Part shown: positions 1-64,000 of the stretch, piece by piece
How the letters are laid out: each line of letters begins with the position of its first letter
How positions within the stretch are numbered: position 1 is the first letter of the stretch
Assembly: GCA_037893245.1 (NCBI GenBank)
Contig: JBAIAA010000446.1
Coordinates: forward strand, 992,001-1,056,000
Direction of reading: 5' to 3'
From: Crossaster papposus
Taxonomy: Eukaryota > Echinodermata > Asteroidea > Velatida > Solasteridae
DNA: 64,000 nt
Program-made: the position numbers and the translations under genes
The notes under the pieces: generated by a model
Databases searched by the model: none
What the model was told of the DNA's origin: nothing
What the model saw: only the letters and a program-made list of their open reading frames with translations

Positions 1-1740
1 TGATAAGGCCGCGCAAGATGAAGATTGTGTTTCAAAAACGGCTAATGCGCATGCGGCTTGAAATTACGCACAAGTTTATCCGCCATCTTGTAACAGTCGC
101 GTTTGCGGAACGGGCATAGTTTTCACTTTTTTACAGAAATTGGCCAAGATTCGACCGGTTTTTGGTTTGTTACAGCTGGGTGAGTTGATACAGTACTCAT
201 ACAAATTTGTTGTTGGGGTAGACCGTGCGGCAGTATGGAGTTATTACCCGGAATTTGTGCACGGTTTCTATTGTTTAACGGCGGTTAACCTGTATAAACC
301 CTCTCTATCTATGGGGCTCCGCCCTATGGGCGTCGGGAGACCCAGAGTTCTAGGGGTACATCGACGGCACTGGCCGTCGTGGCCGCCGTGTAATTCGAGG
401 CCTGGCATGTCGGGGAATCAGATTGTCATTTTATTAACTACTCTTTTTTTAGGCTTGCTTGAGCTGCACCAATGAAGCTTGTTGACGCTACAATGAAGAG
501 CATGCTGTGAAACACTTCCAGGAGACCAAACACCATTGAAGTCAATGACAGATATGTGTTTTGGTGAGTTAGGGTGCCATACTCTACAAACAATTGGTTG
601 GTCACCACTCAAAATCGATAATTACACATTTGATGTGAAACTGCCTTGTTGAATTTACTAGAAACCATAACTATATCCTGGCAAATTCAAACACCATATG
701 TGACCTGTTCCCACGAAACCCGGACAAAGTAGCAAAAATAAAAATTGAGTTTAGGCTATTTTCAAATTCTCCAGCTATTCAGCTTTCTAATGATATATAA
801 TTTGTATAGTTTTTCCCTCCATATGATCCCATGTGAAGGAATTTAGACCCCAGCTTTCACCCACCCATAAACAATTATTACGAGAAAACGAGAGCTGTGT
901 TCACAGGAAAAAACTCCACAAACACGTGGTGAATGTAATGTACACGCGTCAGCGCACTCCACAAGGTCAATCCAAAACCCCATAGCAACCACTGTGTTCT
1001 TATTATTGGATTAATCTGACAATTGGCACACATCAAGAACATCTCTCGACAAATATTTTCTGAAAGTTTGAACAAAGTTTATTCAATAATGCAAAAGTTA
1101 TGACAGTTTATTTCTGTAGTGTTTTAAGTGAAATAAAAATATATCGGCACATCCACAAAAAATACTACAGGTACATGTACGTATACATGTACATGTACTT
1201 TACAAACACATTTTCTGTACACGTGTACATTGTTTTGTATTGTGCTTATTTGTGTACGACCTTATGTTGAATTATAGTGATCTGATATTTTGATTACTTT
1301 ACCGGTTAATGCATTTTTTTGTATTGAACAAAAATAGATGAACCAAAACATAAACAAAGTTTCAATGTGACTGGCATTAGCAATTATTAGGCCAATTAAA
1401 CGTTACTGAAAATGTAAAAACTAATACCAGTACTTTAGATGCGTCACCTTTACTTCTATTAAAATTGTTAACTAAACTGTCAAGTACATGTATCTTTGGC
1501 AATGGTACAGCGTGAACTTTCGCAAAACGTTTTATAATATTTTCCAAATACAGGTACATGTATTTTGATTATTTTAAAATGTCGGCTATCTAGAGTATAC
1601 ATACATCTATACTGTTTTCTTTCTGCAATTTAATAGGCTTCTGGCACTATGTATCACACACTTTAATAAGGGTCACATGACATTCATAATAATGCAGCTA
1701 CCAGCTCTGCTTGTACAGACAAAAATCATAATGGACACCG
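1..1740. other. No gene recognised
   Basis: AT-rich sequence with a GC-rich patch near 290-420. No open frame here has exon-like boundaries or a recognisable domain. The segment 692-730 reappears in reverse complement near 24914-24952, so part of it belongs to a dispersed repeat. TACATG-type microsatellite begins near 1170 and becomes dense after 1855. Confidence 0.5.
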
Positions 1741-1955
1741 GATTACTATTAATAGAACATCAACAAAAATATAGTATGTCCATGTATGCATACGTAGTGG
1801 TTAACCCCCACCCCCTCCCCCCCCCCCCAAGTTTCAAGCATGTAAGTATGTACAGTACATGTATGTAAAATGTACATGTACATGTAAAATATACATGTAC
1901 ATTGTACATGTACATGTACATTATACATGTTACATGTACATGTTACATGTTACCA

Positions 1956-2197
1956 TTAACCAGTTCTCGCCGGATGACGTATATAAACGCAAACATTTCC
2001 CCAGATTCAAAACGGATGACGCATAAACACGCCAAGTTCAAGTTCGGAAATGTATGTCAGCAGCGGGCAAGGCCGGAAATGCGTGGGTGTGCTTCCCGGC
2101 ACTATCAGCCTGAACACGCTTCGGATTGAGTTTCGTTAAAAATAATCCCGCCCGTGGGCTCGGCGATGTTAAAATAATCCCGGCGCGAACTGGTTAA
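1956..2197. mobile_element. MITE with TTAA target site, copy 1
   Basis: TTAA at both ends (1956-1959 and 2194-2197) flanks a 234-bp core. The core starts CCAGTTCTCGCCGG and ends CCGGCGCGAACTGG, an imperfect inverted terminal repeat of about 14 bp. TTAA target duplication is typical of piggyBac- and Kolobok-type elements. There is no coding capacity, so this is a non-autonomous derivative. The family assignment is inference. Confidence 0.7.
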
Positions 2198-2416
2198 TAG
2201 AACATCCAAAAAAATATAGTATGTCCATGTATGCATACGTAGTGGTTAACCCCCACCCCCCCCCCCCCCCCCCCCCCCCCCCTCACCCCCAGTTTCAAGC
2301 ATGTAAGTATGTACAGTACCGGTACATGTATGTAAAATGTACATGTACATGTAAAATATACATGTACATTGTACATGTACCTTATACATGTTACATGTAC
2401 ATGTTACATGTTACTA

Positions 2417-2658
2417 TTAACCAGTTCGCGCCGGATGACGTATATAAACGCAAACATTTTCCCAGATTCAAAACGGATGACGCATAAACACGCCAAGTTC
2501 AAGTTCGGAAATGTATGTCAGCAGCGGACAAGGCCAGAAATGCGTGGGTTTGCTTCCCGGCACTATCAGCCTGAACACACTTCGGATTGAGTTTCGTTAA
2601 AAATAATCTCGCCCGTGGGCTCGGCGATGTTAAAATAATCCCGGCGCGAACTGGTTAA
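2417..2658. mobile_element. MITE with TTAA target site, copy 2
   Basis: Same element as at 1956-2197, here with a cleaner left terminus (CCAGTTCGCGCCGG). The core is again 234 bp between TTAA sites. It differs from the first copy at only a few positions and lies in the same place within the flanking repeat, so it looks like a product of tandem duplication rather than a second insertion. Confidence 0.7.
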
Positions 2659-2982
2659 TAGAACATCCAAAAAAATATAGTATGTCCATGTATGCATACG
2701 TAGTGGTTAACCCCCACCCCCTCCCCCCCCCCAGTTTCAAGCATGTAAGTATGTACAGTACATGTATGTAAAATGTACATGTACATTTTACATGTACATG
2801 TACATTTTACATGTACATGTACATGTAAAATATACATGTTATGTAAAATATACATGTACATTGTACATGTACATTATACATTGTACATGTTACATGTTAC
2901 ATGTTACATGTACTGTACATACTTACATGCTTGAAACTGAAGTGTTGAATCAACATTATAAGTGTGTGGTCAGTGACTATAC

Positions 2983-3245
2983 TGTAACGCCCGTGCCGGT
3001 TGGGCGGTAGAGGGCGCTGGAGCGATTCCACGGTGGTGGGATCGCCCCGGAAACCCGCCTTGGATTGCGCAAGCGCCGAACTGGTTCTGACCAGTTCTGG
3101 TACCGCGTGATTGTGTGAGCCTGAAGTCCATGTTTGGTTGGCAAGAGATCACAATAAACGGCAGAGAATCACCGGAAATAAAGGAACACTTGCTTCAGGA
3201 GTCTTTCTTGTGTGTGTAGTCGACCCCAGAGAAATCTACGTTACA
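2983..3245 (+). repeat. 5' LTR
   Basis: 263 bp beginning TGTAACGCCC and ending CTACGTTACA, with the short inverted TGTAACG/CGTTACA termini usual for LTRs. AATAAA-type signals occur in its last 120 bp. It appears identical to 20431-20693. Confidence 0.9.
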
Positions 3246-3265
3246 TTGGTGGCAGCGGTGGGATA
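3246..3265 (+). promoter_or_regulatory. Putative primer-binding site
   Basis: TTGGTGGCAGCGGTGGGAT immediately follows the left LTR. The TGG start fits pairing with a tRNA 3' CCA end, as expected for LTR elements. The tRNA identity was not determined. Confidence 0.65.
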
Positions 3266-3686
3266 CAGAAGGACGGGAAAAGACCAGGTGAAGTGTTCAT
3301 GTTTTCTGGAAACCACGATAACACGGCAGCCAACTCGCCCCACGGCGAGAGGGCAGGCCGGGGCGTGGGCCCGGGGAGCGGGGACCAGTCCGGGAGGCTT
3401 TCAGGCACTCCGTGCATGACGCCAGGGGAACTCTAGGGAGGTTATGGGGACTTGGGAGTCTGGAGTTTCCTGGGGGAGGAGTTGGAGAAGGATAGCGGGG
3501 AATTTCGGGACATGCGCCAATGGCTGGGGGCTTCAGTGCGTCCACTCCGATTTGGAGAGAGGGCGCCCTTCTCCATATTTGTCCGGGTCCGCTACCAGGT
3601 CTGTCGGGGGGCCGCCCCATGCTGTAGACGGCGGCGCAGCAGACGGATGGTTCCACGCGGAACAATCCAAAGCTGTGCCCGTGGAT
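3246..3686 (+). other. LTR-element interior, left part
   Basis: GC-rich leader-like sequence with no recognised protein domain. Its end (about 3590-3686) contains a segment, around CCCATGCTGTAGACGGCGGC, that occurs again at about 19630-19720. The LTR-element interior therefore carries an internal direct repeat. The DNA transposon inserted at the end of the first copy. Confidence 0.7.
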
Positions 3687-3696
3687 CCCAGGTAGC

Positions 3697-4757
3697 AAGC
3701 CCATATGGGATTCATATGGGTCCCACATGGGCCAAGATATGGGCCCCACATGGGCAGACCCATATGGGGCCCATAACATTTTGCACCCAAGACCCCCCAT
3801 ATGGGACCCATATGGGCCAGCTCGGATGTCTCATATGGGTCCCATATGGGTAGCATGTGGGGCCCATATGGGCCGAAATATGGGTCCCGTATGGGAGGAC
3901 CCATATGGGCCCCCTAAAATTCCGCATGTATGGGCCCCACATGGGCGGACCCATATGGGCCCCCTAACGTTTTGCACCCAAGACGCATATGGGACCCATA
4001 TGGGCCAGCCCGGGAGGTCTTATACGGGTCCCATATGGGTAGCACGTGGGGCCCATATGGGCCGAGATATGAGTCCCGTATGAGACCCAGGTGGTTCAGC
4101 TGCACATGGGAAGAATGTGGGCTATCCCACATGGGCAAAATATGGGATTAATCTGGGGCCCACGTGGGCCAGCGCAGTATGGGCAGAATATGGGCTATCC
4201 CATAAGGGCATTATTGTGGGGTTCATCTGGGGCCCAGGTGGGCCAAATGTACATGGGAAGAATGTGGGCTATCCCATATGGGCAAAATATGGGATTAATC
4301 TGGGGCCCACGTGGGCCAGCGCAGTATGGGCAGAATATGGGCTATCCCATAAGGGCATTATTGTGGGGTTCATCTGGGGCCCAGGTGGGCCAAATGTACA
4401 TGGGAAGAATGTGGGCTATCCCATATGGGCTAAATATGGGATTAATCTGGGCCCCACGTGGGCCAGCAGTATGGGCAGAATATGGGCTATCCCATATGGG
4501 CATTATTGTGGGGTTCATCTGGGGCCCAGGTGGGCCAAATGTACATGGGAAGAATGTGGGCTATCCCATATGGGCAAAATATGGGATTAATCTGGGCCCC
4601 ACATGGGCCAGCAGTATGGGCAGAATATGGGCTATCCCATAAGGGCATTAATGTGGGGTTCATCTGGGGCCCAGGTGGGCCAAATGTACATGGGAAGAAT
4701 GTGGGCTATCCCATATGGGCAAAATATGGGATTAATCTGGGCCCCAACGTGGGCCAG
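3697..4757. repeat. Left subterminal CCCATATGGG array
   Basis: The first part (to about 4090) is packed with CCCATATGGG, GGGCCCATATGGG and CCCACATGGGC palindromes in repeats of about 240 bp. The second part consists of about 4.5 copies of a 145-147-bp unit containing GGGCCAAATGTACATGGG and GGGCTATCCCAT. The open frames across it exist in several phases and reflect the repeat, not coding. Confidence 0.85.
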
Positions 4758-6218
4758 CAGTATCTAGCTTGTATGATGGTGCCTGTGCTTCAATGATTAG
4801 AATATAAAAGGGACACAAATTTTTCAGGAATATTATTTCAAAAATTTGATAAAATATTTGAAAAAATTTCAAAAGGCAAAAAACTTCCGAAATTGTCTGT
4901 GTTGCTAGTGTAATGCTGACTAACATCCAACTCACTTATATGGGAACACATGAGCAAATGTACATTTACATTTTGTTATAGGACATAAAATCAACTCATT
5001 CACATGTATTTCAATGTATACCATGACCAAAAAGTTAATGCTTGTTTGATGATTTTAATTTTCTTTGAGTTTGGACAACGTCCCTAAATTATAAAGACTA
5101 CATACAATCATGAACATTTATGTCAGGGATGCCAACTTGCTAGAATGGAAACAAATGAAGTAAACAATGAAATATTCAGGGAAGGCCATTAATTTCATAC
5201 TGAACCCAGGAGGCAACTACCACAGCACTACCAAGGAGGCCAAATGAAATATATCTTAAAAATGCAGTGAACTAAATAAATAGCAGTCGGTAGAAAAATT
5301 AATGTGAAAGTCTCTCGGATCGTTTGGCTTTCCATTGACGTGTATAAAACAATTAACACTAGTACTATAGTACACATGTGTGAACATGTATGTTGTTTAG
5401 TCAGTCATGAACTACATATACAATACAACATATAAATGGACTATATTAAAATATAAGTTTTAGTTTTTACAAAGCAACTTTTTTATGGCAGGAAATTCAA
5501 ATTTGCCACTGCTGAGTACCGTGACCGTGATCTGATTCAGTGAATAGTTTATGCAGCAAACACAGACCCAACAACCAGATTCAAGTATGAAATCAATTAA
5601 TTTGACTTCTTTTTAGGTTGCCTACTCAATGTGAATGGATTCTCTTCCCTTTATGCAATATGTTATGATTGTTAGGGTCAATTATGTTCGTGTACTGTGC
5701 AAATTCTCACCTGCCTCATGTCTGTTTTTAATATAAGCCATCCATCTAAAACAGCTAGTGCCAAGGAAATATAAAATTGGCACAAATCCAAAAGACCTTA
5801 TCACATGTATTACTATTGTACAGGGATTATTTTTTTAAATATATGTACTAAAATCATCCGTGAATTTTTACCAGAACATCATCTACAATAATGAAAAATA
5901 AAACTTTAAATGAAAAATGTGTACAAAAATGTCCCTATGAAAAATGTCCCTATCAAAGACGGGGTACCCGTCACATTTAAAAAATATAATATTGGAAATA
6001 CATGAAGACAGATTTCGAGGATAAAGGAAACAATATGTAAAGGTGAAACTGCAAAAGTTCACTCTGTGGCAAACCACTATATGTACTGTGCCACGTGTCA
6101 AACAAATGTGTCCTACTTTTAATCCTAAATAGGCCTAACTCTATTGTTTACCAATGGAATTAAGCCGAAATTTCACGTTATGTAAACAAGGCATTACATA
6201 TTTTTATAGTGTGCATTT
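4758..6218. other. AT-rich transposon interior, no gene seen
   Basis: AT-rich sequence between the left array and the 3' end of the DUF4806-type gene. I see no exon, repeat or domain that I can support. Confidence 0.5.
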
Positions 6219-6370
6219 CATCAGCTTTGTGCAAGAGGGTGAGACTTAAGCACCATATTAAAAAATACTCACTTGTATCAACATTGGAGGAAGTCAACAG
6301 TTGCAGAATCTGAAATTGAGTATTTTTTAAGTATGGCATTTAAATCTCACCCTCTTGCACAATGCTGATG
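6219..6370. repeat. Short inverted-repeat element
   Basis: Arms of about 55 bp, starting CATCAGCTTTGTGCAAGAGG and ending in its near reverse complement (GCACAATGCTGATG). Roughly 45 bp separates the arms. No clear target duplication is visible. It is probably a MITE-like hairpin inserted downstream of the DUF4806-type gene. Confidence 0.65.
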
Positions 6371-6815
6371 AATCTTGCTCCATACAATTTGTCAATAATT
6401 AATATTTGTAAATACCCAAGACAGTTTAACCATTCCTATTGATCGAGAGCCTGTCTTATACTGTTAAGTACATGGCTAGAGAGGATGTGTCAAAAAAGTG
6501 AAGTAAATTGTTGACCAGAAACATTGGTAGAAGGGTGTTTGTTAAAACATGAGTTAAAATCGGGTTTTTTTGACAAGGAAAATTATTTTGTAAAACTCGT
6601 TTTGACATGTTGACCTAAAGGTATTTATGAATGGGTATAAAGATGTGCTTGGCCGGTATTAAATAAGTATGTTTAAAATTGGCTGGGGCCTTGGACGCAG
6701 AAAGTGTCCCTTGCCTTCGGCTCGGGCCATTATCCACATCCAAGCTCCTAGCCGGTTTAAAACGTACCTGTTTAAAACCGGCCAAGCACATATATTTATT
6801 CCCCTAATGAATTAC

Positions 6816-9800
6816 TTAATTACTCAGATCCATTGCAGTTGGGTCATGAGCCTGGTTGTCCCTTTCTTCATCTGTGTTGTCGTCGGCATGTTCTGTCAAC
6901 CTTCTCTTACTTCTCCCCCCTTTCAAATCCCTTGCATTATAGAGGTAGGATGTGATTGCATTCTTGACCTCGTCCTGGGTGGCAGCCTTGGCCTTTCCAT
7001 TTCTTCTAACAGCCCCTGAAAGTGCAAACATTGTATAAGTATTGAGTATCAGCCTGAAAACAGGCCTTTTAAACTGAAATCCATCTTTATGCCATTGTGA
7101 CTTTCCTGATCCAGGAATCATTCAATTGGGGACAGGAATGAATATACCCGTCAATAGACCTAAGACATCAACGTCAACACTTTGTTAATTTACTTGTGTG
7201 CTTTCCTACACTGGGCACTTGCCCCCACCTTGCTCCCAGAGGAAAGTGCCCATGTAAACAAAGTGTGAAGTCATTGTATCTTAAAGGTAGAATACATCAT
7301 TTGCAGATATCGAAAATATTTACTACCGAATTATTAAGAAATATCTTACTAATTTGAAAGTAAATAATGATTCTAGGCATCCAGCAAAATGATTGCGCTA
7401 GATACCCTATAATTATTTCGAAAAATTTAATTTTATCAAGACAAATTTGCGATCGCCGGACGGCGATCCCAAAAAAACAAAGATAACATAAGAATAACTG
7501 CTCGACGCCGGTTGAAAACAAACGCTATTTTTCGTGCTTTTCCCGGCATCCATGATTGTAAAACTTCGGACAGGTCAGTTAAACGATATTTAGTATAAAA
7601 TACAACCCCCCAAATTTACTCATTCGTGATAATTCAAGCAATTACCACTGGTGTATCCTACCTTTAAGGTCTGTCCTATGCAAGATATACACCTAAAAGC
7701 TAAAACCCTAATTTTTGTAGGATGCTAAAATAAAATATTTGAAGAAACTGTTTGGAACTGTTTGGGGACAATGTAATTTCTATTTTTGAAAAAAAACTTT
7801 TAAAAATGCATTTTTTGATAACTGTTGCAATTGTCACAAATTACTAAGAATGGTGAAACATCTGGCATCTGATCAGATGCTACTGTTAGCTAAAGCCCAG
7901 ATTCTGGAGTGTCTAAAGGTATGGAACTGACAGGCCTCATGTGGGAATTGGAACAGCAAGTTCAGGTTGGTGCAGGAAATCTAAAAACACACCAAGGGGG
8001 CCCTTATGTCTGTTGTAATGCTTTAGATGTCACATTTGTATGTTGATTGTTTTCAAATGAACCGAGAACTTCTCACTGACCAAAGCATTTTTGTGTGTGT
8101 ACTCTGCATGGACTCTATTGTCAGGTTATTGAAATCATTTTCAATAGGATTCAAAAAGGGTCGGGCCATATAGTGAATATTGTGTTTTAATACAACAAAT
8201 AATGCGGAATAATGTTTTATTATTATATACTTACGAAGTATGACTTTATTAATCTTTAGAGACTTGAATTCTCTTTTCCCTTTGGCCCCGGTGTAATTAT
8301 ACTGACGTGCCACTTCCGGTGTCAGGATGTTAGACATAACACACTTGGTGGTGCTAGTTACGTCTTTGCCACCAAGTACAGCAAGCCTTGATACCTTTAA
8401 GAAAAAGGACAGAATCACAGTTGTCAGTGAACTATGTACATGTACCTATAGTTTCGTTGCATATTGACAGTAATATTATGTCTAAAATTAATTATTCCAG
8501 GGAATGAGTCCATGTAAGTGTTTATATGTTACAACTTAAAGCAAGAATTAAGAACATTTAAACCAAGAACGGCATATCAGATTCAAACCCATTCATTTGG
8601 AAGCGGGATAGTTATCGTGGTTTTGAAATATACTGCAGTGCACAGCCTGCACATGAAGCCTGCCATAGGACTTGCATCTTCCTTACCAATTGTTTGGCAA
8701 ACTCTTCGTCGTCTAGTTTCACCTCCAATGCCTGTAGATCGTCAGTAGTTGTAACGGGCAGCACTAATCCTAGGTTTGTGTCCAAGGGTTCATCTATCAT
8801 AGTATCAGCTCTCCTTGTACATAGATCATTGAGAAGCGAGGTGTTGTGGTCCACTCTCTTTCTCAGTTCTTTAACCTCCAAGGATAACTCTGTAAGCAGT
8901 TTTATTACTGTCACCTCAAAACCTGAAAGAAGATCACAAAGACAATTTCGAAGATTATTAAAGACTGCAAACAATTCCGACATCCATACATGTAGGGACA
9001 TTATTATGCTAAAGAATTTTTTGAAATGCCAAGTCTACAATGCAAAGTCCAGAAATCGATAGACCGTTAACCCCAGAATTAGATCCTCATGAGTCATCAT
9101 TTACTATCGACTATTTTAAGCTGCCGATATCAAGTATGTAAATAAAATATGCTTACTCTGAAGTGCTATAGTTCTATTTATTTTACTGAATATTTTCTTA
9201 CCGACCACTTTCCACTTTGGGTATAACAGACCTTTTTTGGAAGTTTATGAAGAATCAGAGACTTGTCAATATGGTTTGAATCACGTAGAGTTGTATACAC
9301 TTATTATATACCACTTTGAAGCAGTCCAGTTCCACTCATCCTGCGCGTCTGTTGGCTGTGATGAACAAGGTCTCCAAGTTACCTCAAAAAATGTCAATAC
9401 CTCAATTAAAAGTCATACCTGTATTGGTGCCAGTGGTATTGCTGGCTGTGCGGGATGTAGATGCCACATGTTGGCTGCGTTGTGGAAATGCAGGTACATG
9501 CGGCACCTTTGCCACCTTTGCCTTCTGTTTCTTTGCACGGTCTTCAGGATTTTCCTCTTCTGATGATGATGTAATTTGCTGATACCGAGGTGGGATCCTG
9601 AAAGAAAAGCTGGAATGACAAATTCTTGTGCAGACAAGAAACCAAACTGACATGTGGCATGCATAGAGCTGAATGGCAGGTCAATGTCAGTTCACTTGCT
9701 TGTTGTAGTGAATCTAGTCATAGAGAGACTGTCCTTATACAGAGAAGGTAGCACTTGAAAGCATTACTAAAAGTGAAATTACCGCAGATTGATTTCATAG

Positions 9801-10504
9801 CTACAGCTACGTCATCAGATGAATTGGCTGTAGCTACGAAAGCTTACACTATAATTATTAATTTTAGAAAAAATTATTTCACTACCTTCTCAATGTATCT
9901 AGCAAACAATATAGTTACCGAGACTGGCGTTTTTTTGCTTCTCCATCATCTTCCTCTGTGTCTAGACATGACGTGTCCTGGGCCTTTCTCTCTTTCTCCA
10001 AGATTCCCTCCCAATTATCTGAAATTCAAATCAAAGTTATTTGGCCTTGCCAACCACATGTACATATTTTAGTGGATTTTTAATTGAACTGACCATACGT
10101 TCACCCCAACCAGGGAATATCAGCAATTTTGACTAGAGCAAAGAGAAAAGCTGCCATATATGGCTTTCATTTTTACAAAAATTACCACCATAAACTTTTC
10201 ATACGAATAAAATATTTAAATTCTGAAATAGGTACTTACTGGATGAGGCCAAGAATCGGACAGAGAGATGGTGGAACCATGTAGTCTTGTCTACTGACGC
10301 TTGTTCCTTAGCCATCTTTCGGACTCCCTTGGAGGATGAACGGTCAGGCCACCAACATGAATAGGTAATACTTCCATCCTTCCCTTTTCCAGAGGACATC
10401 CAGGAAGTGGAAACAACTGCAATGCCATCGGAGAATTCCACCACTGCATATTTCTTTTCCAACGGATTGGAATTTTCCTTCCTGAAGTCATGAAAGACGA
10501 ACAC
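6816..10504 (-). CDS. DUF4806-type transposon protein, six exons
   Basis: Exons, in order, are about 10504-10240 (5' limit uncertain), 10018-9919, 9597-9419, 8922-8687, 8394-8235 and 7015-6816. Every junction is a GT/AG pair, all phases agree, and the product is about 380 residues. The N-terminal exon reads KKYAVVEFSDG...VVSTSWM...WWPD, the pattern I know from the start of DUF4806-type proteins. A Ser/Glu/Lys-rich linker follows. The last three exons carry LPVTTTDDLQALEVKL, LAVLGGKDV, ARQYNYTGAKGKREF and AVRRNGKAKAAT, which fit the DUF4806 core in order. No biochemical function is established as far as I know. Sharing a transposon with a transposase suggests an accessory DNA-binding or regulatory role (inference). 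A non-ATG start and an acceptor-like site at 10482-10484 suggest a missing 5' exon. A MITE sits in the last intron. Confidence 0.75.
7281..7667. mobile_element. MITE with TTAA target site, in last intron
   Basis: TTAA at both ends encloses a 379-bp core. Its termini are AGGTAGAATACATCATTTGC and the near-inverse GTGTATCCTACCT. There is no coding capacity. A sequence resembling its right end occurs near 57827-57870. It lies in the intron between exons 8394-8235 and 7015-6816. Confidence 0.7.
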
Positions 10505-10587
10505 GAAACTATTTTCATCTCGTGAATTTTGGAATCGCCATTAACATGTGTAAAACCAAGGGTGGCCTGACATTCTAGATGTACTGT

Positions 10588-12732
10588 TCAAGAATGTAAT
10601 AAAGGAGCAGCCACTTGTATCCGACTGTCATTTTCTGTGTCTTCTTTGAATAGAAGAATGTACTTCCTCGTGATTGCAGATACTTTGTCAACACTCAGTG
10701 ACCTACTCAATCTGGACACTTTGTAAATACCAAGCACAGTTGAATCCACAGGGTACTCATAAAAAGGATCCAAGGAAAGAAATTTCTGGAACACCACATA
10801 ATGAACTCCCCCTTGCAGAATAAAGTTTCTTGCGAGACCAATGGACTCATTCACAAGGATACAGTTGTCCCCATTCTTTGTTCTAAAAATGAAGTCTTGC
10901 CCAGGAGGACAGTATTTTTGGAACTGTTTACACAACTGCATGTCCCGAGGCAGGGGCCCATCCACATGTTGCTTCTGAAAGACATCACACACAGGATAAG
11001 CCAAAGGGGCCTTGTCTTCAGAATTTCCCTCAGACAGTCTCTTCACCACCTGTTGAAGAGGTAAAACAGGTGATCTCAGCATTCCTTTCAACCTTCCGAG
11101 AAAATTTTCAAACACGAAAGAAGAAACCTCATCCAGTGGACCATACAGTCGCACAACATCTGCTAAATGCACCACACCGTGCACATTGTACGACACCCAT
11201 TTTTTGCCGTACAGCTCACTAAAATGTGGAACAAACAATTTCAACAACTCTTCAGCATAATCTGCATACTCAGAACACAGGCTGGGATTTAATAGAATAG
11301 ACACACTGACAGAAAGAAGGAGAAAATTTGTGTACATGTTGTCAGGTAAAATTTTGTGCAGAACAACGGGTCCAGTGTAGAGAAGAAATTGTCTGAATTC
11401 TGTTGCCTTCCAACGATCCATCTCTATTAATGACCTCGGCTTTCGTGCAAATTCCACTGGTACTTGACTTTTTAGCGCCAACATACCTTTTGATATTGCA
11501 TCAATATTGCGCCAACCAAGCCTTGTCCTCAGTGGACCTTTCATCCACAACTTGAGTAGTTTCCGCACAACTCCAAGACAAATTAAGTGCATGTAATCAA
11601 GTGGAAACTGGCTCACCATCCCCATCCCCATCCCAACCGTGGATAATGCCGACGGCCCATTGTGATGTTCTTCATCCTCCATTGTGGCAAAAGACATGTC
11701 AGTGCGTAATGGAGCATTAACATCAGGAAAAGTCATCCTTCTGTCCTCATTGAGGTACACGCCACGCTGAGAACATTTATCACAACCAGAGTATCCGGTG
11801 TGCCCCTTAACATTTTTCACAAAGGCACGTGCTGGGGTGTCACACACACATGCTGCAATCTCAATATTGTACTGGGAACCACCAAGAGAAACACCTCGAA
11901 TCTTCAACGAGGTCACTTCGTCCACAAAATCTTTGAAGTACTCTGTAGCAGGTTTGGGTTTACTATTACCACAAAACAAACCAATGACGAATGGTTTCCT
12001 GCTTTTCAAACCCATAACAAGTCCCAAAATAGGCAAAAACTGGACAGATGAGGATTTAAATAATGGCAGGCCGTCCACATTTATTTGCACTTTTAAACAG
12101 TCACCAATTTGTTGCATGTCCCTGCATTGCTCAACTGATTTTTTCAACCCGGACAATAGTCCAAAATGATAATAGGAGCCACCTGCGATTTCTTTCACCT
12201 CAACATTTGAAACAGTCCTCAGCAATGTACGTGGGTCCTTGGGGAGTTCTGGGTGTTCATTTCTCAGCATGTGAAGTAGATCGCGAAGAGCCGAATGGGA
12301 AATTTTGTGGCCAACTGCCCAGTGGGCCAACCGATCAGACATTTGCGGCAATTCAAGATCAGAAGTAATGGAAGAATCTGATTCAGGATTTTTATCTCCA
12401 TCCGTCATTTCAGATGTGTCTGATACTGATAGGCCATCTGTATCTGAATCTAGAGATCCATCACTGCTAACTGCATCTGGTCTTTCATCTGCATCTGCAT
12501 CATCCGATTCTGAACCGGCACTAAAGGAGTGATGATTTGTACAGGTATCAAGACCTGGATTAACATCATGATCATCTGTCACGGTGTCTGTGGGATTGGG
12601 AGTAGGTTCAGTGTAGTTACATGTATGTCCTGCACATACCAACGGTGCAAGCTGACCAGTTTCATTAAGTTTACTAATATTCTCTAAATGAGTCTGAACT
12701 TCTGCCTGAAGTCTTCTTCGCTTTGTCTGCAC
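10588..12732 (-). CDS. Tnp2-like (EnSpm/CACTA-related) transposase
   Basis: Single large exon of 714 codons, ending at 10588. Residues 45-130 are acidic and serine-rich. The RNase-H-like core shows INVDGLPLFKSS (Asp220), VCDTPARAFV (Asp298), a CDKC zinc-knuckle-like pair (317-320), LDYMHLICLGVVRKLL (Asp379, His382) and GPLDEVSSFVFENFLGRLKG (Glu542). These are hallmarks of the animal Tnp2-like transposases often left uncharacterised in marine invertebrates. Which acidic residues are catalytic is inference. The frame opens with GTG next to an acceptor-like TAGGTGCAG, so a 5' exon is expected. A candidate ATG lies at 12815. The protein would cut and rejoin the transposon ends in the nucleus. The reading frame is intact, so activity may be recent. 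Confidence 0.85.
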   Translation of the reverse strand: MQTKRRRLQAEVQTHLENISKLNETGQLAPLVCAGHTCNYTEPTPNPTDTVTDDHDVNPGLDTCTNHHSFSAGSESDDADADERPDAVSSDGSLDSDTDGLSVSDTSEMTDGDKNPESDSSITSDLELPQMSDRLAHWAVGHKISHSALRDLLHMLRNEHPELPKDPRTLLRTVSNVEVKEIAGGSYYHFGLLSGLKKSVEQCRDMQQIGDCLKVQINVDGLPLFKSSSVQFLPILGLVMGLKSRKPFVIGLFCGNSKPKPATEYFKDFVDEVTSLKIRGVSLGGSQYNIEIAACVCDTPARAFVKNVKGHTGYSGCDKCSQRGVYLNEDRRMTFPDVNAPLRTDMSFATMEDEEHHNGPSALSTVGMGMGMVSQFPLDYMHLICLGVVRKLLKLWMKGPLRTRLGWRNIDAISKGMLALKSQVPVEFARKPRSLIEMDRWKATEFRQFLLYTGPVVLHKILPDNMYTNFLLLSVSVSILLNPSLCSEYADYAEELLKLFVPHFSELYGKKWVSYNVHGVVHLADVVRLYGPLDEVSSFVFENFLGRLKGMLRSPVLPLQQVVKRLSEGNSEDKAPLAYPVCDVFQKQHVDGPLPRDMQLCKQFQKYCPPGQDFIFRTKNGDNCILVNESIGLARNFILQGGVHYVVFQKFLSLDPFYEYPVDSTVLGIYKVSRLSRSLSVDKVSAITRKYILLFKEDTENDSRIQVAAPLLHS

Positions 12733-12783
12733 CTAGACATTGTGTACGCCAAAATTTAATTTACTTTCTTTGTAATACATTGT

Positions 12784-12815
12784 ACATACTGTGAACGACT
12801 GCTCGTTTCTGCCAT
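12784..12815 (-). other. Candidate first exon of the transposase gene
   Basis: ATG at 12815 begins MAETSSRSQ. A GTATGT donor-like sequence follows at about 12789-12784, although that donor leaves the wrong phase. A second GT four bases further on would restore the frame to the main exon. The context is suggestive but the junction is unproven. This exon could also supply the missing start of the DUF4806-type gene by alternative splicing. Confidence 0.3.
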
Positions 12816-13794
12816 CTTGCTTCGGACAACTACAAGTACGTATACGTAGACCTGGAAAAAGAGAGAAACAAATGCATGCTGTACTGGTGTGCATGTGTAA
12901 AGGAGTCAGTTTTCACTTGAAAGTATTCCTTTCTATTTTTAAATTTGTGAAGAAGGCCCCTAAATTTCTCGACCCCTTAATATCTTGATGCTTGTTTATG
13001 CCACCTATGACTTGATGTTGTGTATGTAACCCCTGACCCGGTAACTTGTCTTTAGAGTAATTCGACCCCCTCCCTAGAACAATAGTCCCCCTGATAGAAG
13101 CCATGTGCTTTGCCTTTTTGCCTCCCAAGGGCCTTAGTTCACAGACCAGCAGAGTGGCCTCAGTTATATCTCAATGATTTTACAGACCCAATCTGGTTAA
13201 AGTTTAATTCTGCCTAGAAGTTTGATCTGATTTATTATTTAGTTTCATCTACATTTTTAAAGTGATCCGCTATTATGGTGCTAGCTGTTTTGGTTTTGTT
13301 TCCTCTATTTGTTTTACTTTGGTTCCCTCCCCTTAATTCTCTTTTGATTTTTTTCTGATTTGTTTGATTTCTTGCAAATTGGTTTGTTCCTTAGTTTCTT
13401 TCGCACCCCTTCGATTGTTTTCAGAGCCATTTACATTTGTTTAAGATATTCACATTTTATTTTCATTCTTGGTTGACAAACAAGTTTCGTTTTTTTCTTG
13501 GAATTTACTATTTAGAAAATAAATCACTGTTGAGAGCAAGTTTTGTTTCTGTCCCAGCTATTTAAAATAAATGTGCTGACTTTTGTTTGAACCAGGTCGC
13601 CGTTTTACATGCATGCATGAATTAAGTCAAGCAAATCCACTGAAAGTAACAGGAATAATTGTACTAGGGGCCTATGTGTGAAGGGGCCTGGGATGCTGAT
13701 GGGGTAGGGAATCTTAATGGTCTGGGGCTGAGCCTGGGACCAGTGTGCCACCAGTTACAGGCTCTTTAGCTCTAGGTGTTTAGTTTAATGTGCC
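12816..13794. other. Upstream region of transposase gene
   Basis: No gene recognised. This stretch should hold the promoter of the minus-strand transposase gene. No TATA box or motif was clear enough to call. Confidence 0.35.
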
Positions 13795-14669
13795 TGTGTA
13801 AAAGAGCAGAAATCAGTTAGTATTAATTAGATTAGCCGCCAATTCAAGAACAAATTGCTTTTTTATAAGAATACATACACCCCTCTTCCCCTGTTGTAAA
13901 TTTAGTAGTGTGTCCCCCTGGTACAATCTCCCCAGTAACAGATTAATTTGACCCTGAGACAATGGGCCCTTTGATTTTAGGCCATGTGCTGCATCAGACC
14001 TCAAGGCAGACAACAGGCTGACAGACTGAGAGCATAGATATACCACAGTTCAATAGCTCTCCACTTTCCAAACATCCACTCTGAGTTTAAATCTGCCTTT
14101 GAAAGTTTTGCCTGCTATTTATTTCGGTAAGTCTAAGCCCCTTTGTTGTCCTCATTTTCTTTCTTAATTATATTGTATTAATTATATGTTTTAATTTGTA
14201 TTCGTTCCAAATTAACTTTCAATATAAATTTAAAGTCACTTTGGAACAAATACAATTTATAAAACATGTTAATACAATATAATTAATTAAGAAAATGAGA
14301 ACAACAAAGGGGCTTAGACTTTATACTGAAATAAATAGCAGGCAAAACTTTCAAAGGCAGATTTAAACTCGGAGTGGATGTTTGGGAAGTGGAGAGCTAT
14401 TGAACTGTGGTATATCCATGCTCTCGGTCTGCCAGCCTGTTGTCTGCCTTGAGGTCTGATGCAGCACATGGCCTAAAATCAAAGGGCCCATTGTCTCAGC
14501 ATAGTCTCAGGGTCAAATTAATCTGTTACTGGGGAGATTGTACCAGGGGGACACACTACTACATTTACAAAAGGGGAAGAGGCCCATGTATTCTTATAAA
14601 AATGCAACTTTTTCTTGGATTGGCAGCTATTTAATACCATACTAACTAATTTCTGCTCCTTTACACTTG
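13795..14669. mobile_element. Foldback (long inverted repeat) element
   Basis: Two arms of about 410 bp are near-perfect reverse complements around a centre near 14220. The left arm starts GTGTAAAAGAGCAGAAAT and the right arm ends with its inverse. Shared internal phrases include GGCCATGTGCTGCATCAGAC and CAAAGGGGCTTAGACTT. The spacer is only tens of bases. There is no coding capacity. The structure fits a foldback or long-TIR MITE. Small indels between the arms show modest age. Confidence 0.85.
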
Positions 14670-16865
14670 CACCTCTAAATGTCAAGCATTCAAACTAACA
14701 AAAATTAACTACCCTATAAAAACCACCAGGAAAGTTATTTATTTTAAACATTCTGAAACTATATACTCTAGTATTAATTACCATATGCCAAAGAATCAAG
14801 AAATCAAGAAATAAATACACACTCCAGATGAGATTAAATGGTCGGGGTAACCATGATCAGTAACTCCATGAAATGAACATTTTTGTGAAACAACTGACAT
14901 TGACCTGTTGACAATAAAGATGTAAAAACTAAAGTTCAAAATTCCTGGTGCATGTTTAGAGACCTTCCAGTCCACTACTACTTCGTACAGTAACAGTTAT
15001 GACAGTCCCAAAATTTAACAACACTAGGCCTAAATCATGTCATGTCTTTTTTAGTATTTAAGATTGATAAGATTAAGAGTTTAAGAGTTATCCAAGAACT
15101 TCCATTGGTATATGATTTGTCATTCAAAAGAAATTCAAGTGAAAATGTAGCCCATTTCATACGAACGTACTGCAGAATATTGTCGAATTACGAAAGTCCA
15201 GAAATATGAATGGAGCATGGCTTCATGCACAGTGCCATGGTACATGTTTACTGTAGCCAACATCATATCTTTTTTACAGCCAAATTTCCCGGCGGACTAG
15301 TCAGAAAAGGAACATTCTTCAAGCCAAAAATAAATAAATTATAAACCAAGGCAGTATAAGTGGCACTGGCAGTGGCAGTGAACTAAATAGTCTAGGCCGG
15401 CAAAAGCCATGGCTATCATCACTCAGGCTGAGTATTTCAACCTGCAACTAGTAATACCACAAATAGAGGAACATGTCTTACGACTTACCTGATGAGAGGG
15501 AAACAGGGCGATTGACCAAGGATGAATACAAACAAATGTCTTGGTACACACAGTACAGGTACTGAGGTAGAACTATAGACTACTAAAAGTCAATTGCTAA
15601 TGCTAGAAGAACACACCAAAAGGACAGTCACACTTGTGGAATGCACTTTGGTAATGGCATCACGGACGGCTGGCTGGCGACGGCTGCATTATAATATGCG
15701 CTGCCTGGGCCTAGGCGGTAGGCCTTGGCATCATCAACGTGCAGTTCGTGCCAGAAAATTCCAGCCATGGTAGGTGATATCATGAACTACATGTACTTAT
15801 AGTTTTAAAAGTTGCACTGCAGTTGGTGGTTTGTATGTAGCACTGTTATTCCAGTGATGTGAATAATTCATTTCTGAATTAACTTTACTTAGTTTTCAAT
15901 AATAGAGTTAAACATCTCAACTTTTAAAATCGTAACAATTATCTGATCTCTGGGAAGTTTGTGGGTGTGAAGGTCGAGATAGCCGGCCCCACTTTGTCAC
16001 TCCACATGAAGCATCTTGGTTTTATTTTAACACACTGATTTGGAAATAAGTTATGCCCGTTTACTCGTTAGCATCTCAATGCTCCTACCATGGAGCTGCA
16101 CTTCTACATTGTACTTTGCTATTTTTTTACAGGATGTACACAGCTATAGTCTTGCATTTCAACATGTTTAATGAGGTGTACGTTATGGAATTTTCGTTTT
16201 GTGGAATTTATGAGAAGTTATTGCACAAGTTTATCCCATATGTAACTGGTGAAATATTTCAATGATATTTGTCAGCAATCTTTAATCTTTATTTAAGTGA
16301 TAAACCGTATGTTAGTGTTTTTAAAAACTTTACATTTTCCTGTCGACAATTGAAGATAACTTGTTGACATATTTTGGATCAATTTTATTTTAAAGTATAA
16401 CTCGATATTTTCTTTGTATTTTTATGTACATTGTACATGTACATGAACACCTACCATATGAACCACTGTATAAGAATCTTTCCCTTGGCCCTCACAGGGT
16501 CAACCACATCCTCTGCTAAAGTAATCACCATTATGACCATACCCACTGCCCTAACTCATATTCATTAGGTTTTATGGTTACTCTTGTGTATTGCCTCTTA
16601 TAATCCCTTGATAGTTGACCAGGAATGTGAGACACAAGGCCCACACGGCCCACAGGTCCTGTGGTCAAATGGTTCAGTCTTGAAGTAACCAATGACAAGA
16701 AAGCACATTAAAAGTCTTCTTGTTTTCTACAGCGCTGGCTGCACACAGCTGCCATGCAGCCTGATCATGAAAGAATAAAAACATGAATTCCATCTCAAGA
16801 CTTCAAGAGCCCGTTTCCATTTGTCACACATATCAACACCATAATGTGACCGCACATTCAGCCTA
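14670..16865. other. Transposon interior, no gene seen
   Basis: AT-rich and mostly unique. The only longish frame (16053-16265, plus, 70 codons) has no recognisable domain or splice context. No gene or repeat can be supported. Confidence 0.5.
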
Positions 16866-19566
16866 CATGGGATGCCCAGATTTAACTATGTCATACCCAA
16901 ATGGGCAAGCCCATATCCTGGCCACATGGGCTTGCCCAACTTTATCCATACCCACATGGGCTTGCCCAGGTTTACCCCCATATGATACAAAGGGAAAATA
17001 CATATTCCACCCACATGGGCTTGCCCAGGTTTATCCTATTATGATACCCACATGGGAAAATACATATTATGCCCACATGGGCTCTCCCAGGTTTATCCCA
17101 TATGACACCCACATGGGCAAGCCCATATGCTGCCCACATGGGCTTGCCCATGTTTTCCCCATATGACACCCACATGGGCAAGCCCATATGCTGCCCACTT
17201 GGCCTTGCCCAGGTTTATCCCATATGATACCCACATGGGCAAATACACGTTCTTCCCACATGGGCTTCCCCATGTTTATCCCATATGATACCCACATGGG
17301 CAAATACATATTCTGACCACATGGGTTCTCCCAGGTTTATCCCATATGACACCCTCATGGGCAAGCCCATATGCTGCCCACATGGGCTTGCCCAGGTTTA
17401 TCCCATATGATACCCACATGGGCAAATACATATTCTGCCCACATGGGCTCTCCCATGTTTATCCCATATGATACCCACATGGGTAAGCCCATATCCAACC
17501 CACATGGGCTTGCCCAGGTTTTCCCCATATGACACCCACATGGACAAGCCCATATGCTGCCCACATGGGCTTGCCCAGGTTTATCCCATATAATACCCAC
17601 ATGGGCAAATACATTATTCTGCCCACATGGGCTCTCCCAGGTTTATCCCATATGACACCCTTATGAGCAAGCCCATATGCTGCCCACATGGGCTTGCCCA
17701 TGTTTTCCCCATATGACACCCACATGGGCAAGCCCATATGCTGCCCACATGGCCTTGCCCAGGTTTATCCCATATGATACCCACATGGGCAAATACACGT
17801 TCTTCCCACATGGGCTTCCCCATGTTTATCCCATATGATACCCACATGGGCAAATACATATTCTGACCACATGGGCTCTCCCAGGTTTATCCCATATGAC
17901 ACCCTCATGGGCAAGCCCATATATGCTGCCCACATGGGCTTGCCCAGGTTTATCCCATATGACACCCACATGGGCAAGCCCATATGCTGCCCACATGGCC
18001 TTGCCCAGGTTTATCCCATATGATACCCACATGGGCAAATACACGTTCTTCCCACATGGGCTTCCCCATGTTTATCCCATATGATACCCACATGGGCAAA
18101 TACATATTCTGACCACATGGGCTCTCCCAGGTTTATCCCATATGACACCCTCATGGGCAAGCCCATATATGCTGCCCACATGGGCTTGCCCAGGTTTATC
18201 CCATATGATACCCACATGGGCAAATACATATTCTTCCCACATGGGCTTTCCCAGGTTTATCACATATGATACCCACATGGGCAAATACATATTCTGCCCA
18301 CATGGACTCTCCCATGTTTATCCCATATGATACCCACATGGGTAAGCCCATATCCAACCCACATGGGCTTGCTCAGGTTTTCCCCATGTGACACCCACAT
18401 GGACAAGCCCATATGCTGCCCACATGGGCTTGCCCAGGTTTATCCCATACGATACCCACATGGGCAAATACACATTCTTCCCACGTGGGCTTCTCCATGT
18501 TTATCCCATATGATACCCACATGGGCAAATACATATTCTGCCCACATGGGCTCTCCCAGGTTTATCCCATATGACACCCTCATGGGCAAGCCCATATGCT
18601 GCCCACATGGGTTTGCCCAGGTTTATCCCATATGATACCCACATGGGCAAATACATATTCTTCCCACATGGGCTCTCCCAGGTTTATCCCATATGATACC
18701 CACATGGGCAAGCCCATATCCAACCCACATGGGCTTGCCCAGGTTTATCCCATATGATACCCACATGGGCAAATACATATTCTTCCCACATGGGCTCTCC
18801 CAGGTTTATCCCATATGATACCCACATGGGCAAGCCCATATCCAACCCACATGGGCTTGCCCAGGTTTATCCCATATGACACCCTCATGGGCAAGCCCAT
18901 ATGCTGCCCACATGGGCTTGCCCAGGTTTATCCCATATGATACCCACATGGGCAAATACACATTCTTCCCACATGGGCTTCCCCATGTTTATCCCATATG
19001 ATACCCACATGGGCAAATACATATTATTCCCACATGGGCTCTCCCAGGTTTATCCCATATGACACCCACATGGGCAAGCCCATATCCAACCCACATGGGC
19101 TTGCCCAGGTTTTCCCCATATGACACCCACATGGGCGAGCCCATATGCTGCCCACATGGGCTTGCCCAGGTTTATCCCATATGATACCCACATGGGCAAA
19201 TACATATTCTTCCCACATGGGCTCTCCCAGGTTTATCCCATATGATACCCACATGGGCAAGCCCATATCCAACCCACATGGGCTTGTACAGGTTTATCCC
19301 ATATGACACCCACATGGGCAAGCCCATATCCAACCCACATGGGCTTGTACAGGTTTATCCCATATGACACCCACATGGGCAAGCCCATATCCAACCCACA
19401 TGGGCTTGCCCAGGTTTATCCCATATGACACCCATATGGGCAAGCCCATGAAGAACCCCATGTGGGCTCATCGATATGGGCCCCATATGGGATACATAGG
19501 GGTTACCCCGTGCCCAGATGGCCCAGTTCTCCCCCAGATGGGCCCCATATGGTCTTGCTACCTGGG
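16866..19566. repeat. Right subterminal CCCATATGGG / CCCACATGGGC array
   Basis: About 44 tandem copies of a roughly 61-bp unit built on CCCATATGAYACCCACATGGGC, with alternating variants that create a 122-bp pattern. Variants include GGGCAAATACATATTC and GGGCAAGCCCATATGCTGCC. Core palindromes match those of the left array but the unit differs. The array runs up to the right terminus of the DNA transposon. Frames crossing it are repeat artefacts. Confidence 0.9.
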
Positions 19567-20430
19567 ATGCAGTGGGGGGCGGGGCCTCGTCGAGACATTC
19601 TCTGGATCTTCTGCAGGAATGAAACCGAGTCGGGGGGGCCCGGCCCATGCTGTAGACGGCGGCGCGGCAGACGGCTCGCAACACTCGGAGCGAGCCCGAG
19701 CCGTGCCCGTCGGCGCAGCGGGGGCGGGGCCTCGCCGGGACGCCCACGCTCTCTAAGCCAGTCGCAAGAATCAGTCGCAGTCGCAAGAATCAGTCGCAGT
19801 CGCAAGAATCAGTCGCAGTCGCAAGAGGCAGTCACAGTCGCGGCCACAGGAGCCAGTCGCAGTCGGAGGAGCCAGTCGCAGTCGCAGGAGCCAAGCGCAG
19901 TCGCAGTCGCAGTCGCAAGAGCCAGTCGCAGTCGCAGGCACCAGATACAGGAGCCAGTCGCAGTCGCAGGAGCCAGTCGCTGTCGCGGGAGCCAGCCGCA
20001 GACGCAGTCGCAGGAACCACAGTCGCAGTCGCAAGAGCCAGCCGCAGTCGAAGGCACCAGTCGCAGTCAGAGGAGCCAGTCGCAGTTACATTTGCAGTCA
20101 AGTCTTAACATTAGAGGGGTGTGCCGTGCGTAGCCGTGGTGTGCCACCGTGCGTAGCCGTGGTGTGCCACCGTGCGTAGCCGTGGTGTGCCACCGTGCGT
20201 AGTCGTGGTGGGCCAGGGGTGTGTCCTGGGCCAGGGGCTTACCCCAATTTGTTGTAATGAAAATTGTTGTAATGAAAATTGTTGTAATGTAAATTGTTGT
20301 AATGTAAATTGTTGGAATGTAAATTGTTGTGTAATGTTGGCGTTATGCGTTTTCCGGGGCGGTTGGCCGGGGTGCGGCAGCAGCGCCCATGGTCTTGTTT
20401 GGGGGCAAACAAGGTCTTCGTGGGGGGCTG
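19567..20430 (+). other. LTR-element interior, right part
   Basis: After a GC-rich segment with a second copy of the left-interior sequence (about 19630-19740), there are three local repeats. These are a CAGTCG-type hexamer array (about 19758-20100), GTGCCACCGTGCGTAGCCGTG repeats (about 20115-20205) and a TTGTTGTAATG repeat (about 20250-20335). A G-rich tract (20420-20430) precedes the 3' LTR and may be the polypurine tract. The hexamer array reads as Arg/Ser/Gln-rich peptide, but nothing supports a gene. Confidence 0.7.
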
Positions 20431-20693
20431 TGTAACGCCCGTGCCGGTTGGGCGGTAGAGGGCGCTGGAGCGATTCCACGGTGGTGGGATCGCCCCGGAA
20501 ACCCGCCTTGGATTGCGCAAGCGCCGAACTGGTTCTGACCAGTTCTGGTACCGCGTGATTGTGTGAGCCTGAAGTCCATGTTTGGTTGGCAAGAGATCAC
20601 AATAAACGGCAGAGAATCACCGGAAATAAAGGAACACTTGCTTCAGGAGTCTTTCTTGTGTGTGTAGTCGACCCCAGAGAAATCTACGTTACA
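20431..20693 (+). repeat. 3' LTR
   Basis: 263 bp, identical by eye to 2983-3245. The flanking atac at 20694-20697 completes the target duplication. Confidence 0.9.
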
Positions 20694-21056
20694 ATACTCT
20701 TTAAAATTTGGATATTCAAACTGATAAATTTAACACTCGCGTGTTGAGCTGTATTATGCATGTAATCCAACATTTTAAAGAGTAGTCACTGACCGCACGC
20801 TTTTAATGTTGATTTTTCAACACTTGTTGGGGTACATGTTTGTGCACATTAAAGAGTGTCATGAATAAAGGGGTTGGGTGTTGATTTCTTGTGGGAAAAC
20901 TTAAATTCACACGTGTGTAGCAGATTCAGACAACACATACATGCATAATTTGTCATTATGTATAAATTAAATACTGTTGTTTTTCTTTCTCGTTAGCGAG
21001 CTGACAGCCGAAGACATTGCGTGATCCCTATAAGTTTTAAGTTCATGGTCATGTAT

Positions 21057-24000
21057 TTAGGGAAGACGAGCACGACGAGCCAGTTTGATGAGTGGTTCAT
21101 CGTCATCTGTAGAGTCTACAGTTGAAGATGAATCTCCAGACGAATCTGCATCCTCAGAATCTTCCGAATCGGTCTCTGCTGGTTCAGGCGACTTAGGAGG
21201 TGGACGTGGGCAAGTGATGTCCCGTGTCGAGGCACTGCAAAACTCTCGGATGTGCTTGTGCAAATACTCCATGCGGGCAAAGGACAAACCTTGGATTAGC
21301 AGAGGCTCAGGCAAGACCCTCGGTGGCAGGTTAGATGCATCCAAGAGAAGTTGGAACTCCTGTTCAACACTCTCTGCATGCAGCTTGGAGAACACCTTTC
21401 CAGGGTGATCATGACTAAACCTGAAGTGAATAAAATGAGGGAAAAATCATAGGATCAAAAATTGTGTTGGCATTTTTGGAGATTGACCTTCATAATAATT
21501 ATCTTATCCTTCAAAATATTGAAACAAACAAGTTTTTATACATGTGATGGTGTATCACAAGACTACAATAATAAGTAAACAATAAATCTTACCTCATGTG
21601 GTGGCAAGACTTGATCTTCGGCATAGGTCGAAAATATGGGGACAGGAACTCCTGCCAGTTGTACGTTGGGACGATGCCATGGCCCTTCTCTGTGCCAACA
21701 ACTCGTGGCACATTTACCCCCTTCACCGAGCTTGACCGTACCACTTCTAAGTCAGCCAAGCAGCTGACCATGGTTCTGCGGTACCTCTGCTTTACTAAGC
21801 CAAAACACCAATCAGGGGCAAATTTGGTGTGTCCGGCAATCATAAAGTTCACGGTGATGGACTTATGTAACCTTGTCATTGCTCTCCAGGCAAAATACCA
21901 CATTACGTATTTGTTTTTATTTTGCCCTCCACAGTTGTCACAGTGTAAATGTACCTGTTCTTCCCCGAGACCAAAGTTCTCAAAGAAGTCGTGCAAATAG
22001 CTGATGACGGCATTTGACCCCTTGCCAACCGAAACACCTTCGTCTATTAGGTAGTTGGCCTGTTGAGGGATTGCTTCACAGCACACTCCAAAGATCCCAC
22101 ACTTTCTAGGACAGAGAAAGTACATGGGCCCAGGCTGAAGGGGGTCACTTGGATAGTGGACTTGCTGGGCAAAGTCAAAAGCATAATGCATTTGACCAGG
22201 TCTGCTGCAGGCATCATTGCGGCCGAGCTTCTCCCCTTCGTTGACTGCTCTCTTAGCCTCCTCTACCATGTTGCGGTACAACTCCCTCTCCATGTAGACC
22301 AGACGCAGATGCTCCTCTTGGCATTGAAGGCGTTGGAGTTTCTGGTCCTCTGGCAAATTGGCGCTGCGGTACACCCCGTTGTTATTTTGTTGACATTGCC
22401 AACACAAGTCACTCATTGGTTTTGTTGTTAAGATGAAGGGTGTGTATCTTCTCCACATCTTTGTGAAGGTCGATCGCCTCGCAACCCTGTATTCTGGATC
22501 TCCTGTGAAAATAAAGCAATTTTTTTTTTCATTAAACAATTTAATGAATTATTAACATCAGACCTTTAAAATCGCGGCGTGAATAACATCAATTACATGT
22601 ACAGGGTATGTTTCTCAATTTTTTATTTTTTTTATTAACCCTAACTCCCTAGGGTGTGTGCAAAATCATATTGATTTCGGAGGATTTTAAGGACTGTAGG
22701 GTTTAAAAAATTAAATAAAACAAATATCAATGCAAATAACAACAACAAAATTGTTTACTCGTGTATGCAAGAGGTCTATAAAACCCCAAACAGAAATAAA
22801 CAACATTCTACCTGCTACAAGACGGTCTTCGTTCGTTGACTCGAGCTGCGATTTGTACTGCCGCCATATTATTGATTTATTGTCCCGCGACGGAAGGAGT
22901 CTCACTCGGGGGTCAGAACACTTGACCCCTGGTATGCGACCTGGAATGACCATGCCCTCCCTCTCTGCATAGTTCACGATGAATGTGATGGCTCGGGTGA
23001 CGTCCTTGTCTGTCAATGCTCGTGTGTTATTCCTCCTCCCCCCAGCTCTGGTTTTAATTGGAACAACGCCGTTCTGTTCATAATGCCGAATGATGCTGGA
23101 CAGCTGGTCATTTCCAATACTAAAAATAAAATACAAATCATTATAAATATCAATAAAGCCTGTATTTTACCGTTACAAAGCAGTGAAATAATACAAATCA
23201 CATGCCAAAATTAAGTCGTAAAAAGAACCTCAAGCCCATTTTTATTTTGAACCCCAATAGTACTTGAATCTAAAATTTAAAACAAAACATTACTCACTAT
23301 AAACACTACTGTTACTTTTGGATTACTAAGTCATTATTGTTTTCATGGATATAACAATCTTAATTTCATGCGGAAGAACGCAAATATAAATATTTTGGTT
23401 GCACCTCAACAAGAACAAAAGTGATTATATTTATTGTAAAAGCATGCTTAGCCTTAATTGTTTTTCTTAATTGAACATTATACTTACTTGTGCATGAAAA
23501 GAAATGATTTGCGGCAGACATGTGTTCCGTCGACGAGGTACGTCACTCGGCTTCTCGTTCTGTCTGTTTGACGTGCCCGTTTAGAGCATAGATTTTTTAT
23601 ATTTTTTTTTATTGTTGAGCTGATTCGTCCCATTATGAACATCTTTCTCTCTCGCTTCGTCATCTCTGCATCAGACATCTGTGCACGCAGCTGCAAGATG
23701 TAGGCTGGCTCAAACTGGTTGGTACAAGGATCTTTGTTTGGGGGGCATGTACACTTGCTAAAGTTATTAATTTTGGCCAACTCTTCGTCATTGTCTGGAG
23801 AGGTCCAGTCATCGGTACCTTCAATATCGATGATTTGCTGGGCAAGGTCAGGTACCAGGCCAACAGCACCGTCTGCTGCACCGTCTATCTCCTCTTCAAC
23901 TTCAGATTCCGATGAAGGAAAATCATCGATGTCCATGGGTTCCGGCTCAGACAAATCTGAGTACAGGTCATCATTCACATCATCATCATCATCTGAAGAA

Positions 24001-24146
24001 ATACTGTCCACGAAATATTTGTTCAGAAGATCAGACAAATTTGCGCTGTCCCTCCCCGACAAGCCAAGAACGAGTGCTTCGTTTAACGCTGTCTTCAGCG
24101 TCGACGAGTCAGATTTCCCCGACGAGGTTGCAGCCTTGTCCGCCAT
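21057..24146 (-). CDS. DUF7869-type gene, four exons, apparently complete
   Basis: Exons 24146-23488, 23119-22812, 22502-21593 and 21420-21057 join at GT/AG sites with matching phases into 746 residues, ATG to stop. Exon 1 has an acidic N-terminus, a CTCPPNKDPC cysteine cluster and TYLVDGTHVCRKSFLFMH. Exon 2 looks helix-turn-helix-like (DQLSSIIRHYEQNG) and continues to PGRIPGVKCSDPRVRLLPS. Exon 3 has DLCWQC (354-359), DFAQQVHYP (from about 432), NYLIDEG (472-478), DNCGGQNKN (511-519) and GHTKFAPD (546-553). The C-terminus is again acidic. This architecture is common and multi-copy in marine invertebrates. The family label is from memory. Conserved Asp-rich motifs suggest an RNase-H-like nuclease or a domesticated or mobile transposase (inference). 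No terminal repeats were found around it. Confidence 0.8.
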
Positions 24147-25212
24147 GGAATCGGGCTGCTTTCGTGACCTTTCCGTTGTGAAATATCACAAATATGTTTG
24201 GTAACTAATACTGGATAATAACTCACTTCAATAGGCGTAAAATCGATGTCAAACACCCACTTCTAAACACGGAAATATCTCTCTAGTCTAACAGTAGCTA
24301 GCTACAGTAGCTTACCGCTCTCGGCATGCAGCGCGGCGCGTTCCACGTTGGCTAATTCTCGTACAAACGAGATAGTCTGGTTCTCAATGCTAGCGCAAAA
24401 AAAATGTACTGATAATGTACATGAACGTTCTAAGGGAACTCAACGATAGAGTAGATCATGTGATGCAAATTGACGAATCATGCTTCTCGTTATAGACGAC
24501 CTAAGCAACAAGAAAATGGTTGTTTACAAGTTTTAGCTCAGTAAAGTGCGCTCCTACTGGCTTATTATGACGTCATTTCCCAATTTTATCAATGAAAATA
24601 AATTCTGCAAGACGCCAGCTTTACGGTGATACCAAATTTGTCAAGGGGGGGGAGTGTTCCGCTTTGTATGAAAGCTATTTATTTTCGGTAACTTTGCGGT
24701 GATTTGCGAACTTTTGTATAAGTCCACGCTTCTATTGTTCACCGACATCGCTCCGAAAATGGGGAAAATAAGTATTTTACGTTAACTAATTTTACTAATT
24801 TTTAGATTAAAATGATAGACGAATATGTATAGTATATGATCATCCCCTAAATTTTTTTTGACGATTCCACCCCGAAATGACTTTGCACGCTGTTTACGCA
24901 AAATGAATCGGTGCGACTTTGTCCGGGTTTCGTGGGAACAGGTCACATATGGCAAACTGTACACACAAACTGTTGGACTTTGATTCTGGAGGTATGCCTA
25001 ACCCAGTGTAAAAGACTGTCAGCTTAGGGGTCCAGTACCCATCCTAACGGATTTCAACAAAACCTGGTGTTGAAGTTTGACTGGATGGGGATTGGGGTGT
25101 GGTACACAAGGTATTGGTGTAAGAATTCATTTTACAGTATATAAAATATCTCACATACGCTGTTGACATGTTTGTTGATAATTTCAATTGTAAATGTGAA
25201 TGTTTATTGTAG
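24147..25212. other. Intergenic, with fragment of a dispersed repeat
   Basis: No gene recognised. The segment 24914-24952 is the reverse complement of 692-730 (core phrase TGACCTGTTCCCACGAAACC), so a dispersed element has left copies in both places. The minus-strand gene's promoter should lie just right of 24146. Confidence 0.5.
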
Positions 25213-25383
25213 TTATGAATGCGATGACTATATTCTGAATGACAATGCACCGGGTGATTTGAAACTGCTGCGTACAACCTTGGATGCGATCACCAAACAA
25301 TTGCTGTATGAAAGTCAGACGAGGAGTGGTCGTCGTCTCTTGAGGGCGCTGTCCGTTGACACTGGAGAACAAATCAAACGCAG
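25213..25383 (+). CDS. Candidate internal exon, unrecognised
   Basis: A 171-bp open stretch preceded by a pyrimidine-rich TTTATTGTAG acceptor and followed by a GCAG/GTATTT donor. Its length is a multiple of three. It encodes [19 protein letters not shown]...[20 protein letters not shown], mixed-composition peptide without a recognised domain. No partner exons could be joined with confidence. It may belong to a host gene extending beyond the recognisable sequence, or be chance. Confidence 0.4.
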
Positions 25384-25396
25384 GTATTTGTGAATT

Positions 25397-25736
25397 ATGC
25401 TGCGTTCCAATCGCGTCGTGTTTATCGTGTTCACGAGTTCACGAGTCGTATAATGGCGTTCTAATCGCCTGGTAACTCGTGTTCACCAGTGGTGAACTCG
25501 AGGTGGGTTTTTTTTTCTCCATGTTCACGACTTCATAACCAATGAAATACTCGCGCATGCGTGTTGGTTCACGTACGAGTTCTTGCTCGATAAAGAATGT
25601 CCTTACCGCACGACTAACTCGTCTGTGCGCAAGCGTCTTGGTGAGTAGAGTTTGGAATGCAACCCACTCGTGAAAATGGAGAAATTCACGGTGAACACGA
25701 TAAATATGACGCGATTGGAAGTTTGAAACGCAGCAT
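25397..25736. mobile_element. MITE-like element, ATGCTGCGTT termini
   Basis: The left end ATGCTGCGTTCCAATCGCGT and the right end (inverse of ATGCTGCGTTTCAAAC) share CCAATCGCGTC and TTTATCGTGTTCAC at similar depth. This gives imperfect inverted repeats of about 50 bp. The 340-bp element has no coding capacity. The target duplication is unclear. Confidence 0.65.
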
Positions 25737-25768
25737 GTATCCCCGGCTAGCGAATTGTTTTTTCACCG

Positions 25769-26119
25769 TAGGTGGGTGAGTCAAACTTCATGAATTATTC
25801 AGTAGTTGTATTGATCACTGTACAACACTTAGGTTCTAGGTCTCTTTTCCCCTTTAAATTAAAAATTATCCAAAGATTTTAATTTGACTAGAAAAAAAGT
25901 GACCTACAGCAGGATTCGAACCAGGGATCTTAAATTCATAGCCCATCCCACTATCCACTACACTACGTATAGCAGTTCGACAACTGCTGTTCTTTAAAGC
26001 GATTTTAACTTGTTAACTATAACAACAATGCTGTGACGTCATGTTTTATTCTGATGAATAAACATAACTTCTTATCCAAACTACTGAATAATTCAAAAAG
26101 TTTGACTCGCCCACCTGTA
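25769..26119. mobile_element. Inverted-repeat element containing a tRNA-like sequence
   Basis: Terminal arms start GGTGGGTGAGTCAAACTT and match the inverse of the right end through GAATTATTCAGTAGTT, about 40 bp. The interior holds a tRNA-like segment on the minus strand (25913-25995). The element is non-coding. Confidence 0.7.
25913..25995 (-). ncRNA. tRNA-like / SINE-like segment
   Basis: Read on the minus strand, TAGTGTAGTGG resembles a tRNA A box and GGTTCGAATCC is a perfect B box at about the normal distance. The acceptor and T stems do not pair properly, so this is not a functional tRNA. It looks like a tRNA-derived SINE head or a tRNA pseudogene captured in an inverted-repeat element. 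Confidence 0.6.
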
Positions 26120-26935
26120 CCGTACCTACGAACAAAAATTCTCCCCCGGCTAGACTCCGTGCAACTGACCTCTAGTGGCCGTTAAATCCAAGATTTGCAT
26201 CCCATGTGTTTTTTTTTGTCAAATTCTAATGCCGCGAAGCCTCCGAGGAAAGTTGATTTCCGAAGTGAAGGTTTTCTCTAAATTTTCGCTGTACTAAGTA
26301 CAACTCAGTAGTAGGTAAGTTAAACCCCGCCACTCACTTCATATTTGAATACTAGGGTAAACACCCAAACAAATCTGCAAATAAACCTGGCCGACATTCT
26401 GACAAACAAACCTGATACTGAATGTGCGCAAACCTATGGAGCCGAGTACCAGTTTTTTATCGATCGGTTGATTTCAACAGGTGGCGCCCTGTGCTACGGC
26501 GTACTTAGTAAAGAAAGGGAGCATCGCGCGCACGGCTAACCACTCGAAAATATGTCGTCAAAAAAATTCCTCAATCTAAAAAGAAGACCAACTCTCATTG
26601 TATTTGAGGGCCAGAGGTGTTGTAGTAAATGATGAAAAGCACAAAGAGCTTGCCGAGAAGGCATACCGGGCCGAAAAGCTTGGTTTAGTTACAAAACCGC
26701 TCCCTTTGTCTCCCCATCATGCTTTGCGCTACGTCTTTGGGATTGCGATCAGCAACCTTATGTATGCTTTTATATTGTATTTTGAGAATAATTGTGGAAA
26801 TCTTTTCACACATTGTTGCACTAGTAATTAAATTTAATAAAGCCTAGCATTTAGCCAATTTGATGTCGAACGTTAGACTGAACAATGTATTTTTAAGGTC
26901 GAACAAAACAAAACATGCTGTCACGTGGGTTTGTT
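26120..26935. other. Intergenic with weak SAP-like exon fragment
   Basis: Around 26583-26690 (plus) one frame reads KEDQLSLYLRARGVVVNDEKHKELAEKAYRAEKLGL in pieces. It resembles a SAP-type DNA-binding helix pair, as seen near YqaJ-type nucleases in invertebrate mobile genes. An in-frame stop lies just upstream and no convincing donor is seen, so this is at best an isolated exon or a relic. Nothing else was recognised. Confidence 0.3.
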
Positions 26936-29900
26936 ATTTAAAATTCGGTCTCAGAATTCATTGCTCACAACTGAGCCAACTCGACCGTAGGTCCGATAAA
27001 TGGAAAGACACGCCGACCGTTGAGACACGCCGACCGTTGAGACACGCCGACCGTTGAGACACGCCGACCGTTGAGACACGCCGACCGTTGAGACACGCCG
27101 ACCGTTTGAGACACACCGACCGTTAAGACACGCTTACCGTTGAGACACGCCGACCGTTGAGACAGGCCGACCATTGAGACAGGCCGACCGTTGAGACAGG
27201 CCGACCGTTGAGACAGGCCGACCGTTGGGACACGCCGACCGTTTAGACAACTCGCCGTTGAGTGGGTTGAGTGGGTTGAGTGGGTTGAGTAGGGTGGGTA
27301 GGGTGGGTAGGGTGAGTAGGTGTAGAGAAGGGTGGGAAGGGTGAGTAGGTGTAGGGGAGGGTGAGTAGGTGTAGGGAAGGGTGAGTAGGGTGAGTAGGTG
27401 TAGGGAAGGGTGAGTAGGTGTAGGGAAGGGTGAGTAGGATGAGACAGGCCGACCGTTGAGACGACGCCGACCGTTGAGACACGCCGACCGTTGAGGTACG
27501 CCGACTGTTGAGACACGCCGACCGTTGAGACACGCCGACCGTTGAGACATGTGTCTCAACGGTCGACAGGTCTCGACACATCAAAGTGTCTCATTACGTC
27601 AACCCACGTCGACCCACGTCTTGACACGTCGACCCACGTCGAGACACGCCGACCGTAGGGTGAGTAGGTGTAGGGAAGGGTGGATAGGTGTAGGGAAGGG
27701 TGAGTAGGTGTAGGGAAGGGTGAGTAGGTGTAGGGAAGGGTGAGTAGGTGTAGGGAAGGGTGAGTAGGGTGAGACAGGCCGACCGTTGAGACGACGCCGA
27801 CCGTTGAGACACGCCGACCGTTGAGGTACGCCGACCGTTGAGACACGCCGACCGTTGAGACACGCCGACCGTTGAGACACGTGTCTCAATGGTCGACAGG
27901 TCTCGACACATCAAAGTGTCTCTTTACGTCGACCCACGTTGACCCACGTCTTGACACGTCGACCCACGTCGAGACACGCCGACCGTAGGGTGAGTAGGTG
28001 TAGGGAAGGGTGAGTAGGTGTAGCGAAGAATGAGTAGGTGTGGGGAAGGGTGAGTAGGGTGAGTAGGTGTAGGGAAGGGTGAGTAGGGTGAGACAGGCCG
28101 ACCGTTGAGACGACGCCGACCGTTGAGACACGCCGACCGTTGAGGTACGCCGACCGTTGAGACACGCCGACCGTTGAGACACGCCGACCGTTGAGACACG
28201 TGTCTCAACGGTCGACAGGTCTCGACACATCAAAGTGTCTCATTACGTCAACCCACGTCGACCCACGTCTTGACACGTCGACCCACGTCGAGACACGCCG
28301 ACCGTAGGGTGAGTAGGTGTAGGGAAGGGTGGATAGGTGTAGGGAAGGGTGAGTAGGTGTAGGGAAGGGTGGGTAGGTGTAGGGAAGGGTGAGTAGGTGT
28401 AGGGAAGGGTGAGTAGGTGTAGAGAAGGGTGAGTAGGGTGAGACAGGCCGACCGTTGAGACGACGCCGACCGTTGAGACACGCCGACCGTCGAGGTACGC
28501 CGACCGTTGAGACACGCTGACCGTTGAGACACGCCGACCGTTGAGACACGTGTCTCAATTGTCGACAGGTCTCGACACATCAAAGTGTCTCATTACGTCA
28601 ACCCACGTCGACCCACGTCTTGACACGTCGACCCACGTCGAGACACGCCGACCGTAGGGTGAGTAGGTGTAGGGAAGGGTGGGTAGGTGTAGGGAAGTTT
28701 GAGTAGGTGTAGGAAAGGGTGAGTAGGTGTAGGGAAGGGTGAGTAGGTGTAGGGAAGTGTGAGTAGGGTGAGACAGGCCGACCGTTAAGACGACGCCGAC
28801 CGTTGAGACACATCAAGGTCTCGACACATCAAGTAGGGTGAGTAGGTGTAGGGAAGTGTGAGTAGGGTGAGACAGGCCGACCGTTGAGACACGCCCACCG
28901 TTGAGGTACGCCGACCGTTGAGACACGCCAACCGTTGAGACACGCCGACCGTTGAGACACGCCGACCGTTGAGACACGCCGACCGTTGAGACACGCCGAC
29001 CGTTGTTATTCAAAATTCGGTCTCAGAATTCATTGCTCACAACTGAGCCAACTCGACCGTAGGTCCGATAAATGGAAAGACACGCCGACCGTTGAGACAC
29101 GCCGACCGTTGGGACACGCCGACTGTTGAGACACGCCGACCGTTGAGACACGCTTACCGTTGAGACACGCCGACCGTTGAGACAGGCCGACCGTTGAGAC
29201 AGGCCGACCGTTGAGACAGGCCGACCGTTGAGACAGGCCGACCGTTGAGACAGGCCGACCATTGGGACACGCCGACCGTTGAGACAAGCCGACCGTTGAG
29301 ACAACTCGCCGTTGAGTGGGTTGAGTGGGTTGAGTAGGGTGGGTAGGGTGAGTAGGTGTAGGGATGGGTGGGATGGGTGAGTAGGTGTAGGGGAGGGTGA
29401 GTAGGTGTAGGGAAGGGTGAGTAGGTGTAGGGAAGGGTGAGTAGGATGAGACAGGCTGACCGTTGAGACGACGCCGACCGTTGAGACACGCCGACTGTTG
29501 AGGTACGCCGACCGTTGAGACACGCCGACCGTTGAGACACGCCGACCGTTGAGACACGTGTCTCAATGGTCGACAGGTCTCGACACATCAAAGTGTCTCT
29601 TTACGTCGACCCACGTCGACCCACGTCTTGACACGTCGACCCACTTCGAGACACGCCGACCGTAGGGTGAGTAGGTGTAGGGAAGGGTGAGTAGGTGTAG
29701 CGAAGAATGAGTAGGTGTGGGGAAGGGTGAGTAGGTGTAGGGAAGGTTGAGTAGTTGTAGGGAAGGGTGAGTAGGGTGAGGCAGGCCGACCGTTGAGACG
29801 ACGCCGACCGTTGAGACACGCCGACCGTTGAGGTACGCCGACCGTTGAGACACGCCGACCGTTGAGACACGCCGACCGTTGAGACACGTGTCTCAACGGT

Positions 29901-32900
29901 CGACAGGTCTCGACACATCAAAGTGTCTCATTACGTCAACCCAAGTCGACCCACGTCTTGACACGTCGACCCACGTCGAGACACGCTGACCGTAGGTTGA
30001 GTAGGTGTAGGGAAGGGTGGATAGGTGTAGGGAAGGGTGAGTAGGTGTAGGGAAGGGTGAGTAGGTGTAGGGAAGGGTGAGTAGGTGTAGGGAAGGGTGA
30101 GTAGGTGTAGGGAAGGGTGAGTAGGGTGAGACAGGCCAACCGTTGAGACGACGCCGACCGTTGAGACACGCCGACCGTTGAGGTACGCTGACCGTTGAGA
30201 CACGCCGACCGTTAAGACACGCCGACCGTTGAGACACGTGTCTCAATGGTCGACAGGTCTCGACACATCAAAGTGTCTCTTTACGTCGACCCACGTCGAC
30301 CCACGTCTTGACACGTCGACCCACGTCGAGACACGCCGACCGTAGGGTGAGTAGGTGTAGGGAAGGGTGAGTAGGTGTAGCGAAGAATGAGTAGGTGTGG
30401 GGAAGGGTGAGTAGGTGTAGGGAAGGGTGAGTAGTTGTAGGGAAGGGTGAGTAGGGTGAGGCAGGCCGACCGTTGAGACGACGCCGACCGTTGAGACACG
30501 CCGACCGTTGAGGTACGCCGACCGTTGAGACACGCCGACCGTTGAGACACGCCGACCGTTGAGACACGTGTCTCAACGGTCGACAGGTCTCGACACATCA
30601 AAGTGTCTCATTACGTCAACCCAAGTCGACCCACGTCTTGACACGTCGACCCACGTCGAGACACGCTGACCGTAGGTTGAGTAGGTGTAGGGAAGGGTGG
30701 ATAGGTGTAGGGAAGTTTGAGTAGGTGTAGGAAAGGGTGAGTAGGTGTAGGGAAGGGTGAGTAGGTGTAGGGAAGTGTGAGTAGGGTGAGACAGGCCGAC
30801 CGTTAAGACGACGCCGACCGTTGAGACACATCAAGGTCTCGACACATCAAGTAGGGTGAGTAGGTGTAGGGAAGTGTGAGTAGGGTGAGACACGCCCACC
30901 GTTGAGGTACGCCGACCGTTGAGACACGCCAACCGTTGAGACACGCCGACCGTTGAGACACGCCGACCGTTGAGACACGCCGACCGTTGAGACACGCCGA
31001 CCGTTGAGACACGCCGACCGTTGTTATTCAAAATTCGGTCTCAGAATTCATTGCTCACAACTGAGCCAACTCGACCGTAGGTCCGATAAATGGAAAGACA
31101 CGCCGACCGTTGAGACACGCCGACCGTTGAGACACGCCGACTGTTGAGACACGCCGACCGTTGAGACACGCTTACCGTTGAGACACGCCGACCGTTGAGA
31201 CAGGCCGACTGTTGAGACAGGCCGACCGTTGAGACAGGCCGACCATTGGGACACGCCGACCGTTGAGACAAGCCGACCGTTGAGACAACTCGCCGTTGAG
31301 TGGGTTGAGTGGGTTGAGTAGGGTGGGTAGGGTGAGTAGGTGTAGGGATGGGTGGGATGGGTGAGTAGGTGTAGGGGAGGGTGAGTAGGTGTAGGGAAGG
31401 GTGAGTAGGTGTAGGGAAGGGTGAGTAGGATGAGACAGGCTGACCGTTGAGACGACGCCGACCGTTGAGACACGCCGACTGTTGAGGTACGCCGACCGTT
31501 GAGACACGCCGACCGTTGAGACACGCCGACCGTTGAGACACGTGTCTCAATGGTCGACAGGTCTCGACACATCAAAGTGTCTCTTTACGTCGACCCAAGT
31601 CGACCCACGTCTTGACACGTCGACCCACGTCGAGACACGCTGACCGTAGGTTGAGTAGGTGTAGGGAAGGGTGGATAGGTGTAGGGAAGGGTGAGTAGGT
31701 GTAGGGAAGGGTGAGTAGGTGTAGGGAAGGGTGAGTAGGTGTAGGGAAGGGTGAGTAGGTGTAGGGAAGGGTGAGTAGGGTGAGACAGGCCAACCGTTGA
31801 GACGACGCCGACCGTTGAGACACGCCGACCGTTGAGGTACGCCGACCGTTGAGACACGCCGACCGTTGAGACACGCCGACCGTTGAGACACGTGTCTCAA
31901 TGGTCGACAGGTCTCGACACATCAAAGTGTTTCTTTACGTCGACCCACGTCGACCCACGTCTTGACACGTCGACCCACGTCGAGACACGCCGACCGTAGG
32001 GTGAGTAGGTGTAGGGAAGGGTGAGTAGGTGTAGCGAAGAAAGAGTAGGTGTGGGGAAGGGTGAGTAGGTGTAGGGAAGGGTGAGTAGTTGTAGGGAAGG
32101 GTGAGTAGGGTGAGGCAGGCCGACCGTTGAGACGACGCCGACCGTTGAGACACGCCGACCGTTGAGGTACGCCGACCGTTGAGACACGCCGACCGTTGAG
32201 ACACGTGTCTCAACGGTCGACAGGTCTCGACACATCAAAGTGTCTCATTACGTCAACCCAAGTCGACCCACGTCTTGACACGTCGACCCACGTCGAGACA
32301 CGCTGACCGTAGGTTGAGTAGGTGTAGGGAAGGGTGGATAGGTGTAGGGAAGGGTGAGTAGGTGTAGGGAAGGGTGAGTAGGTGTAGGGAAGGGTGAGTA
32401 GGTGTAGGGAAGGGTGAGTAGGTGTAGGGAAGGCTGAGTAGGGTGAGACAGGCCAACCGTTGAGACGACGCCGACCGTTGAGACACGCCGACCGTTGAGG
32501 TACGCCGACCGTTGAGACACGCCGACCGTTGAGACACGCCGACCGTTGAGACACGTGTCTCAATGGTCGACAGGTCTCGACACATCAAAGTGTCTCTTTA
32601 CGTCGACCCACGTCGACCCACGTCTTGACACGTCGACCCACGTCGAGACACGCCGACCGTAGGGTGAGTAGGTGTAGGGAAGGGTGGATAGGTGTAGGGA
32701 AGGGTGAGTAGGTGTAGGGAAGGGTGAGTAGGTGTAGGGAAGGGTGAGTAGGTGTAGGGAAGGGTGAGTAGGTGTAGGGAAGGGTGAGTAGGGTGAGACA
32801 GGCCGACCGTTGAGACGACGCCGACCGTTGAGACACGCCGACCGTTGAGGTACGCCGACCGTTGAGACACGCCGACCGTTGAGACACGCCGACCGTTGAG

Positions 32901-33693
32901 ACACGTGTCTCAACGGTCGACAGGTCTCGACACATCAAAGTGTCTCATTACGTCAACCCACGTCTTGACACGTCGACCCACGTCGAGACACGCCGACCGT
33001 AGGGTGAGTAGGTGTAGGGAAGGGTGGGTAGGTGTAGGGAAGGGTGAGTAGGTGTAGGAAAGGGTGAGTAGGTGTAGGGAAGGGTGAGTAGGTGTAGGGA
33101 AGTGTGAGTAGGGTGAGACAGGCCGACCGTTGAGACGACGCCGACCGTTGAGACACGCCGACCGTTGAGGTACGCTGACCGTTGAGACACGCCGACCGTT
33201 GAGACACGCCGACCGTTGAGACATGTGTCTCAACGGTCGACAGGTCTCGACACATCAAAGTGTCTCATTACGTCAACCCACGTCGACCCACGTCTTGACA
33301 CGTCGACCCACGTCGAGACACGCCGACCGTAGGGTGAGTAGGTGTAGGGAAGGGTGGGTAGGTGTAGGGAAGGGTGGGTAGGTGTAGGAAAGGGTGAGTA
33401 GGTGTAGGGTAGGGTGAGTAGGTGTAGGGAAGGGTGAGACACGTCGACCCACGTTGAGACACATCGACCCACGTTGAGACACGTTGACCCACGTTGAGAC
33501 ACGCCGACCCACGTTGAGACACGCCGACCCACGTTGAGACACGCCGACCCACGTTGAGACACGCCGACCCACGTTGAGACACGCCGACCCACGTTGAGAC
33601 ACGCTGACCCACGTTGAGACACGCCGACCCACGTTGAGACAGGCCGACCGTTGAGACAGGCCGACCGTTGAGACACGCCGACTGTTGAGACAC
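26936..33693. repeat. Three-level satellite (17/21 bp, ~350 bp, ~2 kb)
   Basis: The lowest level has two motifs: a 17-bp unit (GTTGAGACACGCCGACC) and a 21-bp unit (GTGAGTAGGTGTAGGGAAGGG). Runs of both, plus a GTCGACCCACGTC segment and a CACGTG-centred palindrome, form a unit of about 320-354 bp. The palindrome occurs 14 times, near 27543, 27873, 28194, 28547, 29549, 29881, 30231, 30562, 31535, 31886, 32200, 32549, 32900 and 33219. A third level is set by a unique phrase (TCAGAATTCATTGCTCACAA) near 26953, 29025 and 31041, giving units of about 2.02-2.07 kb. The end (33440-33640) changes to an 18-bp variant. Minus-strand frames through it are artefacts. Confidence 0.9.
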
Positions 33694-36495
33694 GTGATGA
33701 TACATGAAGAGGTTTGGTTTTTGTTCGGGCGGTGCCGGGTGATCAATACGGCTGGGGTTGCCGCTGGGTGAGATGAAAGGTTTAGCTGCTTTAGTTTAGG
33801 AAAATGATGGTGCTATCCCATTCAAACTAAGTACTACAAATGTAATTGAAAACTGGGTTAAAATACCATGTAAACTAGGAGGTACATTGGGCATTACAAA
33901 TATGCCGTTTGTTGCATATTTAACACTTGAATAAGATTAATACTGCTGCAAACTGCTTACTGGCTGGAATGACCTGAAATATACAAATCAAATAAGTTAA
34001 GAGGGCCTAATATTTCGATCTTAATCTTAACAAGATCTTCTTCAGAGACTAAATGGCTGTGTACAAGAAACAAACATACAGCATGATGCACATCATGGAT
34101 GCTGAAGAAACACAAAAGAAAAATATTTAACACTTATTATTTTTCTATTTACAGATGAGGCGGTGGCTCGCCAATGAACCATTTGTGTTGCATGAGACGA
34201 TTGTAGTGCTGTCCGTGATGAATCGCAGTCATTTCAAGACTGACAAGTTCACATTCATGACGAAATTAAAAAAACCTTGGGCTATCAGTATCAGGTTATA
34301 AATTTATAATCTAAACGCCTTCAAGAATCGAAAAAGTGTAGAGATATGTACACATTTGTTTTAGATCAATCAAGCACTCGGAACAGTTTTCTAAAAACAA
34401 ATCCTTACGACGTATTTAGTTTATTTGGATAAGAATTCAATACGAATTTAGAATTTTATAAAAATGTACTTTGAGACCTGGCGTTTCCTGAAAAAAATGG
34501 AAAAAAATATGCAGGTAGACATTGTGACACACAAACTAACTTCTTTTATAATGGACATTAGTCAAAAAAATATGTTTGTAATGCACAAGTTTTTCAAATG
34601 AAATGCTTGCAAATGTGATTATTGTCTCTCCTTATTAAGTATAATACAGAAGCATGTACATGTACATCAACGGTCGACTTGTCTCAACGGTCGACTTGTC
34701 CCGAGTCGAGTTGTCTCAACGGTCGACTTTTCTGACATCCTCTGGAAGCATCGACCTCTCAATGCTATTTTTTCCTTGTAATAACTGACCTCACAATGAA
34801 ATTATTTCCTGCGAGGTAGGGATGGGTCTGGATCTCGAAGTCTGCACTAGAAAAAAAATTATGGGAAAAAAAATTATGGGTCTCCATGCAGATGATTCGG
34901 TTGCACACAACAAAAATTGGCAAAGGTGGGTGGGTCACTGGTCAGATTCAGATTTATATTTCCGAAGACCCTCGATAAGGAGAAACAAAAATATTCACAC
35001 AGGGGTAATAATAATTATGTGAACAATAAGTTTCTTAATACAGAGGGAAAACTACACACACGACTCTGCTAGATAGAACTGACAATTTTAATTTTGTTAA
35101 GAGGGTACGGGGTGATATAGTGTAATTATATACTGGTTTGGTTTCATCATGCGCGTTTTCGAATTCAAATTGGAGTGACTGCGGTATCCGAATGAAAATA
35201 TTGAGAAAAATATGCTAATTTAATATTATAATTTCAAAGCTTTCAACCATCCTAAATTTGCACTAAGCACATAACCGTGCTTAGTAAAACCAGCTTACCA
35301 GCCGTTTAAAATTATTTACTTTTATAGTTATAATTAACTTTTATATATATATATATTTTTTTTAAAGCCTGATTTATACTAACAGGCCAGAATCGCGGAA
35401 TATGTTGGTGTGTAGAAATACAACGAGTGGTCTGCCAAGACTGTGACACGTGCCCGCCTGCTCTTTCATTTAGCCAGCTGGTGTTGCGTGTGAAGATCCG
35501 TCTCTACGGGTAAAGAGAATTGTGGCCATTTCCCCGCAGCTACAGACTTGGTGAGCTTATAAAGATGCTTCTTGCTAAATCCATGGAGAAATAAGAACGA
35601 TGTTAAATGTTTGAAGCAAACCTTGATCAGGTAAAAGTAATTTGCAGTACAAGTCAACTCGATTAATACCCCCCCTCCACCCGGTTGGTTAGGGGTTATT
35701 AATTATACTATAGGGTCATTATCGTTCATTTAATCGTTAGGCGTTAACGTGGGAAGATCCCCGCAACTTGGTGAGATTATGCAGGTGCTTCTTGCTGAAC
35801 CGGGCCATGGCGTTGCATTTTAAAAGGTTCTAACGTGACAAACTAAACCCAAAAAAACCCGAGCCTGAACATTCTCAGAAACCATATAATTAAATCAAGT
35901 TCATAATTTGTTAATGTTTACTTATTGATTGACAGATGATGACTTTTATTTATCTTTGGGGTAAACAGTTTCTCTATAATTGTTTCCGTAGGGAGACACA
36001 GCAACCTCAATTGTTAGCAAATGTTTTTTTAGATTGCCTCAATTTGACGATCAGTCCGACAACTTGTTTTGAATTGTTGGTCCACTGTGTTTTGCACTGA
36101 GATTTGCAAAATAAAAACAGCATCAGGGATTTTTGTCGAAACTACGACCCTCTTTGCTGAGGCCATGCATTGTTTGCTTCTGGGCAACTTGAAATGTTTT
36201 AACTTTTAGTTTTCCGTACCTTTCTGGCTGCACTTGCCTTGATATGTGATTGATATTCTAATTACCAGTTAATTCTTGTTTACCCAATTTAATTTGATCT
36301 GTGTTTTATTTTTGGTAGTTGTTTTTGTGATAGGTTGTATTCTGTTAAACCACTATAGTTCATAGTTTGCTTTATTGTCACACATTTATTGAAACGTGCC
36401 TTAATTGTTTTGCGTTCTAAAATTTAGATACAATGTACTGTGCAAGTGTAGACTCAAAATTAATTCATTATATATTGTCGTCTTAATTGTCTGTG
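33694..36495. other. AT-rich intergenic, satellite relic at 34670
   Basis: No gene recognised, except a weak exon-like stretch at 34155-34301. At 34670-34735 three copies of CAACGGTCGACTTGTC-like sequence repeat the satellite motif in inverse orientation. Two related segments (about 35500-35600 and 35745-35830) share GGTGAGMTTATRMAGRTGCT and look like an old duplication. Confidence 0.5.
34155..34301 (+). CDS. Possible terminal exon, unrecognised
   Basis: An open stretch of 48 codons follows a good pyrimidine tract and acceptor (TTTTCTATTTACAG) and ends in TAA. It begins MRRWLANEPFVLHETIVVLS. No domain was recognised and no partner exon found. Confidence 0.2.
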   Translation: MRRWLANEPFVLHETIVVLSVMNRSHFKTDKFTFMTKLKKPWAISIRL

Positions 36496-36497
36496 CA

Positions 36498-36616
36498 GGT
36501 CCATGTACTTTTTACCACCGAAATGAACATCTTTGGGGTATTCATTGCATCCATGGAGAAGATTGCTGATTTCATCAGTTTTGCGAACGAGTACCATTCA
36601 CAGCCAAAGTCGGTAA
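36498..36616 (+). CDS. Possible internal exon, unrecognised
   Basis: Open frame between an acceptor-like TCTGTGCAG and a GTAAAG donor-like site, encoding VHVLFTTEMNIFGVFIASME followed by KIADFISFANEYHS. No homologue was recognised and no partner exon identified. It may be chance. Confidence 0.25.
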
Positions 36617-36871
36617 AGTATCTTTATTCTTCCTTTATATGCAAGTTAGCATCAGTCAGAACCACTTGTTACCAGCATCTAGTACAATCCTACCGACTCT
36701 CCTTCGTACTTGCAATAGAGGAGACTGGGGTTAGTTGGATCGATTTGTACCAAAACATATATACTTCACAAGCTAGTTTTATTCAGAAAAACAATGGATA
36801 TACCAGTTTGTGCATTTCTGTGTAGCTTTATGTATCTACCTGTTTGGTGAAGTTGAAATATAAATGTATGG

Positions 36872-39190
36872 TAATAATAATAATAATACATTTATAATGC
36901 GCACATTCCATTAAAAAAGGTTCATGTGCGCAGAACAACTTAATAAGGCGATAAACTTAATAAAGCTAACAAAACTTACTATGCAATACCAAAATACACT
37001 AACCATAAAACATTAATTAAAAGCCATGTTAAACAAATATGTTTTCAGTTTGTTTTTGAATGTTGTGAGAGAGTGAACACATTGAATTTATATGGTAACT
37101 TATTCCACAGAAATGGTGCAGCTGCATTAAAACTTCTTCCCCCCAATGTTTTCAACATCCGTCCTTGAGGGTAATTTAAGGCAAATTTATTGCATGAACG
37201 AAGAGAATATCTCCCAGGCCTTCTCACAATAATTAAGTCAGCCAAATAAGTAGGAGCTAAACCATGAAGAATTTTAAATGTAAGCAGCAACACCTTAAAC
37301 TGAATACGAAAGGATACCGGGAGCCAATGTAAATCGCACAATGTTGAAGTTATGTGGTCACGTCGTGACAAACCGCACACTAGACGTGCAGCTTCATTCT
37401 GAACTCTCTGTAATTTAACAAGTTGAGTGTTAGGAAGGCCATAAAATAAAGCATTACAATAGTCTAAACGACTAGTCACAAAAGCATGGATTAAAACCTC
37501 CAAGGTGCCCTTAGTCAGGTATTTTCTGATCCTCCGAATGTTATGTAAGTGATAAAAAGCAACCGAGCAAACTTTAGTTATGTGCTTGTCCATAGAAAGG
37601 TTAGAATCAAGCCAAATTCCCAAATTTCGTACACATTGTGAGGAATCCACACTGACATCCCCAACTGTTAGACTGGATACGGTTGATTTGGAAAGTTGTT
37701 GCCTAGTGCCAATTGCAATGAACTCTGTTTTTGCATCATTGATCATGAGACGATTATGCAACATCCACTGACGTAAATCAGTGATGCAATTTTCCATACC
37801 AGCTACTGCTTGCTCCTGGCAAGCAGTGTCATGTGGCCTAAATGACATATATAGCTGTGTGTCATCAGCGTAACAGTGAACATTTGGAAGATGATGTTTA
37901 ATGACATCAAATAAACCAGATGAATAAATAATAAAAAGTAACGGTCCTAAACAGGATCCCTGTGGAACTCCACAATCAAGATCAAAATAGTCCGACAGTG
38001 TTCCTTGCATCAGCACACGCTGACGTCTACCATTCAAATAGGAGCGAAACCAGTTCAATGCCAAACCAGTAACCCCAAATTTTGTTTCCAGTCTCCGCAA
38101 CAAAATCCCATGGTCAACCGTATCGAAAGCGGCACTAAGATCCAACAGTACCAAAAGGGTAACATGCTGTGAGTTCATTTTCATGAGTATGTCATTAGTG
38201 ATCTTGACCAAGGCCGTTTCCGTGCTGTGGTTCTTCCTGTAGGCTGACTGTTGAGGTGGATAGAGAGAATTTAATGTCATATAACCATGAATCTGATCGT
38301 AAACCGCTCTTTCTGTCAATTTAGATACAAACTGAAGATTACTAATTGGCCAATAGTTCTAAAAGTTACTAATGTCCAAATTGACCTTTTTTAAAAGTGG
38401 AATTACAACAGCTTCCTTCCATTCATTTGGAAAAATACCAGACTGAAGCGATTGGTTAATAATTCTAGTCAATGTTGGTAACACAACATCCAAGCAATTA
38501 ACAAGCAACTGTGTAGGCATGGGGTTCAAAAAGCAAGTTTTTTTTAGAGGCATTTTGAATAAGAGCCCTTACATCATGCTGGGTAAGCGCGACAAAACGA
38601 TCAAACTGCACGGCTGGTCTATCCACATCAAGTTCATTAACCAAATTACATGCACCACCTGTAGAAATGATATTATCTACCGGTAATTGATTATGAATAC
38701 CGTTTATTTTCTGGACAAAAAATTTCCAATATTATTAGCCCATTCCTGGTTGACAGTGTTATCAGACAAAATGTGTCTGTCACAGGGTTTCAGAAGTTTA
38801 TTGACTAGACTAAAAAGTCTACGAAAATTGCCACTATTATCACTGACAAGGTTACTGTAAAAATCTTGACGTGCTTTATACATCATAAAATTGGTCCGAT
38901 TTCTTAGGATCTTAAAACTGATCAAATCAGAGTCTTTACCAGAAAGTCGCCACTTCTTTTCAGCCTTACGACGTAACCGTTTGAGTTGTTTAATGTGTTG
39001 GTTAAACCAGGGCACAAGTGGTCTTGAGCTGATAACTTTATTCTGCACAGGAGCATGACGATCAAGAACATTCAAAAGACTTTCATTATAGCAGTTAGTA
39101 AGATCATCAAGGTTTTCAGGTGGATTTAAACAAACTTCTGACAGAGCCAAATCATCCTTAAAGGATTCGATTTTAATTGATTTTACTCTT
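36872..39190 (-). mobile_element. CR1-like LINE, 5'-truncated and inactivated
   Basis: Minus-strand pieces in order are 39150-38704 (linker, FNQHIKQLKRLRRKAEKKW), 38553-38359 (start of the reverse transcriptase: NPMPTQLL, GIFPNEWKEAVVIPLLKK) and 38319-37045 (main RT with [23 protein letters not shown] and the catalytic YADDTQLY). The endonuclease is absent, so the copy is 5'-truncated. A frameshift near 38724, another in an A-run near 38540 and an in-frame stop near 38358 break the frame. The 3' end is an (ATT)n tail at about 36872-36890, typical of CR1/L2-type LINEs. Confidence 0.85.
37045..38319 (-). pseudogene. LINE reverse transcriptase fragment
   Basis: 424 open codons from [13 protein letters not shown] to the C-terminal region ([47 protein letters not shown]). 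It includes fingers, palm with YADD, thumb and the C-terminal domain typical of CR1-like elements. It lacks an intact N-terminal half, so no functional ORF2 remains. Confidence 0.85.
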
Positions 39191-41500
39191 CGGTAATGCG
39201 GTAATGACTTAAAAACTACATTTAATATTTGAGTTCAAGTAAAAGCACTATAGGCCATGCACCCAGCATGTAAACAAAAATGTACTGACATAAATATGCA
39301 GGGAAGTTATACAAATACTCTATAAAAGGGTTAAGATTTGTTTAACCATTTAAAAAACAATACTTTTAGTTTTCAGGGAAAAAAACGATTCCTATTACCT
39401 TTGTGCATTTTTTTTTTTAACAAACAATTACCACACGATTTTATTGTTATTTTTTTCCACTACAAATTCCGGCATATAAAGCAATAATGTGTGACAGGTG
39501 GAAATGGGCTTTTCAAGTCTGGAGATGGAATTCATGCTTTTATTCCTTCATCATCAGTGGCTGCATTGCAGCATGTGCAGCCTCCCCGCCCCTCCTTTGT
39601 GGTGATCATTGGGCTTGCGGAATGTTGTGGTTTCTTTTTAGGCAACAATAGTCAAGAGAATGTATAGGTATGGCGTATGAAGCGCAATATGTGGCAGAGA
39701 TAACCCCCCCCCCCCCCCCCCTCTTTTGTGTTGACCATTGTTTTCCCGGAATCTCAGGAATTCCTTTTAGGTTTCAAGGGGGGGTGGGTTAGGTTACATT
39801 TGTGTTGAGTGTGTATAAAGTATAGGGATAAGAGGGGGTATAAGGTATGGGGGACTAATACCATGCTGGGTACGATAAATTCCAGAGCGCGGCTGGTGAA
39901 TTTCAGTTATCTGGCCCATAAACCTGTAGGCAAGTAACAATGAATTTGCATATTAGTGTGTTGCGTTTTTGGGGGTTACAAAATGCAGCACTGTCTTAAT
40001 TGTTGTGTGAGCACATTTGTATGCATAAGTTACATAACGATACCAGTCAGGCATGCCAATGGTGTACTGACTTGCATGCCTTTGCTTTTCCTTTCAAGTT
40101 ATTGCTACAACAATTTATTCATTCTGTAGTGGAGCTCTCTGGGGTGAGCAGCTATTGCTACAATGAATTAGTCATTGCGTTTTTGAGCTCCCTGCAGTGA
40201 ACAGCTATTGCTGCAATGATTTAGTCATTCTGTTTTTGAGCTCGCATGGAGTGACCAGCATCAACTCGTCTCTCCTGATATTACTTGGCCATTAGTGCTA
40301 TTGCTATAGCCAGTTTCAGTGTTTAATATGTATATACCTCTTAATTTATCGGTGCTGTTTTCCGTTTTGCAAAGTTTGACTGGCACCAGTTGAGGAACGT
40401 CACATACATGGTAAGTAAAGTGATCTTTACTGTTTTATTAAAACGTAGCTTGAATTTTGTTATTTAACTCTTGTGCAAGTTTAGGGAGTTGGACATAGTG
40501 TGACGTTATCAGCAGCGCACTTGATGAATTAATAAGTCAACAGATTTTGCGTGTGATTCATTTCCACGCGCTGTCGGCGCGCAGCTCATGAAGCTCAAAG
40601 AAATTGCCCCTTTATATTCATATTTCTGAAGGTTTAGAGTAGACAAGTTTTTTTGCAAGTGTTTTTGTGATTTTGTTAGATTTGTTATTGAGGGGGGATG
40701 ATTTTATAATACAGGTAAAGTATTGAGAATGTTTAACTTTAGTTTAGGGCCTAATGTAGGCGGCAAAAGGAAAGTTTGTTTAACACATTGGCTGAATTTT
40801 GTGTCAATCTAGATATGCTCTTTGTTTGTATAAGCCTATAAGATTAATGAAGTCGGCAGCTCGTATCCAACAAAGCCCTTCAACTGTTTAGTTTCGATTC
40901 TAAACGCTCTATAACTTAGGGTGCACTAGCCTAATTCGAGCCCCATTGAAACTAGTGTAAAATCAATATCGTTCCGGGCCAAGTTTTTTGTGTTCCGCGT
41001 TTCCACTATTTGGTGTTCCGCGTTTCCACTATTTTGTGTTCCACTGGAATCGACAATTATAATAATGTAAATTATTTATGTAATATCGTAGCTAGAAATG
41101 TTGGTTTTGAAAAAAAGAAACAAAAAGGGCCTCCTTTCTTTTACAAAAAAGGCATGACGCTTCATTTTTTTAAATTGGCCTAATAGACTATTTCTGCTTC
41201 CGAAAAAGAACCATTCGTGTGATCAGCTACTAGCACACTACTTAGCCCACACTGATTCCCTTTTTCTCAATCTAAGAACCCTGAAACTGCACGATATTTA
41301 CTCTCTTTAGTTAGGAACAATCATGTACCATCTCGCTCACAATACATTACTCATTTGTCTTGCATCGATATTTTCCAGAAATCGTCATATTCATACTCGT
41401 GTACTCATCAAGCTTCTCACCTTCATATCCACTTTTTACAAACAAATTTTACCCTGTGTTCCATCTTTACTTCTTGTTCCAACTTTAACCCTGTGTTTCA
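39191..41500. other. Intergenic, short tandem repeats only
   Basis: No gene recognised. A poly-C tract lies at about 39704-39721. About three copies of a roughly 56-bp repeat occur at 40098-40260 (AGCTATTGCTACAATGA... GTTTTTGAGCTC). Early degenerate copies of the 23-bp repeat found further right appear at about 40983-41046 (TGTTCCGCGTTTCCACTATT). Confidence 0.55.
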
Positions 41501-41503
41501 CCT

Positions 41504-42385
41504 TTTTTTATTCCACGTTTTAAATTGTTGTATTCCGCGTTCAATCTTTGTTTATTTCGCATTCCAACTTTTTTTATTCCGCGTTCCAACTGTTTTTATT
41601 CCGCGTTCCAACTTGTTTTATTCCCACGTTCCAACCTTTTTTTATTCCGTGTTCCAACCTTTTTTTATTCTGCGTTCCAACTTTTTTTTATTCTGCGTTC
41701 CCAACTTTTTTTTATTCTGCGTTCCCAACTTTTTTTTATTCTGCGTTCCCAACTTTGTTTTATTCTGCGTTCCCAACTTTGTTTTATTCTGCGTTCCCAA
41801 CTTTGTTTTATTCTGCGTTCCCAACTGTTTCTACTCCGCGTTCCCAACTGTTTCTACTCCGCGTTCCCAACTGTTTCTACTCCGCGTTCCCAACTTTTTC
41901 TACTCTGCGTTCCCAACTGTTTCTACTCTGCGTTCCCAACTGTTTCTACTCCGCGTTCCCAACTGTTTCTACTCCGGGTTCCCAACTGTTTCTACTCCGC
42001 GTTCCCAACTGTTTCTACTCCGCGTTCCCAACTTTTTCTACTCCGCGTTCCCAACATTTTCTACTCCGCGTTCCCAACTGTTTCTACTCCGCGTTCCCAA
42101 CTGTTTCTACTCCGCGTTCCCAACTGTTTCTACTCCGCGTTCCCAACTGTTTCTACTCCGCGTTCCCAACTGTTTCTACTCCGCGTTCCCAACTGTTTCT
42201 ACTCCGCGTTCCCAACTGTTTCTACTCCGCGTTCCCAACTGTTTCTACTCTGCGTTCCCAACTGTTTCTACTCTGCGTTCCCAACTGTTTCTACTCTGCG
42301 TTCCCAACTGTTTCTACTCCGCGTTCCCAACTGTTTCTACTCCGCGTTCCCAACTTTTTATACTCCCGTTCCAACTATTTTTATT
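41504..42385. repeat. 23-bp minisatellite
   Basis: Tandem units of TTCCCAACTGTTTCTACTCCGC type, about 30 or more copies. The left third is more divergent (TTTTTATTCCGCG variants) and the right two thirds homogeneous. Because 23 is not a multiple of three, all three plus frames stay open (297-369 codons). They encode the same low-complexity peptide in shifted phases, which argues against coding. Confidence 0.9.
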
Positions 42386-42399
42386 CCGCGTCCCTTCCG

Positions 42400-45300
42400 C
42401 CCAGACCTGCACGCCTAGACCGAAACAAAGTTACGTTAATGTTTTAAGAGGTCAAATTGACTAGGGGACTAATTATTTAGATTTTGTTTGGATACTGTGC
42501 AAGTGTAAACTGTTTGTCATTGCAGGCGCCAACAAAATGAACCGGCGCTGAGCCGCCTTGCCCGCCGCCGTCAACGCTGGTTCATTTCAGTGGCGCCTGA
42601 GACAAGAAGACACGAAGACACGAAAAAGAATATAAAAACCACCTAAATACTGACACACAGTTGCGAGTAATTTTCTAAGAGATGCCAAACTGATTATGAG
42701 ACTAAGTTTGTCGACTTTGTTTGGATACCCGACTGCAAGTGTAGACTTGAAATGAAGTCGTTGGACACTGTCGTGTGTAGTCGCCATCCAAAAAACCAAC
42801 GCTAAGCCACTATGCATGGACAAAGACGACAGTGTCTAACAACAAATTTTTTGCCCATCCAAGGTCAACTTTTGTTTGTGTGTATTTTAAACCACTTTAG
42901 AGGAAGACTGTTGTCGGATAAGGGAGTGACAGCCCAAGATGATGACAGGACTGGAAGACTGGACGATTGGTGGGTGTTTTATGACACGTTCTGTTATATT
43001 AAAGCACTGTAGTGCATATTTTGTGCATAAATAGATACATATAATGCGCCTCTATATTTGGCGTGATGAAATTTGTTTGAAATTACACCTTAAATACCCG
43101 ACTCCAGTAATAATCAAAACAAGTATAACAATGTATACAGCTTTGCCCATCCAAAGTTGATATTTGATTATTGTTATTGTTTTAATTTTAAACAGCTTGA
43201 GATGGAGAATTAAAGAATGCGACAACAAGACCGCACGCCCAGACCAGCACGCCTAGACCGAAACAAAGTTAAGTATATGATTTAAGAGAGGTTAAATTGA
43301 CTAGGGGACTAATTATTTAGATTTTGTTTGGATACTGTGCAAGTGTAAACGGTTTTTGTCATTGCAGGCGCCAACAAAATGAACCGGCGCTGAGCCGCCT
43401 TGCCCGCCGCCGTCAACGCTTGTTCATTTTAGTGGCGTCTGCTCGGAGAAAGACAAGAAGACACGAAAAGGAATGAAAACAAAACCCACTCAAATACTGA
43501 CACACAGTTACGAGTAATTTTCGATGCCAAACTGCTTATGAGACTAATTTTGTCGACTTTGTTTGGATACCCGACTGTGCAAGTGTAGACATGAAATGAA
43601 GTCGTTGGACACTGTCGTTTTTGTATGTGTAGTCGCCATCCAAAAAAACCAACGCTGAGCCACTATGCATGGACAAAGATGACAGTGTCTCACAAGAAAC
43701 ATTTTGCCCATCCAAGGCCAACTTTTGTTTGTGTGTATTTTAAACCACTTTAGAGGAAGACTGTTGTCGTATAAGGGAGTGACAGCCCAAGATGATGACA
43801 GGACTGGAAGACTGGACGATTGGTGGGTGTTTTATGACACGTTCTGTTATATTAAAGCACTGTAGTGCATATTTTGTGCATAAATAGATACATATAATGC
43901 GCCTCTATATTTGGCGTGATGAAATTTGTTTGAAATTACACCTTAAATACCCGACTCCAGTAATAATCAAAACAAGTATAACAATGTATACAGCTTTGCC
44001 CAATGTATACAGCTTTGCCCATCCAAATTTGATTATTGTTATTGTTTTAATTTTAAACAGCTTGAGATGGAGAATCAATGAATGCGACAACAAGACCGCA
44101 CGCCCAGACCAGCACGCCTAGACCGAAACAAAGTTAAGTATATGTTTTAAGAGAGGTTAAATTGACTAGGGGACTAATTATTTAGATTTTGTTTGGATAC
44201 TGTGCAAGTGTAAACTGTTTTTGTCATTGCAGGGGCCAACAAAATGAACCGGCGCTGAGCCGCCTTGCCCGCCGCCGTCAACGCTTGTTCATTTTAGTGG
44301 CGTCTGCTCGAAGAAAGACAAGTAGACACGAAAAGGAATGAAAACAAAACCCACTCAAATACTGACACACAGTTACGAGTAATTTTTGATGCCAAACTGC
44401 TTATGAGACAAATTTTGTCGACTTTGTTTGGATACCCGACTGTGCAAGTGTAGACTTGAAATTAAGTCGTTGGACACTGTCGTTTTTGTATGTGTAGTCG
44501 CCATCCAAAAAACCAACGCTGAGCCACTATGCATGGACAAAGACGACAGTGTCTAACAACAAACTTTTTGCCCATCCAAGGCCAACTTTTGTTTGTGTGT
44601 ATTTTAAACCACTTTAGAGGAAGACTGTTGTTGGATAAGGGAGTGACAGCCCAAGATGATGACAGGACTGGAAGACTGGACGATTGGTGGGTGTTTTATG
44701 ACACGTTCTGTTATATTAAAGCACTGTAGTGCATATTTTGTGCATAAATAGATACATATAATGCGCCTCTATATTTGGCGTGATTAAATTCGTTTGAAAT
44801 TACACCTTAAATACCCGACTCCAGTAATAATCAAAACAAGTATAACAATGTATACAGCTTTGCCCATCCAAAGTTGATATTTGATTATTGTTATTGTTTT
44901 AATTTTAAACAGCTTGAGATGGAGAATTAAAGAATGCGACAACAAGACCGCACGCCCAGACCAGCACGCCTAGACCGAAACAAAGTTAAGTATATGATTT
45001 AAGAGAGGTTAAATTGACTAGGGGACTAATTATTTAGATTTTGTTTGGATACTGTGCAAGTGTAAACTGTTTTTGTCATTGCAGGCGCCAACAAAATGAA
45101 CCGGCGCTGAGCCGCCTTGCCCGCCGCCGTCAACGCTTGTTCATTTTAGTGGCGTCTGCTCGGAGAAAGACAAGAAGACACGAAAAGGAATGAAAACAAA
45201 ACCCACTCAAATACTGACACACAGTTACGAGTAATTTTCGATGCCAAACTGCTTATGAGACTAATTTTGTCGACTTTGTTTGGATACCCGACTGTGCAAG

Positions 45301-48300
45301 TGTAGACTTGAAATGAAGTCGTTAGACACTGTCGTTTTTGTATGTGTAGTCGCCATCCAAAAAAACCAACGCTGAGCCACTATGCATGGACAAAGACGAC
45401 AGTGTCTCACAAGAAACATTTTGCCCATCCAAGGCCAACTTTTGTTTGTGTGTATTTTAAACCACTTTAGAGGAAGACTGTTGTTGGATAAGGGAGTGAC
45501 AGCCCAAGATGATGACAGGACTGGAAGACTGGACGATTGGTGGGTGTTTTATGACACGTTCTGTTATATTGAAGCACTGTAGTGCATATTTTGTGCATAA
45601 ATAGATACATATAATGCGCCTCTATATTTGGCGTGATGAAATTTGTTTGAAATTACACCTTAAATACCCGACTCCAGTAATAATCAAAACAAGTATAACA
45701 ATGTATACAGCTTTGCCCAATGTATACAGCTTTGCCCATCCAAATTTGATTATTGTTATTGTTTTAATTTTAAACAGCTTGAGATGGAGAATCAATGAAT
45801 GCGACAACAAGACCGCTCGCCCAGACCAGCACGCCTAGACCGAAACAAAGTTAAGTATATGTTTTAAGAGAGGTTAAATTGACTAGGGGACTAATTATTT
45901 AGATTTTGTTTGGATACTGTGCAAGTGTAAACTGTTTTTGTCATTGCAGGGGCCAACAAAATGAACCGGCGCTGAGCCGCCTTGCCCGCCGCCGTCAACG
46001 CTTGTTCATTTTAGTGGCGTCTGCTCGAAGAAAGACAAGTAGACACGAAAAGGAATGAAAACAAAACCCACTCAAATACTGACACACAGTTACGAGTAAT
46101 TTTTGATGCCAAACTGCTTATGAGACTAATTTTGTCGACTTTGTTTGGATACCCGACTGTGCAAGTGTAGACTTGAAATTAAGTCGTTGGACACCGTCGT
46201 TTTTGTATGTGTAGTCGCCATCCAAAAAACCAACGCTGAGCCACTATGCATGGACAAAGACGACAGTGTCTAACAACAAACTTTTTGCCCATCCAAGGCC
46301 AGCTTTTGTTTGTGTGTATTTTAAACCACTTTAGAGGAAGACTGTTGTTGGATAAGGGAGTGACAGCCCAAGATGATGACAGGACTGGAAGACTGGACGA
46401 TTGGTGGGTGTTTTATGACACGTTCTGTTATATTAAAGCACTGTAGTGCATATTTTGTGCATAAATAGATACATATAATGCGCCTCTATATTTGGCGTGA
46501 TGAAATTCGTTTGAAATTACACCTTAAATACCCGACTCCAGTAATAATCAAAACAAGTATAACAATGTATACAGCTTTGCCCATCCAAAGTTGATATTTG
46601 ATTATTGTTATTGTTTTAATTTTAAACAGCTTGAGATGGAGAATTAAAGAATGCGACAACAAGACCGCACGCCCAGACCAGCACGCCTAGACCGAAACAA
46701 AGTTAAGTATATGATTTAAGAGAGGTTAAATTGACTAGGGGACTAATTATTTAGATTTTGTTTGGATACTGTGCAAGTGTAAACTGTTTTTGTCATTGCA
46801 GGCGCCAACAAAATGAACCGGCGCTGAGCCGCCTTGCCCGCCGCCGTCAACGCTTGTTCATTTTAGTGGCGTCTGCTCGGAGAAAGACAAGAAGACACGA
46901 AAAGGAATGAAAACAAAACCCACTCAAATACTGACACACAGTTACGAGTAATTTTCGATGCCAAACTGCTTATGAGACTAATTTTGTCGACTTTGTTTGG
47001 ATACCCGACTGTGCAAGTGTAGACTTGAAATGAAGTCGTTGGACACTGTCGTTTTTGTATGTGTAGTCGCCATCCAAAAAAACCAACGCTGAGCCACTAT
47101 GCATGGACAAAGACGACAGTGTCTCACAAGAAACATTTTGCCCATCCAAGGCCAACTTTTGTTTGTGTGTATTTTAAACCACTTTAGAGGAAGACTGTTG
47201 TTGGATAAGGGAGTGACAGCCCAAGATGATGACAGGACTGGAAGACTGGACGATTGGTGGGTGTTTTATGACACGTTCTGTTATATTGAAGCACTGTAGT
47301 GCATATTTTGTGCATAAATAGATACATATATTTGGCGTGATGAAATTTGTTTGAAATTACACCTTAAATACCCGACTCCAGTAATAATCAAAACAAGTAT
47401 AACAATGTATACAGCTTTGCCCAATGTATACAGCTTTGCCCATCCAAATTTGATTATTGTTATTGTTTTAATTTTAAACAGCTTGAGATGGAGAATTAAA
47501 GAATGCGACAACAAGACCGCACGCCCAGACCAGCATGCCTAGACCGAAACAAAGTTAAGTATATGATTTAAGAGAGGTTAAATTGACTAGGGGACTAATT
47601 ATTTAGATTTTGTTTGGATACTGTGCAAGTGTAAACTGTTTTTGTCATTGCAGGCGCCAACAAAATGAACCGGCGCTGAGCCGCCTTGCCCGCCGCCGTC
47701 AACGCTTGTTCATTTTAGTGGCATCTGCTCGAAGAAAGACAAGAAGACACGAAAAGGAATGAAAACAAAACCCACTCAAATACTGACACACAGTTACGAG
47801 TAATTTTCGATGCCAAACTGCTTATGAGACTAATTTTGTCGACTTTGTTTGGATACCCGACTGTGCAAGTGTAGACTTGAAATGAAGTCGTTGGACACTG
47901 TCGTTTTTGTATGTGTAGTCGCCATCCAAAAAAATCAACGCTGAGCCACTATGCATGGACAAAGACGACAGTGTCTCACAAGAAACATTTTGCCCATCCA
48001 AGGCCAACTTTTGTTTGTGTGTATTTTAAACCACTTTAGAGGAAGACTGTTGTTGGATAAGGGAGTGACAGCCCAAGATGATGACATGACTGGAAGACTG
48101 GACGATTGGTGGGTGTTGTATGACACGTTCTGTTATATTAAAGCACTGTAGTGCATATTTTGTGCATAAATAGATACATATAATGCGCCTCTATATTTGG
48201 CATGATGAAATTTGTTTGAAATTACACCTTAAATACCCGACTCCAGTAATAATCAAAACAAGTATAACAATGTATACAGCTTTGCCCATCCAAAGTTGAT

Positions 48301-51300
48301 ATTTGATTATTGTTATTGTTTTAATTTTAAACAGCTTGAGATGGAGAATTAAAGAATGCGACAACAAGACCGCACGCCCAGACCAGCACGCCTAGACCGA
48401 AACAAAGTTAAGTATATGATTTAAGAGAGGTTAAATTGACTAGGGGACTAATTATTTAGATTTTGTTTGGATACTGTGCAAGTGTAAACTGTTTTTGTCA
48501 TTGCAGGCGCCAACAAAATGAACCGGCGCTGAGCCGCCTTGCCCGCCGCCGAGCCGCCTTGCCCGCCGCCGTCAACGCTTGTTCATTTTAGTGGCGTCTG
48601 CTCGGAGAAAGACAAGAAGACACGAAAAGGAATGAAAACAAAACCCACTCAAATACTGACACACAGTTACGAGTAATTTTCGATGCCAAACTGCTTATGA
48701 GACTAATTTTGTCGACTTTGTTTGGATACCCGACTGTGCAAGTGTAGACTTGAAATGAAGTCGTTGGACACTGTCGTTTTTGTATGTGTAGTCGCCATCC
48801 AAAAAAACCAACGCTGAGCCACTATGCATGGACAAAGACGACAGTGTCTCACAAGAAACATTTTGCCCATCCAAGGCCAACTTTTGTTTGTGTGTATTTT
48901 AAACCACTTTAGAGGAAGACTGTTGTTGGATAAGGGAGTGACAGCCCAAGATGATGACAGGACTGGAAGACTGGACGATTGGTGGGTGTTTTATGACACG
49001 TTCTGTTATATTGAAGCACTGTAGTGCATATTTTGTGCATAAATAGATACATATAATGCGCCTCTATATTTGGCGTGATGAAATTTGTTTGAAATTACAC
49101 CTTAAATACCCAACTCCAGTAATAATCAAAACAAGTATAACAATGTATACAGCGTTGCCCAATGTATACAGCTTTGCCCATCCAAATTTGATTATTGTTA
49201 TTGTTTTAATTTTAAACAGCTTGAGATGGAGAATCAATGAATGCGACAACAAGACCGCACGCCCAGACCAGCACGCCTAGACCGAAACAAAGTTAAGTAT
49301 ATGTTTTAAGAGAGGTTAAATTGACTAGGGGACTAATTATTTAGATTTTGTTTGGATACTGTGCAAGTGTAAACTGTTTTTGTCATTGCAGGGGCCAACA
49401 AAATGAACCGGCGCTGAGCCGCCTCGCCCGCCGCCGTCAACGCTTGTTCATTTTAGTGGCGTCTGCTCGAAGAAAGACAAGTAGACACGAAAAGGAATGA
49501 AAACAAAACCCACTCAAATACTGACACACAGTTACGAGTAATTTTTGATGCCAAACTGCTTATGAGACTAATTTTGTCGACTTTGTTTGGATACCCGACT
49601 GTGCAAGTGTAGACTTGAAATGAAGTCGTTGGACACTGTCGTTTTTGTATGTGTAGTCGCCATCCAAAAAAACCAACGCTGAGCCACTATGCATGGACAA
49701 AGACGACAGTGTCTCACAAGAAACATTTTGCCCATCCAAGGCCAACTTTTGTTTGTGTGTATTTTAAACCACTTTAGAGGAAGACTGTTGTTGGATAAGG
49801 GAGTGACAGCCCAAGATGATGACAGGACTGGAAGACTGGACGATTGGTGGGTGTTTTATGACACGTTCTGTTATATTGAAGCACTGTAGTGCATATTTTG
49901 TGCATAAATAGATACATATAATGCGCCTCTATATTTGGCGTGATGAAATTTGTTTGAAATTACACCTTAAATACCCAACTCCAGTAATAATCAAAACAAG
50001 TATAACAATGTATACAGCGTTGCCCAATGTATACAGCTTTGCCCATCCAAATTTGATTATTGTTATTGTTTTAATTTTAAACAGCTTGAGATGGAGAATC
50101 AATGAATGCGACAACAAGACCGCACGCCCAGACCAGCACGCCTAGACCGAAACAAAGTTAAGTATATGTTTTAAGAGAGGTTAAATTGACTAGGGGACTA
50201 ATTATTTAGATTTTGTTTGGATACTGTGCAAGTGTAAACTGTTTTTGTCATTGCAGGGGCCAACAAAATGAACCGGCGCTGAGCCGCCTCGCCCGCCGCC
50301 GTCAACGCTTGTTCATTTTAGTGGCGTCTGCTCGAAGAAAGACAAGTAGACACGAAAAGGAATGAAAACAAAACCCACTCAAATACTGACACACAGTTAC
50401 GAGTAATTTTTGATGCCAAACTGCTTATGAGACTAATTTTGTCGACTTTGTTTGGATACCCGACTGTGCAAGTGTAGACTTGAAATTAAGTCGTTGGACA
50501 CTGTCGTTTTTGTATGTGTAGTCGCCATCCAAAAAACCAACGCTGAGCCACTATGCATGGACAAAGACGACAGTGTCTAACAACAAACTTTTTGCCCATC
50601 CAAGGCCAACTTTTGTTTGTGTGTATTTTAAACCACTTTAGAGGAAGACTGTTGTTGGATAAGGGAGTGACAGCCCAAGATGATGACAGGACTGGAAGAC
50701 TGGACGATTGGTGGGTGTTTTATGACACGTTCTGTTATATTGAAGCACTGTAGTGCATATTTTGTGCATAAATAGATACATATATTTGGCGTGATGAAAT
50801 TTGTTTGAAATTACACCTTAAATACCCGACTCCAGTAATAATCAAAACAAGTATAACAATGTATACAGCTTTGCCCAATGTATACAGCTTTGCCCATCCA
50901 AATTTGATTATTGTTATTGTTTTAATTTTAAACAGCTTGAGATGGAGAATTAAAGAATGCGACAACAAGACCGCACGCCCAGACCAGCACGCCTAGACCG
51001 AAACAAAGTTAAGTATATGATTTAAGAGAGGTTAAATTGACTAGGGGACTAATTATTTAGATTTTGTTTGGATACTGTGCAAGTGTAAACTGTTTTTGTC
51101 ATTGCAGGCGCCAACAAAATGAACCGGCGCTGAGCCGCCTTGCCCGCCGCCGTCAACGCTTGTTCATTTTAGTGGCGTCTGCTCGGAGAAAGACAAGAAG
51201 ACACGAAAAGGAATGAAAACAAAACCCACTCAAATACTGACACACAGTTACGAGTAATTTTCGATGCCAAACTGCTTATGAGACTAATTTTGTCGACTTT

Positions 51301-52690
51301 GTTTGGATACCCGACTGTGCAAGTGTAGACTTGAAATGAAGTCGTTGGACACTGTCGTTTTTGTATGTGTAGTCGCCATCCAAAAAAACCAACGCTGAGC
51401 CCACTATGCATGGACAAAGACGACAGTGTCTCACAAGAAACATTTTGCCCATCCAAGGCCAACTTTTGTTTGTGTGTATTTTAAACCACTTTAGAGGAAG
51501 ACTGTTGTTGGATAAGGGAGTGACAGCCCAAGATGATGACATGACTGGAAGACTGGACGATTGGTGGGTGTTTTATGACACGTTCTGTTATATTGAAGCA
51601 CTGTAGTGCATATTTTGTGCATAAATAGATACATATATTTGGCGTGATGAAATTTGTTTAAAATTACACCTTAAATACCCGACTCCAGTAATAATCAAAA
51701 CAAGTATAACAATGTATACAGCTTTGCCCAATGTATACAGCTTTGCCCATCCAAATTTGATTATTGTTATTGTTTTAATTTTAAACAGCTTGAGATGGAC
51801 AATTAAAGAATGCGACAACAAGACCGCACGCCCAGACCAGCACGCCTAGACCGAAACAAAGTTAAGTATATGTTTTAAGAGAGGTTAAATTGACTAGGGG
51901 ACTAATTATTTAGATTTTGTTTGGATACTGTGCAAGTGTAAACTGTTTTTGTCATTGCAGGCGCCAACAAAATGAACCGGCGCTGAGCCGCCTTGCCCGC
52001 CGCCGTCAACGCTTGTTCATTTTAGTGGCGTCTGCTCGGAGAAAGACAAGAAGACACGAAAAGGAATGAAAACAAAACCCACTCAAATACTGACACACAG
52101 TTACAAGTAATTTTCGATGCCAAACTGCTTATGAGACTAATTTTGTCGACTTTGTTTGGATACCCGACTGTGCAAGTGTAGACTTGAAATAAAGTCGTTG
52201 GACACTGTCGTTTTTGTATGTGTAGTCGCCATCCAAAAAAACCAACGCTGAGCCACTATGCATGGACAAGGACGACAGTGTCTAACAACAAACTTTTTGC
52301 CCATCCAAGGCCAACTTTTGTTTGTGTGTATTTTAAACCACTTTAGAGGAAGACTGTTGTTGGATAAGGGAGTGACAAGATGCACCCGCCCAAGATGACG
52401 ACAGGACTGGAAGACTGGACGATTGGTGGGTGTTTTATGACACGTTCTGTTATATTAAAGCACTGTAGTGCCTATTTTGTTTATTTGTTTATTGTCACAG
52501 ATATATATACATATAATGTGCCTTCATATTTAGCGTGATGAAATTCGTTTAAAATTACACCTTAAATACCCGACTCCAGTCATAATAAAAACCAAGTATA
52601 ACAATGTATACAGCTTTGCCCATCCAAAGTTGATATTTGATTTTTGTTATTGTTTCAATTTTAAACAGCTTGAGATGGAGAATCAATGAA
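42400..52690. repeat. Twelve-copy ~858-bp satellite
   Basis: Twelve copies with period 852-873 bp, marked by an identical phrase (ATGCATGGACAAAG) near 42812, 43670, 44529, 45382, 46246, 47099, 47951, 48824, 49689, 50553, 51406 and 52259. Each copy has a GC-rich stem-loop just after a TTTGTCATTGCAG acceptor-like stretch. It also has an exon-like end GACTGGACGATTG/GTGGGT. Copies fall into at least two variants, differing at AACAACAAAC versus CACAAGAAAC and at GGGGCC versus GGCGCC. In part of the array the variants alternate. The 66-codon frame in most copies has no homologue I know and is not evidence of a gene. Confidence 0.9.
42523..42599. other. GC-rich stem-loop (first of twelve)
   Basis: Two 29-nt arms (42523-42551 and 42571-42599) pair almost throughout. 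Segments CAGGCGCCA and AAATGAACC are exact inverses. The loop is about 19 nt (GCCGCCTTGCCCGCCGCCG). Internal array copies have one or two fewer pairs. Similar stem-loops recur at about 56494-56570 and 56728-56770, outside the array. Confidence 0.75.
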
Positions 52691-52895
52691 TGCGACTGGA
52701 AGCTATGAAGGACTGGAAGATTGGTGAGTGTTTTATGACACGTTCTATTATATTAAACCACTATAGTATATATTTGGAGTTTTTGTTTATTGTCACAGTT
52801 ATAGATAGTTATAATGCACCTTCATTTCGCTAGCTAAAGTTCGTTTAAAAATACACATTAAAAACGTGACTCGTATATTTCAGTATTCTATTACA
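52691..52895. repeat. Degenerate end of the ~858-bp array
   Basis: Repeats the exon-like end (GGACTGGAAGATTGGTGAGT), then GTTTTATGACACGTTCT and a diverged TTATTGTCACAG tract. It is a partial, older copy of the unit and adjoins the DIRS-like fossil. Confidence 0.65.
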
Positions 52896-55431
52896 GAAAA
52901 TATGTCACCTCCGATACTTACATATGCATTTCTTTGCGCATGCGCAAGGAATTTGCTGAAACGAAAACAAAGGCTATGACGTCACCCACACACTGCACCT
53001 CCCAGAAGCCCTATATGAATCGCCCTTATTTCAGCGTGCATTAAGTGTACACGTGTTGTTAGGTTTACTCCTAGCGATACACTCTACAAGCGTAAAGATT
53101 GTATTTTCGACACGACATGGCTGAACCAAAATCTAAGAAAAAGACAGCGAATCGCAGCAATATTTGCCGTTCCTGTGGTAGTTCACCTTTGGACTTTGAT
53201 ATACATCCTTCCTGCTTCCGTTGTCGTCTATGCTCACAGGATAACCCTTGCTGAATCTGTTCATAGTTTCATCCTACAGTCGCCCTATTCCCGCCTCGTC
53301 AGAGAGACGGAACGACCTTTCTTTTTGGGCTGAGCTTGGGCGTACTTCCCTAACGATCCCCGTCAGTACGGGCCGCCGATGCATCTCTCTTGCCTGCTAT
53401 TGAGCTACTTTCCTACGTACTACACTCCGGAGATGTCATATCATGGCACTATATGCTGACGATGATTACAGCCAGTGCGATAGTAGCCACTATTTCAGAG
53501 GCCACGCTACACATTCTTTGTCTCGTGATAGTGCCTACTGCTCTCAACACTACGTCGGAGATCATTTTCCAGAGGGAATTTTTCGTCTTCGTTCTGGGGA
53601 TTTTTCTCGTTTCCGCTCCCGTTCTCGATCGACTATCAGGTCGTCTCATCGACTATCAGGTCGTACACACACGGCCATCCTTTGTCTTTTTTACCGACTT
53701 CCAGTGACTCGGATCTAGACAGTCGGGAGCCCAAAGTGATCATCCCAGAAGTGGGTAAGATTTTTACAGTTTCCCCCTCCTTCTTCTATAGAAGCCTCCC
53801 GCTCCTCCTTCCGAAGAGAGACAGCTAGACCCACTCCTCCTCTGAATTTTGTGCTTCCCATTGACATTTGTTTGGCGGACATCATGGATAAAGCCTTTTC
53901 TCTCATTCAGAAGAAAAAACCTCCCAAAGCCTCCTCCAGAGAACATTGACTTTTTAAAACCAAAGATGATAACTCCAATCAGTTTTGTACTATCCCAACA
54001 ATTCTTTCAGCAGTCAAAGACAAATTGTGTTCTTCCAACCCTTCCAAGAGAAGCTTTTTCCCAGACAAGATGGAAACCCTGGCCACTGTCCTGCAATCCC
54101 TTCCCCAGGGCTGGTGGGCTGCAACCCTGGATCTGAAGGATGTTTATCTTCATATCTCCATCCACAGAGACCATCAGAGGTTCTTGCAATTCATGTATCG
54201 GAACATCACTTATCAGTTTACCCAAAAATTGGACTCTTTCATCAACCAGGAATGCATGCTAACCTGGAGTCTACTCACTTGGTGCAATCTCTCTACAAGC
54301 GAGCCACCTCTCCGGGAAAGAGAACATCATAGTGGATGCCCTTTCACGAGGGAGAAACAGATCTTCAACGTCCTAGACACCCTACACACGCGCCCTCCTA
54401 CCCAGAGTCTTATCAAAGATCGACCAAGAGAGGTGCTAGATAATCTTAATAGCCCCCCCCCCCCCCCCCCCTGGCCAAGATAACCATGGTTCCCTCAACT
54501 TCTGGACTTCCCATTATTCTACCAAAGAGACCAGACCTTCTCACACAACCCGTGTCCAAGATGTTGCTGCACCCAGATCCGGACAGTCTTTATCTTTGTG
54601 CTTGGATGCTATCAAGTCTTCCCTCCGAACGGCTGGCCTATCTTTAGACGCTGCTTCCCTTGCAGCAAAATGCCAAGGAAGGTTTCGATCCCAATTCTGC
54701 ATCTGTAACTGTGATGGGGGATTTTCTACTTCATCTCTTTAATTCTGGCCTCCAGATTAGAACCATTTGAGGCTACAGATCAGCCATCTCAGTAGTACAT
54801 CTTACCAATCTTACCAATAATACTGCTATATCTCAACTGATAAAAGGCATGTTTTTAGAGAGACCACTTCTTCTTGGGACCTCGGTTGACGAAGCCTCCC
54901 TTTGAACACAACCTCACGGTCAAGACAGTCTTCCTTTTAGGAAAAGGAACAGGGAGGTGTTTGTCTTGTCCCACGTATCAACTTCCTAACCAAGAACCAA
55001 TCACCAAGTTTTTCCCCTCCAGACATATTCGTCGCGAGCTTGACTTCATTTTCAAGTGTCATTTTGAACACTACACAACTCTTCATCACAACAGTCCGTC
55101 CGTTCAACCCCGCCGAAGCCATACTACCAGATTTACCAGGCGAACTGTTGATGGGAGCAATTAATAGTATCTACTCTGACACGGAACACACCCCCCTCAA
55201 CCAGTTGCATGACTACCTCACGGGCTCATTTCCAAGGTGTTCCTATCACAGATATTATGGAGGCAGCTTGTTGGAGGGGCACATGGGCAGACAAGTTTTG
55301 CAAGCAGCAGCACGTTCTTCAGCCCAGAAACACCGCAGGACTGTCAACTCATCCTCATAAGAGCTTTTGAGTACAATTGCTTGCGCATGCGCATAGAAAT
55401 GCATATGTAGGTATCGGAGGTGAGTATTTTC
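52896..55431 (+). mobile_element. DIRS-like retroelement fossil
   Basis: Imperfect inverted terminal repeats of about 55 bp bound the element. They share CACCTCCGATAC, CATATGCATTTCT and TGCGCATGCGCAAG. Near 53118 a zinc-knuckle-type gag piece is recognisable. Near 54070-54220 there is reverse transcriptase (LDLKDVYLHISIH), and near 54770-54860 a piece like the tyrosine-recombinase region (YRSAIS). At about 2.5 kb it is roughly half the usual DIRS length. It is broken in many places and looks old. Confidence 0.7.
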
Positions 55432-56189
55432 TTAGATAGATTAGGAAATCCCTACAGATTTAGGGAGAATACGATTGCGGTACATAGTGAGATATTTGAG
55501 GGTATATTCATTGCATCCAACGAATACCACCATGTACTTTTATTAACAGTTTAAGTCAGCCATTTTTTGTTGTTCTTTTTTTGAAGTGGGAACCGCTTGA
55601 ATCTAGCATCTACTACAACCAACCGACACTCGCTTAATCTAAAAGTGTGATTTCGTGCGATTTGTGGCGCCGAGTTGGACTTCAAATACCAAGCCAGAAT
55701 TATGAAGGGTTTCTTCAGACAAGACGGTTTCTTCTTTGCTCAATCGAGCTACATGCATGGCATAGCTGCCAATGAGCCTTAGTCCCTACTAACACGACGG
55801 TCAAATTAATTGCATCCACTTTATCTTCACAGTCTAATACCCCTGAACCTGAAGGTGCGTGACATCCTGCTGTGGCGTCTCTAGTCTCTCCTGACAGACC
55901 TGCTAAACCGGAAGGATTTCCAACTGCGCTAACAAGACCATCTGAAATTCGGGCATTGGACATTCATTGGAGATCAGCAAGTGTCCTCATTAGCCTGCGA
56001 CTGTCTGACATTCCTCAACTGCCTTGTCTTGATCGAGTTGTGTGTATGCAGGCATTTTGTAGCACCGGCCGGTAGGCGGATCACTCTGTCTCCGATGTAG
56101 CAGGAACTAACGGTCGCTACCGCATGAATGGAGATATTTACATGCATACCAGCCAATGTTTTTATTGTACGCCTTCACCCAGTGTTGCC
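55432..56189. other. Intergenic, no gene seen
   Basis: No repeat or coding feature that I can support. Short frames on both strands lack recognisable domains. Confidence 0.4.
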
Positions 56190-57410
56190 TACCTTGGCAT
56201 TGTCAAGACGAAGTGGTGACTGTCAGACAGGTTCACCGAGCATCTCTGTAGCGTTACACTTGTTACTCGTGGCTTAACTGTGGTGCAGTACTTTTCTTCA
56301 TCGGGCCAAACCATTATAGACACGAGCGTCCGTTTCTTGGTTGCCACGGGTACCGACATGAAATGCAAATGCGCTGAGCAACATATCATCTTCCATGCCC
56401 TGACAAAGAACAGTAATTAAAAACAATTGCACCTCGCGAAATTGTGAGCCCTTTTTAAATTTGTTTTTAATCAAGTCGTTTTTGTCCGTAAGGGCGTTAC
56501 CTAAATGAACCAGCACTGAGCCAGCATGCCCGCCGCCGTCAGGGCTGGTTCATGTCAGTGGCGCCTACTGGGACAAAGACACGATTACATCAAAATGAAT
56601 TACAATGAGCAAATAATGACCGACAGTGTTACAATCAATTTTCTAACAGATGTGCAATTTGTTATGGACAAAGTTTTTCGATTTTGTTTAGATACTGTGC
56701 AAGTGTAGAAGTGTAGACCGAAATTAACCAGCACTGAGCCAGCATGCCCGCCGCCGTCGGCGCTGGTTGATTTTGGACAAAGACACGAAGACACCTAAAG
56801 GAATTTTAAAAATATAAAAAAATTGACTGTGACACAGACTTTCGAGCAATTTTAAAAAAGAAGTCAAATTGACTATGGTTTTAGATTTTGTTGCGATACT
56901 GTGCAAGATAGTACAGTGCTTACCTTTTGGTTGGGGTGCAACATTTTGGGACATACTGTCAGCGTACAGAGATAGAAGATTATACGCTACTCAGTGCATT
57001 TGCATTTTATGTCGGTCCCCGTGGCAACCAAGGCGCAGACACTCTTGTCTTTGATGGTACGGTCTGATGTGGAGAAGCTCGGTGCTACAGCTAAGTTGTG
57101 GGTACCAAGTAGTTGTGCTACGAAGATGCTCGTCGAACATGCCAGGCAGTGGCCGCTTTTTCTTTACGATGTGAAGAAGGCGACAATGGGTGCGAGTGAT
57201 GCAATAAACAGCATTTGGCGGTGTGCATGCGAATAATCCTTTGATGGGGTTTACGGCTCGCGGAACCTGTTATTATTGGAAGACAGTGGGGTACAAGTAT
57301 CGAAAAGTGTTGCAAGTGTCTGTTTGCATGGCTGATCTTGCCTCGGTAGGGGGAATTGTTTGTACAGCCGTGACTAGTGGGGTGCACTGGTTGAATCTTA
57401 GTGGGTGAAA
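56190..57410. repeat. Diverged inverted duplicate of unknown coding-like sequence
   Basis: The segment 56190-56400 read on the minus strand matches 56985-57190 read on the plus strand, with many substitutions. Both translate to HLHFMSVPVATK followed by alignable sequence. The plus copy seems to continue to about 57405 (GTCYYWKTVGYKYRKVLQ). The family is not recognised. Two stem-loop relics of the 858-bp satellite lie between the arms (56494-56570 and 56728-56770). Confidence 0.6.
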
Positions 57411-58500
57411 AATGTCTGAATCGCGGATGAGCTTGTCGGCAAAGTTGTTTGAGATCCTGATGGTAAGCAGGTTCATGTCAAGAGGGTCTCTAAATGTCGT
57501 AGCAGGAGGTCTCGCGCACCTCTTTGGTTCAGGAGTTTAGATGTGAAGACGAAGTAGACGCGATGTTTTGACCATCGTTGAGTAGTGGCTAGTGCTTGTT
57601 GGCGGCCCGTGGATGTAGCTCGGTTGAGAGCAGAAGAAACTGGGTTGTCTGGTTAAGAAACCTTTTACAATTCCGGATTTGGGATCGCATTCTTAGATGA
57701 GTGTCAGTTGGCCTGTGGTAGATGTAAGTAATGAAGCGGTTCTGAGATGGCGGCTATACCCCGTAAGATGACGGCCAGGAATGGATGCCATGAAGACTGA
57801 ATGATTGGTAGGTGTATTTAAAAATAATGGTAATTCAAGCAATTACCAATGGTGTATCCTACTATTAAACCACTATATTAATGTTTGTGCATGCCTAAAA
57901 GTTTTGCAAGTGATTTGCATGTTTTCATATAACGCATAAGGTGACCTTTAGTTGTAGCAAGTTTTCTTCTGTGGGCTTCGAACAGAGAAGACCAACATAA
58001 AATGTAAACCATGTAAACCAACTCCCAGTGAGTAACGTTGTATTTTATTTGATATTTGTACTGATAATTGTGACCTTTTTGCGACCGTGTGTGTATTTTT
58101 ATTATTTGTATTGTCAGATTTGTAGATGTAATGTGCAGCTATCCAGGTGACATTTGACCTTCATGTTATTGTACTACGGTCGTAAATAATACTGTGCCTT
58201 TATTGCAATGAGTGTTTTCTTGTAAAGTTATATTCAGGAGATAGGTGTGGTCCGCTACATTAACAAATACAAACTGAAAAGCCTGGCTCGTACTTTTAAA
58301 TGCTCACAAAGCGTTTTGTAGCCGAATTTGGCGATTTTAGAAAACAGTACCCCTACATCTCGATCAATAGTAACCTTGAAAATTTCATGTGTCAAAATAG
58401 ATGGGATGTGATGTGATGAGATGCAACCGTCTTGTAACAAGCTGGATGAGAGAGACGGCCTGGAAGCCCCGAATACTGGACGATAGGTAGGTTTTTATAT
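57411..58500. other. Intergenic with satellite and MITE relics
   Basis: No gene recognised. GACTGAATGATTGGTAGGTG near 57796 and ATACTGGACGATAGGTAGGT near 58474 are diverged copies of the exon-like end of the 858-bp unit. Near 57827-57870, TTCAAGCAATTACCAATGGT is a relic of the right end of the MITE at 7281-7667. Confidence 0.5.
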
Positions 58501-60225
58501 TATACGTTCTCCTCGCATGTTATCCCAAACTCATATCTTTAATTCATAATCTACTGGGCACAATATATGTTTGTATAGTGCCTAATTAATCCCTTAAATC
58601 GAACCCTTAAGTGTACCTCGCATGTTATCCAAAACTCTTTTTTTAGTTCCTAATCTACAACCTCGTGATACTTTGGTATGGACTGAAGCCGAATAATAAT
58701 TAGTACAGTGCTTAATTACTGCAGCATTATGAAGCGTTATTTTTGCTGCGAATATCTCTTTAAAACAAACTAGTAATGCGTTCTTTTGGCTGTGAATATC
58801 TTTGAAACAAAGTGTACCTTACATGTTATCCCAAACTCGTATCGTTATTTCCTAATTTAAGCTTTAGCCGAACACTTATTAGTGCATAATTAATCCTTTA
58901 AATATAAAACCCTTGATTACTGCAGCATTGTAATGCATTATTTTGGCTGCGAATATGTCTGCCTCGCATGTTATCCAAAAGTCATATTTGTTTTCTTAAT
59001 CTACAACATTATGATACTTGGTATAGACTAAAGCCGAATAATAAATAGTGCCCAATTAGCCAAACACTAATTAGTTTCTCATTCCCTTAAATAGAACCCT
59101 TTCTTACTGCAGCATTGTAAAGTTCTTTCGAATCTTTAAAACAAAGTGTACCTTACATGTTATCAAACTCTAAATTTTATTTCATACTCTGCAAGATTAG
59201 TTTAATTAGTTTATAATTTATTCCCTTCAATAGGACCCTTTCTTATTTAAAGAAAATGTACCTCGCATTTTATCGAAATTTTCCTAATCTACAAGATCAT
59301 GCTTAATTTTGGATTAAGCTTTATATCCCTTAAATATAGAAGCCTTTGTTACTGAATAATTTTAATGTGTTCTTTCGGACTTTATCTTTGCCTAAAACCA
59401 GTGTACCTCGCATGTTATCCCAAACTGTTTCATTTTAGTTCCTAATCTACAGTACCATGATACTTGGCACACTTACTTTAAGCCGAATAATAATTAGGGC
59501 CTAATTAGCCAGTTAAAGAAATCTCTTTTTACTGCAGTATTGTGATGTGTTTAACATTAAATGTACCTCACATGTGATACAAAAACCTCATCTTCCTATT
59601 TCAAAACCCTCAAGACCATGCTACTAGGCACACCTAATTTGTATATAGGCTTTAGCCGAACACTAATTAGTGCTTTATTAATTTCTGCCGCATTGTAATG
59701 CGTTATTTTGGCTGCGAATATCTCTGCCTCTTTAAAACTAAGTTTACTTTACATATTATACCAAACATATTATACTAATTCTTGTAGAAGCTTAAGCCAA
59801 ACACTCATTAGTGCCTTTTTAATTCCATAAATAGAAGCCTTTCTTACTGCAGCATCATATTGCGTTTTTTCGGCTGCGAATTTCCGTTTTCCGTTTGCAT
59901 GTTATCCAAAACTCTTTCAATAATTAGTGCATAATCTTTTCACTGCAGTATTGTAATGCCTTGTTTTCAGATGAAATGTACCTCCCATGTGGAGACAAAA
60001 AACCTCATCTTCCTATTTCAAAATCCTTAAGACCATGCTACTAGGCACACCTAATTTTTATATAGGCTTTAGCATTGTAATGCGTTATTTTGGCTGCGAA
60101 TTTTGGCGTTCAAAATCATGATACTTGACATAGACTAAAGCCGATTAATAATTAGTTCATAATTAGCCAGTTAAAGATGACTTTTCACTGCAGCATAGCG
60201 TTTTTTAGATGCGTATATCGGTCTC
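58500..60225. repeat. Diverged AT-rich tandem repeat (~200 bp)
   Basis: About eight or nine diverged copies of a unit of roughly 200 bp, recognised by GTACCTCGCATGTTATCC, CCTAATCTACAA, AAGCCGAATAATAATTAG, ACTGCAGCATTGTAATGCG and TTTTGGCTGCGAATATCT in that order. Copies vary by deletion and substitution, so this array is older than its neighbours. Confidence 0.75.
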
Positions 60226-60227
60226 TC

Positions 60228-63200
60228 ACATTACAAATCTGTTGCAAGTCCCTTGCATTATAAGTCTGTCGCAAATCCCTCGCATTATAAGTCTGTCGCA
60301 AGTCCCTTGCATTATAAGTCTGTCGCAAGTCCCTCGCATTATAAGTCTGTCGCAAGTCCCTCGCATTGCAAGTCTGTCGCAAGTCCCTCGCATTACAAGT
60401 CTGCCACAAGTCCCTCGCATTACAAGTCTGTCACAAGTCCCTCGCATTACAAGTCTGCCACAAGTCTCTCGCATTACAAGTCTGTCGCAAGTCTCTCGCA
60501 TTACAAGTCTGTCGCAAGTTTCTCGCATTACAAGTCTGTCGCAAGTTTCTCTCATTACAAGTCTGTCGCAAGTTTCTCTCATTACAAGTCTGTCGCAAGT
60601 TCCTCTCATTACAAGTCTGTCGCAAGTTCCTCTCATTACAAGTCTGTCGCAAGTTCCTCTCATTACAAGTCTGTCGCAAGTTCCTCTCATTACAAGTCTG
60701 TCGCAAGTTCCTCTCATTACAAGTCTGTCGCAAGTCCCTCGCATTACAAGTCTGTCGCAAGTCCCTCGCATTACAAGTCTGTCGCAAGTCCCTCGCATTA
60801 CAAGTCTGTCGCAAGTCCCTCGCAATCCAAGTCTGTCGCAAGTCCCTCGCATTACAAGTCTGTCGCAAGTTCCTCTCATTACAAGTCTGTCGCAAGTTCC
60901 TCTCATTACAAGTCTGTCGCAAGTTCCTCTCATTACAAGTCTGTCGCAAGTTCCTCTCATTACAAGTCTGTCGCAAGTTCCTCTCATTACAAGTCTGTCG
61001 CAAGTTCCTCTCATTACAAGTCTGTCGCAAGTTCCTCTCATTACAAGTCTGTCGCAAGTTCCTCTCATTACAAGTCTGTCGCAAGTTCCTCTCATTACAA
61101 GTCTGTCGCAAGTTCCTCTCATTACAAGTCTGTCGCAAGTTCCTCTCATTACAAGTCTGTCGCAAGTTCCTCTCATTACAAGTCTGTCGCAAGTTCCTCT
61201 CATTACAAGTCTGTCGCAAGTTCCTCGCATTACAAGTCTGTCGCAAGTCCCTCGCATTGAAAGTCTGTCGCAAGTTCCTCGCATTACAAGTCTGTCGCAA
61301 GTCCCTCGCATTCCTAGTCTGTCGCAAGTCCCTCGCATTCCTAGTCTGTCGCAAGTCCCTCGCATTCCTAGTCTGTCGCAAGTCCCTCGCATTCCTAGTC
61401 TGTCGCAAGTCCCTCGCATTACTAGTCTGTCGCAAGTCCCTCGCATTACAAGTCTGTCGCAAGTCCCTCACATTACAAGTCTGTCGCAAGTTCCTTTCAT
61501 TACAAGTTTGTCGCAAGTTCCTCTCATTACAAGTCTGTCACAAGTTCCTCTCATTACAAGTCTGTCGCAAGTTCCTCTCATTACAAGTCTGTCGCAAGTT
61601 CCTCTCATTACAAGTCTGTCGCAAGTTCCTCTCATTACAAGTCTGTCGCAAGTTCCTCTCATTACAAGTCTGTCGCAAGTTCCTCTCATTACAAGTCTGT
61701 CGCAAGTTCCTCTCATTACAAGTCTGTCGCAAGTCTCTCGCATTACTAGTCTGTCGCAAGTTCCTCTCATTACAAGTCTGTCGCAAGTTTCTCTCGCATT
61801 ACTAGTCTGTCGCAAGTTCCTTTCATTGAAAGTCTGTCGCAAGTCCCTCGCATTACTAGTCTGTCGCAAGTTTCTCGCATTACAAGTCTGTCGCAAGTTT
61901 CTCGCATTACAAGTCTGTCGCAAGTTCCTCTCATTACAAGTCTGTCGCAAGTTCCTCTCATTACAAGTCTGTCGCAAGTTCCTCTCATTACAAGTCTGTC
62001 GCAAGTCCCTCGCATTGAAAGTCTGTCGCAAGTTCCTCTCATTACAAGTCTGTCGCAAGTCCCTCGCATTACAAGTCTGTCGCAAGTCCCTCGCATTACA
62101 AGTCTGTCGCAAGTCCCTCGCATTACAAGTCTGTCGCAAGTTCCTCTCATTACAAGTCTGTCGCAAGTCTCTAGCATTACAAGTTTGTCGCAAGTCTCTA
62201 GCATTACAAGTTTGTCGCAAGTCTTTCGCATTGAAAGTCTGTCGCAAGTCCCTCGCATTTCTAGTCTGTCGCAAGTCTCTCGCATTGCAAGTCTGTCGCA
62301 AGTCTCTCGCATTGCAAGTCTGTCGCAAGTTCCTCTCATTACAAGTCTGTCGCAAGTTCCTCTCATTACAAGTCTGTCGCAAGTTCCTCTCATTACAAGT
62401 CTGTCGCAAGTTCCTCTCATTACAAGTCTGTCGCAAGTTCCTCTCATTACAAGTCTGTCGCAAGTTCCTCTCATTACAAGTCTGTCGCAAGTTCCTCTCA
62501 TTACAAGTCTGTCGCAAGTTCCTCTCATTACAAGTCTGTCGCAAGTCTCTCGCATTACTAGTCTGTCGCAAGTCCCTCTCATTACAAGTCTGTCGCAAGT
62601 TCCTCTCATTACAAGTCTGTCGCAAGTTCCTCTCATTACAAGTCTGTCGCAAGTCCCTCTCATTACAAGTCTGTCGCAAGTCCCTCTCATTACAAGTCTG
62701 TCGCAAGTCCCTCTCATTACTAGTCTGTCGCAAGTCCCTCTCATTACAAGTCTGTCGCAAGTTCCTCTCATTACAAGTCTGTCGCAAGTTCCTCTCATTA
62801 CAAGTCTGTCGCAAGTTCCTCTCATTACAAGTCTGTCGCAAGTTCCTCTCATTACAAGTCTGTCGCAAGTTCCTCTCATTACAAGTCTGTCGCAAGTTCC
62901 TCTCATTACAAGTCTGTCGCAAGTTCCTCTCATTACAAGTCTGTCGCAAGTTCCTCTCATTACAAGTCTGTCGCAAGTTCCTCTCATTACAAGTCTGTCG
63001 CAAGTTCCTCTCATTACAAGTCTGTCGCAAGTCTCTCGCATTACTAGTCTGTCGCAAGTCCCTCTCATTACAAGTCTGTCGCAAGTCCCTCTCATTACAA
63101 GTCTGTCGCAAGTCCCTCTCATTACAAGTCTGTCGCAAGTCCCTCGCATTACTAGTCTGTCGCAAGTTCCTCTCATTACAAGTCTGTCGGAAGTTCCTCT

Positions 63201-64000
63201 CATTACAAGTCTGTCGCAAGTTCCTCTCATTACAAGTCTGTCGCAAGTTCCTCTCATTACAAGTCTGTCGCAAGTTCCTCTCATTACAAGTCTGTCGCAA
63301 GTTCCTCTCATTACAAGTCTGTCGCAAGTTCCTCTCATTACAAGTCTGTCGCAAGTTCCTCTCATTACAAGTCTGTCGCAAGTTCCTCTAATTGAAAGTC
63401 TGTCGCAAGTTCCTCTCATTACAAGTCTGTCGCAAGTTCCTCTCATTACAAGTCTGTCGCAAGTTCCTCTCATTGAAAGTCTGTCGCAAGTTCCTCTCAT
63501 TACAAGTCTGTCACAAGTTCCTCTCATTACAAGTCTGTCGCAAGTTCCTCTCATTACAAGTCTGTCGCAAGTTACTCTCATTACAAGTCTGTCGCAAGTT
63601 CCTCTCATTACAAGTCTGTCGCAAGTCTCTCGCATTACTAGTCTGTCGCAAGTTCCTCTCATTACAAGTCTGTCGCAAGTTTCTCTCGCATTACTAGTCT
63701 GTCGCAAGTTCCTCTCATTACAAGTCTGTCGCAAGTCCCTCTCATTACAAGTCTGTCGCAAGTCCCTCGCATTACTAGTCTGTCGCAAGTTCCTCTCATT
63801 ACAAGTCTGTCGCAAGTTCCTCTCATTACAAGTCTGTCGCAAGTTCCTCTCATTACAAGTCTGTCGCAAGTTCCTCTCATTACAAGTCTGTCGCAAGTTC
63901 CTCTCATTACAAGTCTGTCGCAAGTTTCTCGCATTACAAGTCTGTCGCAAGTTCCTCTCATTACAAGTCTGTCGCAAGTTCCTCTCATTACAAGTCTGTC
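60228..64000. repeat. 27-bp minisatellite, runs off window end
   Basis: About 140 tandem copies of AAGTCTGTCGCAAG plus TTCCTCTCATTAC (27 bp), with recurrent variants CCCTCGCATTAC, CATTACTAG and CATTGAAAG. Being a multiple of three and free of stops, the unit keeps frames open on both strands for up to 1060 codons (9-residue repeats such as SLSQVPLIT or RQTCNERNL). Variants are shared along the array, suggesting ongoing homogenisation. No flanking exon or signal supports translation. Confidence 0.9.

Follow-up and report, generated by a model that had tools for sequence, protein, structure and literature searches.

The En/Spm element of maize and the 13-kb TgmR* element of soybean each pair a transposase with a second gene, as does the locus described here, and their subterminal repeats are bound, or thought to be bound, by a protein, whereas binding in our case is predicted (PMC2613891, PMC4219821). 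En/Spm depends on both TNPA and TNPD, the former of which recognises the subterminal repeats (PMC2613891). Unlike the present element, En/Spm and TgmR* have CACTA ends, and TgmR* is flanked by a 3-bp duplication. Tgmt* of soybean, a 20.5-kb CACTA element (PMC2613891), likewise has two functions, 13-bp terminal repeats, and unequal, palindrome-forming subterminal repeats (four within 159 bp at one end, compared with 24 within 732 bp at the opposite end); it differs in its CACTA ends, 3-bp duplication, plant host, and repeat motif, and its arrays are about four to seven times shorter than those reported here.

The CACTA/EnSpm-Mirage-Chapaev-Transib (CMCT) clade has target duplications of 2 to 5 bp and termini that are 5'-CA..TG-3' "in most cases" (PMC12730594). 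Plavaka, ESTA, and fungal EnSpm elements belong to this clade, as our element probably does, and PlavakaA makes 2-bp duplications; however, their termini are TGT..ACA, CATCA..TGATG or CAC..GTG, or their duplications are TA, and the extra gene in that account encodes a TET/JBP dioxygenase rather than a DUF4806 protein (PMC12730594). ENS1_Cis of Ciona and the CMC-NA MITEs, which are CACTA-type elements from an animal and from viruses of wasps, have a 2-bp duplication, but their termini are CAC..GTG, and the available portions of their description mention no kilobase arrays of palindromes (PMC6004678). Outside transposons, the BEN protein Insensitive, a host boundary factor, binds as a dimer to a CCA-NN-TGG palindrome, and its multimers may bridge sites (PMC6317261); its kinship with DUF4806 comes through cited literature only.

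A nested element and its boundaries

Within the window, by which we mean the whole 64-kb stretch of DNA that was analysed, positions 3687-19566 hold what looks like an intact, recently inserted cut-and-paste transposon related to CACTA elements, 15,880 bp (15.9 kb) long, with two genes that both lie on the minus strand (Table 1). The analysis covered one copy of the element. The original prediction had called it giant; its length stands, but the adjective is relative, as published plant CACTA elements reach 13 kb (TgmR*, PMC4219821), 17 kb, and 20.5 kb (Tgmt*, PMC2613891). Searches of this DNA returned no tRNA genes and no Rfam matches.

Table 1. Positions of the transposon, its genes and arrays, and the surrounding repeats in the window
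Feature	Position	Strand	Remarks
5' LTR	2983-3245	+	ATAC at 2979-2982; then TGGTGGCAGCGGTGGG
AT, target duplication or outermost terminus	3685-3686	.	left flank
Left terminal inverted repeat	3687-3709	+	22/23 bp identical to right end; first CCCATATGGG inside
Left array	about 3700-4763 (1.06 kb)	.	25 CCCRYRYGGG; ~145-bp units across inner part
Gene 2 exon 6, last coding	6819-7015	-	acceptor: one of three possible
Gene 2 exon 5	8235-8394	-	DUF4806, second part
Gene 2 exon 4	8687-8922	-	DUF4806, first part
Gene 2 exon 3	9419-9597	-	spliced model
Gene 2 exon 2	9919-10018	-	spliced model
Gene 2 first recognised coding exon	10240-10481	-	needs upstream exon or internal start
Transposase frame	10591-12732	-	714 codons between stops; D220, D298, C317, C320, H518, H522, E542
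Right array	about 16860-19553 (2.7 kb)	.	68 CCCRYRYGGG; 61-bp unit, ~41 copies in 16951-19449
Right terminal inverted repeat	19544-19566	-	pairs with left end, 22/23 bp
AT, target duplication or outermost terminus	19567-19568	.	right flank
Second copy of interrupted repeat, paralogous empty site	19629-19760	+	alignment to joined flanks
3' LTR	20431-20693	+	263/263 identity with 5' LTR; ATAC at 20694-20697

The predicted inverted termini proved to match: CCCAGGTAGCAAG occurs exactly once in the window, at 3687, and its complement once, ending at 19566, within an extended match. Allowing up to three mismatches, the terminus has 19 matches in the window, 10 of them inside the right array, compared with a mean of 12.3 in shuffled controls, of which 7 of 100 reached 19. 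The first palindrome occupies terminus positions 14-23, placed identically at both ends and covered by the end match. The termini themselves read CCCAGG..CCTGGG. They are thus not the CA..TG typical of the CMCT clade and, with ends of CCC..GGG, this is not a classical CACTA element, for which CAC(TA) termini and a 3-bp duplication are expected; the three bases flanking the element differ (GAT vs ATG). Another classical feature, direct and inverted subterminal repeats at both ends, is present.

An AT dinucleotide adjoins each end and, being self-complementary, can be read as either (i) a 2-bp target duplication, or (ii) the outermost bases of a terminus 15 bp long, in which case nothing was duplicated. 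The element splits a single repeat at both of its ends; when the flanks are joined, they align with that repeat's second copy from 19629, with scores of 111 (no AT), 110 (one AT), and 104 (two); the MAFFT alignment used the one-AT version. As the first two scores are alike, the 2-bp duplication that had been predicted is consistent with the empty site but unproven by it; we consider that the AT probably is such a duplication.

The transposon is nested in a short LTR retroelement, which had been overlooked, as had the DUF4806 identity of the second gene. The TGGTGGCAGCGGTGGG that follows the 5' LTR may resemble a primer site. Repetitive reading frames are common in other parts of the window.

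A CMCT-type transposase and a DUF4806 protein

The predicted transposase bears the signature of the CMCT clade, comprising the D-D-E residues, C(2)C (C317-x2-C320), and H(3)H (H518-x3-H522), and the gene is confirmed in that sense. Its D-to-C and H-to-E distances (19 and 20) both equal those of RAG1 (D708-C727 and H942-E962 in mouse; PMC4914335), while the distance from first to second D is 78, as against 108 in RAG1. Of the two Pfam domains expected in a classical CACTA/EnSpm transposase, DUF4218 matched the H-H-E stretch with E=3.7e-4 and 20.8 bits, below the Pfam cut-off of 27 bits, and Transposase_21 was not listed by Pfam at E up to 10. Searches of viral contigs with the whole frame and a 260-aa core, using exact-peptide seeds that detect close relatives only, yielded no relatives, and there was no match in phages.

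The second gene also has the consistent splicing originally proposed: six exons with GT/AG borders form a single open frame of 371 aa, the last acceptor being chosen among three that all preserve the frame. There is no methionine in its frame between the transposase stop and the first acceptor; translation must therefore begin in an upstream exon or at an internal start. Seven ATG-plus-donor candidates fit the frame (donor score at least 7/9); a candidate leader exon at 12815-12790, which would be shared by both genes as in En/Spm, is absent from these seven. The spliced product matches DUF4806 (PF16064) with E=3.1e-11 and 43.9 bits, against a Pfam gathering cut-off of 25, whereas single exons alone score below that cut-off. 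NRF1 binds palindromes; a match of the first exon to the Nrf1 DNA-binding domain was not significant (E=0.1). TNPA is not known as a DUF4806 protein.

DUF4806 is a BEN subtype according to PMC11075544, which cites Pan et al. 2023, and the BEN domain is a DNA-binding fold of two beta strands and five helices. The Insv BEN domain sits as a dimer on CCAATTGG (PMC6317261), whose CCA-NN-TGG geometry is that of the array palindromes, while the NACC1 BEN domain binds CATG cores (PMC11472053, PMC7764960) and selects ACATGT. The DUF4806 domain and the matching geometry of the BEN dimer site together make gene 2 the strongest candidate for a counterpart of TNPA, and its predicted DNA-binding product may recognise the array palindromes. 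No BEN chain was among the matches of the DUF4806 part to solved structures, and two structure models (mean pLDDT 36.9 and 53.6) were too poor for a fold search. The first exon and the first DUF4806 exon, searched in viral contigs with exact-peptide seeds that detect close relatives only, gave no hit.

Hydra viridissima and H. vulgaris have, respectively, 69 and 54 DUF4806 genes and 47 and 13 DUF4218 genes (PMC7642931); the largest groups of DNA transposons in Hydra include CMC. In Clytia, Morbakka, and Acropora the counts are 16, 12, and 5 for DUF4218 versus 6, 1, and 0 for DUF4806 (PMC7642931), so that the two are not one-to-one in these non-Hydra cnidarians. The literature text searched, which lay outside subscription papers and Repbase, held no tie between DUF4806 and transposons; within the same scope, the BEN domain appeared together with a transposase or DNA transposon in a reference-list mention only.

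Subterminal arrays and their predicted binder

The original prediction of palindrome arrays of 1.06 and 2.7 kb just inside the ends is upheld: all 98 CCCANNTGGG palindromes of the window lie in the arrays (28 left, 70 right). The stricter CCCRYRYGGG is likewise absent from the rest of the window, and in 200 dinucleotide shuffles per array it averaged 0.4 in the left (maximum 4) and 0.7 in the right (maximum 3). Left and right units are inverted versions of one unit, with 68-81% identity (10 BLAST rows, E < 1e-8); since units are related by descent, the array statistics do not come from independent units. Half-sites are mostly spaced by 11 or 14 bp, 11-bp spacing accounting for 43 of the 73 intervals between TGGG half-sites of the left array, and CCCA points outward in 73/108 cases on the left and 178/257 on the right. 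In the right array, 70 of 180 CCCA fall within CCCANNTGGG and the remainder are regularly spaced without a palindrome. The real position of the two palindromes in the right unit is the most conserved among 61 rotations; conservation of its lone half-sites differs little from that of the spacer (0.91 vs 0.87). Terminus bases 1-7, CCCAGGT, recur in the right unit consensus. Searches of viral and prokaryote contigs for the terminus plus palindrome pattern gave no match, which says little about animals. The palindrome middle is CA in 69 of 98, yielding ACATG, and every CCCANNTGGG contains a CANNTG box, presumably an E-box of the kind bound by bHLH proteins.

The proposed En/Spm-like layout is supported by the transposase signature, by the repeats inside each end, and by the DNA-binding-type domain that the second gene encodes. 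As for its being an enlarged form with unequal arrays, the inequality and the kilobase scale are real, but inequality was already known from Tgmt*; the scale exceeds the "several hundred nucleotides" stated for CACTA elements in PMC8978399.

The best overall explanation, which we hold to be reasonably probable, is a CACTA-like element whose gene 1 encodes the transposase and gene 2 an array-binding DUF4806 (BEN-type) protein. The DDE transposase would cut at the 23-bp ends and insert the element, probably with a 2-bp duplication. The gene 2 protein would bind the CCCANNTGGG palindromes, probably as a dimer, with CCCACATGGG and CCCATATGGG as candidate sites and CCANNTGG as a site on which the dimer could sit; it might also occupy lone CCCA half-sites at the 11- and 14-bp spacings of the two arrays. 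With many copies occupied at each end, the ends would be drawn together for the transposase; silencing or insulation of the element could be a further effect of the occupied arrays. We infer that this binding would be required for movement. More tentatively, and with somewhat less than even confidence, we propose that animal CMCT transposons use a BEN-type (DUF4806) TNPA that co-evolved with kilobase arrays of CCA-NN-TGG half-sites (an 11/14-bp lattice), a long multimeric cluster gathering the ends in place of a handful of bound molecules.

The transposase itself might instead bind the arrays, gene 2 regulating the chromatin or expression of the element; the first palindrome adjoins the cut site at both ends and CCCAGGT is shared by terminus and right unit, but the gene 2 domain has relatives described as binding palindromic DNA and the subterminal binder of En/Spm is TNPA (PMC2613891), and we think this unlikely. 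Less likely still is that the arrays serve a host factor, recognising CANNTG or, as a NACC1-type host BEN protein, CATG, and act as an enhancer, insulator, or silencing centre: the frequent ACATG recalls the ACATGT selected by NACC1, yet most right-array CCCA lie outside CCCANNTGGG at a regular spacing that a CANNTG dimer would not need.

At least as doubtful is functionless satellite amplification within a transposon, for which there is precedent in a Chenopodium quinoa CACTA element that has a satellite array of 5,550 bp close to one of its ends (PMC8978399), and which the repetitive frames elsewhere in the window would suit; against it, the motif is present at both ends, inverted and similarly spaced, and conservation of the palindromes exceeds that of the rest of the unit. 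That the boundaries are mistaken, and that the arrays and the genes are not parts of a single element, is very improbable: the copy is single and the AT is no proof of duplication, but a single repeat is split at both ends of the element, and the joined flanks can be aligned to that repeat's second copy.

On the preferred reading, in which the gene 2 protein binds the arrays, DUF4806, which has no known function and has expanded in certain animals, gains a concrete, testable predicted function and a likely DNA site. The apparently intact element, with its ~100 palindromes, lends itself to asking what makes repeated sites near the ends necessary for CACTA-type transposons. If the BEN-type TNPA reading is true, most DUF4806 genes in animals where they have expanded, such as Hydra, would belong to transposons, and the BEN regulators and boundary factors of hosts might have a common origin with transposon DUF4806.

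Palindromes beneath both termini

A count of the pattern CCCRYRYGGG placed 25 sites in the left subterminal array of the transposon, 68 in the right array and none in the remainder of the window. The two regions of repetitive reading frames, which suggest long minisatellite arrays, likewise lacked the pattern. CCCANNTGGG occurred 98 times (28 left, 70 right), with CA as the middle dinucleotide in 69 copies, TA in 18, CG and GG in four each, and AA, TG and GA in one each. Successive TGGG motifs in the left array were spaced 11 bp apart in 43 of 73 intervals and 14 bp apart in nine; in the right array, successive CCCA motifs were 11, 14 or 25 bp apart in 87, 51 and 26 of 179 intervals, respectively.

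The right array is built from approximately 41 copies of a 61-bp unit. This unit holds two complete palindromes plus at most three lone half-sites, the last of which is altered in 19 of the 41 copies. On its opposite strand, the left array matched this unit at 68-81% identity (10 BLAST rows, E <1e-8), with insertions separating some sites. CCCA is oriented outward at both ends (binomial p 3e-4 and 6e-10, values that ignore the shared ancestry of the units). Within the right unit, variable columns (conservation under 0.9) accounted for 1 of 20 palindrome positions and for 13 of the 41 remaining ones (p 0.024 by Fisher test, 0.007 by column permutation); lone half-sites showed only a slight excess of conservation over the spacer (0.91 versus 0.87).

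Boundaries and the interrupted retroelement

Positions of the transposon, its surroundings and other features of the window
Feature	Position	Strand	Remarks
Transposon	3687-19566		15,880 bp; one copy, this window
Left array	~3700-4763
Right array	~16860-19553
Gene 1, transposase frame	10591-12732	-
Gene 2	between 6819 and 10481	-	DUF4806
Imperfect palindrome	13790-14672		883 bp; 88%, BLAST; within transposon
Smaller imperfect palindromes	6217-6372; 6633-6803
Matching stretches	16737-16831; 39487-39582	opposite	95-bp stretch just inside right array; 86%
Short LTR retroelement	2979-20697		holds transposon; ATAC at both outer sides
LTR 1	2983-3245		263/263 identical to LTR 2
LTR 2	20431-20693		263/263 identical to LTR 1
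CAGTCG-type minisatellite	19759-20086		within LTR retroelement
Inverted repeat	2940-2984; 20775-20825		~50 bp, 82%; brackets LTR element
Repeats, many ATGTAC and ACATGT palindromes	1749-2940		left of LTR element
DUF7869 frame	21592-22548	-	E=1e-14
Reverse transcriptase frame, RVT_1	37048-38358	-	E=3e-28
Repetitive reading frames	26968-33812; 60199-64000

The 13-bp termini of the original prediction were recovered inside a longer end match (22 of 23 bp), into which the first 10-bp palindrome also falls. AT adjoins the transposon on both sides and, because it is self-complementary, could be either a 2-bp duplication or the outer part of a 15-bp terminus. The repeat that the transposon interrupts is present again from 19629, and this other copy aligned along the joined flanks, showing that a single sequence was interrupted; this empty-site alignment scored 111 without AT, 110 with one and 104 with two, which does not separate none from one.

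The position of the transposon between two LTRs implies that it landed in a young, short LTR element, or in that element's source copy. Both LTRs start TGTAAC and finish GTTACA, and without the transposon the interior measures only about 1.3 kb (439 + 862 bases). As the LTRs are identical, the retroelement appears recent, and the transposon insertion would be even younger if the jump was the later event. Given the inverted repeat on either side, the retroelement may itself be nested in an older element of inverted-repeat type. Elsewhere, the 883-bp palindrome looks like a foldback element or internal duplication, and the match just inside the right array is perhaps a dispersed repeat.

Two genes and their predicted roles

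The transposase frame, whose first in-frame Met does not occur before residue 109, contains D220, D298, C317, C320, H518, H522 and E542, residues chosen by eye with the published pattern known beforehand and hence not a blind test. This motif set is common to the CMCT clade of DDE transposons, which includes CACTA/EnSpm, Mirage, Chapaev and Transib (PMC12730594). As in mouse RAG1, the second D lies 19 residues from the first C, and the last H 20 from the E, but the distance between the first and second D is 78 rather than 108 (PMC4914335).

Gene 2 was modeled with six exons, GT/AG borders and 371 residues, its last acceptor being one of three that leave the frame open. A profile search detected DUF4806 in the spliced product (E=3.1e-11), whereas the unspliced exons, between which an intron interrupts the domain, scored just 0.0096 and 0.0033. 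The higher score supports the model, although the junction was picked after the domain had been seen in both exons, and the gain is thus not independent of that model. Searches of viral contigs, which reach close relatives only, returned no match to the transposase or to two exons of gene 2, and a search of phages returned none to the transposase.

DUF4806 has been termed a BEN subtype (PMC11075544, citing Pan et al. 2023). Insensitive recognises CCAATTGG through a dimer of its BEN domain and also assembles into multimers, which may bridge sites (PMC6317261); a single molecule of NACC1 BEN binds one CATG-containing DNA, over 10 bp (PMC11472053). CCA-NN-TGG is common to CCAATTGG and CCCATATGGG, a correspondence of our own that offers a lead to binding by gene 2. 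In En/Spm, the transposase is TNPD, the subterminal repeats are bound by TNPA, and both are needed (PMC2613891); by analogy, the gene 2 product would be the obvious candidate to act as TNPA here.

Affinities of the element

Across seven cnidarian genomes, reported gene counts are 69, 54, 6, 0, 1, 0 and 0 for DUF4806 and, in the same order, 47, 13, 16, 0, 12, 4 and 5 for DUF4218 (PMC7642931); both are high in Hydra viridissima, with no one-to-one tracking in the other six. The DUF4806 gene, together with the appearance of the repeats, suggests an animal host. Plants already provide examples of elements of this length, of arrays that differ in size and of a division into two functions: CACTA elements measuring 20.5 kb (Tgmt*), 17 kb (Tam1) and 13 kb (TgmR*) are described there (PMC2613891, PMC4219821), and a tunicate CACTA element provides a precedent for a 2-bp duplication (PMC6004678). 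In the literature excerpts consulted, no element was described that joins CCC..GGG ends and a DUF4806 gene with palindrome arrays of kilobase size at each end. The terminal sequence that defines classical CACTA elements and their 3-bp duplication were both looked for and are absent, and the element is therefore classed here as a variant inside the CMCT clade and not as a classical CACTA element.
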